Part shown: positions 1 to 64,000 of the stretch, piece after piece
Layout of the letters: each line of letters opens with the position of its first letter
Numbering within the stretch: the stretch's first letter is position 1
Source: Lacisediminihabitans profunda
GTDB taxonomy: Bacteria; Actinomycetota; Actinomycetes; Actinomycetales; Microbacteriaceae
Length of the DNA: 64,000 nucleotides
Direction: 5' to 3'
NCBI RefSeq assembly: GCF_008040105.1
Contig: NZ_VRMG01000011.1
Location: forward strand, 1 to 64,000
Translations under genes and position numbers: made by a program
Notes under the pieces: model-generated
What the model was told of the DNA's origin: nothing
Database searches by the model: none
What the model saw: the letters and a program-made list of their open reading frames with translations, nothing else

Positions 1-2
1 CC

Positions 3-239
3 CACCACATCCGCTGGTGGTCCCACCAACCAGAAACGAACCTCGCCAACGGGATCCTGCTCTGCACCGCCCACCACCACACCATCCACCGCAACGGCTG
101 GGGCATCCACGTCACCGACAACATCCCCTGGTTCACCCCACCCGCAACCATCGACCCCCACAGGCGACCACGACGCGGCGGGAAACCACCCCTGCCCACA
201 CTGCCACCGCGACCGGAGGCACGCACCATGCGGCAATGA
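3..239 (+). CDS. HNH endonuclease domain protein, C-terminal end (5' cut by window)
   Basis: The reading frame is open from the window edge and stops at TGA 237-239. It begins inside the HNH core: HHIRWWSHQPETNLANG is followed by LLCTAHHHTIH, the pattern of the HNH nuclease module that ends the large actinobacterial DUF222/13E12-repeat proteins. The remaining tail, about 40 residues, is rich in Pro and Arg. These proteins are usually multicopy and of unknown role; nuclease activity is assumed from the fold. The N-terminal part lies outside the window, so whether the gene is intact cannot be judged. Confidence 0.8.
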   Translation, partial: HHIRWWSHQPETNLANGILLCTAHHHTIHRNGWGIHVTDNIPWFTPPATIDPHRRPRRGGKPPLPTLPPRPEARTMRQ

Positions 240-336
240 AACCCATGCGGCAGTGAAACTCATGCCACTGCCACAGCGAAACGCACTGAGCGCGGCCAGC
301 ACAGCCGAACACGAAGACGCCCCCTCGCGGCCGGAC

Positions 337-1497
337 TCAGGCCGGGTGGGCGAGCGCGAGGGCGAGAGTCGCCGCCACCACCGTGAGCGGCGCGGCGATG
401 AGCCCGAGCAGGCAGTAGCGGGCCCAGGAGAAGTGCACGTCGAGCGCCTTGAGCCTCTCGTGCCAGAGCAGCGTGGCGAGCGAGGCCCACGGCGTGATGA
501 GGGGGCCGACGTTCACCCCGATGAGCAGGGCGACGAGACGAACCGGGTCGCCCGCGACCGGTTCGAGCGCGAGGTACGCCGGGAGGTTGTCGATCGCGTT
601 GGCGCCGAGCGCGCCGGTCGCCGACAGCTGCAGCAGGCTCAGCGGACCGTGTCCGGCTCCGGAGATCGTGGCGAGCAGGGTGCCGAGCCCCAGCGAGTGG
701 GCGGCCTCCACCACGAGGAAGAGCCCGGCCGCGAGCAGCACAAGCTGCCAGGGCAGCAAGCCGAAGCGGATCACGGCGGGCCGACGCACGAGGAAGAACC
801 CACCGAGCACGAGCGCGGCGCCCAGAGCGGGCATCCACACCGGGATCCCGGAAACGAGCAGCGGCATCAACACCGCCACGATCACGCCGCTGGCGATGAG
901 CAGCACGCGGTCGTCCGCCTCCCTGCTCTTCTTCGGCTCGTAGCGCGCGAGAAGGTCCTTTCGATAGACGATGAACAGGATGGCGGCGGGGATCACGATC
1001 GACACCACGGCGGGCGCCGCCATCAGGGCCGCGAACTCGAGCGGGCCGACCCCGGGAAGTTCGTGTTCGGCGAGCAGATTGGTGAGATTGGAGACGGGGA
1101 GCAGCAGCGACGCGACGTTGGCCATCCACACCGTGGTGAGCGCGAACGGCAGAGGCGAAAGACCGACGTGCCGGGCGAGGATCACCACGACCGGGGTGAG
1201 CAGCACGGCGGTCGTGTCGAGGGAGAGGAAGATCGTGCTGAGCACGGCGAGAGAGAGCACAAGCAGCCAGAGCAGCCAGGCCCGACCGGCTCCCCATTTG
1301 GCGGTGCGCTCGGCCACGGCTCGAAAGATGCCCGCCGCGGCCGCGAGCTCCGTGACGACGGTGATCGCGATCACGAAGAGCAGGATCGGCCAGACGCGGT
1401 CGGCAATCGCCAGGGCTTCCGGCACGGGGAGGATTCCCACGGCCAGCGCGACCAGGCCCACCACCACGAGTGCCGCGCCCAGGATGGCTGTTCGCAT
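337..1497 (-). CDS. SLC13/ArsB-type anion permease
   Basis: A 386-residue polytopic membrane protein with about ten or more hydrophobic segments. It carries the family hallmarks LSLDTTAVLLTPV near residue 90 and GANAIDNLPAYLAL near residue 295, typical of ArsB/SLC13 (ion transporter superfamily) permeases that move arsenite, dicarboxylates or other anions. I chose ATG 1497, which begins directly with the first membrane segment (MRTAILGAALVVVG). The same frame has an upstream start at 1536 that would add a charged leader. No ars regulator or arsenate reductase is adjacent, so arsenite export is not supported over other anions. It stands alone and faces the next two genes divergently. Confidence 0.75.
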   Translation of the reverse strand: MRTAILGAALVVVGLVALAVGILPVPEALAIADRVWPILLFVIAITVVTELAAAAGIFRAVAERTAKWGAGRAWLLWLLVLSLAVLSTIFLSLDTTAVLLTPVVVILARHVGLSPLPFALTTVWMANVASLLLPVSNLTNLLAEHELPGVGPLEFAALMAAPAVVSIVIPAAILFIVYRKDLLARYEPKKSREADDRVLLIASGVIVAVLMPLLVSGIPVWMPALGAALVLGGFFLVRRPAVIRFGLLPWQLVLLAAGLFLVVEAAHSLGLGTLLATISGAGHGPLSLLQLSATGALGANAIDNLPAYLALEPVAGDPVRLVALLIGVNVGPLITPWASLATLLWHERLKALDVHFSWARYCLLGLIAAPLTVVAATLALALAHPA

Positions 1498-1604
1498 CGC
1501 GCCCCTTCGACCGGCTCGCCGCTGCTCGGCAGTCAACTCTATGCCGGGTGTGCGCTTTCCCAGTGACGGGGTAGCGTTGTTCCCACCACGGTGGGGAGGC
1601 GGTC

Positions 1605-1796
1605 ATGCGCAAGTTCATTTTCAGCGGAACTCTGATCAGCGCGATTCTCGGAGGCTGGAGCACGCTCCAGACCACGAGACGCGGCCCCCGCGACTGGCGG
1701 CTCGTCCTCATGTGGATCAGCTGGGCGGCGACCGTCGCGATCGCCGTTGGCACAGTAATCGAACAGTCTCGTGATGCTGACGAGCTAGAGGAGTAG
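1605..1796 (+). CDS. Small membrane protein, unknown function
   Basis: A 63-residue protein starting MRKFIFSGTLISAILGG, with one hydrophobic stretch at each end separated by a short basic loop (TTRRGPRDWR), then an acidic tail. GGGGAGG lies at 1593-1599 upstream of the ATG, a good ribosome binding site. Its stop is 2 bases from the next start, so the pair is probably co-transcribed and translationally coupled. No family is recognised. Confidence 0.6.
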   Translation: MRKFIFSGTLISAILGGWSTLQTTRRGPRDWRLVLMWISWAATVAIAVGTVIEQSRDADELEE

Positions 1797-1798
1797 GC

Positions 1799-2431
1799 AT
1801 GTACAACCCCTTAATCCCCAACATCCAGGACATGGGCTTCGGTTTCGCGGGGCTGCTCGGCGTGGCCGTGTGGGCGTTCTTCATGCTGCTCTTCCTCTCC
1901 GTGGCGATCGGGCTGATCTTCCTCCTCGTCCGCTTCCTGCTCGTGGCCACTCGCGCCGCCCAGATCTACGTGGCCCGCCACGAACCGCCGAAGCCAGCGA
2001 AGCCGGCGGCGACCCCTCCGGTCGGTCCGTCAACCGGTCCCAGCCTCGGGCCGTGGGGCGAGACCCCGGCGGCCGGCACCTCCACCACCAAACCGGCGAC
2101 GGTCGCACCCACGCCGGCCACGCCGCAGGCCGAGCCGAAGGCACCGGCCGCGACCGCGCCTGCCGCGGCGACTCCCCCAGCGAGCAGCACGCCCGAGCCG
2201 GCGAAGACGACCGGCCCCGTAACGACCGACACGGCGACCAAGGTCATGCCGGCGGCCTCCGCGACCAGGCCCTCCACGAAGCCGGCCGCGACGGCGCCGG
2301 CGACAACGACACCGACCGCACAGCCGGTCACGTCCGCGAACGACGAGACCGAGGTCCTGCCGTCCGCGAGACCCGCCACCCGGACACCTCGGGTGCCGCG
2401 CCGCGCGAAGACTCCCCCGCCCACGCCGTAG
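1799..2431 (+). CDS. Membrane-anchored protein with long Pro/Ala/Thr-rich tail
   Basis: A 210-residue protein. Residues 15-50 form a strongly hydrophobic region (GLLGVAVWAFFMLLFLSVAI and onward), probably one or two membrane spans. The remaining 150 residues are low-complexity Pro, Ala and Thr with scattered Lys and Glu, ending in a basic PRRAKTPPPTP. GGAG at 1788-1791 is a plausible ribosome binding site, and the gene follows the small membrane protein by 2 bases. The tail may span the wall or be a disordered cytoplasmic region. No enzymatic domain is seen. Its 3' end faces the exporter gene 7 bases away. Confidence 0.6.
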   Translation: MYNPLIPNIQDMGFGFAGLLGVAVWAFFMLLFLSVAIGLIFLLVRFLLVATRAAQIYVARHEPPKPAKPAATPPVGPSTGPSLGPWGETPAAGTSTTKPATVAPTPATPQAEPKAPAATAPAAATPPASSTPEPAKTTGPVTTDTATKVMPAASATRPSTKPAATAPATTTPTAQPVTSANDETEVLPSARPATRTPRVPRRAKTPPPTP

Positions 2432-2438
2432 CCGTCGG

Positions 2439-3047
2439 TCACGGGGTGACCACCAGGCTCACCCCCAGCGTCACCATGAGAACGGCGATGGCTCCGTCGA
2501 GCACCCGCCAGGCCACGGGCCTCGCGAACAACGGAGCGAGAAACCGGGCGCCGAAGCCGAGCGCCGAAAACCAGGTCGCGCTGGCTGCCGCTGCTCCTCC
2601 ACCGAACAGCCAGCGTCCGCCGTCGCCGTGGGTGGCGGCCAGCGAGCCGAGCAACACGACGGTGTCCAGGTACACGTGCGGATTGAGCCAGGTCAACGCG
2701 AGACAGCCGAGCGCCGCGGCCGCCAGCGACATCTCGGGTGCCATGGCCGCCTCCAGCGCACCCGGCCGGAAAGCCCGTCTCGCCGCGATCAGCGCGTAGC
2801 CGATGAGGAAGGCCGCGCCGGCCCACCGAGCGATCTCGAGGGCGACGGGCGCCGCCCGCACGAGGGCGCCGACCCCCGCGACCCCCGCGAAGATGAGCAC
2901 GGCGTCGGAGAGCGCGCAGATCGCCACGACGGGAAGCACGTGCCGCCGGAGCAGACCGATCCGCAGCACGAAGGCGTTTTGCGCGCCGATCACGACGATG
3001 AGGGAGCCGCCGGCGGCAAACCCGGCAAGCACGGGAAGGAAGAGCAT
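2439..3047 (-). CDS. lysE: LysE/ArgO-type basic amino acid exporter
   Basis: A 202-residue membrane protein, the usual length for LysE/ArgO. The N-terminal segment has the signature [20 protein letters not shown], and a conserved [17 protein letters not shown] lies near residue 120. Five to six hydrophobic helices are visible. Family members export lysine and arginine. It is transcribed away from a LysR regulator of the LysG/ArgP type with 71 bases between the chosen starts, the classical lysE-lysG arrangement, so induction by basic amino acids is likely. Confidence 0.88.
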
Positions 3048-3082
3048 CCTCGAACCCTACGAAGACCACCACGGGTAATCCA

Positions 3083-3108
3083 GCTAAACATTCTTATGAT
3101 TCATTAGC
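3083..3108. promoter_or_regulatory. Dyad in lysE-lysG divergent promoter, candidate LysG site
   Basis: Between the two divergent starts lies an AT-rich 26-bp dyad with arms GCTAA (3083-3087) and TTAGC (3104-3108) around an ATTCTTATGAT centre, in otherwise GC-rich DNA. LysR-type regulators bind such dyads between themselves and their target. The dyad ends 10 bases before the lysG ATG, so it may also mediate autoregulation. Binding is inferred from position and symmetry only. Confidence 0.5.
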
Positions 3109-3118
3109 ATTGCTTCAT

Positions 3119-3994
3119 ATGGATCTCCACCTCGACCAGCTCAGGACGCTCAGCGTCGTCATCGACACCGGGAGCTTCGAGTCGGCAGCCCGCGCCCTGC
3201 GCGTGACCCCGTCCGCGGTGAGCCAGCGAATCAAGTCGCTCGAACAGCAGGTGGGTCGGGTGCTGGTGCAGCGGTCGAAACCCGCGAGGCTCACCGACTC
3301 GGGCCTCGTGGTTCTGAAGCTGGCACGGCAGGTGCAGCTGCTGGAGCACGACACGGCCGCGGCCTTGAACCCGGCCGAGACCGCCGTCACGAGCGTTCCC
3401 CTGGCGATCAACGCGGATTCCCTCGCCACCTGGCTGCTCCCCGCCCTCGCGGAGGTGACCGGCATCTCCTTCGACCTCTACCTGGCCGACCAGGACCACT
3501 CCGCCGCGCTGCTGCGCGCAGGGACCGTCATGGCCGCGGTGACCTCCGAGCCGGATCCCGTGCAGGGCTGCACCGTGTCCCGCCTGGGATGGATGCGCTA
3601 CCGCGCGGTGGCGAGTCCCGGATACGCCGCTCGATGGATGCCGCACGGCCCGACCGTCGATGCGCTCGCGGTCGCCCCCATGCTGGTCTTCGATCGCGCG
3701 GACAGCCTGCAGGACCGCTACCTGCTCGCCCGCAGCGGCGACGTCCTCGCCCCGCCCAGGCACTTCATCCCGGCTTCGACCGAATTCGTGACGGCCGCGG
3801 CGCTCGGCCTCGGCTGGGCGATGCTGCCAGACGCCCAGAGCGCCGGGCTTCTGGCGGATGGTCGGCTCCTGCTGCTCGATGCCGACACCCCGATCGACGT
3901 GCCGCTCTACTGGCAGCAGTGGTCGCTCGACTCCCCCGCACTCGAGTCGATCGCCGACGCGGTAGCCCGCGCCGCCGCGGCCCACCTCTTCTAG
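3119..3994 (+). CDS. lysG: LysR-family regulator, ArgP/LysG type
   Basis: A 291-residue LysR-type activator. The N-terminal winged helix is clear (LRTLSVVIDTGSFESAARAL, then TPSAVSQRIKSLEQQVGRVL), followed by an effector domain of the ArgP/LysG subgroup. I chose ATG 3119 (MDLHLDQLRTL) over the in-frame TTG at 3110. No strong Shine-Dalgarno precedes it, so translation may be leaderless. By family knowledge it senses lysine or arginine and switches on the divergent exporter. Its 3' end runs convergently to within 7 bases of the GntR gene. Confidence 0.85.
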   Translation: MDLHLDQLRTLSVVIDTGSFESAARALRVTPSAVSQRIKSLEQQVGRVLVQRSKPARLTDSGLVVLKLARQVQLLEHDTAAALNPAETAVTSVPLAINADSLATWLLPALAEVTGISFDLYLADQDHSAALLRAGTVMAAVTSEPDPVQGCTVSRLGWMRYRAVASPGYAARWMPHGPTVDALAVAPMLVFDRADSLQDRYLLARSGDVLAPPRHFIPASTEFVTAAALGLGWAMLPDAQSAGLLADGRLLLLDADTPIDVPLYWQQWSLDSPALESIADAVARAAAAHLF

Positions 3995-4001
3995 ACGAGT
4001 A

Positions 4002-4772
4002 CTAGACGAGAAAGCCGCGCAGCAGGGCGGCCGATCCCTCGAGGTGCTCCTGCATCGCCGACGCCGCGCGAGCGCCGTCGCCGGTGAGGATCGCGATCAC
4101 GATCGCCTCGTGCTGTTGGTTGGAGTGTTCGATGTTGGGCTGCAGCAGCGGGATGTTCTCGAGCAGTTCGTTCACGCGCATCCGGTTGTCGGCGATGAGC
4201 GGCACGAGCGATGGCGCTCCGGCAAGCTCGCCGATCGTGAGGTGCAGCCGGGAGTCGAGCCGACGATAGTCCGCGATGGACGCCCCCGCCGTCTCGCCGA
4301 GCCGCGTCCAGAGCGCCTCCCGCTCCTCGGCGGAGAGCGAGCGAGCCGCGGCGGCCCGCGCCGCCCCCACCTCGAGGATCTCGCGCAGGCCAAGGATGTC
4401 GTCGATCTGCTCGGCGGTCGGCGGCGCGGTAGGTGCGAGCCCCTCGATCGCAGCACCGGCGCTCCTCGCCGGCAGCTCGTCGACCACGAAGGTGCCGCCG
4501 TACCGGCCGCGGCGGGAGACTAGGTAGCCGGCGTCGGCGAGCGACCGGATCGCGTCGCGCACGGTGTCCCGGCTCACGGAAAACCGCGAGGCGAGCTCTC
4601 GCTCGGCCGGGAGGGCCTCTCCGGGCGCGACGATTCCGAGCCGGATCGTCTGCAGCAGCCGCGACACCGTCTCCTCGAACGCGTTGCCGGCCCTGACCGG
4701 CCGGAACAGGGCATCCCCCGCCACGCTCGAGCGGCCGGTGTCCTCCCCCGGGTCGCTCACGGCGACCGCCAT
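4002..4772 (-). CDS. GntR/FadR-type (FCD) regulator of the amine operon
   Basis: A 256-residue regulator with an N-terminal GntR winged helix (ALPAERELASRFSVSRDTVRD, residues about 52-72) and a C-terminal all-helical FCD ligand-binding domain containing the metal-site pattern DSRLHLTIGELAG and a later HEAIVIAILTGD. The ATG at 4772 overlaps the stop of the SDR gene (ATGA); a GTG one codon upstream is also possible. As last gene of the amine operon it is probably the local repressor, with the amine or a gamma-glutamyl intermediate as effector. That role is inference from position. Confidence 0.82.
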   Translation of the reverse strand: MAVAVSDPGEDTGRSSVAGDALFRPVRAGNAFEETVSRLLQTIRLGIVAPGEALPAERELASRFSVSRDTVRDAIRSLADAGYLVSRRGRYGGTFVVDELPARSAGAAIEGLAPTAPPTAEQIDDILGLREILEVGAARAAAARSLSAEEREALWTRLGETAGASIADYRRLDSRLHLTIGELAGAPSLVPLIADNRMRVNELLENIPLLQPNIEHSNQQHEAIVIAILTGDGARAASAMQEHLEGSAALLRGFLV

Positions 4773-5560
4773 CACAGTGGGGTGACGTAGGCGGCGCTGA
4801 TGCCGCCGTCAACCAGGAAGGTCGAGCCGGTGATGAACGACGAGTCGTCGCTCGCGAGAAAGGCGACGGCCGCGGCGAGCTCCTCCGGCTCGGCGAAGCG
4901 GCCCTTCGGAATGTGCACGAGGCGACGCTGGGCGCGCTCCTCGTCCTTCGCGAAGAGCTCCTGAAGAAGCGGAGTGTTCACCGGACCAGGGCAGAGCGCG
5001 TTCACCCGGATACCCTGCCGCGCGAACTGCACGCCAAGCTCGCGACTCATCGCGAGCACGCCGCCCTTCGAGGCGGTGTAGGAGATCTGGCTCGTCGCCG
5101 AACCGAGCACGGCGACGAACGACGCGGTGTTGATGATGGAGCCCGACTGTTGCGCCACCATGTAGCGCAGCGCCGCCCGGCAGCACAAGTAGACCGACTT
5201 GAGGTTGACGTCCTGCACGCGCTGCCAGGCCGGGAGCTCCGTGGTCTCGATGGAGTCGTCGTCGGGCGGCGAGATGCCGGCGTTGTTGAAGGCGATGTCG
5301 ACCGAGCCGTAGGTCTCGTTGGCGAGGGCGAACAGGCGGTCGACCTGCTGCTCGTCTGTCACATCCACCTGCACGAAGAGGCCATCCACCTCGGCCGCCG
5401 CGGCGGCCCCGGTCTCCGGGTTGAAGTCGCCGATCACGACCGTCGCCCCCTCGGCCGCGAATCGGCGTGCCGTCGCGAGGCCGATGCCACTCGCGCCGCC
5501 CGTGACGACGGCGACCTTGCCCGCGAGCCGCTGCGTGAGGTCGATCTTCGGAACTGCCAT
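4772..5560 (-). CDS. Short-chain dehydrogenase/reductase (SDR)
   Basis: A 262-residue classical SDR. It has the cofactor motif TGGASGIG near residue 21, the NNAG motif, catalytic YTASKGG near residue 160, and the C-terminal GSTFLVDGG typical of 3-oxoacyl-ACP-reductase-like members. AGGAG is well placed before ATG 5560. It lies between the aldehyde dehydrogenase and the GntR gene, overlapping the latter by 3 bases. In comparable actinobacterial clusters an SDR accompanies gamma-glutamyl amine catabolism. It may oxidise a hydroxy intermediate, for instance from ethanolamine or an amino alcohol; the actual substrate is unknown. Confidence 0.8.
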   Translation of the reverse strand: MAVPKIDLTQRLAGKVAVVTGGASGIGLATARRFAAEGATVVIGDFNPETGAAAAAEVDGLFVQVDVTDEQQVDRLFALANETYGSVDIAFNNAGISPPDDDSIETTELPAWQRVQDVNLKSVYLCCRAALRYMVAQQSGSIINTASFVAVLGSATSQISYTASKGGVLAMSRELGVQFARQGIRVNALCPGPVNTPLLQELFAKDEERAQRRLVHIPKGRFAEPEELAAAVAFLASDDSSFITGSTFLVDGGISAAYVTPL

Positions 5561-5571
5561 GGCGATTTCTC

Positions 5572-6933
5572 CTAGTCGGTGCTGATGAAGACGTTCTTGG
5601 TCTCGGTGAAGGCCGCCGCGGCATCCGGCCCGAGCTCGCGCCCGAGACCGCTCTGCTTGAAGCCGCCGAAGGGAGTCGAGTACCGCACCGAGGAGTGCGA
5701 GTTGACCGAGAGGTTGCCGCTCTCGATGCCGCGAGACACGCGGAGGGCGCGGCCCACGTCGCGGGTCCAGATCGAGCCGGAGAGACCGTACTCGCTCGCG
5801 TTCGCCAGGGAGATGGCGTCGGCCTCATCGTCGAAGGGCAGCACGGTCACGACGGGTCCGAAGATCTCCTCTGTCACTGCCCGATCGGTGCGGGATCCCG
5901 GCAGCAGCACCGTGGGCGGAAACCAGAACCCTGCGCCCTCCGGCGCGCTCCCGCGGAAGGCCACGCGGGACTCGTCGGTCACGTACGACCGCACCTTCTC
6001 CCGGTGGGCGGCGGAGACGAGCGGACCCATCTCGGTGGACTCGTCGGTCGGCGAACCGACCCGCACGCCCTTCACCGCGGGCTCGAGCAGTTCGAGGAAG
6101 CGATCGAGAACGCTGCGCTCCACGAGGATGCGGCTGCGGGCGCAGCAGTCCTGCCCGGCGTTCTCGAACACCGCGTATGGCGCGGTCGCCGCCGCCCGCT
6201 CGAGGTCGGAATCCGCGAACACCACGTTCGCCGACTTGCCGCCGAGCTCGAGCGTCACGGCCTTGACCTGGTCGGCACACCCGGCCATCACCCGCTTTCC
6301 GACGGCGGTCGACCCCGTGAACACGACCTTGCGCACGTCCGGGTGGGTGACGAACCGGTCGCCGACCACGTCGCCGCGCCCCGGCAGCACCTGGAATAGC
6401 GCGGGCGGGAGACCGGCCTCGCGGGCGAGTTCGCCGAGCCGGATCGCGGTGAGCGGGGTCCACTCGGCGGGCTTCAGCACAACCGCGTTTCCGGCCGCGA
6501 GCGCGGGGGCGAAGCCCCAACTCGCGATGGTCATGGGAAAGTTCCACGGCACGATGACGCCGACGACGCCGAGCGGTTCGAGGAAGGTCACGTCGATGCC
6601 GCCGGCCACCGGGATGGTCTTGCCGATCATCCGCTCCGGCGCGGCGGCGTAGTAGTCGAGCACGTCGCGCACGTGGCCGGCCTCCCAGCGCGCCTGGGAG
6701 ATCGGATGCCCGGAGTTCGCGACCTCGAGACGGGCGAGAGTCTCGATGTCGTTGCCGACCGCGGCCGCGAAGCGGCGCAGCGCCCCGGCCCGCTCGGCCG
6801 GGGCGAGCGCCGCCCAGAGTCGCTGGGCGGCGACCGCGTCGCCGATCGCCTCGTCGACGCGCTCCACCGTGGAGTGCTCAACGGTCTGCAGCACACGCTC
6901 GTCCGCCGGGTTGATGATCGTGGTGACGGTCAC
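5572..6933 (-). CDS. Aldehyde dehydrogenase of the gamma-glutamyl amine pathway
   Basis: A 453-residue NAD(P)-dependent aldehyde dehydrogenase. Landmarks are PWNFPM (cofactor pocket), FTGSTAVGK, the glutamate motif LELGGKSANVVF near residue 230 and the catalytic cysteine in NAGQDCCARSRI near residue 265. GTG 6933 was chosen because it overlaps the hydrolase stop as GTGA and starts the protein at TVTTIINPADE. In the family pathway it oxidises gamma-glutamyl-aminoaldehyde to the acid (PuuC step). Slightly shorter than the usual 480-500 residues, mainly at the N-terminus, but all motifs are present. Confidence 0.85.
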   Translation of the reverse strand: MTVTTIINPADERVLQTVEHSTVERVDEAIGDAVAAQRLWAALAPAERAGALRRFAAAVGNDIETLARLEVANSGHPISQARWEAGHVRDVLDYYAAAPERMIGKTIPVAGGIDVTFLEPLGVVGVIVPWNFPMTIASWGFAPALAAGNAVVLKPAEWTPLTAIRLGELAREAGLPPALFQVLPGRGDVVGDRFVTHPDVRKVVFTGSTAVGKRVMAGCADQVKAVTLELGGKSANVVFADSDLERAAATAPYAVFENAGQDCCARSRILVERSVLDRFLELLEPAVKGVRVGSPTDESTEMGPLVSAAHREKVRSYVTDESRVAFRGSAPEGAGFWFPPTVLLPGSRTDRAVTEEIFGPVVTVLPFDDEADAISLANASEYGLSGSIWTRDVGRALRVSRGIESGNLSVNSHSSVRYSTPFGGFKQSGLGRELGPDAAAAFTETKNVFISTD

Positions 6934-7742
6934 TTCTTCGCCTCCCGCGCAGCATCCACGAGCCCGGCGAAGAGCCGCAGGTCGTCCTGGTTCTGTTCGG
7001 GATGCCACTGCACGGCCACTCCGAACGGCATCCCGCTCACCTCCACGGCCTGCACGACGCCGTCGTCGCTTCGCGCGGTCACGACCAGTCCGTCGGCCAC
7101 CCGGTCGATCGCCTGGTGGTGGTAGACCTCCACGTGCAGGGGCTCCGCCCCGATGAGGGTCGCCACCGCGCTGCCCGGCTCCGCCTCGATCGGCACCCGG
7201 TTGAAGGTGCCGCCCCCGAGCTGGTACCTCGAACTGCCGATGACCTCGGGCAGGTGCTGGTGCAGGGTTCCGCCGAGCGCCACGTTGAGCATCTGTGCGC
7301 CGCGGCAGATGCCGAGGAAGGGCAGTCCGCGCTCGATTGCCGCGGTGAGCAGCGCATCCTCCCAGGCGTCGCGGTCGATGCGGGGCTCGTCAGTCGCCGC
7401 GTGCCGATCCTGGCCGTAGCGACCGGGGTCGACGTCCTTACCGCCCGTCACGATGAGCCCGTCGATCGAGTCGAGAACCCGGTTGGCGATCTCCTTCGAC
7501 ACCGGCTGGGGCGGCAGGAGCACCGCGATGCCGCCGGCACGAGTGACCGCGTCGAAGTACAGCTGAGGCAGGAAGGCCGCCGGCACGTCCCAGACGCCGG
7601 TCTGCGCCTGCTCGAGGTAGGTGGTGAGGCCGATCACCGGCGCGCTGGAGCTATGGTGATCGCGCCAGCGATCACGCGACGCCAGCGCCGACGGAGCCTG
7701 CGACGTCGGGTTTGTATGGGCCGTGTTCTCAGAACCGCTCAA
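6930..7742 (-). CDS. Gamma-glutamyl-GABA hydrolase-like class I amidotransferase (PuuD-like)
   Basis: A glutamine-amidotransferase-fold hydrolase, 270 residues from the TTG at 7742. The nucleophile elbow FLGICRGAQMLNVALGG carries the catalytic Cys, and VQWHPEQNQ near the C-terminus supplies His and Glu. This set is typical of peptidase C26/PuuD, which cleaves gamma-glutamyl-GABA or related amides to release glutamate. The start is uncertain. TTG 7742 overlaps the ligase stop and fits the operon style but adds about 35 unconserved residues; GTG 7637 begins right at the conserved VIGLTTYL. The stop overlaps the aldehyde dehydrogenase GTG. Confidence 0.85.
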   Translation of the reverse strand: MSGSENTAHTNPTSQAPSALASRDRWRDHHSSSAPVIGLTTYLEQAQTGVWDVPAAFLPQLYFDAVTRAGGIAVLLPPQPVSKEIANRVLDSIDGLIVTGGKDVDPGRYGQDRHAATDEPRIDRDAWEDALLTAAIERGLPFLGICRGAQMLNVALGGTLHQHLPEVIGSSRYQLGGGTFNRVPIEAEPGSAVATLIGAEPLHVEVYHHQAIDRVADGLVVTARSDDGVVQAVEVSGMPFGVAVQWHPEQNQDDLRLFAGLVDAAREAKK

Positions 7743-9096
7743 AGCCGCGCACCCTCTCCCAGTCGGTGACCGCGGCGTCGTAGGCCGCGATCTCGATGCG
7801 CGCGTTGTTGAGGTAGTGCTCGACGACGTCGTCGCCGAAGGCGGCTCGCGCGATCTCTGACCGGCCGAACAGCTCGGCCGCCTCGCGAAGCGTCGTGGGC
7901 ACCCGCGGGGCGTCGCTGCCGTACGCGTTGCCCTCGAACATCGGCTCGAGCTCGAGCTCGTTCTCGATGCCGTACAGTCCGCCGGCGATGAGGGCCGAGA
8001 CCGCGAGGTACTGGTTGACGTCGCCACCCGGCACTCGGTTCTCCACGCGCAGCCCGAGGCCATGCCCCACCACGCGCAGGCTACAGGTGCGGTTGTCGAG
8101 CCCCCACGCCACGGCTGTCGGGGCGAAGCTGCCGTCGACGTAGCGCTTATACGAGTTGATGTTGGGGGCGAAGAAGAGGGTGAGTTCACGCATGGTCTTC
8201 AGCTGGCCGGCCAGAAAGTGCCGGAACATCTTCGACATCCCGAGCTCGTCGTCCTTGTCGGCGAACACCGGGTCGCCGTCCACGCCGCGGAACGAGATGT
8301 GGATGTGGCAGCTGTTGCCCTCGCGCTCGTTGAACTTGGCCATGAAGGTGATCGCCTTGCCGTGCTTGTCCGCGATCTCCTTCGACCCGTTCTTGTAGAT
8401 CGAGTGGTTGTCGCAGGTGGTGAGGGCGTCCTCGTAGCGGAAGGCGATCTCCTGCTGGCCGAGGTTGCACTCGCCCTTCACCCCCTCGCAGTACATGCCA
8501 GCCCCCTCCATCGAGACGCGGATGTCGCGCAGCAGCGGCTCCATTCGCGTCGAGGCGAGCAGGGCGTAGTCGATGTTGTAGTCGCTCGCCGGCGTGAGGT
8601 CCCGGTAGCCCTTGGCCCAGGCGTCGCGGTAGCTGTTGTCGAAGACGATGAACTCGAGCTCGGTGCCCACGTACGGCACGAGCCCCTTCTCGGCGAGGCG
8701 TGCCATCTGGCGCTTGAGGATCTCCCGCGGCGCCGGGGCGACCGGGGTCTCGTCGAGCCAGGTGAGGTCGGCCATCACGAGGGCGGTGCCCGGCAACCAG
8801 GGCACCAGCCGGAGTGTGGACAGGTCGGGGATCATGGCCATGTCGCCGTAGCCCTTCTCCCAGGAGGAGATGCGGTACCCGTCGACGGTGTTCATCTCCA
8901 CGTCGACGGCGAGGAGATAGTTGCAGCACTCGGCACCGTGCTGGCTGATCTCTTCCTTGAAGAGCCTGGCGGACGTGCGTTTGCCGACGAGTCGACCCTG
9001 CATGTCGGTGAACGCGACGATGACCGTGTCGATCTCCTGCCGGTCGATGAGTCCGTTGAGCTCGTTGGTGGTGAGCATTCCGGAGCGTTTTGTCAT
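7729..9096 (-). CDS. Glutamine-synthetase-like gamma-glutamyl amine ligase
   Basis: A 455-residue glutamine synthetase homologue. It shows GTELEFIVF, GECNLGQQEIAFRYEDAL, the ATP-site motif NSCHIHISF, NINSYKRYVDGSFAP and ENRVPGGDVNQYLA. Within a hydrolase, aldehyde dehydrogenase and permease cluster it is most likely a PuuA/GlnA3/GlnA4-type ligase that glutamylates an amine with ATP, not the ammonium-assimilating enzyme. Start ATG 9096 follows a good AGGAG; the open frame continues upstream without coding character. It heads the operon. Whether the amine is putrescine, a longer polyamine, ethanolamine or another monoamine cannot be read from the sequence. Confidence 0.85.
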   Translation of the reverse strand: MTKRSGMLTTNELNGLIDRQEIDTVIVAFTDMQGRLVGKRTSARLFKEEISQHGAECCNYLLAVDVEMNTVDGYRISSWEKGYGDMAMIPDLSTLRLVPWLPGTALVMADLTWLDETPVAPAPREILKRQMARLAEKGLVPYVGTELEFIVFDNSYRDAWAKGYRDLTPASDYNIDYALLASTRMEPLLRDIRVSMEGAGMYCEGVKGECNLGQQEIAFRYEDALTTCDNHSIYKNGSKEIADKHGKAITFMAKFNEREGNSCHIHISFRGVDGDPVFADKDDELGMSKMFRHFLAGQLKTMRELTLFFAPNINSYKRYVDGSFAPTAVAWGLDNRTCSLRVVGHGLGLRVENRVPGGDVNQYLAVSALIAGGLYGIENELELEPMFEGNAYGSDAPRVPTTLREAAELFGRSEIARAAFGDDVVEHYLNNARIEIAAYDAAVTDWERVRGFERF

Positions 9097-9310
9097 GCAC
9101 GTTCTCCTCGGTCGGTGAGAGTCCTGCCGACCATTACACCACGCGATTTCGTCGCGCGGGTGAGCAATCGTGTGAAGGGACGTAACAAGATATTTACACC
9201 CAAAGGTAGACAAGAGGTACCAATAGGCCAGTACGCTCGGAGCACTCTGATCCACCTCGCGCGCAATGGAGCGCGCGAATAACTCGTTCTACCCATGGGA
9301 GAGAAAACGA
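9097..9310. promoter_or_regulatory. Divergent promoter region of the amine operon and its permease
   Basis: These 214 bases separate the ligase and permease starts and must hold both promoters. The middle part (9180-9235) is AT-richer than the surroundings and contains a palindromic GGTACC at 9215-9220 and a loose dyad TTTACACC...GGTAGACAA at 9193-9213. Either could be the operator of the GntR/FCD regulator, but neither matches a known consensus closely enough to assert. GGGAGAG at 9298-9304 is the permease ribosome binding site. Confidence 0.45.
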
Positions 9311-10831
9311 ATGACAGATCACGGCAACACGAGCGTTTCCGGGGTGACGTACACGAGGGCGGAGGTTGGCTACTTCGAGAAGCGCACGCTCAAGCGGTCG
9401 GCGGGCGTCTGGGGGCTGTGGGGTCTCGGAATCGCCGCGGTCGTCTCCGGTGACTTCTCCGGCTGGAACCTCGGACTGGCCACGTCGGGCTGGGGCGGCA
9501 TGGTGATCGCCTTCATCATCGTCGTCATCATGTACTTCGCGATGCTGTTCAGCATCGGAGAGATGTCGGCGGCGATGCCGCACACGGGCGGGGCCTATTC
9601 CTTCGCCCGGGCCGCGATGGGCCCGTGGGGAGGCTTCGTCACCGGACTCGCCGAGACGATCGAATACGTCGCGACGACGGCCGTGATCGTCTACTTCTCG
9701 GCCGGCTACGCGAACGGGATCACCGCCACGTTCGGCCTCCAACTGCCGACCTGGGTGTGGTGGATCATCCTCTACATCGTCTTCATCGCCCTGAACACCG
9801 CGGGCGCGTCGATCTCCTTCAAGTTCGCCGTCGTGGTCTCGATCCTCTCGATCGCGATCCTCGCCGTGTTCACCGTCGCCGCTCTCGTATCAGGCGCCTT
9901 CAGCGTCGAGCACCTCTTCGATGTGAAGCCGGATGCCGGTCAGAGCGCGTTCCTGCCGCACGGGGCCTTCCCGATCCTGCTCGTGTTGCCGTTCGCGATG
10001 TGGTTCTTCCTGGGAATCGAAGAGCTGCCGCTGGCGGCCGAGGAGGCGCACAATCCGGCCAAGGACATCCCGAAGGCCGGCATCGTGGGCATGATCACCC
10101 TGGTGATCTGCGGTGCGGTTGTGCTGCTGCTCAACCCGGGTGTCAACGGGTCGACGAAGCTCTCAGCATCCGGCGAGCCGCTGCTCGACGGCTTCCGCGC
10201 GATCCTCCCCGACGGCCTGGCGGCGATCCTGTCGGCCTTCGCCCTCATCGGCCTGCTCGCCTCGCTGCAGGGGATCATGTTCGCCTACGGTCGAAACATG
10301 TATTCGCTCTCTCGCGCGGGCTATTACCCCAAGGTGCTCTCCCTCACCGGCGCGCGCCAGACGCCATGGCTCGCCCTCATCGTCGGCGCGGTCATCGGCT
10401 TCATCGCCATGATCGTCGTGGACCTCACCGGCGGAGCCACCGGATCCGGCGGAGCGATCGTACTCAACATCGCGGTCTGGGGCGCCGTGCTCTCCTACCT
10501 GCTGCAGATGATCTCGTTCGTGGTGCTGCGCCGCAAGTTCCCCAAGGCGCACCGGCCATACCGGAGCCCGGTCGGGGTGGCGGGTGCGGTGGTCGCCGGC
10601 GTGATCGCCGCGGCGACCTTCGTCGGCTTCCTGCTCAACCCACCGTTCCTTCCCGCCATCGCGGCCATCGCGGTCGTCTACGTCGTGATGCTCGGCCTCT
10701 TCGCGCTCTTCGGGCGCCAGCAACTCGTGCTCTCGCCGGAGGAGGAGTACGCGTTGAGCGGCGGCCTGCACGGTGACCCGCAGGAGGAGGGCTACGACGC
10801 CATGGAGACCGAGGTCTTCGGCACGAAATAG
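9311..10831 (+). CDS. APC-superfamily amine permease, ethanolamine-permease type
   Basis: A 506-residue permease with about 12 membrane segments. The N-terminal region (SGDFSGWNLGLATSGWGGM, then MPHTGGAYSFARAAMGPWGG) matches the ethanolamine permease branch of the amino acid/polyamine/organocation superfamily. ATG 9311 is preceded by GGGAGAG. Divergent transcription from the ligase operon indicates that it imports the amine the operon degrades. Sequence flavour favours ethanolamine or a small amine, while the PuuD-like hydrolase favours a diamine. It ends 12 bases before a strong hairpin terminator. Confidence 0.85.
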   Translation: MTDHGNTSVSGVTYTRAEVGYFEKRTLKRSAGVWGLWGLGIAAVVSGDFSGWNLGLATSGWGGMVIAFIIVVIMYFAMLFSIGEMSAAMPHTGGAYSFARAAMGPWGGFVTGLAETIEYVATTAVIVYFSAGYANGITATFGLQLPTWVWWIILYIVFIALNTAGASISFKFAVVVSILSIAILAVFTVAALVSGAFSVEHLFDVKPDAGQSAFLPHGAFPILLVLPFAMWFFLGIEELPLAAEEAHNPAKDIPKAGIVGMITLVICGAVVLLLNPGVNGSTKLSASGEPLLDGFRAILPDGLAAILSAFALIGLLASLQGIMFAYGRNMYSLSRAGYYPKVLSLTGARQTPWLALIVGAVIGFIAMIVVDLTGGATGSGGAIVLNIAVWGAVLSYLLQMISFVVLRRKFPKAHRPYRSPVGVAGAVVAGVIAAATFVGFLLNPPFLPAIAAIAVVYVVMLGLFALFGRQQLVLSPEEEYALSGGLHGDPQEEGYDAMETEVFGTK

Positions 10832-10843
10832 ACCAACACCACC

Positions 10844-10878
10844 ACGGCGGGGCTCGGAGCACTTTCGGGCCCCGCCGT
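10844..10878 (+). terminator. Hairpin terminator after the permease
   Basis: ACGGCGGGGC (10844-10853) pairs perfectly with GCCCCGCCGT (10869-10878) around a 15-base loop, directly downstream of the permease stop. Only a weak T-run follows, as is common in high-GC actinobacteria. Confidence 0.75.
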
Positions 10879-10967
10879 CGTTGTCTGGCGTGTCATCAGG
10901 GGCGCAGGCGCGATGGTCGGTGATAATGAGCACACCATCGTCCCTCGTGGTGGAAGGTTCGAGAAGC

Positions 10968-11492
10968 ATGTCCCAGACAGTCAGGTCCAACAGCAGCGTG
11001 AGTCCCGCCGATAACGAAGAGCTCCAGGAGCTCGTCTTCGATCTCGTGCGCGAACGCGTGCTCGCGGCCATCGGCGTCGGCGGAATGTGGAGCATCGACT
11101 TTCGCAAGGCGGGCGACACGGACGCGTTCTTCGGCGAGACGGTCGCCGAACGGATCGCCAGGGACGTCGCCGCCCAGATCGCACCGCAGTCGGCGGAGCT
11201 GGCCGATAGCGCGCCGGTCCTGGGCTCCTACTACGTGGCCCCCGCCGTTTCTCCTTCCGTGGCCTCCACCGTCTCCGCTGACGTCGAACAGAGCACGGGC
11301 GAGCCCGCATTCTCGAACGAGAATCCCGCGCCCGTCACCGGGAGCGTCGAGCGTGTCGTCTGGGTCGCCGAGCCGTCCCAGGTGGCCTGGGTCGCCGAGT
11401 TCGCCGAGGCTCGCACGAGCGACCGAGCCGCCGCCGCGACCGCCGAGACGGAAGCCGAAGCCGAGCGCGCGCACCGCAGGCTCGTCGCGTAA
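10968..11492 (+). CDS. Hypothetical protein, Ala/Val/Glu-rich
   Basis: A 174-residue protein from ATG 10968, which has GGAAGG 11 bases upstream; an in-frame ATG at 10926 would add 14 residues. No signal peptide or membrane segment is visible. Residues 15-75 look folded and helical (ELQELVFDLVRERVLAAIG, then a region rich in charged residues), and the C-terminal half is low-complexity with Ala, Val, Ser and Glu. No family is recognised. A strong hairpin follows, so it is probably a single-gene transcript. Confidence 0.55.
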   Translation: MSQTVRSNSSVSPADNEELQELVFDLVRERVLAAIGVGGMWSIDFRKAGDTDAFFGETVAERIARDVAAQIAPQSAELADSAPVLGSYYVAPAVSPSVASTVSADVEQSTGEPAFSNENPAPVTGSVERVVWVAEPSQVAWVAEFAEARTSDRAAAATAETEAEAERAHRRLVA

Positions 11493-11556
11493 CACCCCCG
11501 CAGCAGCCGTCCCACGCCGCTTGTCCCGTCATCGGCGCGCCCGGCGCTTAACCGTA

Positions 11557-11589
11557 GATCGCCGCCGCTCCGATGGAGCGGCGGCGATC
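11557..11589 (+). terminator. Perfect 15-bp stem hairpin terminator
   Basis: GATCGCCGCCGCTCC (11557-11571) is followed by loop GAT and its exact reverse complement (11575-11589), then GAGTCGGTCTCTATTTTCC. The long stem with a 3' T-rich stretch is an intrinsic terminator for the upstream hypothetical gene. The following 210 bases to 11802 hold no gene I can support, only short GACGAGTGT tandem copies at about 11780-11799. Confidence 0.8.
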
Positions 11590-11802
11590 GAGTCGGTCTC
11601 TATTTTCCCGAATTGAGACACGCCTGGACCCGCCGTGCGATTCAACGCCCCCGCGTTTCCGCTCGGCGACCAGGAGAAGATGAGGTAATCCCCGTCATCT
11701 GTTTAGAAAATTACCAGACGATACTGAGCAATTCTTGCCCCATTACGGGGTTAGACGGGTGGTACCAGTGTTACTGGAGTGACGAGTGTGACGAGTGTGA
11801 CT

Positions 11803-11979
11803 TCATGCCACGCTTCCGGCGCTGCAATACGAGCCGGGGCTGTGGATGAGGTGGGCGATGCGCAGCTCGGCCTCGTCATCCTCCCCCGTCTCCGGCGTGT
11901 ACCGCTCATCGATTCGCCAGTCGAACGGATCTTCGCCCGGGTTCGCGCGAGCCCACCGGCGCGCTACCGGCGGCAGCAT
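11803..11979 (-). CDS. Small hypothetical protein (58 aa)
   Basis: An ATG at 11979 opens a 58-residue frame that stops at TGA 11803-11805. The middle (ANPGEDPFDWRIDERYTPET, then GEDDEAELRIAHLIHS) is acidic with aromatic residues and has the very high third-position GC of real genes here, whereas competing frames give low-complexity Arg/Ser/Pro sequence. A weak GAGAG precedes the start. It lies 29 bases downstream of the aldolase gene on the same strand and might be its last cistron. No family is recognised. Confidence 0.45.
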   Translation of the reverse strand: MLPPVARRWARANPGEDPFDWRIDERYTPETGEDDEAELRIAHLIHSPGSYCSAGSVA

Positions 11980-12008
11980 TCTCTCGGCTGATCCGCCCGG
12001 CGCTCGAC

Positions 12009-12920
12009 TCAGCGAACGGCCTTACCAGCGCTGCCGAGGGCCACGATCTTCTCCTCCACCACCGCCTGCACGGCGTCGCAGACGACCGGCATGAGCCTCG
12101 GCACCGAATACTCCGAGGGGTTCTCGGCGAGCACCCGCTCGAGTGTCGTGCGAAAGGCGAACCGCAGGTCGCTGTTCACATTGACCTTGCTCACCCCGAT
12201 GCGCGCCGCCTCCTCGAAATAGTGCAGCGGCGTGCCACTTCCGCCGTGCAGGCTGATCTGGCAGTCGATGGCCTCGCGGATGCCGGCGAGCAGTTCCAGG
12301 TCGAGGATCTTCGGCGCGGGGTACCGTCCATGGAGGTTACCGACCGCCGCGGCGAAGGTGTCGATGCCGGTCGCGTCGACGAACGAACGCGCCGTCTGCG
12401 GGGTGCTGAACGTCTTCTTGATCTCCTCGTAGTCGAAGTCTTCGGAGTGCACCGTGCTCGACCCGGCGAAGTAGTGCGGCTCGCTCTCGACCTGAGCCCC
12501 GGTGAAGAGCGCGTACACCACGACCTCCCTCGTGCCCTCGATGATCTCGTCGAGCGAGGCGTCGTGGTCGGCCTGTGAGATGTCCAGGTGAATGAACTCG
12601 TAGCCCGCGTCGATGGCCCGCTTGCAGCCGGCCACGGTCGGACAGTGGTCCAGGTTGAGATACATCTCGATGCCGTACTCGTCCCGGTAGTTGTCCACGA
12701 GGTCACGGATGTTCGCCAGCCCCATCGAGGCCACCTCGCCGTCGCTCGCCTCCACCAGAACCGGTGAGGCGAGCTTCTGCGCGGCGTGCGCCACGGCGAT
12801 GAGCGTCTCCTGGTTGTCGATGTTGAACGCGCCGACCGCGAAGTGTTCCCGGCGGCTTCGCGCCATGAGCGAGCGCGCTCGAGCGCTGTTCTCGCGCATC
12901 CGGCGGATCGTCTGCTCCAT
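12009..12920 (-). CDS. Class II (zinc) fructose-bisphosphate aldolase family
   Basis: A 303-residue class II ketose-bisphosphate aldolase. Expected metal and phosphate motifs are present: LNLDHCPTVAGC (zinc His), AVGNLHGRYP (His), and LHGGSGTPLHYFEEAARIGV, with NVNSDLRFAFR near the end. ATG 12920 was chosen because GGGGAG sits correctly before it; an in-frame GTG lies two codons upstream. It follows the PEP synthase gene by 44 bases on the same strand, so both may serve gluconeogenesis. The subfamily is not that of the main glycolytic Fba as far as I can judge, and tagatose- or other ketose-bisphosphates are possible substrates. Confidence 0.85.
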   Translation of the reverse strand: MEQTIRRMRENSARARSLMARSRREHFAVGAFNIDNQETLIAVAHAAQKLASPVLVEASDGEVASMGLANIRDLVDNYRDEYGIEMYLNLDHCPTVAGCKRAIDAGYEFIHLDISQADHDASLDEIIEGTREVVVYALFTGAQVESEPHYFAGSSTVHSEDFDYEEIKKTFSTPQTARSFVDATGIDTFAAAVGNLHGRYPAPKILDLELLAGIREAIDCQISLHGGSGTPLHYFEEAARIGVSKVNVNSDLRFAFRTTLERVLAENPSEYSVPRLMPVVCDAVQAVVEEKIVALGSAGKAVR

Positions 12921-12964
12921 CGTCACTCCCCGGCTCTCAGGACGGCACGCTCACCGCGACGCGA

Positions 12965-15379
12965 TCACACCCGCGCCGGCACGACGGGCCGCACGGCCTC
13001 GACTCGCTTCTCGGCCTCGGCGATGCGACCGACGGTCTTGAGGAAACTGTCCGGATTGAGCGAGATGGAGTCGATTCCCTCGCTCACCAGGAAGGCGGCG
13101 AAGTCCGGGTAGTTGCTGGGTGCCTGCCCGCAGATGCCGATCTTGATCCCGGCCGCGTGCGCCTTGTGGATCGCCTCGCTGATCATCCGCTCGACGGCCT
13201 CGTCGCGCTCGTCGAAGAGCGCGGCGAGTTCCTCGGAGTCGCGGTCGACGCCGAGCACGAGCTGGGTGAGGTCGTTGGACCCGATCGAGAAGCCGTCGAA
13301 CATGGCGGCGAACACCTCGCCGAGGATCACGTTGGAGGGGATCTCGCACATCATGTAGACCTGCAACCCGTTCTCTCCACGCACCAGGCCGTTCTCGGCC
13401 ATCACGGCGAGCACCCGATCCGCCTCGGCCGGGGTTCGGCAGAAGGGCACCATCACGATCACATTGGTGAATCCGATGTGCTCACGCACCCTCTTGAGGG
13501 CCTGGCACTCGAGGGCGAAACCCTCGCGGTAGCGTTCGTCGTAGTAGCGCGAAGCACCTCGGAATCCGAGCATGGGGTTCTCCTCCAGGTGCTCGAACGC
13601 CGAACCACCGACGAGGTGCGCATACTCGTTGGTCTTGAAGTCGCTGAGCCGAACGATCACCGGGTTCGGGTAGTACGGCGCGGTCAGCTTGGCGATGCCG
13701 AGGGCGAGGGACTGAACGAAGTATTCCTTCGGGTCGCGGTAGCCGCGGGTGAGTTCGGCGATCCGGCGCCGGTCGTTCTCGTCGGTCACCCGCTCGGGGT
13801 GAACGAGCGCCATCGGGTGCACGGCGATCAGGTTGTTGATGATGAATTCCATCCGGGCGAGGCCGACGCCGTCGGCGGGCAGACGCCACCACTGGAACGC
13901 CGCCGCCGGACTCGCGATGTTCACCATCACGGCAGTGCGGGTCTTCGGCAGGGATCCCAGATCCACCTCCTCGGCCTCGAAGGCGAGCGTTCCGTCGTAG
14001 ACATGGCCCTGGTCGCCCTCCGCGCAGGAGAGGGTGATGGTCTGCCCGTTCCTGATCGCGTCGGTGGCATTCCCGGTGCCGACGACGGCCGGAACGCCGA
14101 GTTCCCGGCTGATGATCGCGGCATGGCTCGTTGGGCCCCCGTGGTCGGTGACGATTCCCGCGGCCCGCATCATGATCGGCACCCAGTCTGGATCGGTCAT
14201 CTCGGTGACGAGGATCGCGCCATCCTGGAAGCTCTCGATGTCGGCGGGGTTGCGGATCACGCAGGCCGGTGCCGAGGCGATCGAATCGCCGATCGCGGCG
14301 CCGGAGACGAGCACTGTACCCGTCTCGGTGAGACGGTGGATGGTGAACCGCGTTCCGCTCTTGCGGGACTGCACGGTCTCCGGGCGGGCCTGCACCATGA
14401 AGAGCTCGCCGGTGACGCCGTCCTTGGCCCACTCCATGTCCATGGGGTGCCCGTAGTGTGCCTCGACGAGGGCCGCCCAGCGGCCGAGCTGCACGATCTC
14501 CTCGTCCTTCAGCACGAACGACTCCCGCTCGCGCACCTTCGTGTCCACCATGCGGGTGCGCGCGCTGCCTCCCTCGGCGTAGATCATCTTGCGTTCCTTG
14601 GGGCCCATGGTCTTCTCGATGATCGGAGAGCAGGTCGGGTCGTCGAGGAGCGGTTTGAAGACGAGGTACTTGTCGGGGTTGACCGTCCCCTGCACCACGG
14701 TCTCGCCGAGTCCCCAGGTGGCGCTGATCACGGCGGCCCCCGGAAATCCCGTCTCGGTGTCGATCGAGAACATCACCCCGGAACCGCCGACATCCGAACG
14801 CACCATGCGCTGGACGCCGATCGAGAGAGCGACATCCAGGTGGTCGAACTCCTTGACCTCTCGGTAGCTGATCGCCCGGTCGGTGAAGAGCGAGGCGTAG
14901 CAGCGCCGGCACGCGTCGAGCAACTCTCGTTCGCCGGACACGTTGAGGAAGGTCTCCTGTTGGCCGGCGAAGCTCGCATCCGGCAGGTCTTCGGCGGTGG
15001 CGCTGCTTCGTACCGCTACCGACAGCGGCCCGCCGCCGGCGCCCTTCGAGAGCGCGGCATAGAACGTTCGGATGGTCTCCGCGATCTGGTCGGGAAACTC
15101 GCCGGCCAGGAAGAGTTCGCGAATCGCCTCGCCCGTCACGCGCAGGGTCGCGTCCCCGGAATGGTAGCGGTCGAGAGCCGCGCGGATGGCCGGCTCGAGA
15201 CCGTTGGACCGCACAAAGGCCCGGTACGCGGCGGAGGTCGTGGCGAACCCGTCAGGCACCCGCACTCCCTCGCTCCCCAGGGTGCGCACCATCTCCCCCA
15301 GGGAGGCGTTCTTGCCTCCGACCTGGGGGATGTCCGCCATCCCGATCTCGTCGAAACGCACCACGTAACGCTCGTCCAT
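12965..15379 (-). CDS. ppsA: Phosphoenolpyruvate synthase
   Basis: An 804-residue enzyme close to the usual 790 or so. Order of domains: N-terminal ATP-grasp (QVGGKNASLGEMVRTLG at the start, VRSSATAEDLPDASFAGQQET near 125), the swivelling phosphohistidine domain with GGPTSHAAIISRELGVPAVVG near 430, and the C-terminal PEP-utilising TIM barrel ending GIDSISLNPDSFL with the catalytic cysteine region KIGICGQAPSNYP. ATG 15379 follows GGGAGAAG; the upstream in-frame start at 15418 is less likely. The reaction is pyruvate + ATP to PEP + AMP + Pi. Confidence 0.93.
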   Translation of the reverse strand: MDERYVVRFDEIGMADIPQVGGKNASLGEMVRTLGSEGVRVPDGFATTSAAYRAFVRSNGLEPAIRAALDRYHSGDATLRVTGEAIRELFLAGEFPDQIAETIRTFYAALSKGAGGGPLSVAVRSSATAEDLPDASFAGQQETFLNVSGERELLDACRRCYASLFTDRAISYREVKEFDHLDVALSIGVQRMVRSDVGGSGVMFSIDTETGFPGAAVISATWGLGETVVQGTVNPDKYLVFKPLLDDPTCSPIIEKTMGPKERKMIYAEGGSARTRMVDTKVRERESFVLKDEEIVQLGRWAALVEAHYGHPMDMEWAKDGVTGELFMVQARPETVQSRKSGTRFTIHRLTETGTVLVSGAAIGDSIASAPACVIRNPADIESFQDGAILVTEMTDPDWVPIMMRAAGIVTDHGGPTSHAAIISRELGVPAVVGTGNATDAIRNGQTITLSCAEGDQGHVYDGTLAFEAEEVDLGSLPKTRTAVMVNIASPAAAFQWWRLPADGVGLARMEFIINNLIAVHPMALVHPERVTDENDRRRIAELTRGYRDPKEYFVQSLALGIAKLTAPYYPNPVIVRLSDFKTNEYAHLVGGSAFEHLEENPMLGFRGASRYYDERYREGFALECQALKRVREHIGFTNVIVMVPFCRTPAEADRVLAVMAENGLVRGENGLQVYMMCEIPSNVILGEVFAAMFDGFSIGSNDLTQLVLGVDRDSEELAALFDERDEAVERMISEAIHKAHAAGIKIGICGQAPSNYPDFAAFLVSEGIDSISLNPDSFLKTVGRIAEAEKRVEAVRPVVPARV

Positions 15380-15538
15380 CTCTTCTCCCACCTCGTTGGG
15401 CACCTCGTTGGCCGCCACGCTACTCCGGGCCCGCCGCCCGGCTTGGGGCTTTCGGCTCTATTCGGCGAGTGCCGTGTGTCCTTCGATGGAGGGGTCGGCT
15501 CGACCGATTCCGGCCGGCGATCGAGAGTGAGGATTACC

Positions 15539-15916
15539 GTGACCACGAGCGAGAAATCGAGTCAGCTGCTCATCACCGAGGCTCTTCTGGCGGCCGCCAG
15601 CGACGTCGCGGATTCCGTGGCGCAGATTCCGCGGCCCTCTGACTCCTACGCCATCCTGGGCGACCTCGCCCGGGTGCAGGAGTCGCTCACCCTGGCCTAC
15701 GAGCGGCTCGCGGCTTGGCACGGCCAGGTCGTCGAGGGGGTTCACCACGCCGGCGACGGCGGCGACGACCCGGACAACCCGGCATGGGTCGACGCCGAAC
15801 GCTCACTCCGGCGGGCCGCCGACAGCAGCACGGCCGCCGTCGACGCCCTCCGACACGCGCACAGCGCCAACGGCGTCGCCCGGTGGTTCGACGAGATCAG
15901 GGCCGACGAGCCCTGA
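15539..15916 (+). CDS. Hypothetical helical protein (125 aa)
   Basis: GTG 15539 preceded by AGTGAGG opens a 125-residue frame: an Ala-rich, mostly helical sequence (LLITEALLAAASDVADSVAQ, then ARVQESLTLAYERLAAWHGQ) with a short acidic Gly/Asp linker and a C-terminal helix. It is divergent from ppsA. Its last 20 bases overlap the end of the convergent LLM oxidoreductase gene. The much longer open frame upstream is the antisense of ppsA. No known family is recognised. Confidence 0.6.
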   Translation: MTTSEKSSQLLITEALLAAASDVADSVAQIPRPSDSYAILGDLARVQESLTLAYERLAAWHGQVVEGVHHAGDGGDDPDNPAWVDAERSLRRAADSSTAAVDALRHAHSANGVARWFDEIRADEP

Positions 15917-16937
15917 CCTGGAGCAGCCGCGCCAGCGACCCCAACTCGACGATCGGGTCGCCGCCCGCTGGGATGAGCACGACGCTCGTGGCCCCCGCCT
16001 CGTGCAGTTCGTCGATGCGGCGGCGGGCGGATTCGGGGGTTCCGACGATCGCAAGCTGGTCGATCCACTCGTCCGGCATCGCCGCCGCGAACTCCGCGCG
16101 CGAGCCGCTCGCCGCCCTCAGGGCGAAGAATTCGTCGGCGAACGGCAACGGCACGATGTGCGGGAGCCAGTCCGGTTCGCCGATCCACTCGAGGGCGGGT
16201 CGGGCCAGGAGCCGCGCGGAGCCGGCATCGTCGCGCACCGCCGCCACGTTGTAGGCCACCACCTGGTGCCCCGCCGGCACGTTCTCCAGCTCGACGAAGC
16301 CCCGGCCATCCGGTGCCTCCCTGCCGACGCCGATTGCCGCCAGCGCTGCGGCCAGGTATTCGGGCGTCACCGGCTCGGCGAGGATCGTGCCGTCGGCGTG
16401 CCGTCCGGACACGGCGAGGGACTTCACCCCGCGCACCCCGGCGAGCACGGGCGGAACCCGTTCGAGTCTCGCGTTCAACTCCACGTCATCCGCGTCAACG
16501 TAGTGTCCGGCCACCATCACGCTCTCGCCGCGCAGCAGCGCCCTGGTCACGTCGAGGTGCTCGGCGAGCAGGTTGAGGATGCTCGCGGGCCACGCGCCGA
16601 CCTGCCTCATCCACACCGGCATGCCGTGCCCGATGCCGACCGAGACCCGCCCGGGGAAGAGCTCGGCGAGGGTCGCCGACTCGATCGCTGTGAACGACGC
16701 GTTGCGCACGGCAGCCGGCAGGATGCCGATCCCCACGTGGATGCGCGTCGTGGCGGCGAGCGCCACGGCCGCCTGGCTGAACCCGCCGCGGTAGAAGCAG
16801 TCCTCGACCACCCAGAGATCGTCGAACCCCGCATCGTCGGCGGCGCGGGCGAATTGAACGAAGTCCCGGGGCGCGATGTCGCGCGGCAACATGACTCCGA
16901 TGCGCCGCTGGGTGGTGGGTTCGAGTTGTTCGGTCAC
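15897..16937 (-). CDS. LLM-class flavin- or F420-dependent oxidoreductase
   Basis: A 346-residue bacterial-luciferase-like TIM barrel. Typical features are the N-terminal RDIAPRDFVQFARAADDAGF with DDLWVVED, SVGIGHGMPVWMRQVG near residue 100, and the C-terminal IVGTPESARRRIDELHEAGA. This pattern resembles F420-dependent MER-like members more than the NtaA type found elsewhere in the window. GTG 16937 is the start. It is a single gene with no catabolic neighbours, so the substrate cannot be suggested. Confidence 0.8.
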   Translation of the reverse strand: MTEQLEPTTQRRIGVMLPRDIAPRDFVQFARAADDAGFDDLWVVEDCFYRGGFSQAAVALAATTRIHVGIGILPAAVRNASFTAIESATLAELFPGRVSVGIGHGMPVWMRQVGAWPASILNLLAEHLDVTRALLRGESVMVAGHYVDADDVELNARLERVPPVLAGVRGVKSLAVSGRHADGTILAEPVTPEYLAAALAAIGVGREAPDGRGFVELENVPAGHQVVAYNVAAVRDDAGSARLLARPALEWIGEPDWLPHIVPLPFADEFFALRAASGSRAEFAAAMPDEWIDQLAIVGTPESARRRIDELHEAGATSVVLIPAGGDPIVELGSLARLLQVRARRP

Positions 16938-17104
16938 GGCCCGATGCTATGCCGCCCGGCGAGTTAACACGATGTTTACTCGGAGCGTCTGTTCCCGGCA
17001 ACCCCGTCGTGCCTAATCTGTGAGCATCTCTAGCATTGCGGCCTCGAGGAGAACGACATGACGATACCGGTCCGGAGCACTCCCGCCTACGAGGTCGTGG
17101 CGTC

Positions 17105-17401
17105 GTGGATGTCCTCGCCCGCCTGAGGGGACGGCCCCCGGTCCCGCGGCGGGCCGGCATCCCCTCGTCGGCGTCCCCCGTCGAGACTCCCCCGCGCGCC
17201 GAGGGGCTCGTGGTGATCCGCTGCGTCGGCCGTGAGTTCCTCACCCGGATCAGCATGGCGACGATCTTCCTCAAGCGTTCCGCGGAGGTGATCGCCTCGG
17301 ATGGCTCGGAACTCGTGCCGCTGCTGCACGAGGGCGGCATCGAGCTCCTGGCGGTGACGAAGTCCATGCCGATCACGGTCGCGGAGGCCCCGGAGGGTTA
17401 G
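17105..17401 (+). CDS. Small hypothetical protein, start unclear (possible frameshift)
   Basis: From GTG 17105 a 98-residue frame ends at TAG 17401. The part from residue 35 (LVVIRCVGREFLTRISMATI onward) has strong coding character with near-uniform G or C at third positions. The best ribosome binding site in the area, AGGAGA at 17047-17052, instead serves ATG 17058, whose frame stops after 22 residues at 17126. A -1 shift would join the two. The gene may therefore be a frameshifted unit, or two overlapping small genes. No family is recognised. Confidence 0.4.
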   Translation: MDVLARLRGRPPVPRRAGIPSSASPVETPPRAEGLVVIRCVGREFLTRISMATIFLKRSAEVIASDGSELVPLLHEGGIELLAVTKSMPITVAEAPEG

Positions 17402-17465
17402 CGGGGGAACCAGGCACGTGCTTCGTCGCTCGCGGGGGGAGTCCCGCTGTGCTCCCGCGTGTCGC

Positions 17466-17693
17466 GGCGGGAGTCGTGACCCCGCGGAGGGAGTCTCGCA
17501 ATGCTCCCCCACGTCGCGGAGGGAGTCGTAAACCCGCGGAGGGAGTCGTAACCCCCGCCGCGAGCACATTTCCCCGCCGCAGGGGGTCACAACTCCCGCC
17601 GCGAGTAGAGCAGCTCGGGCAGCCGCGAGGCCGCGAGTAAAGCAGCTCGGGCAGCCGCGAGGCCGCGAGTAGAGCAGCCCGAGCATCCGGCTC
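17466..17693. repeat. Convergent-gap repeat block: inverted repeat plus three 32-bp tandem copies
   Basis: The 330-base gap between convergent genes (17402-17731) contains no gene. GGCGGGAGTCGTGACCCC at 17466-17483 recurs inverted, one mismatch, at 17583-17600, with two more partial copies of GCGGAGGGAGTCGTAA between. From 17598 a 32-base unit (beginning GCCGCGAGTAGAGCAGCTCG) repeats three times in tandem: 17598-17629, 17630-17661 and 17662-17693, the last diverged at its end. It is likely a REP/BIME-like bidirectional terminator region. Confidence 0.75.
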
Positions 17694-17731
17694 GATTGAC
17701 GGCTGAGCTGCACACGGCGGACAGACCCCCG

Positions 17732-19540
17732 CTAATTCAGCGGCGCGTTCTGCCGGAGCCGTGCCGAATCGGAAAGTGCGGCGGCGTCCAGGGCGAACAG
17801 GTCGCGGGAGCCGGCAGTCGCCGCCCCGAACAAACCGCCCGACTGCGGCAGCAGCTGCTCGGCGTAGAACCGGGCGAGCACGAGTTGCGTCTCCGCGAGT
17901 TCCGCGTCGTCGATCCCGCGCGCGGCGAGTGCGGAGCGCGCGAGCAGCCAACCCCCGGTGCAGAGCCCCCACATCCGCAGGTACGGCGTGGATCCGGAGA
18001 GCACGGCGTTCGGGTCCGCGCGACCGGTGCGGAGCATCCACTGGGTCGCGGTCTCGAGCGTGTCGAACTGGCGGCCGAGCTCGAGTCGGATCGAGTCGAA
18101 CTCGTCCCCGGCGTCGGCGAGCTCCGCCTCGACCTCGCGCATGGTCGACAGGAACTCGGTCACGGATGCACCGTCCCGAATCCCGAGCTTTCGCCCGACG
18201 AGGTCGGCGGCCTGGATGCCGTTGGTGCCCTCGTAGATCGGGGTGATGCGCACGTCCCGGTAGTGCTGGGACGCTCCGGTCTCCTCGATGTACCCCATAC
18301 CGCCGTAGACCTGGAGTGCCAGCGAGGTGAGTTCCACGCCGAGGTCGGTGCCGAACGACTTGCAGATCGGGGTGAGCAGCCCCACGATCTCGTTCGCCCG
18401 CGCGCGGCCCGTCTCGTCCGGGTCGTGGGTGCTGCGGTCCATGTGCACCGCGTTGAAGAGCATGAGACGCCGCAGCGCCGCCAGGTAGGCCTTCTGGGTC
18501 AAAAGCATCCGGCGCACGTCCGGGTGGTCGATGATGGCCGAGTTGACGCCGGTCGCTCCGATGGCCAGGCCCTGCCGCCGCTCCTGGGCGAAGTCGAGAG
18601 CCTGCTGGTACGCCCGTTCACCGATGGCGAGGCCCTGGGTTCCCACGGAGAGCCGGGCGCTGTTCATCATGACGAACATGATCCGCATGCCCAGGTTCTC
18701 CTCGCCGATGAGGTATCCCGTCGCATCCTCGTAGGACAGCACGCAGGTGGGAGCTCCGTGGATGCCGAGCTTGTGCTCGATCGAGAGGCAGTTGACCCCG
18801 TTGTGCTCACCGAGCGACCCGTCGTCGTTCACGAGGAACTTGGGAACGATGAAGCAGGAGATCCCCTTGGTGCCGGCCGGGGCGTTGGGCGTACGGGCCA
18901 GCACGAGGTGCACGATCTGGTCGGCCATGTCGTGCTCGCCGTAGGTGATGTAGATCTTCTGGCCGGTGATGGCGTACGTACCGTCGGCGCGGGGCACGGC
19001 GCGCGTGGTGAGCGCCCCGACATCCGATCCGGCCTGCGGCTCGGTGAGGTTCATCGTGCCTGTCCACTCGCCACTGATCATCTTCGGCAGGTAACGCAGC
19101 TTCTGGGCCTGATCGCCGTGGTGCAGGAGCGCGTCGATGGCACCCTGGGTGAGCAGCGGACACAGCGCGAAGGCCATGTTCGAGGAGGCGAGCATCTCCT
19201 GGATGGCCAGTCCGACCGACCACGGGAATCCTCCGCCGTCGAACTCCTCCGGGAACGGCACGGAGCCCCATCCGGCATCGACGTACTGGCGGTAGGCGGG
19301 CTTGAACGACGCGGGGGTCGTGACCGAGCCATCCGGCTGGCGCCGCGCACCCTCCACGTCGCCGGGCTGGTTGGTCGGCGCGACGACGTTCGCCATGAAG
19401 TCGCCACACTGCTCGAGCAGCTCGACCACGGTGGCGAGGTCGGCATGCTCGAAGCCCGGTAAGCGGGCGACGTCGGGATACCCGACGACGTGTTCGAGGA
19501 CGAAGGCAAGATCGGAGACTGGGGGTCGGTAATTGCTCAC
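17732..19540 (-). CDS. Acyl-CoA dehydrogenase, long (about 600 aa) type
   Basis: A 602-residue acyl-CoA dehydrogenase of the DmdC/phenylacyl type with an extra C-terminal helical domain. It has WTGTMNLTEPQAGSDVGALT (FAD/substrate site near residue 160), the middle beta-domain, MMNSARLSVGTQGLAIGERAYQ, and the catalytic-region motif ITPIYEGTNGIQAADLVGRK near residue 430. GTG 19540 starts it at SNYRPPVSDL, with GGAGG upstream; the frame also has an upstream start at 19576. It is divergent from etfBA, which would accept its electrons. The exact acyl-CoA substrate is unknown. Confidence 0.85.
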   Translation of the reverse strand: MSNYRPPVSDLAFVLEHVVGYPDVARLPGFEHADLATVVELLEQCGDFMANVVAPTNQPGDVEGARRQPDGSVTTPASFKPAYRQYVDAGWGSVPFPEEFDGGGFPWSVGLAIQEMLASSNMAFALCPLLTQGAIDALLHHGDQAQKLRYLPKMISGEWTGTMNLTEPQAGSDVGALTTRAVPRADGTYAITGQKIYITYGEHDMADQIVHLVLARTPNAPAGTKGISCFIVPKFLVNDDGSLGEHNGVNCLSIEHKLGIHGAPTCVLSYEDATGYLIGEENLGMRIMFVMMNSARLSVGTQGLAIGERAYQQALDFAQERRQGLAIGATGVNSAIIDHPDVRRMLLTQKAYLAALRRLMLFNAVHMDRSTHDPDETGRARANEIVGLLTPICKSFGTDLGVELTSLALQVYGGMGYIEETGASQHYRDVRITPIYEGTNGIQAADLVGRKLGIRDGASVTEFLSTMREVEAELADAGDEFDSIRLELGRQFDTLETATQWMLRTGRADPNAVLSGSTPYLRMWGLCTGGWLLARSALAARGIDDAELAETQLVLARFYAEQLLPQSGGLFGAATAGSRDLFALDAAALSDSARLRQNAPLN

Positions 19541-19732
19541 GTTCGTCAGGGTACCTCCGACACCGTACGGAGCCAAAGGACGTTGTACCTAGTCTCACGT
19601 GTAGCGTTGCGGCAGCCTCGAACCACACTCGGATATCGACTATGGGGCACCCATTTCGGGCCGAACGCGACTACTACTGAAAGAATGAGAGTCGCTGAGC
19701 GCGGCCCCCGGCAAAGAAGCAGGAGACTAATC

Positions 19733-20503
19733 GTGAAGATCGTCGTGTTGGTGAAGCAGGTGCCAGACACCTGGGGCGCGCGCAGGCTCAACCTCGACAC
19801 CGGTTGGCTCGACCGCGGCGGAAGTGAGGCCGTGATCGACGAGATCGATGAGCGCGCTCTCGAGGCGGCACTCGCGTACCAGGACTCAAACGACGCGGAG
19901 GTGGTCGCCCTCACGATGGGGCCGGACTCGGCCAAGGACATGCTGCGCAAGTCCCTCGCGATGGGCGCCGATTCCGCGGTGCACATCCTCGACAGCCGGC
20001 TGGCCGGGGCCGATCTCGCCTGGACCGCCAGGGTGATCGCCGCGGCACTGACGAAACTGGGGTACGACCTCGTCATCGCGGGCAACGAGTCGACCGACGG
20101 TCGCGGCGGCGTGCTGCCGGCCCTCGTCGCCGAACACCTGGGAGTGCCGCTGGCCAGCTATCTCGACTCGGTGGCCATCACCGCCGACTCGATCGCCGGG
20201 GAGCGGTCGACCGAACTGGGGACGATGTCGGTGCGAGCGCCCCTCCCCGCCGTCATCTCCGTGACCGAGCGCACCGCCGAGGCGCGATTCCCCAACTTCA
20301 AGGGCATCCTGCGCGCGAAGAAGAAGCCAGTCACCGTGTGGTCGCTCGACGACCTGGGGGCGGATGCCGCGGCATCCCCCGTCCGTTCCGTCGTTCTCGC
20401 CACGAGTGAACGGCCCGCCCGTTCCGCCGGCACGCAGATCGTCGACGACGGCACCGCCGGCGTCGAGCTCGCCGAATTCCTCGCCGCCCGGCACCTGATC
20501 TAG
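19733..20503 (+). CDS. etfB: Electron transfer flavoprotein beta subunit
   Basis: A 256-residue EtfB. The start GTG 19733 follows AGGAGA, giving the conserved [15 protein letters not shown]-terminus. AMP-site and subunit-interface motifs are visible: [24 protein letters not shown] near residue 105 and [14 protein letters not shown] near 185. It passes electrons from acyl-CoA dehydrogenases, at least three flavoprotein candidates of which are encoded nearby. etfA follows after 14 bases. Confidence 0.92.
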
Positions 20504-20517
20504 GAAGGCACGCCCTC

Positions 20518-21495
20518 ATGTCGAATGTTCTGGTCCTGATCGAGACCGCGCCCGATGGCTCCGTCGGCGCGAGCGCCGCGATGCTGCTTGGGGCAGCATC
20601 GCGCCTGGGTACCCCCGTCGCCGTGCTCGCCGCCGCGCCGGGTTCGGCCGCCGCGCTGGCCGAGAGCCTCGGCTCGCTCGGCGCCGAGCGGGTGTACCTC
20701 GCCGAGACCGACAGCGTGTCGTCGCTGCTTCTCACCCCCCAGGTTGCGGCGCTCGCGGCGGCGTTCACCGCCCTCGAGCCCTCGGCGATCCTTGTCGCCA
20801 ATTCGATCGACGGGCGCGAGGCGGGCGCCCGCCTCGCCGTGCGAGTGGGCGCCGGACTCCTGGTCGACGCCGTGGATGTGCGCGCGGAGGCCGACCGCAT
20901 CGTCGCCTCGCACTCCGTGTTCGGCGGTTCGTACACCGTCGAGTCGACGGTCGAGGGCGGCCCCGTCGTCATCACCGTGCGCCAGGGCGCGATGGACGGT
21001 CGCGCCGAGGCGAAGGTCGCCGTCGTCGAGTCGATTACCCTCGACATCGACGCGACCGGCTCGACCGTGATCGAGTCGATGCGACCGCTACCCGCCGCGT
21101 CAGACCGTCCCGATCTGCGCGGGGCGGCAACCGTGGTCTCCGGCGGCCGCGGCCTGCAATCCAAGGAGAAGTTCGTGCTCGTGGAGCAGTTGGCCGATGC
21201 CCTGGGCGCGGCGGTGGGAGCCTCGCGCGCCGCGGTGGACGCCGGCTACGTGCCCCAGACCTCCCAGGTGGGCCAGACCGGCGTGACCGTCTCACCCCAG
21301 CTCTATATCGCGCTCGGAATCTCGGGAGCGATCCAGCACCGGGCTGGCATGCAGACGGCGAAGACGATCGTCGCCATCAACACCGACGCCGACGCCCCTA
21401 TCTTCGAGATCGCGGACTTCGGTATCGTCGGTGACGTGTTCACCGTCGTCCCCCAGCTCATCGACGCCATCGGCAAACGAAGCGGCACCAGTTGA
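20518..21495 (+). CDS. etfA: Electron transfer flavoprotein alpha subunit
   Basis: A 325-residue EtfA. The FAD-binding C-terminal domain is clear: [20 protein letters not shown] near residue 205, then [39 protein letters not shown] and ETF-typical [23 protein letters not shown]. Together with EtfB it forms the soluble electron carrier. The stop overlaps the TTG start of the downstream cytochrome b gene, suggesting co-translation. Confidence 0.93.
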
Positions 21496-22421
21496 CCGCC
21501 AACGGTGGCCGGCTCTCCGCGTTTGCCCAGAGCCGGTGGTTCAAGCTGGTCTGGATAGTCCCCGCCGTGCTCGTCGCGCTCTTCCTGCTCGTGCTCGCGG
21601 CGCGAGGCATCCGTGCATTGCCCGCGGTCCAGTCGTTCATGACCGACTTCCCCGGCGCGACAACGCTTCCGGCCGGCGCACCAGTGGGCTTTCCGGCGTG
21701 GCTGGCCTGGCAGCACGGGTTGAACGGGTTCTTCATCCTGTTCATCATCCGTTCCGGCTGGCAGGTGCGCACGGTCAAGCGCCCCACCATGTTCTGGAAG
21801 CGCAACAACACGGGAGTCATCCGCACCAAGAACCCGCCGACCAAGATCAGCCTGAGCCTCTGGCTGCACCTCAGCTTCGACACGCTGTGGGTGCTCAACG
21901 GCGTGCTGTTCTACGTGCTGATCTTCTCCACGGGACAGTGGCTGCGAATCGTGCCGGTGAGCTGGAGCGTGTTCCCCAACGCGGTGTCGGCCGCTATTCA
22001 GTACGGCTCGTTCGACTGGCCGGTGGAGAGCGGCTGGGTGAACTACAACGCCCTGCAGATGCTCACCTATTTCGTGGTCGTCTTCATCGCCGCCCCGCTC
22101 GCCCTCCTCACCGGGCTTCGGATGTCGCCGGTCTGGAAGTCGAAGCGGCTGAGCGCGATCTACCCCATCGGTGTGGCGCGGGCCGTGCATTACCCGGTGA
22201 TGCTCTTCTTCGTGGCGTTCATCATCGTGCACGTGATTCTCGTGTTCGCGACGGGCATCCTGCGCAACCTGAACCACATGTATGCGGTGCGCAACGACGA
22301 GAGCTGGCTCGGCTTCGGCATCTTCGCGGGCACGGTCGTGCTGATGATCGTGGCCTGGTTCGCGGCGCAGCCCGTCGTGCTGCGCTCGATCGCCTCCCTC
22401 ACCGGATCGGTCACCCGCTAG
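21492..22421 (+). CDS. Cytochrome b-type integral membrane protein coupled to etfBA
   Basis: A 309-residue membrane protein with about five hydrophobic helices. Histidines sit within or at the ends of helices: WQHGLNGFF near residue 76, [10 protein letters not shown] near 122, and [21 protein letters not shown] near 235. These match cytochrome b/b6-domain proteins that carry two b hemes. The start TTG 21492 overlaps the etfA stop (TTGA). The tight link to etfBA suggests a membrane electron acceptor for reduced ETF passing electrons to menaquinone. I see no classical ETF:quinone oxidoreductase in the window. The role is inference. Confidence 0.72.
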
Positions 22422-22430
22422 GGGTGCCGG

Positions 22431-23207
22431 TCAACGGTGCTGGAAGGCCGGCTGCCGCTTCTCCAGGAACGCCGCCATGCCCTCCTTCTGGTCGTCGAGG
22501 GCGAAGGCGGCGTGGAAGCTCCGCCGTTCGAACCGCACGCCCTCGGCGAGGGAACTCTCAAACGCCCGGTTCACCGCCTCCTTGGCCGCGATCAGCACCG
22601 GCAACGACTTCTCGGAGATCGTCTTCGCCACGGCCAAGGTCTCCGCGAGGAGGCGATCGGCCGGGATCACCCGCGCGACCACTCCCCAGCTCTCCGCCTC
22701 CGCCGCTCCGATCGAGCGGCCGGTGAGAATGAGGTCCATCGCCTTCGCCTTGCCGATCGCCCTCGTCAGCCGCTGCGATCCGCCGATGCCGGGGATGACG
22801 CCGAGGTTGATCTCCGGCTGCCCGAAGCTCGCGGTGTCCGCGGCGAACACGATGTCGCAGAGCATCGCCAGTTCGCAGCCGCCGCCGAGCGCGTACCCGG
22901 CAACCGCCGCGATAATCGGCTTGCGCACCGCGGCGAACCGATCCCAGGCCGCAAACCAGTCGGCGAGATAGACATCCTGGTAGGACTGGGACGCCATCTC
23001 CCGGATGTCCGCTCCGGCCGCGAAGGCGCGCTCGGACCCGGTGATGACGATGACCCCGACGGCGGGATCGCGGTCGAAGGACTCCGCGGCGCGGATGACC
23101 TCGTTCATGAGCGCCTCGTTGAGCGCGTTGAGCGCCTTCGGGCGGTTCAGGGTGATGAGGGCCACCCGCCCGGTGACCTCGACGAGGATGTTCTCGTAGT
23201 CGCTCAT
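22431..23207 (-). CDS. Enoyl-CoA hydratase of the valine operon
   Basis: A 258-residue crotonase. The oxyanion-hole motif [11 protein letters not shown] lies near residue 64, and both catalytic glutamates are present in GGGCELAML and [16 protein letters not shown]. The C-terminal [14 protein letters not shown] is typical. It is the last gene of the valine operon, overlapping the dehydrogenase stop as ATGA, and would hydrate methacrylyl-CoA to 3-hydroxyisobutyryl-CoA. The 3' end faces the cytochrome b gene 9 bases away. Confidence 0.9.
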
Positions 23208-24121
23208 GCCGCCGCTCCCTCGGACCGCGCGCGGATCACGGTGATGATGGCGGAAAAATCGAGCCCCGCTCCGCCCTCGTCGGCGAACTTGCGATAGATG
23301 TCCGCGGCCAGCGAGCCGACCTCGGCCTCCACCCCGGTCGAGTGCAGTGCCTCGACGGCGAGCCCGAGATCCTTGGCCATGAGCGCCCCGGCGAATCCGG
23401 GCTGGTAGTCCCGGTTCGCCGGACTCGCGGGTACTGGGCCCGGAACGGGGCAGTTGGTGGTGAGGGCCCAGCACTGTCCGGAGGCGGCCGAGGCGACGTC
23501 GAACAGGGCCTGGTGGGTGAGACCGAGCTTCTCGCCGAGCACGAACGCCTCGCTCACCGCGATCATCGAGACGCCGAGGATGAGGTTGTTGCAGATCTTC
23601 GCGGCCTGCCCCGAGCCGGGTTCGCCGCAGAGTACGACGCGGCGGCCCATCGTCTCGAGGATCCCGCGCGCGGACTCGAAGTCGGCGGGCGACGCCCCCA
23701 CCATGAAGGTGAGCGTGCCCGCGATCGCTCCGATCACGCCGCCGGAGACGGGGGCGTCGATGTTGCGGTGGCCCGCCTCGGCGGCGAGGGCGTGAGCCGC
23801 GCGGGCATCGTCGACGGCGATCGTCGACGATTCGATGAAGAGGGTTCCGGCCCCGGCCGCGGCGAGAAGCCCCCCGCCGGGCCCGCCGCCCCGGTAGGCC
23901 TCGAGCACGTGCCGGCCGCTCGGCAGCATCGTGATCACCACGTCGGCGGTCGCCACGGCCTCGGCGGCCGTTGCGGCGATGGCCACCCCGTGAGTCGCGG
24001 CGGCCTCGAGGGCGGCGGGCACCAGGTCGAACCCGGTCACGTGGTGGCCGGCGGCCACGAGGTTGGCGGCCATCGGGCCGCCCATGTTCCCCAGGCCGAT
24101 GAAGGCGATTGATGCACTCAT
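23204..24121 (-). CDS. mmsB: 3-hydroxyisobutyrate dehydrogenase
   Basis: A 305-residue beta-hydroxyacid dehydrogenase. It has the N-terminal NAD motif [18 protein letters not shown], the substrate motif [21 protein letters not shown] near residue 120 and the catalytic lysine in [12 protein letters not shown] near 172. It oxidises 3-hydroxyisobutyrate to methylmalonate semialdehyde. Both ends overlap neighbours by 4 bases, so translation is coupled through the operon. The methylmalonate-semialdehyde dehydrogenase for the next step is not in the window. Confidence 0.92.
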
Positions 24122-25236
24122 GCGTTTTCCTTTCCGATGCGTCGAGGAGTCGACGCGGTGACGTGTGGTGCGGGCGATCCGAGGACAAGATCTCCCTCGG
24201 CGGGCTCGGTGAAGTACGCGGCGACCACTGACGGGTCGACGTCGGCAAGGTTCGCGGGCCGCCAGTGCGGGGTGCGGTCCTTGTCCACCACCTGGGCGCG
24301 AATCCCCTCGGCGAGGTCGTGGGACCGGAGCGCGTGCACGGAGGCGCGGAACTCCTGAACGAGCGTCGCCGCCAGGTCGGGCAGCCGGCGCGCGGCGCGC
24401 AGCGAGGCGAGGGTCACCGCGAGCGCGATCGGGGACTTCGAGGCGATGGTGGCGGCGGCCTCCCGGGCCGCCGGCACCGGCGAGGCGAGCAGCCGCCGCA
24501 GGATCTCCTCGACGTCGTCCGCCGAGTACGCCTCGTCGATCCATTCGCGGTCGGCGAGCAGGGCCGAGGCCCCTGGAGCGACGGAGGCCGCGTCGATCGC
24601 GGACCGAGCGTCGGCGTTCTCGAGGGCTTGCAGGAGTTGCGGGAGTCGATCGGCCGGCACGAGGTGGTCGGCGAGTCCGATCGCGATCGCGTCGGCGGCT
24701 CCCACCGACCCTGCCGTGAGGGCGAGATGAGTGCCGGTCTCCCCCGGGGCGTGGGACAGCAGCCAGGTGCCCCCGACATCCGGGGTGAATCCGATCGAGG
24801 TCTCCGGGAGCCCCACCGAGGAGCGCTCGGTGACCACGCGGAACCTCCCGTGCGCCGACAGCCCGATGCCGCCGCCGAGCACGATGCCGTCCATGATCGC
24901 CACGTACGGCTTGGGGTAGTCGGCGATGGTCAGGTTGAGGCGGTACTCGTCGCGCCAGAACTGCACCGATTCCGATCCACCGCCCCGCGCGTCCCGATAG
25001 ATGGAGACGATGTCGCCGCCGGCGCACAGCCCGCGCGCACCGCTTCCGGTGAGCAGCACGGTCTCCACCTCATCGTCGTGCGCCCACTCGTCGAGCACCC
25101 GCTGCAGCGTTCTCACCATGTCGTGATTGAGGGCATTGATCGCGCGCGGCCGGTTGAGGATGAGGTGCCCGAGCCTGCCGCGCTTCTCGACGAGCACCGG
25201 CGGCTCGGCGGCCTGCGCCGCGCTCTCGGGGCTCAC
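24118..25236 (-). CDS. 3-hydroxyisobutyryl-CoA hydrolase
   Basis: A 372-residue crotonase-fold hydrolase, longer than hydratases as expected. Typical sequence: [19 protein letters not shown] near residue 65, [20 protein letters not shown] near 115 and [20 protein letters not shown] near 140. It releases free 3-hydroxyisobutyrate from its CoA ester. GTG 25236 overlaps the upstream dehydrogenase stop (GTGA). Its place between isobutyryl-CoA dehydrogenase and mmsB matches the valine pathway order. Confidence 0.9.
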
Positions 25237-26375
25237 TGGGCGTCCTCCACGATCGCCCGCCCGACGATCAGCCGCATGATCTCGTTCGTGCCCTCGAGGA
25301 TCTGATGCACCCTGAGGTCCCGCACCACCTTCTCGATGCCGTAGTCGGCGAGGTAGCCGTAGCCGCCGTGCAGCTGCAGCGCGGTGTTCGCGGCGGTGAA
25401 GCTCACGTCGGTGACGAAGCGCTTGGCCATGGCGCACAGGCTCACGGCATCCGCGTCTCCCCGGTCGAGCGAGCTCGCGGCGTGGCGCAGCAGGGACCGC
25501 GCCGCCTCGAGCTCCGTGGCCATGTCGGCGAGCTGGAACAGCAGGGCCTGCTGGTCGATGAGCGGCCCGCCGAACGCCGTGCGAGTGCGCAGGTGCGCGA
25601 CGGTGCGCTCGAGCGCCCACTGGGCGCCGCCCAGGGAGCACGCGGCCATGTTGAGGCGACCGCCGTCGAGCCCCTTCATCGCGATGACGAACCCGCCGCC
25701 CTCCTCGCCGAGGCGATGGTTCACCGGCACCCGAACGTTCTCGAGGATCACCTGGCGGGTCGGCTGGGCATTCCAGCCCATCTTCCGCTCGTTCTGGCCG
25801 AACGACAGCCCCGGGGTGCCCGCGGGCACCACGAACGCGGTGATGCCGTGCGGGCCGGGTTCGCCGGTGCGCGCCATCACCAGGTAGACGCTCGACGCCC
25901 CGGCCCCGGAGATGAACTGCTTCACTCCGTTGAGCAGGTAGTGGTCGCCGTCGAGGATCGCGGTCGTGCGCAGCGCCGCCGCGTCGGATCCGGCATCCGG
26001 CTCGGTGAGGCAGTAGCTGCCGAGCTGCTCCATCGTGGCCAGCGGCGGGATCCAGCGCCGGCGCTGCTCGTCCGTGCCGAACCGGTCGATCATCCACACC
26101 ACCATGTTGTGGATGGAGATGTAGGCGGCGATGGTCGTGTCGCCCCTCGCGAGCTCCTCGAAGATGAGGGCCGCGTCGCTGCGGGTCAGGCCGGACCCGC
26201 CGACATCCTCGTGTGCGTAGATCGCGCCGAGCCCCAGTCCACCCGCCTCGCGCAGCACGTCCACCGGAAAGAACTTGGCCTGATCCCACTCCACGGCATG
26301 CGGGGCGAGCTGCCGATTCGCAAAGTCCCGAACGGCGTCGACCAGGTCCTGTTGCTCTTCGTCGAGAATGAACAT
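25233..26375 (-). CDS. Acyl-CoA dehydrogenase, probably isobutyryl-CoA dehydrogenase
   Basis: A 380-residue acyl-CoA dehydrogenase of normal length. It begins FILDEEQQDLVDAVRDFANR and contains SYCLTEPDAGSDAAAL, the FAD-site LHGGYGYLADYGIEK near residue 340 and RVHQILEGTNEIMRLIVGR. The glutamate in EGTNE is the usual catalytic base position for short/branched-chain enzymes. Co-transcription with HIBYL-CoA hydrolase, mmsB and enoyl-CoA hydratase identifies isobutyryl-CoA as the likely substrate. It is the first gene of the operon. Confidence 0.88.
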   Translation of the reverse strand: MFILDEEQQDLVDAVRDFANRQLAPHAVEWDQAKFFPVDVLREAGGLGLGAIYAHEDVGGSGLTRSDAALIFEELARGDTTIAAYISIHNMVVWMIDRFGTDEQRRRWIPPLATMEQLGSYCLTEPDAGSDAAALRTTAILDGDHYLLNGVKQFISGAGASSVYLVMARTGEPGPHGITAFVVPAGTPGLSFGQNERKMGWNAQPTRQVILENVRVPVNHRLGEEGGGFVIAMKGLDGGRLNMAACSLGGAQWALERTVAHLRTRTAFGGPLIDQQALLFQLADMATELEAARSLLRHAASSLDRGDADAVSLCAMAKRFVTDVSFTAANTALQLHGGYGYLADYGIEKVVRDLRVHQILEGTNEIMRLIVGRAIVEDAQ

Positions 26376-26477
26376 GTCAGCTGCAATCTCCGCATCCTTG
26401 CGGTCACCCGTGCGACGACTCCACGTTTTTCACCCTAGTTGGCATTCCCGTGATTTACGAGGATGCCCCAGCTGCAA

Positions 26478-27213
26478 CTAGCCGAACTCGGCCAGAATCG
26501 CCTGCGCGGTCCACGGGGTGCCGCCACTCTCTTCGGTCCAGCTCGCCGAGAGGGCACACCACGCGGTGAGCCAGGCCCGCAGTCCCTGCCGGTCGATGCC
26601 GGAGTGCTCGCTGACGATCGCGAGCCGCCGCGGGAAGTTCGCGATGGCCGTCGCGGTGTCCGGATTGCAGAAGATGTTGGCGTAGTCGAACGCGCGATGG
26701 CCGATGAGGCCCTTCGGGTCGATGGCGCGCCAGCGTCCGTCGAAGTCGAGCACGTTGGCGTGGTGAATGTCGCCGTGCAGCACGACCGCGTGGGCGTCGC
26801 CCGCAAGCAGCTCCCGCGCGACCGCGGCGGCACGCTCGATTCCGGGCTCTCGTGCGGCCCCCGGCGCCGGTTCGATCAGGCCGCGGAACCACCGCGTGAG
26901 CGGCACCAGCGCGTCCGGCGGTTCCTTCGTCCCGGTCACCGCGTGCAGGGCGGCGATCGACTGGCAGAGGATGCCGGTGGCCTCGTCGTCGAGGCCGTCC
27001 GACCTCGTGCACCGCGACCGCCGCGCGATCCCACCAGCCCAGAACGAGTCCGGCCCGCGCCTCCTCCTCCACCCTGGCAACCTTGAGCATCACGCGCCTG
27101 CCGCGCCAGACCCCGGGAACCAGCCAGCTCGACGGGGTCGACATCGCCTCGCCGTCTGGACGCACGCCCCACCGCTTCATGTAGGCAGGCAGGCTCCCCG
27201 CACTCCAGCTCAT
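26478..27213 (-). pseudogene. Aminoglycoside phosphotransferase-like gene broken by internal deletion
   Basis: Two reading frames together resemble APH(6)/StrB-type kinases. The first, from ATG 27213, gives SLPAYMKRWGVRPDGEAMST to LVLGWWDRAAVAVHEV, about 70 residues. The second, another frame, runs from DGLDDEATGILCQSIAALHA through the catalytic loop AVVLHGDIHHANVLDFDG and the metal-binding DPKG to the stop at 26478. They join near position 27001 where the hinge segment, normally about 20-25 residues with a LLLERA-type motif, is missing. An out-of-frame deletion has therefore inactivated the gene, unless the assembly is wrong there. Confidence 0.7.
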
Positions 27214-27265
27214 ACCCGTCACGCTATCTCCGTCCCGTGGCCCATCCAGGCGATAGATTCGGCTC

Positions 27266-28198
27266 ATGCGACTGGGAGTTCTCGACATCGGGTCAAACAC
27301 CGTGCATCTGCTCCTGGTCGACGCGCATCCCGGCGCGCGACCCATCCCGTTCACCTCGCACAAACGGCCGCTGCAACTCATCCAGTTCCTCCAGGACGAC
27401 GGATCGATATCGGCCGCCGGCCAGCGGAAACTCATCGAGTTCGTGGGCGAAGCGGCAGACCTCGCGAGGGAACACCGAGCCGAAGACATGATGGCCTTCG
27501 CTACCTCGGCGATCCGCGAGGCCACCAACGGTCCGGCCGTGCTCGAGCGCGTCTTCGCTGAGACCGGCACCCAGCTCATCGAGCTCAGCGGCCCGGACGA
27601 AGCCGCGGCGACGTTCCTCGCGGTGCGCCGCTGGTATGGCTGGGGCTCCGGCACCATCCTGAACCTCGACATCGGCGGCGGGTCGTTCGAGTTGGCGATG
27701 GGCGCAGACGAGCAACCCGAACTTGCGCTGTCGCTTCCGCTCGGCGCGGGCAGACTCACCCGGGACTTCCTGCACGAAGACCCGCCGACGGCAAAGAGCA
27801 TCAAGGCCCTCCGCAAGCACGTCCGGGCGATGCTCGACAATCCGATCGCCGACGTCGGGAGACTGGGCTCACCGACGATCGTCGCTGGAACCTCCAAGTC
27901 CTTCCGCTCGCTCGCCCGGATATCCGGTTCGGCGCCTCGGGCGAACGGGCCGTACGTGCGGCGGGAGCTGCGGTTGCACGATCTGTCCCTCTGGGCGACG
28001 CGACTGTCCGCGATGGCCTCGGCGGACCGCGCCGAGCTTCCCGGAGTGTCCGCCGTTCGCTCGCGGCAGCTACTCGCGGCAGCCCTGGTGGCGGAGACGG
28101 CGATGGAGGGTCTCGGTGTGGACTCGGTGCAGATCTGCCCGTGGGCGCTACGGGAAGGGCTGATCCTGCGGCGTTTCGACCACCTCAGGACCACCTAG
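27266..28198 (+). CDS. Ppx/GppA family phosphatase (exopolyphosphatase-like)
   Basis: A 310-residue ASKHA-fold phosphatase of the short actinobacterial type. The N-terminal phosphate loop LGVLDIGSNTVHLLLVDA and the second loop LNLDIGGGSFELAMG near residue 130 are intact, with TSKSFRSLARI near 210. Members hydrolyse polyphosphate or pppGpp. The gene is divergent from the broken phosphotransferase. Its stop abuts a non-coding repeat element. No polyphosphate kinase lies nearby. Confidence 0.85.
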   Translation: MRLGVLDIGSNTVHLLLVDAHPGARPIPFTSHKRPLQLIQFLQDDGSISAAGQRKLIEFVGEAADLAREHRAEDMMAFATSAIREATNGPAVLERVFAETGTQLIELSGPDEAAATFLAVRRWYGWGSGTILNLDIGGGSFELAMGADEQPELALSLPLGAGRLTRDFLHEDPPTAKSIKALRKHVRAMLDNPIADVGRLGSPTIVAGTSKSFRSLARISGSAPRANGPYVRRELRLHDLSLWATRLSAMASADRAELPGVSAVRSRQLLAAALVAETAMEGLGVDSVQICPWALREGLILRRFDHLRTT

Positions 28199-28200
28199 GT

Positions 28201-28680
28201 GTACTGATCTCGTGGTCGTGGACCTCGACCCCGTCGCGGCGGTCCCGGACGCCCTCCGCTCCATGCCGGTCGCTGCGACGACGCGTGCCGGAGGCTGGAC
28301 CTTCTCGGCCCTCTGGCGGTGCCGCTCGCGTCGGTCGGGCCGCGTTCTGCAGGACGGGCCCCGAAGGCGCGGATGCCTACCCCACAGAATCTGGTTATGC
28401 AGGACAGCTTGTGCAGGACACGGCAGGGGTGTCGCGACCCGAAGGGTTCCGGTCTGCAGGACGCTCCCCTCGGTTCTGCACCTATCGTCCTCGCCATCCG
28501 CCCGAGCCGTCCTGCACCACCCGTCCTGCACAACTGGAGTCTGCCGGGTGGGTACCCGTGGACGGCGGAGCCGTCCTGCGCAACGCGCGCCAGGGGCAAG
28601 GGAGTGCCGCACAGCGGCGGGGACAGGCGATCCCCACACCTCAACCGGAGCCCGCCCACCCATCAGCTGGTCAAGTACAA
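28201..28680. repeat. Long copy of a dispersed non-coding repeat element (480 bp)
   Basis: This gap between two convergent genes holds no gene. Read on the minus strand it matches the segment at 54383-54600 in two blocks. The outer block (about 28550-28670) includes CAGCTGATGGGTGGGCGGG and CCCGCCGCTGTGCGGCACTC. The inner block (28201-28262) includes AGCGGAGGGCG and GGGGTCGAGG. Between them lie many copies of an 8-base core: TGCAGGAC at about 28348, 28398, 28412 and 28455, and its complement GTCCTGCA at about 28509 and 28523, plus a variant at 28573. The abutting stops on both sides suggest a terminator-associated or MITE/REP-like element. Confidence 0.8.
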
Positions 28681-30036
28681 CTAGGCGAACGCGCCACGGT
28701 AGCGCGCGGCCGGGTGACGCTCGTTGAGCGTGTCCGTGCCGAAGAGCTTCTTGCGCAGCGTGCCCTCCGCATACTCCGTCTGCGCCAGTCCACGCGCCCT
28801 CAGCACCGGCAGCACCTTGTCGGCGAATTCCGCGAACGAGCCCGGAAGCACCCAATTGATGACGTTGATGCCGTCCACCCCCGCATCCTGCCATTCCTGG
28901 ATGCGGTCCGCGATCTGCTCCGGAGTCCCGACAATGCGCGTGCTGCGCGAGCGGGTGATGGCGAGGTCCCTCACGATCGGCTCGCGGTCGGTGATGTGCT
29001 TGGCCACCGACTCCAGGAAGCCCTTCGCCGTGTTGCTGTCGACATCCCTGATCGGGGTCTCGGGGTCGTAGACCCGGCCGGCCTTGTCGACGATGGCCGA
29101 GTGGGCCAAATACCCGTCCACGCTCACGTACTCTTCGTACTCTTCCGCCTTCGCGAGCGCCTCCTCTTCCGTGTCACCGATGACGAAGCTCAGCCCCTGG
29201 AAGAATTTGATGTCGCCGGGGTTACGGCCGAACTCGACTGCCAGCCTGCGGGTCTCCGTGATCTGGTCGCGGGCGATCGCCGGCGTCGGCGCGATGATGA
29301 AGACCGCCTCGGCATTGCGCGCCGCGAACCGACGACCGGACTCCGACGAGCCGGCCTGATAGAGCACGGGCGTGCGCTGTGGCGAGGGCGACGGGAGGTG
29401 CGGGCCCTCGACGGAATAGCGCTCACCGACGTGGAAGATCTTGTGGATCTTCGACGGGTCGGAGAAGGAACCGCCCTCCCGGTCCTTGAGCAGCGCGCCG
29501 TCGTCCCAGGACCCCTCCCAGAGTTTGAATGTCACGTCGACATATTCCTCGGCCCAGCGATAGCGCTCGGCGTGGTCGGTGAGGCGCGGCAGGCCGAAGT
29601 TGCGCGCCCCGTTGTCCTGCACCCCGGTCACGATGTTCCAGGCGACCCGGCCGTTCGAGATGTGGTCGAGGGTCGAGAGCTGGCGAGCGAAGTTGAACGG
29701 ATGATTCTGCGCGACGTTCGACGTGAGCGCGAGCCCGATGTTCGTGGTGCTCACTGCCAGGGCGCCGAGCAGGACAGTCGGATCGTTGCTGGGAATCTGA
29801 AGTCCCTCGCGCACGTACACGTCGAAGTCGGCGTCCGAGTCGCCGTAGAGTCCGCTGACGTCGGCGAAGAACATGCCGTCGAACTTCGCATCCTCAAGAA
29901 GCCGGGCGAGCGCGATCCAGGTGTTCACGTCGTTGAACTCGACCTGCCCGGCGTCGGGGCGGCGCCACTGCCCGTGGTGGATGTGGCTCGCCGTGTTCAT
30001 CACGAACGCGTTGAAATGGAGGGGCCGTGTGGTCAT
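28681..30036 (-). CDS. NtaA/SnaA/DszA-type FMN-dependent monooxygenase
   Basis: A 451-residue two-component flavin monooxygenase. Family features: PLHFNAFVMNTASHIHHGQW at the start, FFADVSGLYGDSDADF, the LDHISNGRVAWNIVTG segment near residue 115, FKLWEGSWDDGAL, and the insertion KIHKIFHVGERYSVEGPHLP. ATG 30036 was chosen; the open frame that continues to 31458 overlaps the ABC gene in another frame and is not coding. It is the last gene of a peptide-type ABC operon. Members oxygenate C-N or C-S bonds (NTA, EDTA, dibenzothiophene sulfone) using reduced FMN from a separate reductase, not seen here. Confidence 0.87.
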   Translation of the reverse strand: MTTRPLHFNAFVMNTASHIHHGQWRRPDAGQVEFNDVNTWIALARLLEDAKFDGMFFADVSGLYGDSDADFDVYVREGLQIPSNDPTVLLGALAVSTTNIGLALTSNVAQNHPFNFARQLSTLDHISNGRVAWNIVTGVQDNGARNFGLPRLTDHAERYRWAEEYVDVTFKLWEGSWDDGALLKDREGGSFSDPSKIHKIFHVGERYSVEGPHLPSPSPQRTPVLYQAGSSESGRRFAARNAEAVFIIAPTPAIARDQITETRRLAVEFGRNPGDIKFFQGLSFVIGDTEEEALAKAEEYEEYVSVDGYLAHSAIVDKAGRVYDPETPIRDVDSNTAKGFLESVAKHITDREPIVRDLAITRSRSTRIVGTPEQIADRIQEWQDAGVDGINVINWVLPGSFAEFADKVLPVLRARGLAQTEYAEGTLRKKLFGTDTLNERHPAARYRGAFA

Positions 30037-30065
30037 AGTAAGTGTCTCTCTTCCGGGTGCGGTGG

Positions 30066-31766
30066 TCAGTCGTCCAGCGTGGGCACTGAACTGACGAGCT
30101 GCTGGGTGTAGGGATGCCGTGGGTGGTTGAAGATCTGGTCGGGAGTCCCCCGCTCGACGACCGCGCCGTCCTTCATCACGAGCACGTGATCGCTCAGGTG
30201 GCTGATGACCCCGAGGTCGTGGGAGATGAACAGGTAGCTGAGTCCGAGCTGCCTCTGCAGCCCGACGAGAAGGTCGAGGATCTGCGCCTGGATCGAGACA
30301 TCGAGCGCCGAGACTGCCTCGTCGAGCACGATCACCGACGGCGACGGCGCGAGCGCCCGCGCGATGGCGATGCGCTGACGCTGCCCGCCGGACAGTTGCA
30401 GCGGGAAGCGGCGGAGCACATCCTCGGGGAGGCCGACCTGGCCTGCCAGTTCGCGAACCCGCGCGTGACGCGCAGCCGAGTCGCCGTCGAGTTCGGCGGG
30501 CAGGCTGTCGAGGAGGATGCGTTCCGCATTCCAGCGCGGATCGAACGAACTCAAGGGGTCCTGGTAGACGACTGAGATCCGCCCCCGCAGGGCGCGCCGG
30601 CGAGGTTCGGCGAGGGTCGTCCAGTCCCGGCCGAGTAATGACACCGAACCACCGTCCGGGCGCGACAGGGCGAGGGCGAGTCGCGCGGTCGTGCTCTTGC
30701 CCGACCCCGATTCGCCCACGATCCCGAGCGTCTCCCCCCTCGCGAGGGTGAACGACACATCGTCGACCGCGACGCTGACGCTGCCATCGGGCGTCGTGAA
30801 CCGCTTGACCAGATGCTTCGCCTCGAGCACCGGTCCGTCGTAGTCGGCGAACTCCTCGGCGACCCGGGGCGGGTGCGGCGTCGCGATGATCTCGACGGGC
30901 GGACCGAGCGGCTTGCCACGGGTGTGCTCGCTCGGCACCGCGTCGATCAGGCTCCGCGTGTAGTCGTGCCGGGGATCGTGCAGCACCTGATGCGCCTCCC
31001 CCGATTCGAGCACCTGCCCGCCCTTCATCACGAGGATGTGGTCGGCCAACTGGGCCACCACCGACAGGTCGTGGCTGATCAGGATGACCGAGACCCCGCG
31101 CGACTTCATGTCGGCGATGAGCGAGAGCACCTGCGCCTGCACGGTAGCGTCGAGCGCCGTCGTGGGCTCGTCGGCGATGATGATCTCCGGGTCGAGGGCC
31201 AGCGCCGAGGCGATCAGCGCGCGCTGCCTCAGGCCACCGGACAACTCGTCGGGGCGCTGTCTGGCACGATTCTGCGGATCGGGCACGCCGACGGAATCGA
31301 GCAGGTCGAGGACCTTCCTCTTGCGCTCCGAACGGTTTCCCCAGTTGTGCAGCCGCAAGGCCTCGTCGATTTCCCTGCCGACGGGGCGGAGGGGGTCGAG
31401 CGAGACCAGCGCATCCTGCAGGATGAAGCCGATGCGCCGCCCGCGGGTCGAGCGCCACTGCCGCTTGGTCGCGCCGATCAGGCTCTCGCCATCGAGGCTG
31501 ATCTCATCGGCCGTCACGGTGGACCGCCCGCCGGTGAGCCCGACGATCGTCCTCGCGGTGACGCTCTTACCGGAGCCGGACTCTCCGACGATGGCGACGC
31601 ACTCGCCGGGCTCGAGCGTGAACGACACGTCGTGAACAACGTGGTGCTCCGTGCCGCCGCGGGTGAAGCTGACGTTGAGGTTCGCGACCCTCAGCCGACC
31701 CTCGCGCCCGTGTGGAGCGGTCACGACGCGATCCTCGATGCGTCTCGTCTCGACGATTCCGGTCAT
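30066..31766 (-). CDS. Peptide/nickel-type ABC transporter ATPase, fused DppD-DppF
   Basis: A 566-residue protein with two full ABC domains. Domain 1 has Walker A GESGSGKSVTART near residue 60, signature LSGGLRQRALIA and Walker B IIADEPTTALD. Domain 2 has Walker A GESGSGKSTTARL near residue 330, [13 protein letters not shown] and VIVLDEAVSALD. Linker regions contain the EHTRG-like peptide-transporter pattern after each domain. It powers the two permeases immediately upstream, overlapping DppC by ATGA. Such fusions are common in actinobacterial oligopeptide/chelate importers. Confidence 0.92.
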   Translation of the reverse strand: MTGIVETRRIEDRVVTAPHGREGRLRVANLNVSFTRGGTEHHVVHDVSFTLEPGECVAIVGESGSGKSVTARTIVGLTGGRSTVTADEISLDGESLIGATKRQWRSTRGRRIGFILQDALVSLDPLRPVGREIDEALRLHNWGNRSERKRKVLDLLDSVGVPDPQNRARQRPDELSGGLRQRALIASALALDPEIIIADEPTTALDATVQAQVLSLIADMKSRGVSVILISHDLSVVAQLADHILVMKGGQVLESGEAHQVLHDPRHDYTRSLIDAVPSEHTRGKPLGPPVEIIATPHPPRVAEEFADYDGPVLEAKHLVKRFTTPDGSVSVAVDDVSFTLARGETLGIVGESGSGKSTTARLALALSRPDGGSVSLLGRDWTTLAEPRRRALRGRISVVYQDPLSSFDPRWNAERILLDSLPAELDGDSAARHARVRELAGQVGLPEDVLRRFPLQLSGGQRQRIAIARALAPSPSVIVLDEAVSALDVSIQAQILDLLVGLQRQLGLSYLFISHDLGVISHLSDHVLVMKDGAVVERGTPDQIFNHPRHPYTQQLVSSVPTLDD

Positions 31767-32617
31767 CTTTCGCCCCTCTCGAGTGCCTTCTGGATGTATT
31801 TGCCGAGAGTCGTCGCCGCCAGCGCGAGCGCGACGATCACGAGCCCCGGGATGACGGTGAGCCACCACGCCTGCGTGATGTACGCGCGGCCGCTGTCGAG
31901 GAGGGCGCCCCACTCGGGCGACGGCGGCGCGACGCCGAGACCCAGGAACGACAGGCTCGAGGCCCAGACGATGGACTGGCCGACCGACAGTGCGATGATC
32001 GCGACGAGGGGGCGGAGGGCATTCGGGATGATGTGCTGCCGCAGAATGCGGGGTCGGCTGTGCCCGAGCGAGATCGCTGCCTCGACGTAGCCGGAGTTCT
32101 TCGCCGACAGGATCTGGCCTCGGATGATCCGGGCGTATCCGGGCGCGGTTCCGATGCCCACGGCGAAGATCTGCGTGAGAATCGACGGGCCGAGGATGGC
32201 GACCAGCAGCAGGGCGAGCAGCAGGGTCGGAAAGGAGAACAGCACCTCGATGACGCGGTTGACGACCCCGGCCGCGAACCGGTTCGACAGCGCGGCTATC
32301 GACCCGAGCAGCACCGCGAGGGAGAGGCTCACGCCGGTCGCGCCCAGGCCGATCAGCAGTGACTGGCTCGTGCCATAGACCACCCGGCTGTACAGGTCCC
32401 GACCCGACTCATCGGTGCCGAACCAGTAGGTGAGGGACGGCGCGTGCAGCGACTCCTGCAGGTGAAGGGCAAAGGGCCCGTGGGTGGCGATCAGCCCGGG
32501 AGACGCCACCGCGATCGCGAAGAGCACGACGGTGGCGACGGAGGCGATGAGCCCGAGCGGAACGGCCGTGACGCGCCGGGGCGAGAGGATCCCGTTGTGG
32601 GTGAGGAGGGATGTCAT
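31763..32617 (-). CDS. Peptide-type ABC transporter permease (DppC-like)
   Basis: A 284-residue permease with about six membrane segments. The DppC N-terminal extension ends in YWFGTDESGRDLYSRVVYG, and the EAA loop is EAAISLGHSRPRILRQHIIPN near residue 190. It overlaps both neighbours by ATGA. Together with the next gene it forms the channel of the importer. Confidence 0.92.
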   Translation of the reverse strand: MTSLLTHNGILSPRRVTAVPLGLIASVATVVLFAIAVASPGLIATHGPFALHLQESLHAPSLTYWFGTDESGRDLYSRVVYGTSQSLLIGLGATGVSLSLAVLLGSIAALSNRFAAGVVNRVIEVLFSFPTLLLALLLVAILGPSILTQIFAVGIGTAPGYARIIRGQILSAKNSGYVEAAISLGHSRPRILRQHIIPNALRPLVAIIALSVGQSIVWASSLSFLGLGVAPPSPEWGALLDSGRAYITQAWWLTVIPGLVIVALALAATTLGKYIQKALERGER

Positions 32618-33633
32618 TGGGCCTTCAATCTCGGGTCGATGAGCACGTAGGCGATGTCGACGAGCACGTTCGCGACGACGTAGAGCGTGGCGATGAGAAT
32701 GACGATTCCGGTCACCACGGGGAGGTCCTGCGAGTTGACCGCGGTCACGAGCACCTGGCCGATGCCGGACCGGGAGAACACCGTCTCGACGACGACCGCG
32801 CCGGACAGGGTCGCTCCGAGCCCCCATCCCGACAGGGTGACGGCGGGGAGGATGGAGTGCCTCAGCACGTGGCGGAGGCGGACCTCGAAGTCGCCCATCC
32901 CCCGCATCCGGGCCGAGATGACGAACGGCTGCTCGAGGGAGTTCTCGAACTCGGCTCGTGTCGCCTGACCCATGAATCCCGCGAGCGGGATCGCCAGGGT
33001 GAGCGCGGGCAGCAGCAGGCCGGCGATGCTGTTTCCGCTGATGACCGGGAACCACCCGAGGCCGAGCGCGAAAACGAGCAGGAGGATGATGCCGAGCCAG
33101 TACTGGGGAAGTCCCGCGGCCGTGGTGTCGACGACGGACCCGAGCGCGCTGACCCGCGCAGACCGCCCAGCGGTCAGTGTCACCCAGAGGATCATGATCA
33201 CCCAGGACAGCGCGATGGCCGTGAGGGACAGCACGATTGTCGGCCCCATCTGCTCGGCAATGATCTGTGCCACCGGACGATACTGCTGGTAGGAGACTCC
33301 GAGGTTGCCGGTGACGAGACCCCGGATGTAGTCGAAGTACTGCACGATCAGGGGGTGATTCAGCCCGTACTCGGCGTTGATCTGCGCGAGTTCGGCGGCG
33401 GTGCGGCGGATCGCCTGGCCGGCGCGGATATTGAGGATGACCGTGGCCCGGTCGCCCGGGAGCGAGGCCTGCGCCACGAAGGCGGTGGTGGCCGCACCGA
33501 GGAGAACGACGACGGCGTTGACGAGCTTGCCGCCCGCGAGGCGCGCGAGACGCGCGCCCGAGCGGGGGGCGGCCCCGAGCGACTGAGCGCTCGGAGCCGA
33601 CACTGCCGGACTACTTGACGAAGTACGCGTCAT
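32614..33633 (-). CDS. Peptide-type ABC transporter permease (DppB-like)
   Basis: A 339-residue permease. DppB features include YGLNHPLIVQYFDYIRGLVTGNLGVSY in the N-terminal third and the EAA region ARMRGMGDFEVRLRHVLRHS near residue 235, followed by VVVETVFSRSGIGQVLVTAV. ATG 33633 has GGAGGG upstream but overlaps the solute-binding protein end by 23 bases; GTG 33603 would avoid the overlap but lacks a ribosome site. Confidence 0.9.
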   Translation of the reverse strand: MTRTSSSSPAVSAPSAQSLGAAPRSGARLARLAGGKLVNAVVVLLGAATTAFVAQASLPGDRATVILNIRAGQAIRRTAAELAQINAEYGLNHPLIVQYFDYIRGLVTGNLGVSYQQYRPVAQIIAEQMGPTIVLSLTAIALSWVIMILWVTLTAGRSARVSALGSVVDTTAAGLPQYWLGIILLLVFALGLGWFPVISGNSIAGLLLPALTLAIPLAGFMGQATRAEFENSLEQPFVISARMRGMGDFEVRLRHVLRHSILPAVTLSGWGLGATLSGAVVVETVFSRSGIGQVLVTAVNSQDLPVVTGIVILIATLYVVANVLVDIAYVLIDPRLKAQ

Positions 33634-35257
33634 CGAAGACCGGCCCTCCCTGGGCGTTTTCCTGCCAGACGCCCTTCAGCCTGGGCGAGACGGCCAGCGT
33701 GCTCAGGCGGTCATAGACGCCGATCGCCAGCGCGTGGTCGGCGATGTACTGCTGCGCCTGCTCGTAGAGCGCGTTCTGCTTTGCCACATCCGACTCCGAA
33801 TTCGCGGCGAGGATGATCTTCTCCAGCTCCGGCTGGTTGACGAACGCCGCGTTGTTGTAGTTCGGCGCGGCCGCGGTGCTCTGCTTCCAGTTGACATAGA
33901 GGATTCCGGAGGTCACGGCGGTCCAGTACCCGACCGACAGGTCCTTCTCGGTCGGCTTGGCGTAGGCGCCCGCGAACAACTCGCTCTGCGGAACCGGGAC
34001 CAGCCTGACCTTGAAGCCGACGCCCTTCGCCTGCTCCTGGATCCCCTGCAGGATGGCGGCGCCATCCGCGTTGATGATCGAGCCCGCGCCGTAGGGCAGC
34101 ACGACCTCGAGCGTCGTTCCGCCCTTCGTGCGGTAGCCGTCCTTGTCGCGCCCCGTCCATCCGGCAGCATCCAGCAACGCCTCCGCCTTCGCCGGGTCGG
34201 ATGTGTACGCGCCCGCCGCCGCCGTGCTGTAGCCGGGGGTGGTCCGGCTGACGCCACCGTTGCCCTCGAACGGGATGACTCCGCGTCCGATGGTCTGCAC
34301 GATCGCCTTGCGGTCCAGGCTGTAGGCGAACGCCTTGCGCACGTTCTCGTCGTTGAACGGCGCGCGGCTTAGATTGAAGGTCAGCTGCTGCGGTCGACCG
34401 GGCGTGACGTAGCGGTCGAGTTGGAATCCGCCGCTCTTCAGCGTGGACCATTCGATGGACGGAACGTCGTAGATCGCATCGACCTGGCCGGACTTGAGCG
34501 CCGCGGCGCGAGTGGTCGCGTCCGGGACGAACTTCCAGTCGATCGCGTTCACGTATGGTGCGCCGGAGTGCTTCGCATTCGCGGGGGCCGACGCGTAGTT
34601 CGTGTTGCGCGTGAGCAGGATGTTCTGCCCTCGGTTCCACTTCTTGACGATGAACGCTCCCGATCCGATCGGGGCCTCGCAGTTCTGCGCGGCGGTGCGC
34701 GTGGTGAGCGCGTGCTGCGACTGGATGCCGAAATAGCCCTGGGTGAGAGTGTCGGCGAGACGCGGATAGGGCGCGCTCAGGGTGATCTGGAGAGTCTGCG
34801 AGTCCACGGCCTGCGCCGACTTGTAGTACCCGGCGAGCCAGACCTGGGCGGTGCTGTTGCCGCCCTTGAGCCAGTAGTCGAAGTTGTAGGCGACGGCCGC
34901 GGCATCCACCGGGGTGCCATCGGTGAACGTCACGCCCTTCTTCAGGGTGAAGCGCCAGGTGAGACCGTCGGCGGAGGTCGACCAGGAGTCGGCGAGCCAG
35001 GGGACGACCTTGTGGTTGCTGTCGAGCGAGACCAGGTTGTCGAGCACCTGGTACGACAGGTACGCCTGCTCGATCCATCCGCCGAAGACGCACGACGGTT
35101 CCTGTTGGTGGGCGTACTGAATGGTTCCGCCAAGAACCTTTGTTGCCGCGGCGTTGCCGGCGGGGGCCGCGGTTCCTGCACCGCATCCCGTCAGCGCGAG
35201 GGCGGCGCCAAGCGCGAGCGCGAGCGTGGGGAGAAGTGCGGAGGTCTTCTTGGGCAT
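33611..35257 (-). CDS. Peptide-type ABC transporter solute-binding lipoprotein
   Basis: A 548-residue family 5 binding protein. The signal peptide ends in a lipobox (ALTGCGAG, Cys near residue 25). Characteristic segments: WRFTLKKGVTFTDGTPVDAA near residue 100, the VRKAFAYSLDRKAIVQTIG helix near 325 and YLKGVW-like SPRLKGVWQEN at the end. AGGAG precedes ATG 35257. It leads an operon of transporter genes plus a monooxygenase, so the ligand is probably the monooxygenase substrate, a small chelator, sulfonate or N-containing compound, not a peptide. That is inference. Confidence 0.9.
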   Translation of the reverse strand: MPKKTSALLPTLALALGAALALTGCGAGTAAPAGNAAATKVLGGTIQYAHQQEPSCVFGGWIEQAYLSYQVLDNLVSLDSNHKVVPWLADSWSTSADGLTWRFTLKKGVTFTDGTPVDAAAVAYNFDYWLKGGNSTAQVWLAGYYKSAQAVDSQTLQITLSAPYPRLADTLTQGYFGIQSQHALTTRTAAQNCEAPIGSGAFIVKKWNRGQNILLTRNTNYASAPANAKHSGAPYVNAIDWKFVPDATTRAAALKSGQVDAIYDVPSIEWSTLKSGGFQLDRYVTPGRPQQLTFNLSRAPFNDENVRKAFAYSLDRKAIVQTIGRGVIPFEGNGGVSRTTPGYSTAAAGAYTSDPAKAEALLDAAGWTGRDKDGYRTKGGTTLEVVLPYGAGSIINADGAAILQGIQEQAKGVGFKVRLVPVPQSELFAGAYAKPTEKDLSVGYWTAVTSGILYVNWKQSTAAAPNYNNAAFVNQPELEKIILAANSESDVAKQNALYEQAQQYIADHALAIGVYDRLSTLAVSPRLKGVWQENAQGGPVFDDAYFVK

Positions 35258-35430
35258 GTGGTTGTGACTCCTCGAGTGATGCCGTGGTCTGAAGCCACCA
35301 CGGAAACAGGAATCGCAACCCGGTGCATCCAATGCGACGCCGGAGGGACACATTTCGTAGGCGGGAGTAATGAAGTGGCGAAATCCGAACTTCCGTGGCA
35401 AAGGTTGAGCACTACCCCAAAGGAGCACCG

Positions 35431-36804
35431 GTGACCGCACCCAAGAAACTGATCCTCAATCTCTTCGAGATGAACTGCGTCAGTCACATCACCCACGGTC
35501 TGTGGCGGCTCCCCGGCAACAATCGGCATCGCTTCAACGAGATCGGGTACTGGACGGAGCTTGCCCAACTCGCCGAGGCCGGTGGATTCGACGCGATCTT
35601 CCTCGCGGACGTGATCGGCGCCTACGACGTCTTCGGCGACAGCGCGGCGGCGGCCCTCGAGGAGGGACTGCAGATTCCGAACAACGATCCGATGCTCGTG
35701 GTGCCCGCCATGGCGGCGGTCACGAAGAATCTGGGGTTCGGCGTGACCTTCTCCACAAGCTACGAGCCGCCCTTCGCGTTTGCCCGCCGAATGAGCACGC
35801 TCGATCACCTCACCGACGGACGGGTCGGCTGGAACGTGGTCACTTCCTACCTGCCGAACGCGGCCCGCAACTTCGGACTCGACGACCAGATCCCGCACGA
35901 CACTCGCTTCGAAATCGCCGAGGAATACCTCGAAGTGCTCTACAAACTCTGGGAGGGCTCGTGGGAGGACGATGCCGTCGTCATCGACCGCGAGAACAAC
36001 CTCTACACGGATCCCAGCAAGGTGCACCGCATCGACCACGTCGGCACGCATTTCTCCGTCGCCGGGCCGCACCTGTCGCAGCCGTCTCGCCAGAGGACTC
36101 CCGTGCTGTTCTTCGCCACGGCGTCGTCGGCGGGCATCGCCCGTGCCGCAAAGCATGCCGAGGTCGTGTTCACTGGCGGCACCCAGGTTCGCCGGGTCGC
36201 CGCGGAGGCCCGGGCGGCTGCCGTCGAGAACGGCCGCCGTCCCGATGACATCGCCTTCCTCGTGCAGGCCGGAGTCATCACCGCGCGCACCCAGGCCGAA
36301 GTGGATGTGAAGCTCGCGCTGTACAGGGACCACGCGAGCAAGCGGGGGCGCCTCGTTCACGCGAGCATTCCGTTCGACGCGCTCGCACACCCCCTCGACA
36401 GAACGCTCGGCGAGGCGCTCGCGATCGACGGAAAGAGCCAGCACCCCGCTGCGGCCACGCTGCCACGGGACAAGACCATCGCGGAGTTCCTCGCCCTGAT
36501 CGACGAGTCCTGGTCGGGGCCCTTCTTCAGCGCGGGGACTCCCGAGAAGGTCGCCGATGACATCGAGCGATGGCTGGACGAGGAGGGCATCGACGGAATC
36601 AACCTGCGGCAGTACCACAGCTTCGACACGCTGAAGGACTTCGTCGAGCTGATCGTGCCGGTGCTCCGTCGACGCGGACGGCTGCGAGAGAGCTACGTCG
36701 ATGGGCAGAGCCTCCGGGACCGGCTCTTCGGCGAGGGCGATCGACTACCCGACCGCCATGTCGCACGGAGCTATCGGCCCGTCGTAGTCGGCTCATCTGA
36801 TTAG
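35431..36804 (+). CDS. Second NtaA/DszA-type FMN-dependent monooxygenase
   Basis: A 457-residue homologue of the oxygenase at 28.7 kb with parallel motifs: LFEMNCVSHITHGLW at the start, IFLADVIGAYDVFGDS, MSTLDHLTDGRVGWNVVTS near residue 125, LYKLWEGSWEDDA and KVHRIDHVGTHFSVAGPHL. GTG 35431 has AGGAG 6 bases upstream; the in-frame GTG at 35395 does not. It is divergent from the transporter operon, so the two oxygenases bracket the importer. A partner flavin reductase is absent locally. Confidence 0.87.
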   Translation: MTAPKKLILNLFEMNCVSHITHGLWRLPGNNRHRFNEIGYWTELAQLAEAGGFDAIFLADVIGAYDVFGDSAAAALEEGLQIPNNDPMLVVPAMAAVTKNLGFGVTFSTSYEPPFAFARRMSTLDHLTDGRVGWNVVTSYLPNAARNFGLDDQIPHDTRFEIAEEYLEVLYKLWEGSWEDDAVVIDRENNLYTDPSKVHRIDHVGTHFSVAGPHLSQPSRQRTPVLFFATASSAGIARAAKHAEVVFTGGTQVRRVAAEARAAAVENGRRPDDIAFLVQAGVITARTQAEVDVKLALYRDHASKRGRLVHASIPFDALAHPLDRTLGEALAIDGKSQHPAAATLPRDKTIAEFLALIDESWSGPFFSAGTPEKVADDIERWLDEEGIDGINLRQYHSFDTLKDFVELIVPVLRRRGRLRESYVDGQSLRDRLFGEGDRLPDRHVARSYRPVVVGSSD

Positions 36805-36900
36805 TGGGGTGCCCCGGACGTGAAGCGGGAACCCACTGATTAGCCGACGGCGATTCAGGGACGTTTTGACCTACGTCATGACGATCGAGCCGAGGAGGGA

Positions 36901-37314
36901 TCAGCCCGTGTAGGGCGCCGCAGCGAGTATCTCCACGGTCATCTGCGAGCCGGACGGCGTGGTGTAGCTGATGACGTCTCCGACATAGCTGCCGATAATG
37001 GCGGACCCGAGGGGCGATGTCGGGGAATACACATCGACTGTCACGTTCGGGTCGAGAGCTGACAGGTTTCTGTCGCCGAGCAGGAACACGGTCGCGCGGG
37101 TTTCCCCGGCGAGCCGAGCAGTGATGCGCATTCCCGGTTCGACGAGTCCGTCATCCGGTTTGATCGTGGCTTCTGCACTCCGCAGCAGCCGTCGCACTTC
37201 GCGGGTTCTTTCGAGCTCGGTGTTGCTTGGGCTGGGGAGGTCGGTCAGGTGGGCGAGTTCTTCCGTGAGAGTTGCGAGAACGGCAGGGGGAATCCAGGTC
37301 ATTTCAGTGGTCAC
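36901..37314 (-). CDS. GreA/GreB-like elongation factor domain protein
   Basis: A 137-residue protein with a short N-terminal helical part and the C-terminal GreA/GreB FKBP-like domain: DDGLVEPGMRITARLAGETR, VTVDVYSPTSPLGSAIIGSYVGDVISYTTPSG and the ending MTVEILAA. GTG 37314 follows GGAG. The coiled coil is shorter than in true GreA and the acidic tip is not obvious, so it may be an Rnk-like RNA polymerase-binding factor or an anti-Gre. It is a single gene. Confidence 0.75.
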   Translation of the reverse strand: MTTEMTWIPPAVLATLTEELAHLTDLPSPSNTELERTREVRRLLRSAEATIKPDDGLVEPGMRITARLAGETRATVFLLGDRNLSALDPNVTVDVYSPTSPLGSAIIGSYVGDVISYTTPSGSQMTVEILAAAPYTG

Positions 37315-37417
37315 GGTTGCTCCATGTGTATTGGCGGGTTGCCGAAGGTCAACGCACCAGAATACCTGCTTCGGCAGAGCGGGGGTGAGGATTCAGGAAG
37401 GCGATGATCGGGCGTGG

Positions 37418-37690
37418 TCAGGCGAGCACGCGATCGGACAGCCGTCCGTCGACCATGTGCACGACCGCGTGCATGCGCGGCAGATGCACGAGGTTGTGCG
37501 TGACGAGCAGAGTGGAGGTGTTGAGGTCGTCCGTGAGGCGCAGGATCAGCTCGATGATTCTCGCCCCGCGATCCTGGTCGAGGGCGCTGGTTGGTTCGTC
37601 GACGAGCAGCACGCTCGGGTCATTCATGAGTGCCCGCGCGATGTTCACGCGTTGACGCTGTCCGCCGGAGAGCTGGTGCGGAAGTTCGCC
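37418..37690 (-). pseudogene. C-terminal remnant of an ABC transporter ATPase (MacB/LolD-like)
   Basis: Only the end of an ABC ATPase remains: [20 protein letters not shown] (signature), [20 protein letters not shown] (Walker B and D-loop), the switch [11 protein letters not shown] and VVHMVDGRL. Homology starts at about 37690; upstream the frame becomes Arg/Ala-rich non-coding sequence and Walker A is absent. It also has no permease partner. It cannot be a functional ATPase and marks an old deletion or insertion boundary. Confidence 0.75.
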
Positions 37691-37910
37691 CGCCCGCCTG
37701 GTGTGAACGAGAATCGGTCCCGACCGGCGTCTGGCGCGCCGGCTCGTGGGTCGTCGCCTGCGCCGGAGAAAGGCTCGAGCAGCGGACGCGCTAAGCGGCA
37801 TGCGTGCGCGGCAACGAGCGTGCCGCCCTTGCGTCGCATCGCGAGACCGGCCAAACTGACCTGACTGACCGTAGGTCACGGTCTCTAGGTAGAGCGATCG
37901 GAAGACAACC

Positions 37911-38342
37911 ATGGGTGGGTTCAAGAAGTTTCTTCTTCGCGGCAACTTGGTTGATCTAGCCGTCGCCTTCGTCATCGGTGCCGCCTTCGCTGGGCTCGTG
38001 ACCGGCTTGGTGAAGGACCTGATCACCCCCCTCATCGCCGCAATCGGTGGTCAGGCCAACTTCGCCGACCTGTCGTTCACCGTCAACCACTCCAAATTCC
38101 TTTACGGCGACTTCCTCAACCTCCTCATCTCGTTCCTGATCGTCTCGGCCGTCGTGTATTTTCTGGTGGTCGTGCCGTTCGGCAGGCTGCTCGATCGATT
38201 CAAGCCCACCGCAGAGGAACCAACACCCGTGCATGACTGCCCGCATTGCCTATCGTCGATCCCGGTCGCGGCTTCGGTATGCGCGTATTGCACGCGCGAC
38301 GTGGCGCTGCCTCGCACGGAGCACACCGGGGCGCACGTTTAG
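37911..38342 (+). CDS. mscL: Large-conductance mechanosensitive channel with C-terminal zinc ribbon
   Basis: A 143-residue MscL. It has the N-terminal amphipathic helix [22 protein letters not shown]1 ending [17 protein letters not shown], a periplasmic loop with [17 protein letters not shown] and TM2. After the usual end ([11 protein letters not shown]) it carries an added [18 protein letters not shown] segment, a two-CxxC zinc ribbon. It gates osmotic-shock release. GGAAG precedes the ATG. The 280 bases downstream hold no gene I can support. Confidence 0.92.
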
Positions 38343-38624
38343 CGCGCAACTCGCTGCCATCTGAGTGAGTTCACACCGCACTCACCGTGCTGCTCTGAGC
38401 GCACAGGCGGTCTCCGCGATCTCTTCCAGTTCAAGCGTCGCCGACGAAACCTCTCCGCGGCCATCAGCGCGAGCCCACAGGCTTTCCATTCGGGGCACTA
38501 CCCCCGGCGGTCGCTGTATTGATCACAGATCCGGAGACCACATCGGGCGGACGTGACGGTGTACAGATCGGCCGTCACGGCTTCGCGCTGGCCGGTCAGA
38601 AGAGTGGCACGCGAGGTTGCCGCA

Positions 38625-40130
38625 TCATCCTGCCAGAGTGAGCACCCCATCTACGCGTCGGGGAACAGATGTGTCGGCGTCGCGCAGTTCGGTCGGCAAT
38701 AGTGTTTCGGGGGCATCCTGCCAAACGAACGGGCGCAAGAAACGCCGCACCGCGGTCACACCAACCGAAGTGTGGAGCGAATTGGTTGCGGGCCACGGGC
38801 CCCCGTGGTGCTGCGCCCAGCTGACTCGGACGCCTGTCGGATAGCCGTTGAAGACCAGTCGACCGGCACGCGGGCTGACCGTTTCGACGAGGGAAGCGAC
38901 GAGTTCATCGTCACCAGGTTCGCTGTGGATCGTGGCAGTGAGCGAATTGGGAATCACTCCGAAGGCGCGATCTACATCAAGGAGATCGTCGTACCAGGCG
39001 ACCACCAGCAGTGGGCCAAACGCCTCCTCCGAAGTCGCCGCGGTGAGGTCTGAGGCGTCTATGGTCAACAATCGCGGTGCGACCTGGAATCCGTCACCTG
39101 AGACTGTTCCCACGGCGCTCACCGCTGCGCGACCAACGCTCTCGATTCGTGATTCTATTTCGCCGAACGATTCAAAAATGCGCGCGTTGAGCAGTGGGTT
39201 GCTGGTTGCGGCATTGACCCGATCGATGATGCCCTCCACCAGCACGCGTCCGGCATTCGTTCGGGGAACGAATGCGATGCCGGGCTTGGTGCACAGCTGG
39301 CCGGATGATGCGGTGAAAGAAGTAAACAGGCCCTCGGCGATGGCCGCGGTTCGCGCTGCCGCTGCCGCAGGCGTGATGATCAGCGGGTTGATGCTGCTGA
39401 GTTCGCCGTAGAACGGGATCGGTTCCTCACGTCCCGAGACGATGTCCATGAGCGCCTGGCCACCAGAAAGTGACCCGGTGAAGCCGACTGCTTTGATGTT
39501 GGGGTCGGCTACCAGCGCCGCTCCGGCCGCGGTGCCGTAGACAATCCCCAGGGTGCCCGCTGGCGCACCGTAGGCGACTGCGGCATTGTTCAGGACTGTG
39601 AAACTGGCGAGAGACACGAGTGGATGCGACCCGTGCGCCTTGAGTACAACCGGGCAGCCTGCCGCGAGCGCCGATGCCGTGTCGCCGCCCGCCACAGAAA
39701 AAGCGAACGGAAAGTTGCTCGACCCGAAGACCGCGACAGGACCGATCGGTATGAGCATTCGCCGCACATCGGGACCGGGACCCATGGGGGTCGGGCCTGC
39801 GTGGTCGATGGCCGCATCGAGGTACCCCCCATCTCGGAGCGCTTCGCCGAACAGTCGGAACTGGAACACAGAGCGGGTCAGTTCGCCGGTGAGCCGTGGC
39901 AGCCCGAGAGCCGTCTCCGCCTCAGCGGTGGCGACAAGTTCGGCGCGGTTCGCCTCGAGGGCGTCGGCCAGCGCGTCGAGGAGCCCGGCCCGCCAAAGGC
40001 GGCTGGACTTCTGGATGGTGGCGAATGCGGTGCTCGCAAGGGAAGCGATTGACGCAACGTCATCGGTCGCGGTGGGCCCGAGGGCGGTGTCCGATTCGAC
40101 AGCTGTCCTCGGGTTAGTCGTGGTAATCAA
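38625..40130 (-). CDS. Alpha-ketoglutarate-semialdehyde-type aldehyde dehydrogenase
   Basis: A 501-residue aldehyde dehydrogenase of the NADP-dependent subgroup used for 2,5-dioxopentanoate. It shows VFGSSNFPFAFSVAGGDTAS, AVGFTGSLSGGQAL, the catalytic glutamate in FYGELSSINPL near residue 245 and the cysteine in ASSGQLCTKPG near 285. TTG 40130 has AGGA upstream. As last gene of the operon it would oxidise alpha-ketoglutarate semialdehyde made by the FAH-family dehydratase two genes upstream, delivering 2-oxoglutarate to the TCA cycle. Known members act in pentose and glucarate oxidation. Confidence 0.87.
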   Translation of the reverse strand: MITTTNPRTAVESDTALGPTATDDVASIASLASTAFATIQKSSRLWRAGLLDALADALEANRAELVATAEAETALGLPRLTGELTRSVFQFRLFGEALRDGGYLDAAIDHAGPTPMGPGPDVRRMLIPIGPVAVFGSSNFPFAFSVAGGDTASALAAGCPVVLKAHGSHPLVSLASFTVLNNAAVAYGAPAGTLGIVYGTAAGAALVADPNIKAVGFTGSLSGGQALMDIVSGREEPIPFYGELSSINPLIITPAAAAARTAAIAEGLFTSFTASSGQLCTKPGIAFVPRTNAGRVLVEGIIDRVNAATSNPLLNARIFESFGEIESRIESVGRAAVSAVGTVSGDGFQVAPRLLTIDASDLTAATSEEAFGPLLVVAWYDDLLDVDRAFGVIPNSLTATIHSEPGDDELVASLVETVSPRAGRLVFNGYPTGVRVSWAQHHGGPWPATNSLHTSVGVTAVRRFLRPFVWQDAPETLLPTELRDADTSVPRRVDGVLTLAG

Positions 40131-40166
40131 GAGATTCCTAACTTTTGTGCATGAAAGAAAAAGGGC

Positions 40167-41213
40167 TCAGGCGCTCTCGCGCGCCACCACGGAGAAGCCG
40201 AGATCGACCATTTCGGATTCTTCGCCGATGCCACTCATGCGAGCGATGAGAAGCTCGCCGGCGCGAGTGCCGATTTCGACGTTGGGAACTGCGACGGTCG
40301 TGAGCGTCGGTAGCAGATGGCGAGAGATCTCAAAGTCTCCAAACCCTGTGATGGCAAGGTCGCCGGGGACGGAAATCCCCCGGCGGCGACATTCGAGAAG
40401 CGCTCCGGCAGCAAAGATGTCGCTGGCGAACATGAGCACGTCGGTCTCGGGGTGCCGTTTGAGGGCGATGTCGAGGAGACGAACTCCGGCATCCATGTCT
40501 ATGACGCCGGTGCCGGAATCGACAACGCGAGGGGGCTCTCCGGGGAGTAGCCGGGCAACGGTTCGAGCGAAACTCTCCTGTCGGTCGAGTGCGCGTGAGT
40601 CACCGGGCTGCAATGATGCAGCGAAGGTCGGGTGTTTGTACCCCTTGCTGACAACATATTCGACAATCGCTTCGATTGCGTCGCTGTTCGAGAACCCGAC
40701 GAGGTTATCGATGGGCTCATCCGTCCAGTTCCATGCCTCGACGATCGGTATGCGTGACTTTCTGAGCAATAGGGTCGCGGCGGGGGTGTGTTTTGTCCCG
40801 ACGATGAAAAGCCCGTCAGGTCGACGACCCATGAACGCGCGAATCAGTTCCTCTTCACGATCGATGCTGTAATCGGTGGCACCGATGAAGAGTTGGTAGC
40901 CGTGCGGGGTCAGCACTGCGTCCAAACCGTGAAGAGCGTCAGCAAAAACCGACGCGCTGATGGTGGGGATGATTGCCGCGATCGTTTTACTTCGATTAGA
41001 GGCGAGGTTGCTCGCAGCGAGGTTCGGCACATAACCGGTCGTGGAGATCGCCCATTGAACCCGCGTGACGGTTCGTTCGGAGACCAGTTCCGGGTTGCGA
41101 ATGGCACGAGAAACCGTCTGCGGCGATACGTTGGCAAGGCTCGCGACGTCGTTCAGAGTCACTGACAGCGTGGCGCGGCGAGTGAGTGGCGGTCCGAGAG
41201 GATCCGCGGTCAC
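40167..41213 (-). CDS. LacI-family repressor of the sugar operon
   Basis: A 348-residue LacI-type regulator: helix-turn-helix VTLNDVASLANVSPQTVSRAIRN and hinge YVPNLAASNLASNRSKTIAAI, then a periplasmic-binding-like domain with GFSNSDAIEAIVEYV and ITGFGDFEISRHLLPTLTTV. GTG 41213 overlaps the dehydratase stop (GTGA), showing the regulator is a true member of the operon. Two palindromes of LacI style (TGCTAGCGCTAACA at 45551 and TGTTAGCGCTAC at 49563) are probable operators. The effector may be an imported sugar or a keto acid; that is inference. Confidence 0.88.
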   Translation of the reverse strand: MTADPLGPPLTRRATLSVTLNDVASLANVSPQTVSRAIRNPELVSERTVTRVQWAISTTGYVPNLAASNLASNRSKTIAAIIPTISASVFADALHGLDAVLTPHGYQLFIGATDYSIDREEELIRAFMGRRPDGLFIVGTKHTPAATLLLRKSRIPIVEAWNWTDEPIDNLVGFSNSDAIEAIVEYVVSKGYKHPTFAASLQPGDSRALDRQESFARTVARLLPGEPPRVVDSGTGVIDMDAGVRLLDIALKRHPETDVLMFASDIFAAGALLECRRRGISVPGDLAITGFGDFEISRHLLPTLTTVAVPNVEIGTRAGELLIARMSGIGEESEMVDLGFSVVARESA

Positions 41214-42394
41214 AGCAGATTTCTTTCGGCCAGGTTTGCCATCAGCGCTGCCACTCCGAACTGCCACGGGGCGCACCTTTCACTAAACTGCACGTGATTC
41301 ACCAGAGTACCCAGCAGCGGGGCCGAAATTCTGACGACATCACCCACGTGATGGGTGAAACCCTGGCCGGGTTCGGCACGGTCAACCACCGGCGCGAACA
41401 TCGTGCCGAGGTACAGCACAACGCCGTCGGGGTATTGGTGATGCTCGCCCATGAGTTGGGCCACGAGATCAGCGGGGTCTCTGCTGATCTGGTCGAGGTG
41501 CGAAGTGGCGTGAAGGGTGAACCCATCATCGCCTTCGATTTGCAGCGTGACGGTCGTCGCCCGCACGTCGTCGAGGCTGAACCCAGCATCAAAGAAGCGA
41601 ATGAACGGGCCGAGAGAGCCCGACGCGTTGTTGTCTTTCGCCTTCGGTAGAAGCAGCGCTGACCGCCCTTCGACATCCCGCAGATTCACGTCGTTGCCGA
41701 GGCTCGCACCGACAATGCGACCGTCCGATGCCACGGCCAGCACTACTTCGGGCTCCGGGTTGTTCCAATTGGAGGTAGACAAAACGCCCACTTCGGTTGC
41801 CGTGCCGACCGTCGCCAAAATCGGTGCTTTGGTGAAGATCTCGGCATCCGGTCCGATGCCCACCTCGAGGTACTGGCTCCACAACCCCTGCTCGATGAGC
41901 AGTGCTTTGAGTTTGATCGCTTCGGCAGAACCTGGGCGAATGATGGAGAACTCGCCGCCTATTTCACGCATGATGTTTTCGCGGATGCTGGCCGCGGCCT
42001 CCACATCCCCTCTCGCACGTTCTTCGATCACGCGTTCGAGCATCGAAACGGCGAACGTGACACCGGCCGCTTTCACGACCTGGAGGTCGATGGGCGAGAG
42101 CAGATACGGCTTGGAGTCGTCACGGGTTTCGGGCACGGTGTTGGCTAGAACATCGGCGAAGCTGCCGAGGCTGTCTCCCTCTGCAGCCGCGAGGGAAGCC
42201 GCGGGGTCGGCCTCTTCGAACAGTTCTCGCATCGTTGCGAATGTTGCGCTGAGGTCAAAGACACCGTCTTCGCGAAAGGCCACAACCGAGGGGCCCTCCA
42301 CCGCCGGATTGAAGACGCGGCCCGCGAGTGAGCCGGCGTACCGATCGATGGGCAGCGCGGCTTCGGTGCCACCAGTCCAATCAGATGAAGTCAT
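41210..42394 (-). CDS. FAH-family 2-keto-3-deoxypentonate dehydratase, XylX-like
   Basis: A 394-residue fumarylacetoacetase-fold protein. Length and sequence (PIDLQVVKAAGVTFAVSMLE, LIEQGLWSQYLEVGIGPDAE, WNNPEPEVVL, LGNDVNLRDVEGRSALLLP, HHQYPDGVVLYLGTMFAP) are those of the XylX type that converts 2-keto-3-deoxy-D-xylonate or L-arabonate to alpha-ketoglutarate semialdehyde, as I recall the Caulobacter enzyme. The neighbouring semialdehyde dehydrogenase supports this. The chelating acidic residues in PEPEV and GNDVN are in place. This gene anchors the pathway as Weimberg-like. Confidence 0.83.
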   Translation of the reverse strand: MTSSDWTGGTEAALPIDRYAGSLAGRVFNPAVEGPSVVAFREDGVFDLSATFATMRELFEEADPAASLAAAEGDSLGSFADVLANTVPETRDDSKPYLLSPIDLQVVKAAGVTFAVSMLERVIEERARGDVEAAASIRENIMREIGGEFSIIRPGSAEAIKLKALLIEQGLWSQYLEVGIGPDAEIFTKAPILATVGTATEVGVLSTSNWNNPEPEVVLAVASDGRIVGASLGNDVNLRDVEGRSALLLPKAKDNNASGSLGPFIRFFDAGFSLDDVRATTVTLQIEGDDGFTLHATSHLDQISRDPADLVAQLMGEHHQYPDGVVLYLGTMFAPVVDRAEPGQGFTHHVGDVVRISAPLLGTLVNHVQFSERCAPWQFGVAALMANLAERNLL

Positions 42395-42411
42395 TGTTGG
42401 GTCCCTTATGG

Positions 42412-43206
42412 TTAGCGACGGTTGTAGAGGCCTTGGCGCTTCTCGGCAAAAGCTGCGCGCCCTTCGGCTGCATCTTCGGTGGCAAGACAGATGGTCTGCA
42501 GGTCGCGTTCGTAGCGAATGGCCTGATCCTGCGGCAGGTTGAATGCTGCGTGCAGGTTCGCTTTCGCCGTTTCGGCAGCGATCGGCGGTCGGGATGCGAT
42601 GGTTTTGGCGAGTGCGATTGCGCGCGGCAGCAGTTCGTTCGGCGCGACAACTTCGCTCGCGATCCCCCATGCCTCGGCCTTCGCCGCGCTGATCGGGTCG
42701 CCGGTCATCAGCATGAGGGCCGCGTTGCTCGAACCGATGGAGTGGGCGAGCAGGCTCGACATGCCTCCCCCGCCAATCCAGCCGAGCTTGATTTCGGGGG
42801 CCGCGAAGCTTGCGGTCTCGGAGGCGATACGGATGTCGCAGGTGAGAGCCGTTTCGAGCCCGCCGCCGAAGGCATAGCCGTTGACGGCCGCGATGATCGG
42901 TTTTCTGAGTGCGGCAATGGCGTCGCAATAGTCACGGCGATTGCCGAAATCGAAGGGTGTTTTGTAGTTGTCGAGTTCGCGAATATCCGAGCCCGCACAG
43001 AACGAACGCTCCCCCGCACCCGTGAGCACGACGGCGCGGACGCCATCCGATTCGTTGCACCATTCGACGGCGCGAACGAGGTCGTCTGACATTTCAGCGG
43101 TGACCGAGTTGAGCTTCTCGGGGCGGCTGATGGTGATGACGGCGACAGAATCGGCCACGGTGAAAAGCACGTTGCTGCTCTGAAGCAAGGGAAGTTCGGT
43201 GGTCAT
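42412..43206 (-). CDS. Crotonase-family enoyl-CoA hydratase/dehydratase
   Basis: A 264-residue crotonase. The oxyanion motif SFCAGSDIRELDNY lies near residue 70. Both acid/base glutamates are kept in AFGGGLETALTCD and FAAPEIKLGWIGGGG, a layout like carnitinyl-CoA dehydratase as well as hydratases. It overlaps the solute-binding-like gene by ATGA and follows a CaiB-type CoA-transferase two genes upstream. Inside an operon otherwise devoted to a sugar acid, it may catalyse beta-elimination from an aldonyl-CoA. That chemistry is inference. Confidence 0.85.
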   Translation of the reverse strand: MTTELPLLQSSNVLFTVADSVAVITISRPEKLNSVTAEMSDDLVRAVEWCNESDGVRAVVLTGAGERSFCAGSDIRELDNYKTPFDFGNRRDYCDAIAALRKPIIAAVNGYAFGGGLETALTCDIRIASETASFAAPEIKLGWIGGGGMSSLLAHSIGSSNAALMLMTGDPISAAKAEAWGIASEVVAPNELLPRAIALAKTIASRPPIAAETAKANLHAAFNLPQDQAIRYERDLQTICLATEDAAEGRAAFAEKRQGLYNRR

Positions 43207-44282
43207 GCTGCTGCTTTCTCTGGGAAGAGTTGATTGAGCGCTTCAAGGGTTGCCGCCGTGGCCGTTCTGTTGATCACGGCTTCGCGAATGATGGCGGATG
43301 CCGCGGACTGCACAGGCACGAACCCAGCAAAGCGCGGACGCACCCAAGCATCGTCGATCGTGGCGAGGGTGTTGCGGTAGAAATCGTGGGAGTCGCGGTT
43401 CACGGCCTCGTTGGTCCAGGCATCCCGCGCTGACGGCTGGCCCTCGTGCTGCGGAATGTAGCGCTGCTGCGCACTGGCCGACATCAGCCAGCGGATATGG
43501 TCGAGCAGTTCGGGCGTGACCTCGCAGCGTGCGCTGATGGCGATGCCTGTGCCGCCGATCACCGAACCGTGCCGGCCGCCTTCTTTCACAACGGGAGCGT
43601 CGCCGAATGCGACAGCGCTGGAGTAATTGACGTAGCCGTAAATGAGCGGGCAGTAGGCGAGCTCGTCGGTGTTCTGGATGAGCTCGAGCAGCGCGATGGG
43701 GTTGAGAGACTCGGTGCCAACGGGCGCTCGGCTGGAAATGTCGGTCATGAGATTGAGCACGCGAATGCCCGTTTCGGGCGAGATGAACGGCGCGCTGCGG
43801 CTCGGCTCTTCACCAATGGCAACCGCAATAGAACAGAACGTGAGAAATGCGTGCGGGCCGGCGAGATTGAGGGCAACGCGGGCGCTGTGCGAGAGGGCGA
43901 CAACGTCATCCCAGGTGGTGGGGATTTCGGAGAGATTCTTGGAGGCGGAGACCTGAGTCGCAGCGTCCAGCGGCAAAGCCCACAGTTTGCCCTCGTAGCG
44001 GTAGCTTTCCAGGCTTGGGCCGACCGCTTCGAAAACATGCGGAAAATACTCATCGAGCGGCAAGAGATGACCGCCCTCGACGGCATCACCAAGATGGGGA
44101 TGATCGAGCACCACGAGATCGTAATTCGCGGCATTTTCGGCAATCGAGCTGGACTCGAAGCCTTCGAGGGGCTGTACCTTCCAGTCGATCGAGAGGGCCG
44201 AGCCGCTGATATCAGCGGCGGCAGACAGCAACGCTGTTCGGCCCCGTGGATGATCCCAAGTGAGACCTGCATACGACGACAT
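43203..44282 (-). CDS. Solute-binding-protein-like cytoplasmic protein, role unknown
   Basis: A 359-residue protein resembling family 1 extracellular solute-binding proteins: YDLVVLDHPHLGDAVEGGHL with LLPLDEYFPHVFE, LWALPLDAATQVSASKNL and TTWDDVVALSH. It starts MSSYAGLTWDHPRG with no signal peptide, no lipobox and no hydrophobic N-terminus, so it should stay in the cytoplasm. It is coupled by overlaps to the CoA-transferase (TAATG) and crotonase (ATGA), not to the ABC genes, which have their own lipoprotein. It may be a substrate-binding or enzymatic partner of the CoA steps. No role is established. Confidence 0.75.
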   Translation of the reverse strand: MSSYAGLTWDHPRGRTALLSAAADISGSALSIDWKVQPLEGFESSSIAENAANYDLVVLDHPHLGDAVEGGHLLPLDEYFPHVFEAVGPSLESYRYEGKLWALPLDAATQVSASKNLSEIPTTWDDVVALSHSARVALNLAGPHAFLTFCSIAVAIGEEPSRSAPFISPETGIRVLNLMTDISSRAPVGTESLNPIALLELIQNTDELAYCPLIYGYVNYSSAVAFGDAPVVKEGGRHGSVIGGTGIAISARCEVTPELLDHIRWLMSASAQQRYIPQHEGQPSARDAWTNEAVNRDSHDFYRNTLATIDDAWVRPRFAGFVPVQSAASAIIREAVINRTATAATLEALNQLFPEKAAA

Positions 44283-45523
44283 TAGGAGGCGGCAGCGATT
44301 TCGACCGATGGTGTTCCGACTGCCTTCGAGTTCAGCAGCTCATCGATGCGCTCCTCGGAGATGCCGCTTTCGGCCAGAATCTCACGCGTGTGCTGGCCGG
44401 TGAGCGGTGCTCCGCGGTAGACCTGCGGTGGGGTTTTGGAAAACTTGTACGGAAACCCGGGTGTCTTCACGAGCCCTTCGGTCGGGTGCTCGTACTCGAC
44501 GAAAGTGCCGTTGTGGGCGATCTGCGGGTCGTTGAGGAGGTCTTCGTAGCCATAGACCGGGCCGGCCCAGATGTTGCTGGCGGCGAAGGCATCCAACCAG
44601 TATTTGTTTGTTTGTGTTTCGAGTTTGGCTGCCGTCTTGCGGTGCAGTTCGTCGCGGTGGGTCCAGCCGTGGATTTCGCTCGACATACTCAGAAAACTGT
44701 CTTCACCGATGATCCTGCCCAGCTCATCGAGGGCTGGCATGGCGAGGGCAATGAAGCCGTCGAGCGTTTTGAACGTGCCGTACGGCGCACGAATGTAGAC
44801 GTGGGCGTGCGGCTCTTCGCTGCGCTCTTGCGGCACTTTGCCGACGGTGAAAACCGAGAGCTCCTGCATTTGCAGTGTGGTGATCGAGTCGAGCATGTTT
44901 ACCGTCACGAGTTGGCCTTCGCCCGTGCGCTCGCGGTGCAGAAGGGCCGCGAGGGCGCCTTCGAACGCCGTGGATGCCGTGATCGCGTCCACCAGATATT
45001 GCCCTGCTGGCGTCGGTGGCTCCCCCGCGCGACCACTCGAATTCATTGCGCCGGACATGGCTTGCAAGAGCAGATCTTGGCCGGGGCGGTCTTTGTATGG
45101 GCCGTCTTCTCCGTAACCCGAGATGGAGATGTAGATGAGTTTGGGGTTGATCGCTTTGAGTGATTCGTAGTCGACGCCGAGTCGCGCTGCGACGCCTGGG
45201 CGGTAGTTCTGCAGGAAGACGTCAGCCGTTTTGACGAGTTCGTAGAGGGTGTCCTTGCCGCCGTCAGACTTGAGATCGATGGCGACCGACCGCTTGTTGC
45301 GGTTGAGGGAAAGAAACGAGACGTTGATCTTGTTGCCTGCGGCCCCGCCGGCGGCGGCGTGACGCTGCCACTCTCCCGTTATGGGTTCGACCTTCACGAC
45401 ATCGGCCCCGAGGTCGCCGAGACGTTGCGCGGCGAACGGGCCGGCCATCGCGATCGAGCAATCGAGCACGCGATAGCCGGCGAGGATGCCGGTGGCTTGA
45501 GAGGTTGAGCCGGTGTCAGTCAT
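44282..45523 (-). CDS. CaiB/BaiF (class III) CoA-transferase
   Basis: A 413-residue family III CoA-transferase. Motifs: LAGYRVLDCSIAMAGPFAAQ with LGDLGADVVKVEP at the start, NRNKRSVAIDLKS near residue 80, and the catalytic aspartate in GQDLLLQAMSGAMNSSG near 160, then the later GAPLTGQHTREIL. ATG 45523 has GAAAGG upstream. It is first in a sub-operon preceded by a LacI-type palindrome 28 bases upstream. The members move CoA between carboxylic acids (carnitine, formate/oxalate, bile acids). Here a pentonate or keto-acid is the suspected acceptor. Confidence 0.87.
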   Translation of the reverse strand: MTDTGSTSQATGILAGYRVLDCSIAMAGPFAAQRLGDLGADVVKVEPITGEWQRHAAAGGAAGNKINVSFLSLNRNKRSVAIDLKSDGGKDTLYELVKTADVFLQNYRPGVAARLGVDYESLKAINPKLIYISISGYGEDGPYKDRPGQDLLLQAMSGAMNSSGRAGEPPTPAGQYLVDAITASTAFEGALAALLHRERTGEGQLVTVNMLDSITTLQMQELSVFTVGKVPQERSEEPHAHVYIRAPYGTFKTLDGFIALAMPALDELGRIIGEDSFLSMSSEIHGWTHRDELHRKTAAKLETQTNKYWLDAFAASNIWAGPVYGYEDLLNDPQIAHNGTFVEYEHPTEGLVKTPGFPYKFSKTPPQVYRGAPLTGQHTREILAESGISEERIDELLNSKAVGTPSVEIAAAS

Positions 45524-45550
45524 GAGGCCTTTCAGGGATGGCAGCGCAAC

Positions 45551-45564
45551 TGCTAGCGCTAACA
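45551..45564. promoter_or_regulatory. LacI-type operator before the CoA-transferase
   Basis: TGCTAGCGCTAACA is a 14-bp palindrome with one mismatched pair, 28 bases upstream of the CoA-transferase start in the 76-base gap after the DUF4432 gene. The same core AGCGCT motif appears at 49563-49576 before the other half of the cluster. It is probably bound by the LacI regulator at 40.2 kb. Confidence 0.65.
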
Positions 45565-45599
45565 TTCAGTCTACTGGGAAGAAGCGGAGCGTGGACTAA

Positions 45600-46718
45600 T
45601 CACTCGGGCTGGCCATAGATCGCCCTGATCGCCGCGCGACTCGCGCTGGTTTCAGCCACACCGTCGAGCACGCGGATCGTCGTGCGATATTCGCGTGACT
45701 CGCCGTGTTCGAGCCAGGTGAGACTGCCGTCTTCCCGCGCCGCCGTCTCTCCCTGAACCCGGTTGGTTGAGGGCTCGAGGCCGAGGGCGTATTGGCCGTC
45801 GCGCAGGTTCTGCCACTCGAAGAAATAGGGCATGGTGGCGGCATCCCAACTCAATTCGATGCCTCGCCCGCCATCACCGCTGATCAGCGCGACCCGGTGA
45901 CGACCATCCGGGCCGGCCACGAGCTCATGCTCGGTGACCTGCTCGACGAAACCGCGAATCGGCTCGGGCAGTATGCGGTAGCCGATGCGCTGCTCGGCAA
46001 TCGAATCCGATTGCCAGAGGTGAGACTTGATCGGCGCGACCACTTCGGAGCCGGCATCCACGTACGGCCAGCCGAAATTGAGGTGATAGAGGTACATATG
46101 CGGGGTCTTCTCGAACCCGAGATTGTCGACAACATCGTGCAGGCGAATCTCTTTGCCATCGAAGTCGACTTCCACAGTTCGGTGCAGTCTCAGATGCTCA
46201 CCGAACGCTGTCGCCTGGATGACCTCGCCCGAAACCTTCAGTGTTCCGCTCTCGCCATCCCAGTGTTCGCCAGCCTCGAGCAGTCGGGCGGGAATTGCCG
46301 TGAGACGGCCGTGCAAGCCATGCGTGACGGTTGGTTTGGGGGGATACGCGTAGTTCGAGGAATCCACTGTTCCACCGAAGAGGGTGTGGTCGAGGCCACC
46401 GCTGACGAGCAGACCGTCGATGGAGCGCAGCCAGCTGAGGCCGCCCTCGTCATTGTGCTCGTGCAGGCCCGGGTGCCGGAAACCATTGCCCGAACGCCAG
46501 CCGAACGGCACGCCCCTGAAGCGTGCGTTGCCGATATCGAGCGCGCGATCAACTAAGAGATCGAACTCGAGACCGGCGGCGGTGCGAACCTCGACGGCTC
46601 GAACACCCCGCTCGGACCCGTTGTCGAGAACCACCTGGCGGATGCCAGCGATGGCCGAGAGGTCGCCGGTTCGGCGTTTCAATTGTGCCGCGCTGAGGTC
46701 GTGTCCAAAAATATCCAT
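45600..46718 (-). CDS. DUF4432 aldose-1-epimerase-like protein
   Basis: A 372-residue galactose-mutarotase-fold protein of the DUF4432 group. Segments: LVDRALDIGNARFRGVPFGW near residue 60, GLDHTLFGGTVDSSNYAYPP, THGLHGRLTAIPA with conserved histidines near 140, MYLYHLNFGWPYVDAGSEV near 215 and MPYFFEWQNLRDGQYALGLEPSTN. It probably handles anomers of the imported sugar or a lactone. Its ATG is 3 bases from the SDR stop, so it is in the same operon. Confidence 0.82.
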   Translation of the reverse strand: MDIFGHDLSAAQLKRRTGDLSAIAGIRQVVLDNGSERGVRAVEVRTAAGLEFDLLVDRALDIGNARFRGVPFGWRSGNGFRHPGLHEHNDEGGLSWLRSIDGLLVSGGLDHTLFGGTVDSSNYAYPPKPTVTHGLHGRLTAIPARLLEAGEHWDGESGTLKVSGEVIQATAFGEHLRLHRTVEVDFDGKEIRLHDVVDNLGFEKTPHMYLYHLNFGWPYVDAGSEVVAPIKSHLWQSDSIAEQRIGYRILPEPIRGFVEQVTEHELVAGPDGRHRVALISGDGGRGIELSWDAATMPYFFEWQNLRDGQYALGLEPSTNRVQGETAAREDGSLTWLEHGESREYRTTIRVLDGVAETSASRAAIRAIYGQPE

Positions 46719-46720
46719 GA

Positions 46721-47476
46721 TTAGTCCATCGTCCAGCCACCGTTGACATTGATCGTTTGACCGGTGACGAAGCTCGAATCGTCTCCCGCTAGGAATGAGA
46801 CCACTGAGGCAAGTTCTTCGTTGGCACCGCGACGCTTAAGCGACTGGTGATCGAGCACAAACTGAGTATAGATTTCGGGGTTGTCGTGAATTTTTTCGGC
46901 GTCCGTGGGAAACGCGCCCGGCGAAACCACATTGACGCGGATGTTGTGGGGCCCTAACTCTCGCGCCAATGCACGCGCCATCGAGACCGAGGCACCCTTC
47001 GTGGTGACGTAGCTCGCAAGCGACGCCCATCCCCCACCCCAGGTGATCGATCCGATGTTGATGATCGAACCGTGCCCGCGCGGCACCATCAAGCGAGCCG
47101 CCGATTGTGCGGCCACAAAGTAGGCGCGCTGGTTGACGGCGACAACGTCGTCGTATTCGGCAATCGGTATCTCGAGAAACGGCGTGTTCGGGTAGATCGC
47201 CGCATTGTTCACGAGCACCGTCACGGGTCCGAACTCGGCTTCGACGGTGCGGATCTCGCGATCGATGGCGTCAGCATCGTGGAGATCACACGTGACGGCG
47301 ATGGCTCGGATGCCAGCATCCACGAGTTGCCGCAGCGTTTCGGTCAGGCCCTCGCCGGCCCGACCGAACGCGGCGATCGAGAATCCGTCCTTCCCGAGGC
47401 GCAGCGCCGTGGCGCGCCCTAGAGCGCCGGCGGCACCGGTGATTATTGCCGTGCGATTCGGGAGGACGGAGGTCAT
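46721..47476 (-). CDS. SDR-family sugar or polyol dehydrogenase
   Basis: A 251-residue classical SDR: TGAAGALGRATALRLG near residue 12, VLVNNAAIYPNTPF, catalytic YVTTKGASVSMARALAREL near residue 155 and the C-terminal SSFVTGQTINVNGGWTMD. It lies between the mutarotase-like gene and the TIM-barrel gene with almost no spacing. A first oxidation of the sugar to a lactone, or of an alcohol group later, is likely; the order relative to the Gfo/Idh enzyme cannot be told. Confidence 0.85.
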   Translation of the reverse strand: MTSVLPNRTAIITGAAGALGRATALRLGKDGFSIAAFGRAGEGLTETLRQLVDAGIRAIAVTCDLHDADAIDREIRTVEAEFGPVTVLVNNAAIYPNTPFLEIPIAEYDDVVAVNQRAYFVAAQSAARLMVPRGHGSIINIGSITWGGGWASLASYVTTKGASVSMARALARELGPHNIRVNVVSPGAFPTDAEKIHDNPEIYTQFVLDHQSLKRRGANEELASVVSFLAGDDSSFVTGQTINVNGGWTMD

Positions 47477-47477
47477 C

Positions 47478-48395
47478 TCAGATACCGTATTTCTTCAAAG
47501 TGTCGTCAACAAAGCGCTTGGCGCGGGGAACATCGCTCTCATCGAGGTGCTCGATGATGAGCGGTGCGTTTGGATGCTTCTGGCTCAACCTTTGCAGGTA
47601 GAGGTCATAGTTGAGCTCACCAAGGCCGGCGGCGGGCAATTCGATCTCGCCAACACCGCGAAATGTGTGCGACTCGGGGGCATCGTCGTTGCCAATGCTC
47701 GCGTGCTTCTCGGATTTGTCTTCGCCCGATCGCTTCACATCTTTGGCGTGCGCGATCTTGATGCGGTCCGTGATGGGGTGGTCGAATACTTCATTGAGCA
47801 CGGCATCCATATCGTCGATGTTGTGCGATTCGAAGTAGTTGGTCGGGTCCATGAGAAGTTCGATGCCGGGGCCGGAAACGTCGTCGAAGAGGCGGACGGT
47901 CTCATCGAGCGAACCGATCACGTTGTTCACATAGGTCTCGAGCAGGAACACTGCGCCGTGGTCGTGAGCGGTCTGTGCGAGGTCCTCGAGCACCAGGCGC
48001 GCCGCGTCGTAACCCTCGGGTGTGTTGTTCTTCGGGTCGGGCGACCAGTCGCTCTCCGTGTTGAAGGTGCCCGATTCGCTGATCACGTAGGGGGTGCCGA
48101 ACTTGCGGGCATTGCGCAGGATCTCTTTGAGGTAGCCGACTCGCCGGCCGCGCTCGTCGAGATCCGGGTGCACGATGTTCGTGTAGGCAGAGATGCCGCA
48201 GATGGGCAGATTGTTGTCCCGGAAAGTGTCGCGAACCCGTTTGGCCTTATCGTCTGTGATCTGGCCGGCCGAGAGGTCGATGTCCTTGAACTGGAGGTCG
48301 AGCTGAACGGTGTTGAACCCGAGGCCGCGAATGGTTTTCGCCGTCGTTTCGAGGTCATACGGAAAGTATCCGCTGAAGATTCCTACCTGGATCAT
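47478..48395 (-). CDS. Sugar phosphate isomerase/epimerase-like TIM barrel
   Basis: A 305-residue xylose-isomerase-like AP-endonuclease-2 fold protein. Metal-site residues typical of the family are present: Glu in LLETYVNNV near residue 150, Asp in LLMDPTNYFESHNI near 185, His in KIAHAKDV near 215 and Glu in IIEHLDESD near 285. ATG 48395 has AAGGAG upstream. Such enzymes epimerise or isomerise keto-sugars, keto-acids or inositol derivatives. It follows the Gfo/Idh dehydrogenase, a common pairing in oxidised-sugar pathways. Confidence 0.85.
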   Translation of the reverse strand: MIQVGIFSGYFPYDLETTAKTIRGLGFNTVQLDLQFKDIDLSAGQITDDKAKRVRDTFRDNNLPICGISAYTNIVHPDLDERGRRVGYLKEILRNARKFGTPYVISESGTFNTESDWSPDPKNNTPEGYDAARLVLEDLAQTAHDHGAVFLLETYVNNVIGSLDETVRLFDDVSGPGIELLMDPTNYFESHNIDDMDAVLNEVFDHPITDRIKIAHAKDVKRSGEDKSEKHASIGNDDAPESHTFRGVGEIELPAAGLGELNYDLYLQRLSQKHPNAPLIIEHLDESDVPRAKRFVDDTLKKYGI

Positions 48396-48417
48396 TTCGT
48401 AGTGCTCCTTCTTTTTG

Positions 48418-49503
48418 CTAGTGAGAGAGGGAAAATTCATTGAGCTTCACGGGCCGGTTTTCGGCAATTGAGCGGTACCCGGCTTCGACCAGCGCCATCG
48501 TCTTGACGTTGTCGGCCACGGTCAGGGCGGGCTCCGTTGCCGACTCGATCGCATATTGCAGCTGCTCCATCACGCCGATGAACGCGTGTGGGAACCAGTG
48601 GGTATCCCAGCTCGGGCTTACCCACTGGCCGCTGGTCGAAATGTTCGACGAATACCGAATAGTGGATGGCACACCAGTTGCCCAACCGATGGTGCCCTGT
48701 GCGACTCCCGCCGTGCCCTCCACCCGCCACGTGATGTAGTCATCCGATACGAAGCCATCGGTCTTGGGGCCGCCCCACACGTCTTCGAGCGAGACAGCGA
48801 TGAGGCCACTCTCAAAACGCAGGGTCGACACCACGATGCCGTCGGTGTGGGCGAAGTGGGTACGTGGATCTGTGCGGGCCGCGGTGAAGATATCGATCGG
48901 TTCGCCGAACAGAAAACGGAGGGCATCCAGATGGTGAACGCTCATGTTGGCGAGCGTCAGGCGATCGTACTCGCTCAAGAAATCTTGCCAGTGTGGCACG
49001 GCGCGCATGTCAATCGAGGCGATGACGGGTTCGCCGAGTTCGCCCGCATCGAGAATTTGTGAAAGCACCTGGATGCTCTGGTCGTAACGCATGTTCTGGT
49101 TGACCGAGAGAATCTTGCCGGCGGCGGCCGCTTCATCCCGCAGCGTGATCGCCTCTTCGAGGCTGAGAGCAAGCGGCTTTTGCGCAAGGATGCCTTTGAT
49201 GTGCGGCTGCGTGAGGGCGTGGCGAATGAGATCGGGTTGCAGATCGGGCGGAAATGCGATGTCGAGAATCTGGATGCGCTCATCTTCGATGAGTTCGCGG
49301 GGCGTGGCGTGCACTGTACCGATGCCGTAACGCGCTGCCACCGCCGACGCTTTGGCTTGCGTTCGGGAGGCAATTGCCACCACATCGAACCCAGCCTCGG
49401 CGTAGGCCGCAAGCTGCACTTCGGAGACGATCATGCCGGCACCGATCACGCCGATGCGCTGGGTTCTGGCTCGCACTACGACGTCTGGGGTGATGGTTGT
49501 CAC
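48418..49503 (-). CDS. Gfo/Idh/MocA-family oxidoreductase
   Basis: A 361-residue NAD(P)-dependent dehydrogenase: Rossmann start RIGVIGAGMIVSEVQLAAYA, AFPPDLQPDLIRHALTQ, the catalytic-lysine motif as AQKPLALSLEEA (the usual EKP is QKP here) and the NMSVHHLDALRFLFGEP histidines near residue 190. GTG 49503 has GAGAGGAA upstream. It is the first gene of the long minus-strand operon, divergent from the ABC importer. It probably oxidises the incoming sugar or sugar acid. Confidence 0.87.
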   Translation of the reverse strand: MTTITPDVVVRARTQRIGVIGAGMIVSEVQLAAYAEAGFDVVAIASRTQAKASAVAARYGIGTVHATPRELIEDERIQILDIAFPPDLQPDLIRHALTQPHIKGILAQKPLALSLEEAITLRDEAAAAGKILSVNQNMRYDQSIQVLSQILDAGELGEPVIASIDMRAVPHWQDFLSEYDRLTLANMSVHHLDALRFLFGEPIDIFTAARTDPRTHFAHTDGIVVSTLRFESGLIAVSLEDVWGGPKTDGFVSDDYITWRVEGTAGVAQGTIGWATGVPSTIRYSSNISTSGQWVSPSWDTHWFPHAFIGVMEQLQYAIESATEPALTVADNVKTMALVEAGYRSIAENRPVKLNEFSLSH

Positions 49504-49562
49504 GTCGATTCCTCTCGCTTCGTTGCGAATGTTGGTGGCACGTACTGAGCTGCTGCTCGAAA

Positions 49563-49590
49563 TGTTAGCGCTACTGGTAACGCTATTACA
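49563..49590. promoter_or_regulatory. Tandem LacI-type operators in the divergent promoter
   Basis: TGTTAGCGCTACTG (49563-49576) and TGGTAACGCTATTACA (49575-49590) lie side by side between the Gfo/Idh and lipoprotein genes. The first shares the AGCGCT core with the site at 45551; the second has the dyad GTAAcgctaTTAC. Their place allows one repressor to control both directions. Confidence 0.6.
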
Positions 49591-49688
49591 AATGCGCTAG
49601 TGTCCCAATCAATCACTCGCCTGGCACTGCGGCATCACCGGGGTTTCGCTCGGCCGAGGCAATCACACTGCGTTTCAAAGGAGAAACA

Positions 49689-50765
49689 ATGAGGCACTTC
49701 AGTACCCATGTCGTGAGACGAGGCGTTCTACCCGCGCTCGCAACAATTGCAGCGATTGGCCTCCTTTCCGGTTGCAGCAGCGCACCCGGCGCAGCAACAG
49801 CAGCAGCCAAAACCGATAAGAAGTTCGTGATCGGGTTCGAGCAGCCTCTGGGCGGCCAGGCTTGGCGCGAAACCGGCCTTGCGGCCCTTCAGGCGCTCGC
49901 TCACTCCCCCGCCTACAAAGACAAAGTCACCCTCAAGATCGTTCGCACCAACGACAACGATGCGGCTCAGCAAAACGCAGCAATGCAGAACCTCATCGCC
50001 TCGGGTGTTGACGCCATTCTCTTCGACCCGGCCTCATCATCCGGAGCCAATGCGGCCATCACCCAGGCGACCGCCCAGAAGATTCCGGTGATCGCCAACG
50101 GCGGCCCCTACGACAGCAAAGACGTCTACGTGGTCTCGACCGACTGGGGCAACGCTGGCACGATCGGTGCGAAGTGGCTTCTGGCCAACCTCGGCACAAA
50201 CAAGAAGGTGGCCGTTCTCGAGGGCCTCGCTGGCGTTCCGCTCAACGATGGAACGATGCCTGGCGTCCTCAAGATACTGAAGGACGGCGGCGCAGAAATC
50301 GTGGCGCAAGGCACCAACGGCTGGAACGAAGCGACAGCGCAGCAGAACATGGCGACCATTCTTCGTTCCAACCCCGATGTTGGAGGGGTGTACTCGTTCC
50401 TCACTGGCGGCCAGGGTGTTCCCGAGGCGTTCAAGGCTGCTGGCCTCAAGTTCGTGCCGACCGTTGGTGGTTCCGGCTACAACGGCGAAGCGTGTGAGCT
50501 TTCGAACAACGCCGCAGCCGGGCTCAAAGGCGACATGGTCTTCGGTCAGCCCGCCATTTATGCCAAGGGCCTTGAGCAGGCAGTGAAGCTCCTCGAAGGC
50601 AAGAAGATCGCCAAGACTCAGCTCTTCCCGCCCCTCGAAATCACCGCTGCGAACGCCAAGACCTATTGCCTGCCAGACCAGGCGGCAAACTTTCAACTCG
50701 GCTACGACTTCCCCGGCCTCGACATCAAGGTCGCCGATGTCGTGACCTACTACCAGGGCAAGTAA
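49689..50765 (+). CDS. Sugar ABC transporter solute-binding lipoprotein
   Basis: A 358-residue family 2 (ribose-type) binding protein. The signal peptide ends with lipobox GLLSGCSS (Cys near residue 29). It then shows FVIGFEQPLGGQAWRETGL, the SGVDAILFDPASSSGANAAI hinge-side motif and DVYVVSTDWGNAG. AAAGGAG precedes the ATG. It delivers the sugar or polyol to the ATPase and two permeases that follow. Confidence 0.9.
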   Translation: MRHFSTHVVRRGVLPALATIAAIGLLSGCSSAPGAATAAAKTDKKFVIGFEQPLGGQAWRETGLAALQALAHSPAYKDKVTLKIVRTNDNDAAQQNAAMQNLIASGVDAILFDPASSSGANAAITQATAQKIPVIANGGPYDSKDVYVVSTDWGNAGTIGAKWLLANLGTNKKVAVLEGLAGVPLNDGTMPGVLKILKDGGAEIVAQGTNGWNEATAQQNMATILRSNPDVGGVYSFLTGGQGVPEAFKAAGLKFVPTVGGSGYNGEACELSNNAAAGLKGDMVFGQPAIYAKGLEQAVKLLEGKKIAKTQLFPPLEITAANAKTYCLPDQAANFQLGYDFPGLDIKVADVVTYYQGK

Positions 50766-50793
50766 CCATCTCACGGCAAGTTAGGCACCATAA

Positions 50794-52371
50794 ATGACTG
50801 TACTGACAGCGGATGGCGTCGCGACACCTGTCGCGGCGCCGCCCGCGCCCTCGAACGCATTGCTGGTTGTTCAGAACCTCACCAAACATTACGGACCCGT
50901 CGTGGCTGTGCAGGATGTCTCGTTCTACTGCCTGCCCGGCGAAGTCCACGCGCTCATCGGCGAGAACGGTGCCGGCAAGAGCACCATCGCCAAGATGCTC
51001 GCAGGCGCTGTTGTGCCAACCTCGGGCAGTGTGACGGCGGGCGGAATCGCCCTCGTTTCTGGCCGCATCAAAGACGCCCGCCTCGCCGGTGTCAGTTGCG
51101 CCTTTCAAGAACTCGCCCTTGTGCCCGATTGGACTGTGGCCGAAAACCTGGCCCTGCCCGACGGCGCCGCGTTGCGCGGTTTCTCGCAGCGCAAATCGAT
51201 TCACGCAGCAACGGCGTTGCTCGCGGGGCTCGAACTCGATCACATTGACGCTCGCGCACTCGTCTCGAGCCTTTCGCTCGCCGACCGCCAGTTCGTAGAA
51301 ATCGCGCGCGCCATCACCGGCGCGCCTAAGGCACTGATCCTCGATGAGGCATCCTCGGCCCTCGGCCCTCCCGGGGTGGAATGGCTGTTTCGCCGCATTC
51401 GCGAACTGACCGCGCTCGGCACAAGCGTGATCTATGTGTCGCACCGGCTTAGCGAACTGGCTGTCATCGCCGATCGCGGAACCGTGCTTCGCGACGGTCG
51501 GGTTGCTGGCGAGTTCAGCCGAGGCAACTGGAGCGAAGACCAGCTCATTTCGATGATGGCGGGGCGCGAAGCTTCCAAAGCCTTTCCTTCATCGCCACCG
51601 CTGCCCGTGAGTTCGAAGCCAGATGTTCTGCGGATTGAGAACCTGGTCGCCGAGGGGCTCAACGGCATTTCGATTCTCATCAAGCCCGGCGAAATTCTGG
51701 GAGTCGGCGGTTTGCAGGGGCACGGCCAGCGCGAACTTCTTCGCGCGCTATTCGGCGCGACGCCGGCCTCAGCAAGCAAGTGGATGCTCGGAGGCAGGCC
51801 CGTTCGCCGCCTCACCCCGGTGAAGGCGGTGCGGCTCGGAGCCGGTTATGTGCCCGAGGATCGCAAAGTCGAGGGGCTCGCGCTCGAGCTCGGAGTGGGT
51901 GAAAACCTGCTCGCACCGTGGTTGAAACCTTTTCAGCGTGGAGGGCGACCACGACTTGCCAGTGAGAAGACGTGGATCTCCGGGGTGATCGCATCCCTCT
52001 CTATTCGCACGCGCGGCCCGCTCGAGAACGCAGGCGCTCTCTCGGGTGGCAACCAGCAGAAGATCGTCTTCGGGCGCTGGACCGACCGGAGCCGAACGCT
52101 GATTCTGCTGCACGACCCCACCCGCGGCATCGATGTGCGGGCGAAGCAAGAACTGTATAAAGCGATCATCGAGCTCTCCCGCCAGGGCGTTGGCGTGCTT
52201 TGGTTCTCGACCGAGGTCGAAGAACTCGTCAACATTTGCCACCGCGTTGTGGTGCTCTACGAAGGCAAAATCGCCGACGAGCTCGAAGGCGACCGGCTCA
52301 CTGCTGAAGCCGTAGTCGGGGCGGCCGTTGGCGTGGCTTCACCGGGCGTCTCACAGAGAGAGATTTCATGA
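50794..52371 (+). CDS. Sugar ABC transporter ATPase, two-domain (RbsA/XylG-like)
   Basis: A 525-residue protein with two ABC modules. The first has Walker A GENGAGKSTIAKML near residue 50 and LILDEASSALGPPGVE as Walker B, with a degenerate signature (SSLSLADRQFVEIAR). The second has a GVGGLQGHGQRELL-type degenerate Walker A, as usual in this family, plus signature LSGGNQQKIVFGRW near residue 415 and ILLHDPTRGIDVRAK. It overlaps the permease by ATGA. Confidence 0.92.
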   Translation: MTVLTADGVATPVAAPPAPSNALLVVQNLTKHYGPVVAVQDVSFYCLPGEVHALIGENGAGKSTIAKMLAGAVVPTSGSVTAGGIALVSGRIKDARLAGVSCAFQELALVPDWTVAENLALPDGAALRGFSQRKSIHAATALLAGLELDHIDARALVSSLSLADRQFVEIARAITGAPKALILDEASSALGPPGVEWLFRRIRELTALGTSVIYVSHRLSELAVIADRGTVLRDGRVAGEFSRGNWSEDQLISMMAGREASKAFPSSPPLPVSSKPDVLRIENLVAEGLNGISILIKPGEILGVGGLQGHGQRELLRALFGATPASASKWMLGGRPVRRLTPVKAVRLGAGYVPEDRKVEGLALELGVGENLLAPWLKPFQRGGRPRLASEKTWISGVIASLSIRTRGPLENAGALSGGNQQKIVFGRWTDRSRTLILLHDPTRGIDVRAKQELYKAIIELSRQGVGVLWFSTEVEELVNICHRVVVLYEGKIADELEGDRLTAEAVVGAAVGVASPGVSQREIS

Positions 52372-53366
52372 CTCTCCCCACTGCACCAAGCCGGGCCTGG
52401 AATGCGCACGGCGTCACACGCCTGCGCCGCGAGGGTGCCGTTGCACCGGTCGCCGCGTTTCTCGTGTTCTTCATCGTCTACGTGATCATCAACCCCGGCC
52501 TGCTCACCCGTTTTCAGCTGCAATCGGCGGCAAATCTCGTGGTGCCGCTCGCGCTTGCAGCCCTCGGCCAGCTCATCATCGTGCTCGTCGGCGGCATCGA
52601 TATCTCCATCGGGGCCATCATGAGCCTCTCGAATGTGGTCTTCGCCCTCTCGATGGAGCACCTTCCCGTACCACTGGCGATGCTCGCCGGTATCGGCGCT
52701 GGACTCGCTTGCGGCCTCTTCAACGGATTCCTGGTCGCCTACCTCCGGCTGCCAGCGATCGCCGTCACCCTCGCCAGCGCATTCATCATCGGCTCGATCA
52801 CCCGCGAGATCATGGACCGCCCGGGTGGCGGAATAACCCCAGCGTTCTACCTCGCAACGAGCGGCGAACTGCTGCCTTATCTACCGATCTCCATCTTCTG
52901 GCTCGCCATCGTCGGTGTGGCGCTGTGGTTGGTTCTGCAACGCTCGGCCCTCGGTCGCCACATCTATGGGGTCGGTTCGAGTGCCGACAGCGTGCGCGCA
53001 GCCGGCCTCAACGCCCGCGGTGCCCAACTGGCTGCGTTCGCCCTATCGAGTGTGATCGTCTCGTTCGGCGCGATTATGCTCGCCGGCAGCACCATCACCG
53101 GCGACCCGCGAAGCGGTGACTCTTACCTGCTCAGCTCTATTGCTGCCGTCGCACTCGCCGGGGCTGCCTTCACGGGCGGTCGGGGCAGCATCCTCGGCAC
53201 CATCCTCGCTGCCTGCACGCTCGGCCTCGTGGGCAGCCTGCTTTTCTTCGCCGGCGTCAATTCTTATTGGCAATACGTGATCTCGGCCCTCATCGTCATC
53301 TCCGTGGTGGGCGTGCCCGTGATCTGGCGCACTACCTACCTCGCGATCAGACGGGTTCGATCATGA
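52368..53366 (+). CDS. Sugar ABC transporter permease 1 (RbsC-like)
   Basis: A 332-residue permease with about eight or more membrane segments. Family motifs: VLVGGIDISIGAIMSLSNVV near residue 75 and the loop LGRHIYGVGSSADSVRAAGL near 195, then AVALAGAAFTGGRGSILGTI. It overlaps both neighbours by ATGA. Two different permeases indicate a heterodimeric channel. Confidence 0.92.
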   Translation: MTLPTAPSRAWNAHGVTRLRREGAVAPVAAFLVFFIVYVIINPGLLTRFQLQSAANLVVPLALAALGQLIIVLVGGIDISIGAIMSLSNVVFALSMEHLPVPLAMLAGIGAGLACGLFNGFLVAYLRLPAIAVTLASAFIIGSITREIMDRPGGGITPAFYLATSGELLPYLPISIFWLAIVGVALWLVLQRSALGRHIYGVGSSADSVRAAGLNARGAQLAAFALSSVIVSFGAIMLAGSTITGDPRSGDSYLLSSIAAVALAGAAFTGGRGSILGTILAACTLGLVGSLLFFAGVNSYWQYVISALIVISVVGVPVIWRTTYLAIRRVRS

Positions 53367-54364
53367 CCACAACAACAGCAATCCAGACCGTGGATGACAC
53401 GAGAACCCGCGTCACAAACCTGGCAAGAATTGTCTCCCGCATGCCTCGCAGCGCCTGGCCCCTGCTCGTCTTCGTGGCGCTCTTTCTTATCGGCGGGCTC
53501 ATCCGCCCCGGGTTATTGAGCATCGACTCACTGATCGGCACAGCAACTTTCGCCATGATTCTGGCCATCGCCTCTTTCGGGCAAACGGCCGCGGTCATCC
53601 AGGGCGGGGTGGACCTTTCGGTACCGAACACGATCGCGTTCTCGGCGCTCACCTTCCTGACCCTCATCGGGCCCCTCGGCCCGCTCGGCGGCCTCATCGG
53701 CGCTCTCCTCGGCGGGCTAGCAATCGGCCTCATGAACGGCGTGATCGTTGCCAAGCTCGGCCTGACGCCCATCGTCACGACGATCGCGATGAACGGGCTA
53801 CTTTTCGGAGTACTGCTGCTCACGTTCAAGAACTCCGAGTTAACGGTCATCCCGCACCTGCTTACCCAGCTGACCGCGACCAAGTTCAGCCTATTCGGCG
53901 TCAAAATTGCCGCAGTGCTTCCGCTCGGGCTTCTGCTCATGATCGTCTTGCAGCTCATCTTGAGTTACACGGGCTGGGGCCGTTCGCTGTTTCTGGTTGG
54001 CTCAGCGCCCGAGGCGGCGAAGCTTGCCGGGCAGCCTGTGGACCGCATTCGTATCGCCGGTTACGCACTCAGTAGTGTGATCGCGGCGATCGCCGGGATC
54101 GTGCTCGTTGGCTTCTATGCGCAGGCATCGGCCACGATGGGGGCCGACTACCTGCTGGGGTCCGTGGCTGCAGTGTTGGTGGGTGGGGCATCCATCGCGG
54201 GTGGGCGCGGCTCGATGGTCGGCACGTTCGGCGGCGCGCTCGTGCTCGGGCAGGTTGCGACGCTGGTTGCCGTGGCCAACCTCGGCTCGAACATCCAACA
54301 GCTCATTTATGGCGCGATCGTGCTCGTGGTCATTGCGTTGTACTCGCGGCGGGCGCGCGACTAG
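53363..54364 (+). CDS. Sugar ABC transporter permease 2 (RbsC-like)
   Basis: A 333-residue permease paralogous to the previous one: QTAAVIQGGVDLSVPNTIAF near residue 75, GWGRSLFLVGSAPEAAKLAG near 205, and VAAVLVGGASIAGGRGSMVGT. ATG 53363 overlaps the previous stop; the open frame upstream is out of phase with the first permease and not coding. Its stop is followed within 20 bases by the shorter repeat element. Confidence 0.92.
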   Translation: MTTTTAIQTVDDTRTRVTNLARIVSRMPRSAWPLLVFVALFLIGGLIRPGLLSIDSLIGTATFAMILAIASFGQTAAVIQGGVDLSVPNTIAFSALTFLTLIGPLGPLGGLIGALLGGLAIGLMNGVIVAKLGLTPIVTTIAMNGLLFGVLLLTFKNSELTVIPHLLTQLTATKFSLFGVKIAAVLPLGLLLMIVLQLILSYTGWGRSLFLVGSAPEAAKLAGQPVDRIRIAGYALSSVIAAIAGIVLVGFYAQASATMGADYLLGSVAAVLVGGASIAGGRGSMVGTFGGALVLGQVATLVAVANLGSNIQQLIYGAIVLVVIALYSRRARD

Positions 54365-54382
54365 GCGTACTGCCCAGGGACG

Positions 54383-54600
54383 TTGGTTAACCAGCTGATG
54401 GGTGGGCGGGCTCCGATCGCGGTGTGGGGCCCGCCTGTCCCCGCCGCTGTGCGGCACTCCCTTGCCCCTGGCACGCGTTGTGCAGGACGGCTCCGGCGTC
54501 CACGGGTGCCCACCCCTCCGGGGCCCGTCCTGCAGGCGGCGACCGGCCTGCAGCGGAGGGCGGCCGCGAAGGGGTCGAGGTCTACGACCGCGAGATTCGC
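54383..54600. repeat. Short copy of the dispersed non-coding repeat element
   Basis: Inverted relative to the 28.2 kb copy. The stretch from 54390 to 54520 (CAGCTGATGGGTGGGCGGG, CGCCGCTGTGCGGCACTCCC, TTGTGCAGGACGGCTCCG) matches its outer block at high identity by eye. 54550-54595 (AGCGGAGGGCGG, AAGGGGTCGAGGTCTACGAC) matches its other end. About 250 bases of the longer copy, including most TGCAGGAC motifs, are missing. It again fills a convergent gap. The rest to 54731 holds no gene I recognise. Confidence 0.78.
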
Positions 54601-54731
54601 AAGGTCACGCCCGGAGGACCTCGCTCACGTTCACCGACTACAGCGAGTCGTCACACCCAATCAACCAACCTGCCTGGGCAGTGCACCTAGCGGGGCGTAC
54701 TGCAGCCACATTCACGGACTGCTCGACTGCC

Positions 54732-55493
54732 TCAGTCGCGGTGGAGGCGTGATCGAGCAGATGATGCGGACGTCGTGGCCGCCAGAGCGAGCAGTGAAAC
54801 ATCATTGGACACCACGACGAACCGATAGCCCTTCGCGTAGAGGCGAAGATCGACGCCCTCGGAGTTCCCTACCGCTGTTCCCAACGCGATTCCTGAGCCC
54901 GCGGCGGCTTCGTACGTGGCCACCAGTCGATCCACGCCATCTGGCCCTGCTTGCCGCCCCATCGACACCGTGAGGTCGGTCCTGCCGATCAACAGTCCGT
55001 CCACTCCCTCGGTATTGCCGATCTCGGCCGCAACCGACACCGCGTGGGCGGTCTCGATCTGGGCGATGACGTATGGCTGGCCAGCTCCAGGAGCGAGATA
55101 CTCTCCGAGATCCATGAGACCCCACCCGCCCGCCCGACTCGTTGGCCCGACACCTCGCTCCCCCATCGGGGGGAATCGGCAGAGCCGCACGGCTTCGACC
55201 GCCTCGGCGACGGAATCAATATGCGGAAACACGATTCCAGCGGCGCCAGCGTCGAGCAGCCTCCCCACGTCAGATCGCGCAGCGAGAGGCAGTCGAACCA
55301 GTGGAAGAATCCGCAGTGCTCGAGCCATCGCTATCTGTTGCGCGGCGCGCTCCGTGTTGATTGTGGAGTGTTCGAGATCGATCACGACGAAGTCGTAACG
55401 CGACGCCGCCGCGATCTCGATCGATTCGACCAGGGGCAGTTTGACCCACAGCCCGAGGGCGACCCTGCCGTCCTCGATCAGGGTGTCATTCAT
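54732..55493 (-). CDS. HpcH/HpaI-family aldolase
   Basis: A 253-residue class II pyruvate aldolase. Key residues are visible: His in VVIDLEHSTIN near residue 43, Arg in PLVRLPL near 68, the metal ligands Glu in IAQIETAHAV near 145 and Asp in IGRTDLTVSMG near 170. It would split a 2-keto-3-deoxy sugar acid into pyruvate and an aldehyde. It is the last gene of the second sugar operon, overlapping the cupin gene by 8 bases. Confidence 0.87.
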   Translation of the reverse strand: MNDTLIEDGRVALGLWVKLPLVESIEIAAASRYDFVVIDLEHSTINTERAAQQIAMARALRILPLVRLPLAARSDVGRLLDAGAAGIVFPHIDSVAEAVEAVRLCRFPPMGERGVGPTSRAGGWGLMDLGEYLAPGAGQPYVIAQIETAHAVSVAAEIGNTEGVDGLLIGRTDLTVSMGRQAGPDGVDRLVATYEAAAGSGIALGTAVGNSEGVDLRLYAKGYRFVVVSNDVSLLALAATTSASSARSRLHRD

Positions 55494-56415
55494 CTGTGTC
55501 GCCGTGTGCGTTGAGCAGCCATCCGGGCTGTCCGGCGAAGTCCGCTCGCGGCGGCCCGAAGATGTCGACCAACTGATTCAAAGCGAGCCCTGTCGCCTGA
55601 CTTGTGTGGATGAGCGGCGGAGGGAAGATCACGATCGACGGTCCCGTGCACAGCCGGTGCTCGTCCGGGCGCCAGTTCCCGCTGTCCGGCCCCCAGCTGG
55701 TTCGCACGTGGTGGACGAATTCGCCGTGAATCTGCAATGAGATCTGATCGAAGCTATCATGCACGTGAGGCGAGAGAGCAGAGGGATCCCTCGGTCCGTG
55801 CTGCGGGTAGAACACATTGACCATGGCAGAGTCGCTGCGGTAAATACGTCCGAATCTCCCCGGAGCGGGCTCCACCGTCCCGAAATCGAAGCTCACCGGG
55901 GTCGAGTTCGGCGCTGCGTCAGACCACGGGCGGAAGGGGGGGATGTTCGGGTCGTCGATCGTGTAGTACGAGGCATTCAGGCATCCCGACAACAGGTCTG
56001 TGTTCCCTGCTGAAAAGACTCGCACGATCGGGCCCGCAGCACTGACCGACAGCGTCGCGGTTCCTGGGGGCACCACCGTGAACGTGTTCGGCTGCAGTTC
56101 GATCGTCGCCTCCGCTTCGCGCTCATCGCCGCGCCAGACGAGCGTTGCTCGCGGGCCCTCGCCCGGCAGCAGCACAACCATCTCGTCGCCGGAACTGGAG
56201 CAGTCGAAGGTGTCGCCTTCGCACGCCTCCGAGTACCCGACGACGAGGTTCTGCGATCTAACGAGCCAGGTCCGGGAACCGTGCTGGCTCAGCTCGCTCG
56301 GATCAATCGCACCGAATTCGAAGAACTGCGGTTCACGAGCAGGGAACGATGCCTCCGACGACTCGGTAGCGAGTGCCCGCCGTGGGTCAGCTGTGGGATA
56401 CATCAGAGGCGGCAT
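55486..56415 (-). CDS. Cupin-fold protein, unknown function
   Basis: A 309-residue protein that looks like a two-domain cupin. The C-terminal half holds the metal-type pattern SPHVHDSFDQISLQIHGEFVHH near residue 215 and PPPLIHTSQATG near 270; the N-terminal half has ELQPNTFTVVPPGTATLSV without metal histidines. It may be a sugar-acid isomerase, lyase or dioxygenase. ATG 56415 overlaps the dehydrogenase end by 29 bases; ATG 56403 is an alternative. Confidence 0.7.
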   Translation of the reverse strand: MPPLMYPTADPRRALATESSEASFPAREPQFFEFGAIDPSELSQHGSRTWLVRSQNLVVGYSEACEGDTFDCSSSGDEMVVLLPGEGPRATLVWRGDEREAEATIELQPNTFTVVPPGTATLSVSAAGPIVRVFSAGNTDLLSGCLNASYYTIDDPNIPPFRPWSDAAPNSTPVSFDFGTVEPAPGRFGRIYRSDSAMVNVFYPQHGPRDPSALSPHVHDSFDQISLQIHGEFVHHVRTSWGPDSGNWRPDEHRLCTGPSIVIFPPPLIHTSQATGLALNQLVDIFGPPRADFAGQPGWLLNAHGDTDE

Positions 56416-57502
56416 CCAGACGGCCTGAGTTGGAGGTGAGCAGGGCCTCTGGAGCGAGTCCGCCGAAGAGTTCCACCAGGTTGCTGACGGCCAATGCCTC
56501 CATGTCGTGCTCTGCCTCCGCGACAGTCGACGCCGAGTGCGGTGTCGCGAGAAGGTTCATCCGGTCGAGCAGAGGTTCGCCCAATATCGGGGGCTCCGGC
56601 TCGAACACGTCCAGAGCCGCGACCGCCACGTGTCCGCTCGTCAGCGCGGTGTTCAGTGCGCCCTGATCGATCAGGAGCCCCCGCGCGGTATTCACGAGGA
56701 TGACCCCTGGCTTCAGCTTCGGGATCGTGTTCGCGTCGAGGATAGGTTTCCCGCCCGCCTGCGTCGAACTATGAAGCGACACGAAGTCCGACTGGGCGAG
56801 GAGTTCGTCGAAGGACACCATTCGAACGCCCTGGTGAATCTCGCCGGGTGTTACCGAGATGTCGTGTGCGATCAGCTCCACCTCCCAGCCCGCAAGACGT
56901 CGTGCGACCGCTCGGGCGATTCGACCGAATCCGATGAGCCCGAGGACTCGGCCCCGCAGTGCCTGCGCGGGTACGGAGGGATCAAGCCAGCCGCCACTCT
57001 GCATGCGCGAGGTCGTATAGAAGTCCATACGCTTCGCGGCGGCGAGAAGCAGCGCGATGGCGTGCTCAGCGACGCAGTCGATCTCCACCCGAGAGGGAGT
57101 ATTCGTCACAGCCACTCCGAGGTCGCTGGCCGCATCCAGATCGACGACGTCATGACCGATGCCGATCTTGGAAACGGCCTTGAGATCTGGCAGCCTCTCG
57201 AACACCCGGCGCGTGAACCGTGCCGAGCTGATACCGAGCACTGCATCGAAGCCTTGGGCGAGTTCGATGAAACTCTCCTCACTGAATCGTGCATGGCGAA
57301 GAAGGGTGGCGTGGGGACCATACGGCAGTTCGACATCGAATCCCTGCGCCTCGAGTGCGTCGACGATGAAAGTGCCCTGTCGAAGCTTTTCGTAGACCAG
57401 CACTCGTGAGGGGCGCACCGGCGCCCGGAGGTTGGCCGAGATCGGGTCCCCCTCCAACGCAGGCGTACCTGCGCGGGGGACCGACGGCTCTGGCAGGGTC
57501 AC
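56387..57502 (-). CDS. D-2-hydroxyacid dehydrogenase
   Basis: A 371-residue NAD-dependent D-isomer-specific dehydrogenase. The NAD motif is GRVLGLIGFGRIARAVARRL near residue 185, with catalytic Arg in LVNTARGLLIDQGAL near 265, Glu in LDVFEPEPPI and His in LLATPHSAST near 325. A Pro/Arg-rich leader of about 30 residues precedes the core. GTG 57502 overlaps the binding-protein stop. It would reduce or oxidise a 2-keto/2-hydroxy acid in the pathway. Confidence 0.87.
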   Translation of the reverse strand: MTLPEPSVPRAGTPALEGDPISANLRAPVRPSRVLVYEKLRQGTFIVDALEAQGFDVELPYGPHATLLRHARFSEESFIELAQGFDAVLGISSARFTRRVFERLPDLKAVSKIGIGHDVVDLDAASDLGVAVTNTPSRVEIDCVAEHAIALLLAAAKRMDFYTTSRMQSGGWLDPSVPAQALRGRVLGLIGFGRIARAVARRLAGWEVELIAHDISVTPGEIHQGVRMVSFDELLAQSDFVSLHSSTQAGGKPILDANTIPKLKPGVILVNTARGLLIDQGALNTALTSGHVAVAALDVFEPEPPILGEPLLDRMNLLATPHSASTVAEAEHDMEALAVSNLVELFGGLAPEALLTSNSGRLDAASDVSHS

Positions 57503-58740
57503 CCGACACCCCAGATCTTCTCGTACTCATTGCGGTAGTTATTCGCCGGGTCGAAGGTGCCCTTCTTGCCGCCCTCGAGGTCGACGTTCTCTTTGGTGAC
57601 CAGTCGCGGATAAGTGACGAAAGGCGACGGGGCCTGGTGGTTGATCGCTCGATTCACCTCGTCCGCCATCTGCCAGCCGTGCTCCTGAAGTGGCTCAGCA
57701 ACCGTGGCGATCTGGTACTCACCCTTGCGGATCCGAGAGAACGCGGCGGGGCTTCCGTCGCCAGCCGCGATCATCGCCGGCGGTCCGGAGGGGCTGACTC
57801 CTGCTGCCTGCAGTGCCGGTATCGCCGAGTCCCAGTAGAGATCGTTGATCGAAAGCATGTAGGTGAGCTTGCTGCCGTACTTCTGGTAATCGGCAGTGGC
57901 GAGGCCCGGCTCCTGCTGGCTGATGTTCTCGAACGGGAACGTCTCATTCGCCAGTACAGTGCAGCCGCTGCATGCTTCCACGGCCTTGCGCATTGCATCC
58001 TGCTTCACCTGGCAGATGGAGAACTCGGCACCGCACCCCACTATGGTCACACCCGCCTTGCCCGCGCTCGCCACAATGGCGCAGTCCGCGGCTACCCTCG
58101 CGATGGTGACCGGGTCGCTGGTGATGTTGGTGAAGAGGTCGGGGTACTCCGACTGGACTCCCGCGTTGTTACCAGTGTGGTTTCCGATCACGGGGATGCC
58201 CGCCGCCGCCGCCTGCGCGAACAGCGGTTCCGATGAGTTGGCATCGAAACTGCTGACGACGATCGCCGACGGGTGGAGCGCGATCGCCTGACTCAGGGCA
58301 TTGAGGTTGGCGCTGCCCGAACCTTTTCCATCGATGAACGTAAGCTTCCAGCCCAGCTTCTCCGCGGCCTGCTTGAGTCCGGTGTATGGGGCTGTGTCAC
58401 CCGTGTTGCTCGCGTTCGAGGCGATGTAAACAACGCTCGTTCCCGGGTGTGCCTTCGGTCCGGTAGTCGGGCCGTCCCACTTCGTGACTGGAAGAGACGC
58501 CTTCTTCACAATCTCCAGGGCTGCCTGCACACCCGGCGCGTCGGACGCCGCGGCCGTGGGGCTGCACGTCGCCGACGCGGCGGCAGAGGTGGAATTGGAT
58601 TCGCCGCCAGCACTTGCGATGGTTGTCGTGCACGCGCTGAGGGCGAGGATGGCGCTCAGAATTAGTCCGCCGCTCGCGAGCGCCGTGCCGACCGACAGTT
58701 TTCGCCGGCGGCTTCCCGGTGATTCAGGACTGTGAAACAT
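57499..58740 (-). CDS. Sugar ABC transporter solute-binding lipoprotein (second cluster)
   Basis: A 413-residue ribose-type binding protein with a basic leader, hydrophobic core and lipobox LALSACTT (Cys near residue 37), a Ser/Ala-rich linker, then VVYIASNASNTGDTAPYTGL, the HPSAIVVSSFDANSS hinge segment and CGAEFSICQVKQDAMRKAVE. It has several extra cysteines that could form disulfides. It is separated from the permease gene by 26 bases and lies downstream of it. Confidence 0.88.
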   Translation of the reverse strand: MFHSPESPGSRRRKLSVGTALASGGLILSAILALSACTTTIASAGGESNSTSAAASATCSPTAAASDAPGVQAALEIVKKASLPVTKWDGPTTGPKAHPGTSVVYIASNASNTGDTAPYTGLKQAAEKLGWKLTFIDGKGSGSANLNALSQAIALHPSAIVVSSFDANSSEPLFAQAAAAGIPVIGNHTGNNAGVQSEYPDLFTNITSDPVTIARVAADCAIVASAGKAGVTIVGCGAEFSICQVKQDAMRKAVEACSGCTVLANETFPFENISQQEPGLATADYQKYGSKLTYMLSINDLYWDSAIPALQAAGVSPSGPPAMIAAGDGSPAAFSRIRKGEYQIATVAEPLQEHGWQMADEVNRAINHQAPSPFVTYPRLVTKENVDLEGGKKGTFDPANNYRNEYEKIWGVG

Positions 58741-58766
58741 GTGCTACCTCCTTGTAGTTGTGCTGC

Positions 58767-59816
58767 CTAGTGTTTTTCGGGGGATGAAACTGCGGGGAGC
58801 GGGGGCGGCTGGGCCTGCGTTGGCTCGGCGTCGACAAGCTGCCGCCGCACTCGGCGGGTGCGCCTGCTCGCGTAGCCGGCGAGTCCAACGCCGATGATGA
58901 GTGTCGCGCCGTTGAAGAGAGGCTCGACGAAGTACGACGCCCCGATCTGCTCGAGCCCGGCTATGCCGATGCCCAACAAGACGACCGCCACCACAGTTCC
59001 CCAGGCGTTCGGCCGCCCGGGTTTGATCGTTGTGGAGCCGAGGATCGCGCCCACGAAGACGGGCAGGAGATAGTCGGGTCCAGTGCTCACCGATCCGATT
59101 CGAAGGGATGAAGCCAGTACGACCCCGGCGACGGCGACGATGAGGCCGGCAGCCACAAAGACGCCCAGGATGACTCGTTTGGACGAGATTCCCGTCAGCT
59201 CCGCGGCCCGACGGTTCGACCCGAGCGCGTAAAGGTAGCGGCCCGTCGGGGTGTACCCGAGAACGAACCAGAGGATCGCCGCAAGCACGACCACATAGAT
59301 CGCCGCTATCGGGATACCAAGAATTCGAGTGCCGTAGATGTTGATGAAACCCTGGGGCAGCGTGCCGAAGAGCTGGGCTCCCTGGGTGTACCAGTTCGCG
59401 GCGGCATAGGCGAGCGTGCCAGTACCGAGCGTCGCGATGAACGAGTCGATCTTTGCGTAGTAGACGAGCACACCGTTGACCAAGCCGATGAGCGCACCAA
59501 TGATCAGCACGAGCAGCACGGCCAGAGGCCAGGGAATGTGGTCGGTCGTGATGAATCCGATCAGCAGGATCGTTTGGAGGCCAACCACGTATCCGACCGA
59601 GAGGTCGAACTCGCCGACGATCACCACCAGCATCTCTGCGAGCGCCAGGATAGCGATCACCGCGGTGCTGTTCAGGATCGACTGCGCGGTCGCCGCCGTC
59701 GGAAACGTTCGCGGCAGTGCAATCGAGAACACGATGATCAGCACGAGCGCGAGGATGGGCAGGAGGAAGCTCGAGAATACGCTCGAGCGTTTGGGCTTCG
59801 GGGTCGTTGTGGTCAT
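58767..59816 (-). CDS. Sugar ABC transporter permease (RbsC-like, second cluster)
   Basis: A 349-residue permease: VVIVGEFDLSVGYVVGLQTI near residue 65, TGRYLYALGSNRRAAELTGI near 195 and FVGAILGSTTIKPGRPNAWG near 250. ATG 59816 overlaps the ATPase stop; the longer open frame upstream is a shadow. The cytoplasmic C-terminus is long and Pro-rich. Only one permease gene is present, so it would act as a homodimer. Confidence 0.9.
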   Translation of the reverse strand: MTTTTPKPKRSSVFSSFLLPILALVLIIVFSIALPRTFPTAATAQSILNSTAVIAILALAEMLVVIVGEFDLSVGYVVGLQTILLIGFITTDHIPWPLAVLLVLIIGALIGLVNGVLVYYAKIDSFIATLGTGTLAYAAANWYTQGAQLFGTLPQGFINIYGTRILGIPIAAIYVVVLAAILWFVLGYTPTGRYLYALGSNRRAAELTGISSKRVILGVFVAAGLIVAVAGVVLASSLRIGSVSTGPDYLLPVFVGAILGSTTIKPGRPNAWGTVVAVVLLGIGIAGLEQIGASYFVEPLFNGATLIIGVGLAGYASRRTRRVRRQLVDAEPTQAQPPPLPAVSSPEKH

Positions 59817-61327
59817 GACGGGTCTACTTTCTCTGCCGCTCCGCTGGCGAAGTGCGTGAGGTTGTCGAGGGTGAGGCGCTGGCCCACAAGCTCTGCATGG
59901 ATGACGCCGCGGTGGAATACGAGGACTCGGTCGCACACGGTCACGAGCTCCTCGAAGTCGCTTGAGATGACGAGCGCGGCGAGACCTTCGTCAGCCAGGT
60001 TGTGGATCAGCGTGTAGATCTCGGCTCGAGCACCGACGTCGATCCCCATGGTGGGCTCCTCGAGGACGAGGAGTTTGAGATCGACGCTCAGCCATCGACC
60101 AAGCACCACCTTTTGCTGGTTTCCGCCCGACAGCGTGGCAACCACGGCCTCGGGCTCTGCCGGACGAAGTTTCACGTCGCCGACTATCTGGGCCGCGTTC
60201 CGACGCTCTGCGCCCGCGAGTACCCGCGGTCGGTATCTGCGCTTCGCGACACCGGGGTTGAGGAACACGTTCTCCCGCACGCTCAGGGTCATGGCGAGCG
60301 CCTCCTGCTCGCGACGACTGGTTGCGAACCCGATCCCATGCTCGATTGCGCGGCGCACGGTATCGATCCGTACCGGCTGCCCCTCCAGCATGAACTCGGC
60401 CCGAGCCATGGGCTCGACGCCGGCCACTGCCCGCCCGACGAGCTCATGCCCGGCCCCGCGCAGTCCGGCCAGGCCGAGTATCTCGCTCCGATGGATATCC
60501 AGTTCGAGCGGTCCGGAGTCATCGGTGACGCGGGCGTTCCTGATGCCCAAGGTGACGGGCGCCTGCTCGGTCGAGCTGTGACGCACCGGGTTTACGACTG
60601 CGCCTCCGACGATCGCCGAGATGATGTCCTGGTCGGTGACAGCATCGATGTCCTCGTCGGCGATTACCCTGCCGTCACGCAGCACGGTCACACGGTCGGA
60701 GATCCGTCGAATCTCGTCGAGCCGGTGCGAGACGTAGAGAATGCTGACACCGCTCACCTTCAACCGTTCGAGGATCTCGAACAGGCGGTCGACGTCGGCG
60801 TCTGGCAGGCTCGCGGTAGGCTCGTCGAGCACTATCGCGCGAGCGTTGACCGAGACCGCCCGCGCGATCGCCACCAGCGACTGGTCGGCTCGGGACAGCT
60901 CGCTGACCTTCGCATCCACGTCGATTCCGCCCGCGACGGCTGACATGACCGCCTGCGCCTGCGCTCGCACGGCCCTCCACGAGATGGATCCGCGGAGTCT
61001 CGGGTAACCGTTGAGAAGCGCGATGTTCTCGGCCACCGTGAGGTCGGGGACGAGGGCGAGGTCCTGGTGGATGAATGCCACCGCCGTCGACCTCAGGTGC
61101 GGCTCACCGTCGACGAGGATCTCCCCCGAGTCAGCCTTGTAAAAGCCGGCGAGGATCTTGATCAGCGTCGACTTTCCTGCGCCATTGGCGCCGAGCAACG
61201 CGTGAATCGATGAGGGCGCGACGTCGAATTGAATTCCCGAGAGGGCGACAACGCCGTCGAACGTCTTGCTCACATTCCGGAACGACAACACCGTCGGCCC
61301 GGTAGACCGTATCTGCATGTCACTCAT
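59813..61327 (-). CDS. Sugar ABC transporter ATPase, two-domain (second cluster)
   Basis: A 504-residue RbsA/MglA-like protein. Domain 1: GANGAGKSTLIKILAG near residue 45, degenerate signature LSRADQSLVAIARA, Walker B AIVLDEPTASLPDAD. Domain 2: GLAGLRGAGHELV, LSGGNQQKVVLGRW near 400 and LLVLEEPTMGIDVGAR. ATG 61327 (MSDMQIRST) is chosen; ATG 61318 is also possible and the open frame to 61447 lacks coding character. It is the first gene of the minus-strand operon. Confidence 0.9.
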   Translation of the reverse strand: MSDMQIRSTGPTVLSFRNVSKTFDGVVALSGIQFDVAPSSIHALLGANGAGKSTLIKILAGFYKADSGEILVDGEPHLRSTAVAFIHQDLALVPDLTVAENIALLNGYPRLRGSISWRAVRAQAQAVMSAVAGGIDVDAKVSELSRADQSLVAIARAVSVNARAIVLDEPTASLPDADVDRLFEILERLKVSGVSILYVSHRLDEIRRISDRVTVLRDGRVIADEDIDAVTDQDIISAIVGGAVVNPVRHSSTEQAPVTLGIRNARVTDDSGPLELDIHRSEILGLAGLRGAGHELVGRAVAGVEPMARAEFMLEGQPVRIDTVRRAIEHGIGFATSRREQEALAMTLSVRENVFLNPGVAKRRYRPRVLAGAERRNAAQIVGDVKLRPAEPEAVVATLSGGNQQKVVLGRWLSVDLKLLVLEEPTMGIDVGARAEIYTLIHNLADEGLAALVISSDFEELVTVCDRVLVFHRGVIHAELVGQRLTLDNLTHFASGAAEKVDPS

Positions 61328-61438
61328 ACTGGATCCACTTTTCTGATCTGTCAACAAAAATCTGCGACAAAGATGCTCGGCTTCGCCCGGCGCGGAAATC
61401 TTGCGCGGTGGCGAGACTTCCCATACAAGAGCGTAGAT

Positions 61439-61448
61439 ATTGATCAAT
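61439..61448. promoter_or_regulatory. Palindrome in divergent promoter, candidate GntR operator
   Basis: ATTGATCAAT is a perfect 10-bp palindrome in an AT-rich part of the 240-base gap between the ATPase and GntR starts. It overlaps a possible promoter: TTGATC then TATGCG about 16 bases later, reading toward the GntR gene. It is a plausible regulator site, without further evidence. Confidence 0.4.
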
Positions 61449-61567
61449 CTGCCGAATATGCGCTAGTCTGCCGCTGCAGGCGTCACTCGAAAACCTGCCA
61501 TCCATGTCACTGGGAGTGGATACAGATCGAGAACCTGACACCGGTTAGTGGATGCACTTGGAGGCCA

Positions 61568-62359
61568 ATGATGGTTCCGACAGGACCTGTCGATACACAG
61601 GGGAAACCGCCGGCCGCGCCCGGCAGGACGCGCGAGGGGCGCACGGTCATCGCGGTCAGGGATCAGATCCGAGCCGCGATCATCGCGGGTGACCTCGCAG
61701 CTGGCGCTCCACTCTCCAGCGAGAAGCTCTCGAGCGCATATGGGGTGAGCCGCACCCCGGTGCGCGAGGCTCTGAGGATGCTGCAAGAGGAAGGCTTCGT
61801 CAGCGTTGAGAGCAACCAGCGACCGCGGGTCGCCACCTGGTCGTCCGATGAGCTCGAGGCCGTGTTCGTACAGCGGATCCTTCTGACCGCGCTCTGCACG
61901 AGCCTCACTGTATCCAGACTCAACGCGACGCAGCTCGAGGAGATCCGCCTCATCCTTCAGACTCTCTCCCGCGCGGAGAAGGAGGGCGATCATGAGACCT
62001 GGCGCACGTCCGACATCGCCTTCCATTCAGCCCACACCGCGCTCGCCCCTGCCGCGCTCGTCGCCGACCTGCAGAAGCTGAACGCGCGAGCCCTCATGTT
62101 TCGCTACATGTGGCTCGGCCAGCGCAGCTCGACGATGACGCTCTCGTTCGACGACCATCACACGATCTACGACGCCTGTGTGGCGGGCGACGGCTACAAG
62201 GCGGCGAACGCGGTCGCGCACCACCTCGCGACGGTCGGGATCACCCTCCTTGCACGAGTGGACCCCGCGCGCGAACCGGCAGCGATCCGGGAATCCCTTC
62301 GGTTCGTCGGCGCCTCCTCGGCAAACGCTGCCGTGCCCTTCGACCACCGGGAGAGCTGA
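61568..62359 (+). CDS. GntR/FadR-type (FCD) regulator of the second cluster
   Basis: A 263-residue GntR regulator: VIAVRDQIRAAIIAGDLAAG and AYGVSRTPVREALRMLQEEG form the winged helix near residues 25-75, then an FCD helical domain with SDIAFHSAHTALAPA and the histidine DDHHTIYDACVAGD. GGAGG at 61561 is close to ATG 61568; ATG 61571 is an alternative. Divergent from the ABC operon and 2 bases before the LVIVD gene, it should regulate both. Confidence 0.87.
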   Translation: MMVPTGPVDTQGKPPAAPGRTREGRTVIAVRDQIRAAIIAGDLAAGAPLSSEKLSSAYGVSRTPVREALRMLQEEGFVSVESNQRPRVATWSSDELEAVFVQRILLTALCTSLTVSRLNATQLEEIRLILQTLSRAEKEGDHETWRTSDIAFHSAHTALAPAALVADLQKLNARALMFRYMWLGQRSSTMTLSFDDHHTIYDACVAGDGYKAANAVAHHLATVGITLLARVDPAREPAAIRESLRFVGASSANAAVPFDHRES

Positions 62360-62361
62360 AA

Positions 62362-63600
62362 ATGACCAAGAACAACGACCAATTCAAGCCAGACAGTGCC
62401 GCTGGAATCTCGTTCGTCGGCCACTCCGACCAGGGCGGTCGAGGCGACGGGTGTCAGGTGATGGTCACCGGCGGTCACGCCTATGTCAGCCACATCTTCA
62501 GCGGCGGGGTGAGCGTCATCGACGTGTCGGATCCCCGCAACCCGAGCACGGTGAACTTCATCCCATCACCGCCGAACACCTGGTCAATCCACCTGCAGAC
62601 CCACGGCGACCTCATGCTCGTCATCAACGAGTTCGATTTCTATTCGCAATATCAGAACGAGAGCGACTACTACGGCAGTTCGGTCAACGCGACAGACGGC
62701 CGCAGGTTCGTCGCCGGCATCCGGGTTTTCGACATCTCCCATCCCGCTTCGCCGCGAGAGATCGGCTTCATGCCCGTCGACGGCAAGGGCGTCCACCGTA
62801 TCTGGTGGGATGGCGGTCGTTATGCCTACGCCTCTGTCATGCCGTGGGGCTTCACCGATCACATCTTCGCCGTGATCGACCTTCAGGACCCCACTCGCCC
62901 GGTGGAAGTTGGCCGATGGTGGTTCGAAGGAATGTGGACCGACGGAGGTGAGGTTCCCACCTGGACCAACCGGTGGGCACTCCACCACGCGGTCGTCCAG
63001 AACGATATAGCCTTCTGCGGCTGGCGTGACGGCGGCCTTGTTCTGCTGGATGTCAGCAATCCGGAGGCTCCCTCCATGATCTCGCACCGAAACTGGTCTC
63101 CCCCGTTCGGTGGAGGCACTCACTCAGGCCTTCCACTGCTCGACCGGGGCCTGTGCATCGTGCCGGATGAGGCCATTGCCGACAACTGCGAGGATGGCCT
63201 GAAGCACACTTGGGTGGTCGACGTCTCCGAACCCACCAATCCAGTCACGATCTCGACGCTGCCGACTCCGGCCGAACGTGACTACGCCAACAAGGGCGGC
63301 CACTTCGGGCCCCATAACGTGCACGAAAATCGGGCCGGGTCGTTCCAAAGTTCGGAGCTCATCTTCGCCACCTACCAGAACGCTGGCGTGCGGGTCTTCG
63401 ACATCAGAGACCAGTTCCAGCCCGTCGAGACGGCCCACTATGTGCCGCCAACCCCAACGAACTGGACCGATTACCGGCCGGGCCGACCGCGCGTCATCCA
63501 CACGACGGACGTCTACGTCGAACAGGACGGACTAATGTACGTGACCGACTTTTCGGGAGGCGGTCTCACGATCCTGCAGTACGAAGGGTCCGTCGGGTAG
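62362..63600 (+). CDS. LVIVD-repeat beta-propeller protein, unknown function
   Basis: A 412-residue protein with repeated beta-propeller units, each with the hallmark of an ID-V-SDP or FDISHP turn: GGVSVIDVSDPRNPSTV, AGIRVFDISHPASPREIG, FAVIDLQDPTRPVEVG, GGLVLLDVSNPEAPSM, TWVVDVSEPTNPVTI and AGVRVFDIRDQFQPVE. Many conserved His, Trp and Asp lie between repeats (RWALHHAVVQND, HFGPHNVHENR), which could make a metal or lactone site. No signal peptide is present, so it should be cytoplasmic. It is co-transcribed with the GntR gene and may be an enzyme of the sugar-acid pathway, for example a lactonase. This is inference. Confidence 0.75.
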   Translation: MTKNNDQFKPDSAAGISFVGHSDQGGRGDGCQVMVTGGHAYVSHIFSGGVSVIDVSDPRNPSTVNFIPSPPNTWSIHLQTHGDLMLVINEFDFYSQYQNESDYYGSSVNATDGRRFVAGIRVFDISHPASPREIGFMPVDGKGVHRIWWDGGRYAYASVMPWGFTDHIFAVIDLQDPTRPVEVGRWWFEGMWTDGGEVPTWTNRWALHHAVVQNDIAFCGWRDGGLVLLDVSNPEAPSMISHRNWSPPFGGGTHSGLPLLDRGLCIVPDEAIADNCEDGLKHTWVVDVSEPTNPVTISTLPTPAERDYANKGGHFGPHNVHENRAGSFQSSELIFATYQNAGVRVFDIRDQFQPVETAHYVPPTPTNWTDYRPGRPRVIHTTDVYVEQDGLMYVTDFSGGGLTILQYEGSVG

Positions 63601-63721
63601 ATCGCCACAACGGGACGGTCAGCCGCACGCTGAAGCGCGCGAGGATGCACGCAGCCGCGGGGCGCCCCTACCGTGTCTATTGCTCGTGCATCCCTCCCCG
63701 GGATCTCGACCCAAAACAGTG

Positions 63722-63841
63722 ATGTACTCGCTGGTCCGCGAACTGGCCGTCGACGGGGCTCCCGTCACGGTGATCTGCCAAACTCCCGGGTGCAAAGACG
63801 CGCCAATACCCATCGGCACTGTGTACCAGGGCGCGGTCTGA
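63722..63841 (+). pseudogene. Decayed IS3-type transposase (OrfB) fragment
   Basis: ATG 63722 opens a 39-residue frame starting MYSLVRELAVDGAPVTVICQ, which matches the start of actinobacterial IS3-family OrfB proteins (YPLVRELA-DG-PVTVTCR). After this the sequence loses frame; a different frame continues with AKLPGAKTRQYPSALCTRAR, resembling the next OrfB segment with substitutions. The remainder to the window end has no open frame of the family. It is a short, degenerate insertion-sequence relic in the 400 bases after the LVIVD gene. Confidence 0.5.
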
Positions 63842-64000
63842 CAATGCTGCCGGGTGCCTTTCGTGCGCTACTTGCTCTTCGTCGCCCCGAAAGACCGGAT
63901 GTTTCCCTGACCAGCATGTGCGGCCCTCGTTCGGGCTCACAGGGGCAAAGGTCCTGAGAAGAATCGCCAGCGTACAGAGCGTCCCGCATGGGACGGACCC

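Follow-up and report, generated by a model that had tools for sequence, protein, structure and literature searches.

A widespread, unstudied bacterial gene set for a class III CoA-transferase (CaiB), a protein with a solute-binding fold (SBPx) and a crotonase (ECH) seems to attach CoA to sugar acids, possibly to allow their dehydration by an enzyme of fatty-acid type, in operons without the usual dehydratase. The window, a stretch of 64,000 nucleotides from Lacisediminihabitans profunda (GCF_008040105.1, contig NZ_VRMG01000011.1, positions 1-64,000), carries this trio in an operon at 38625-49503. Sugar-acid CoA chemistry in the trio operons is well supported by the conservation of the trio, the common group of the neighbouring FAH proteins, an operator-like palindrome and a sister set with a MaoC hydratase. 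Dehydration of an aldonate is a plausible identity for the CoA step. We see about an even chance that the operon oxidises a sugar by a non-phosphorylating route, with the sugar acid carried as its CoA thioester and the trio dehydrating the aldonate.

Gene content and predicted active sites of the operon

All genes of the operon lie on the reverse strand. Read from its upstream end, it encodes a Gfo/Idh/MocA dehydrogenase (48418-49503; PF01408, 8e-17; 5uhw, 4.7e-22), a TIM-barrel protein resembling sugar epimerases and isomerases (47478-48440; PF01261, 1.2e-23), an SDR dehydrogenase that is a candidate aldose 1-dehydrogenase (46721-47476; XylB-type and gluconate 5-dehydrogenase among its NCBIfam matches below cut-off) and a DUF4432 protein resembling aldose 1-epimerases (45600-46718; PF14486, 1.2e-88; 3ty1, 1.4e-20). 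The model of the TIM-barrel protein (pLDDT 81) matched D-tagatose 3-epimerase, UlaE and YcjR in Foldseek, and neither this fold nor the Gfo matches gave a specific answer as to the sugar. The trio follows with CaiB (44282-45523; Pfam CoA_transf_3, 1.7e-105), SBPx (43203-44282; SBP_bac_1, 27.4 bits, cut-off 26) and ECH (42412-43206; ECH_1, 2.3e-64). Further downstream are FAH, a XylX-like 2-keto-3-deoxy acid dehydratase (41210-42394; weak Pfam match; PDB entry 9kkt, 2.4e-118; 2-keto-3-deoxy-D-arabinonate dehydratase 2q18, 6e-14), a LacI-family regulator of LacI/GntR type (40167-41174; nearest NCBIfam model GntR, 308.6 bits, under its cut-off of 400) and ALDH, of the alpha-ketoglutarate-semialdehyde dehydrogenase type and the 1eyy/3v4c branch (38625-40130; Pfam Aldedh, 3.8e-38; phmmer match to 1eyy, 2e-97). 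The starts of CaiB (45523) and FAH (42394) are internal to longer mechanical ORFs, that of CaiB fitting an operator-like site at 45551-45564. An Rbs-type sugar ABC importer diverges from the operon on the forward strand (49689-54364; solute-binding protein, ATPase and two permeases, the second taken from the ORF list only). The operon has no recognisable lactonase, a sigma-70 promoter scan gave no promoter, and the scanned operon proteins included neither an acyl-CoA dehydrogenase nor a thiolase or ligase.

In alignments, D179 of CaiB was kept in 88 of 88 rows and E118 and E138 of ECH in 90 of 90, positions which we take to be catalytic. E214 and E216 of FAH were present in 58 of 59 rows and D240 and K253 in 57, the remainder being gaps, and C280 and E243 of ALDH were unchanged in all 32. 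CaiB is closer to transferases than to racemases, with succinate-hydroxymethylglutarate CoA-transferase as nearest PDB entry (2.1e-62); its 155.1 bits on NF002914 (L-carnitine CoA-transferase, cut-off 413) do not class it as the carnitine-specific enzyme. ALDH scored 76.6 bits on the 2,5-dioxovalerate dehydrogenase model (cut-off 750), and its FAH neighbour suggests its probable substrate. The original prediction had named the CoA-transferase, the crotonase with both glutamates, the XylX-like FAH protein, the family of ALDH and the sugar dehydrogenases (here SDR and Gfo/Idh/MocA), all of which were confirmed. It had also described CoA-transferase and crotonase as coupled by overlapping starts: the overlaps exist, but SBPx lies between the two genes and carries both, as a TAATG junction with CaiB and an ATGA junction with ECH. 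SBPx, the regulator, the DUF4432 and TIM-barrel proteins and the importer had not been mentioned in it.

Conservation of the trio and a sister set with MaoC

An SBPx-based genome scan left 80 loci from Actinomycetota, Pseudomonadota and Acidobacteria, 13 of whose stretches end early at contig ends. The gene caller produced shadow ORFs (its c16 and c34), and locus counts therefore rest on tblastn. CaiB adjoins SBPx in 77 of the 80 loci and a crotonase lies directly downstream of SBPx in 77, while FAH occurs at 47, of which 26 had neither IlvD nor a match to two enolase-superfamily queries. IlvD/EDD was found in 0 of the 80 fetched stretches. DUF4432 and SDR accompanied Gfo and the TIM barrel at 26 of 26 loci. 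In a tree of FAH proteins, 54 rows from trio loci and two near ones formed one group (100/98) spanning two phyla, with 16 other FAHs from the order of the window's species placed outside it; L066, L067 and L088 were left out as second fetches of L029, L031 and L036, and two more trio FAHs were lost to the length filter. These three duplicates are included in the 92 crotonase-type loci counted below. L231 and L234 are nearly identical, 18 plasmid stretches were examined from 139 and 145 matching records, and nine neighbourhoods of the 12 distant SBPx loci enter the SBPx-start and locus-content counts, the other three having been added later.

A LacI-type operator-like palindrome precedes CaiB (45551-45564), and a second, weak site with two mismatches lies in the divergent promoter region (49563-49576). 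Allowing one mismatch at most, 8 of the 12 loci compared had such a site before CaiB, 9 had one upstream of Gfo and 5 had one at the LacI/ALDH junction. Taken from the window alone the statistics are weak: there were three matches, two of them the strands of a single palindrome, where 0.79 were expected, and 6 of 100 shuffles were as high. Genome-wide, two mismatches gave 14 sites compared with 120 for a reversed control, so that it is only its place that speaks for the second site. Importer orthologues diverge from Gfo at L030, L048, L049, L054, L056, L061 and L078. Adjacency in many genomes, the operator-like site shared with importer genes and the single FAH group place the CoA enzymes in one unit with FAH and, in Actinomycetota, with the semialdehyde dehydrogenase. 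On conservation, operator-like sites and tree, we reject the view that they are unrelated passengers.

SBPx is the most constant partner of CaiB. By predicted structure (pLDDT 92) and fold match it has the fold of an extracellular solute-binding protein, of MalE type (TM about 0.8, 14% identity). Reading of start codons at 80 loci revealed no visible signal peptide or lipoprotein signal, the nearest start lying at most 24 residues from a conserved TWDH motif in 78 loci and two not being resolved. This nearest-start rule is biased to short N-termini, yet in most loci the same start codon also overlaps the stop of CaiB or directly adjoins it. We infer a role as substrate-holding partner of CaiB. 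SBPx is not universal: in a second set of Martelella, CaiB adjoins the crotonase without it, and in S. meliloti/medicae CaiB and SBPx stand as a pair with no hydratase.

In the sister set, found in L-fucose- and L-rhamnose-like clusters, a MaoC hydratase replaces the crotonase beside CaiB-SBPx. GH95 was present at 7 of 19 MaoC-type loci versus 0 of 92 crotonase-type loci and RhaT at 2 versus 0; RhaM, at 8 versus 10, makes the match of sugar and hydratase a loose one. Crotonases use L-3-hydroxyacyl-CoA, which has the C3 configuration of D-xylonate, L-arabinonate and D-galactonate, and MaoC types use the opposite configuration, that of L-fuconate and L-rhamnonate. That the hydratase family follows the C3 configuration of the sugar acid is suggestive only. 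No enolase-superfamily or IlvD match was obtained in 10 of 12 actinobacterial sister loci (the L250 stretch has only 5.3 kb). Six proteobacterial MaoC-type loci adjoin a member of the enolase superfamily whose active site of dehydratase type is intact: KxK and Asp/His were read in five of these enzymes, and the sixth is 99% identical to one of the five; two of the six loci are nearly identical and the L236 stretch is without MaoC itself. A conventional dehydratase can thus coexist with the sister set.

Conventional dehydratases and alternative readings

At E <= 1e-3, IlvD/EDD and enolase-superfamily queries had no match in the 64 kb of the window, in agreement with the original prediction, or in the 20 kb that follow on the contig, and we reject an overlooked dehydratase in the window. 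IlvD/EDD was likewise found at 0 of 92 crotonase-type and 0 of 19 MaoC-type loci; enolase-superfamily matches occurred at 37 of the 92. Among 18 trio-free loci with FAH, only 3 had a conventional dehydratase nearby and 15 had none, so that a missing dehydratase near the trio is weak evidence and does not prove the case. EnoB, the enolase-superfamily partner at 19 of the 80 loci, has neither dyad residue of a dehydratase (Asp, His) in any of 23 close rows, which makes it a doubtful candidate for the missing dehydratase of other loci. Among the comparison rows, L093 (trio) and L028 also have an enolase-superfamily enzyme that bears the dyad, which counts against the dehydration route. The same dyad test had the opposite outcome in the proteobacterial MaoC-type loci.

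Of two IlvD/EDD genes that the genome has outside the window, one is of sugar-acid type. There are also 12 enolase-superfamily (MR_MLE) matches there, the weakest of which is probably enolase itself; one enolase-superfamily protein (L028, 3424-4755) is about 60% identical to the partner of ALDH-FAH in L172 and L173. The two operator places with at most one mismatch in this genome are on C12 (at CaiB) and C128, and neither is on a contig with IlvD or MR_MLE matches. In 8 of 26 trio genomes of our own selection, the sole IlvD/EDD gene is DHAD, 79-88% identical to that of the window's genome. G041, a 100%-complete genome on one contig with the same operon, has a DHAD (80% identity) as single IlvD/EDD gene and four MR_MLE matches, three above cut-off, which we interpret as galactonate dehydratase, mannonate dehydratase and MenC, and a fourth, weak match that is probably enolase.

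These data bear on a possible, less probable reading in which the trio is not the aldonate dehydratase but acts on a sugar-derived acid of the same pathway, such as a 2-keto-3-deoxy acid or a side product, following or accompanying a conventional dehydratase whose gene lies elsewhere. The intact dyads beside MaoC-type loci, the genes of IlvD and Eno1 type in other parts of the window's genome and the frequent separation of dehydratases from FAH are in its favour, whereas the operator places, the lost dyad of EnoB and G041, whose only IlvD/EDD gene is DHAD and whose MR_MLE matches, as read, belong to kinds other than Eno1, argue against it. We consider it improbable that the CoA enzymes serve to epimerise this acid ahead of an ordinary dehydratase, by elimination and re-addition or through a racemase-like CaiB. 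Acyl-CoA racemases do belong to family III, and L102 and L121 have a MaoC-like match beside the trio; however, CaiB is nearest to transferases and keeps Asp179, and the enol formed by C3 elimination from a 2-hydroxyacyl-CoA ketonises. Slightly more improbable still is degradation of an unrelated acid, for example an acyl or aryl part freed from a glycoside. Acid-CoA enzymes are typical of fatty and aromatic acid routes, with aromatic and thiolase genes near L231 and L234 and an AMP-binding protein beside L230; against this stand the scanned operon proteins, which include no thiolase, ligase or acyl-CoA dehydrogenase, the operator-like site common to trio and sugar importer, and the recurrence of trio or pair with lactonases, mutarotases, GH95 and C4 acid-sugar genes. 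The separate acid that the original prediction offered as its alternative is unlikely, given the unit with FAH, the invariant residues, the lack of IlvD/EDD at both locus types and the genomes with DHAD only.

Proposed route and comparison with known systems

In the dehydration route, the sugar would enter through the Rbs-type importer, be remodelled by Gfo and the TIM-barrel protein and be oxidised to the aldonate by the DUF4432 mutarotase and SDR. CaiB, with a cytosolic SBPx, would load CoA onto the aldonate via Asp179, and the crotonase would remove the 3-hydroxyl to give a 2-hydroxy-2-enoyl-CoA, the tautomer of a 2-keto-3-deoxy-acyl-CoA. Passage of CoA to the next aldonate by CaiB would free the 2-keto-3-deoxy acid, which FAH may convert to 2,5-dioxopentanoate and ALDH to 2-oxoglutarate. 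We infer each reaction, the sugar and the order of steps. 2-Oxoacyl-CoA esters are unusual intermediates, which counts against this route. Of the CoA-dependent Weimberg-like route originally predicted, the placing of the CoA enzymes in the FAH unit, the invariant residues for CoA transfer and beta-elimination and the distribution of IlvD/EDD hold up; the six intact-dyad sister loci and the trio-free control tell against the dehydration step.

More tentatively, and a little below even chances, we suggest a general CoA-thioester dehydration of sugar acids, with records from four phyla, in which CaiB, a cytosolic solute-binding fold presenting the acid and a hydratase matched to C3 configuration (crotonase for xylonate- or arabinonate-like acids, MaoC for fuconate- or rhamnonate-like ones) would replace iron-sulfur and enolase-type dehydratases. 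If true, sugar acids would be dehydrated without an oxygen-labile iron-sulfur cluster, through CoA chemistry borrowed from acid catabolism; annotation that seeks IlvD, EDD or enolase-type dehydratases would miss such pathways in soil and plant-associated bacteria; and proteins named 'extracellular solute-binding protein' that look non-extracellular would gain a function. Even if the exact step differs, a CaiB-SBPx pair recurring in sugar-acid operons of four phyla marks a clear, testable gap.

In line with the original statement that no such pathway had been described, open-licence PMC papers, searched partly with narrow terms, held no description of a CaiB-SBPx-hydratase set, and one alone was on point. 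For Klebsiella michiganensis, degradation of deoxyribonate as its CoA ester (deoxyribonyl-CoA) has been proposed, with a CoA-transferase in the cluster (PMC6365646, 2019). The operon would resemble this system in both respects and differs in that, in the parts of that paper available to us, a CoA-synthetase, a dehydrogenase and a thiolase were proposed to cleave the ester, with no mention of crotonase dehydration or FAH (PMC6365646). SBPx shares the fold of MalE-type extracellular proteins and differs from them in the lack of a visible signal peptide and in a start overlapping or abutting a CoA-transferase gene. The oxidative L-fucose pathway is a known system with a fuconate dehydratase step; the sister clusters are like it in GH95, the Gfo dehydrogenase and an amidohydrolase, possibly the lactonase, and have CaiB-SBPx-MaoC where fuconate dehydratase is expected. 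With the Weimberg pathway (XylX/KdaD-type dehydratase and KGSA dehydrogenase) the operon shares the FAH and ALDH families, with mutarotase-like and SDR genes upstream; by family and residues, FAH would be the 2-keto-3-deoxypentonate dehydratase. Unlike that pathway, it has CaiB-SBPx-ECH in the position of the IlvD/EDD or enolase-type aldonate dehydratase. In carnitine dehydration by CaiB/CaiD of E. coli, a family III CoA-transferase and a crotonase act together, CoA being passed from the product to the next substrate. The trio differs from this pair in the low carnitine-model score of its CaiB, the intervening SBPx and the sugar operon; it has the family III transferase with its Asp and the crotonase with its two Glu, and the proposed passage of CoA would, by analogy, follow the same logic.

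Organization and setting of the operon

The operon was found on the minus strand from 49503 to 38625, in agreement with the coordinates of the original prediction, and comprises, in this order, genes for a Gfo dehydrogenase, a TIM-barrel protein, an SDR, a DUF4432 protein, a family III CoA-transferase (CaiB, 44282-45523), a protein with solute-binding-protein fold (SBPx, 43203-44282), a crotonase (ECH, 42412-43206), a XylX-like 2-keto-3-deoxy acid dehydratase (FAH, 41210-42394), a LacI regulator and an alpha-ketoglutarate-semialdehyde-type dehydrogenase (ALDH, 38625-40130). The predicted gene content needs correction, as SBPx between CaiB and crotonase had been overlooked. CaiB and SBPx are joined by TAATG, SBPx and ECH by ATGA. 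An Rbs-type importer, starting at 49689, diverges from the operon. The claim that the window lacks an IlvD/EDD or enolase-superfamily dehydratase was borne out by zero query matches in the window and the next 20 kb. Third-codon-position G+C is about 0.9 up to about 36.9 kb and about 0.74 to the right of it (36900-64000), indicating that the operon lies inside a stretch of different composition; such a pattern is seen in horizontally gained catabolic islands. A second minus-strand gene set (54732-58740) encodes an HpcH/HpaI aldolase, a 309-aa product that gave no Pfam match, a D-2-hydroxyacid dehydrogenase and then a periplasmic binding protein, and is possibly a second sugar-acid route.

A palindrome is common to the Gfo/importer intergenic regions of relatives and was used to build an operator search pattern, with which 12 loci were compared allowing at most one mismatch. 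Operator-like sites were present between DUF4432 and CaiB in 8/12 loci, upstream of Gfo in 9/12 and at the junction of LacI and ALDH, within the aligned 5' end of the latter gene, in 5/12, and were absent from one locus (L080); mononucleotide shuffles gave 0 to 0.30 matches per locus. The pattern is independent of the sites upstream of CaiB, while some Gfo sites went into it. Across the 4.0 Mb genome containing the window, the pattern occurs with no more than one mismatch at two places, including the one preceding CaiB (45551). The Gfo site of the window deviates at two positions; with two mismatches the genome holds 14 sites versus 120 for a reversed control. The window by itself gave three matches versus 0.79 expected, with 6 of 100 shuffles equally high. 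The case for these putative operators rests on their recurrent position among relatives.

Conservation of CaiB, SBPx and hydratase

Within the order of the window's organism, SBPx matches were obtained in 17 of the 297 genomes sampled. A close form (about 50% identity) occurred in 12 genomes and a distant form (31-37% identity) at 12 loci in 12 genomes, among them the window's own. A profile scan of a species-genome collection returned at least 594 pattern matches, which included at least 496 relatives. The best 80, from records titled Actinomycetota, Pseudomonadota and Acidobacteria, were kept and gene presence was scored by tblastn. Among these best 80 of at least 496 relatives, CaiB adjoined SBPx in 77 and ECH lay directly downstream in 77, FAH was present in 47 and ALDH of the window's type in 21, and no stretch (0/80) contained an IlvD/EDD match. 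Gfo and TIM-barrel genes occurred in 26, all accompanied by DUF4432 and SDR and one with an enolase-superfamily match. Neither IlvD nor an enolase-superfamily match was found at 26 of the 47 FAH loci, with 13 of the 80 stretches incomplete at contig ends. Addition of the window and 11 order-sample loci gave 92 loci, three of them duplicates, with ECH in 90, FAH in 59, IlvD in none and an enolase-superfamily match in 37.

Positions which we take to be the catalytic ones of their families are conserved: CaiB D179 in 88/88 aligned rows, ECH E118 and E138 in 90/90, ALDH C280/E243 in 32/32, FAH E214/E216 in 58/59 and D240/K253 in 57/59, the remaining FAH rows being gaps. In a midpoint-rooted tree of 72 FAHs, a supported group (100/98) united 54 from loci with the CaiB-SBPx-ECH trio and two near ones, of which L167 lies by a contig end and L168 stands alone. 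The remaining 16, from the window's order, stood apart from this group even though it mixes Actinomycetota and Pseudomonadota. Three label changes were observed versus a shuffle mean of 16.1. FAH has moved along with the trio.

The AlphaFold2 model of SBPx has a confident solute-binding-protein fold (pLDDT 92), and its top Foldseek matches are MalE-type sugar binders (TM about 0.8, 14% identity). The nearest start codon lay at most 24 residues from the conserved TWDH motif in 78 of 80 loci (two not resolved), by a rule biased toward short N-termini. The gap from CaiB stop to SBPx start was -4 in 27/78 and -1 in 15/78 loci, leaving little space for a longer N-terminus. We infer that SBPx is a cytosolic protein holding the acid for CaiB. 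An exception is Martelella, where a crotonase set has ECH directly after CaiB without SBPx (L227, 16415-18446); the neighboring set, with MaoC as hydratase, carries a single SBPx that may serve both. At four Sinorhizobium meliloti/medicae megaplasmid loci (L225, L226, L238, L239) CaiB and SBPx stand as a pair with no hydratase; annotated pairs are flanked by traA or an IS110 element on one side and a GH25 lysozyme gene on the other.

Sister sets and alternative dehydratases

In the order sample, each of the 12 loci with distant SBPx carries CaiB, SBPx, MaoC and an amidohydrolase, and 11 carry Gfo (the L250 stretch is incomplete); GH95 matched clearly at 9, as a fragment at 2 and not at all at L028. 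Ten of the 12 had zero enolase-superfamily and IlvD matches, L028 and L248 carrying enolase-superfamily matches. Three such matches lie in L028, a paralogous set in the window's own genome (G000:C117:85500-105400), which also has SBPx, CaiB, RhaM and an RraA-like protein as well as two MaoC-like genes. Plasmid records contribute Bacteroidota of the MaoC type; on two such plasmids (L228, L232) the set includes RhaT, and next to Gfo and MaoC there are two CaiB-type and two binding-protein genes. Their transferase may be heteromeric. In Methylobacterium nodulans, MaoC-CaiB-SBPx adjoins PdxA and a four-carbon acid sugar kinase. Sugar acids are the theme common to the sister sets. Sphingomonad trio loci (L094, L097, L103, L105 and others) have a D-2-hydroxyacid dehydrogenase and a P-loop protein nearby, the latter read as glycerate kinase with no family hit above cut-off; they neighbor GH28-like and beta-helix proteins in a pectin-like setting and perhaps use a different end route.

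As for other DEHYDRATASES, the window's genome carries two IlvD/EDD genes, one reading as DHAD, the other as part of a rhamnose-type locus with a kinase and an aldolase-dehydrogenase fusion (by eye) and an SDR and another FAH-family protein (Pfam), and 12 MR_MLE (enolase-superfamily) matches. Among 26 trio genomes picked by us, eight had a single IlvD/EDD match and one had none; the eight lone genes share 79-88% identity with the window genome's DHAD versus 36-38% with its sugar-type gene. G041, one of these eight, carries the same operon, on a single contig. Of its four MR_MLE matches, three exceed the cut-off and were read as galactonate dehydratase, mannonate dehydratase and MenC; the fourth is weak and probably enolase. 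EnoB, an enolase-superfamily protein in 19 of the best 80 of at least 496 relatives, has talarate/galactarate dehydratase as closest solved relative, and the Asp and His pair of that enzyme is missing in 23/23 close rows; seven rows of greater distance lack it by eye as well, L028 and L093 have both residues, and one row was not resolved.

Several observations weigh against aldonate dehydration by the CoA enzymes. Of 18 loci with FAH but no trio, only 3 gave a match to a conventional dehydratase at a distance of up to about 10 kb, so that dehydratase absence near the trio says little by itself. The window's genome encodes a protein about 60% identical to Eno1, the enolase-superfamily enzyme at two of these three. 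Six proteobacterial MaoC-type loci (five Alphaproteobacteria, one labelled Roseateles) also contain an enolase-superfamily enzyme; the five read have kept both KxK and the Asp/His pair, and the sixth shares 99% identity with one of these. RhaM occurs near 10 of the 92 crotonase-type loci (three duplicates), which loosens the match between hydratase and sugar.

Proposed reaction and related systems

By analogy, the best reading is that CaiB, with SBPx, would activate an aldonate as CoA ester, the hydratase would carry out beta-elimination on the aldonyl-CoA, and CoA would be handed on to the next aldonate. That the operon contains a sugar-acid CoA module we regard as quite probable; for the CoA step being aldonate dehydration, the arguments are evenly balanced. 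Carnitine dehydration proceeds by CoA activation, elimination and CoA transfer to the next substrate, the same logic as the proposed cycle. A description of the CaiB-SBPx-hydratase set was not found in the open-licence literature searched. The sole precedent found for CoA-bound sugar-acid breakdown is that of deoxyribonyl-CoA in Klebsiella michiganensis, itself a proposal (PMC6365646).
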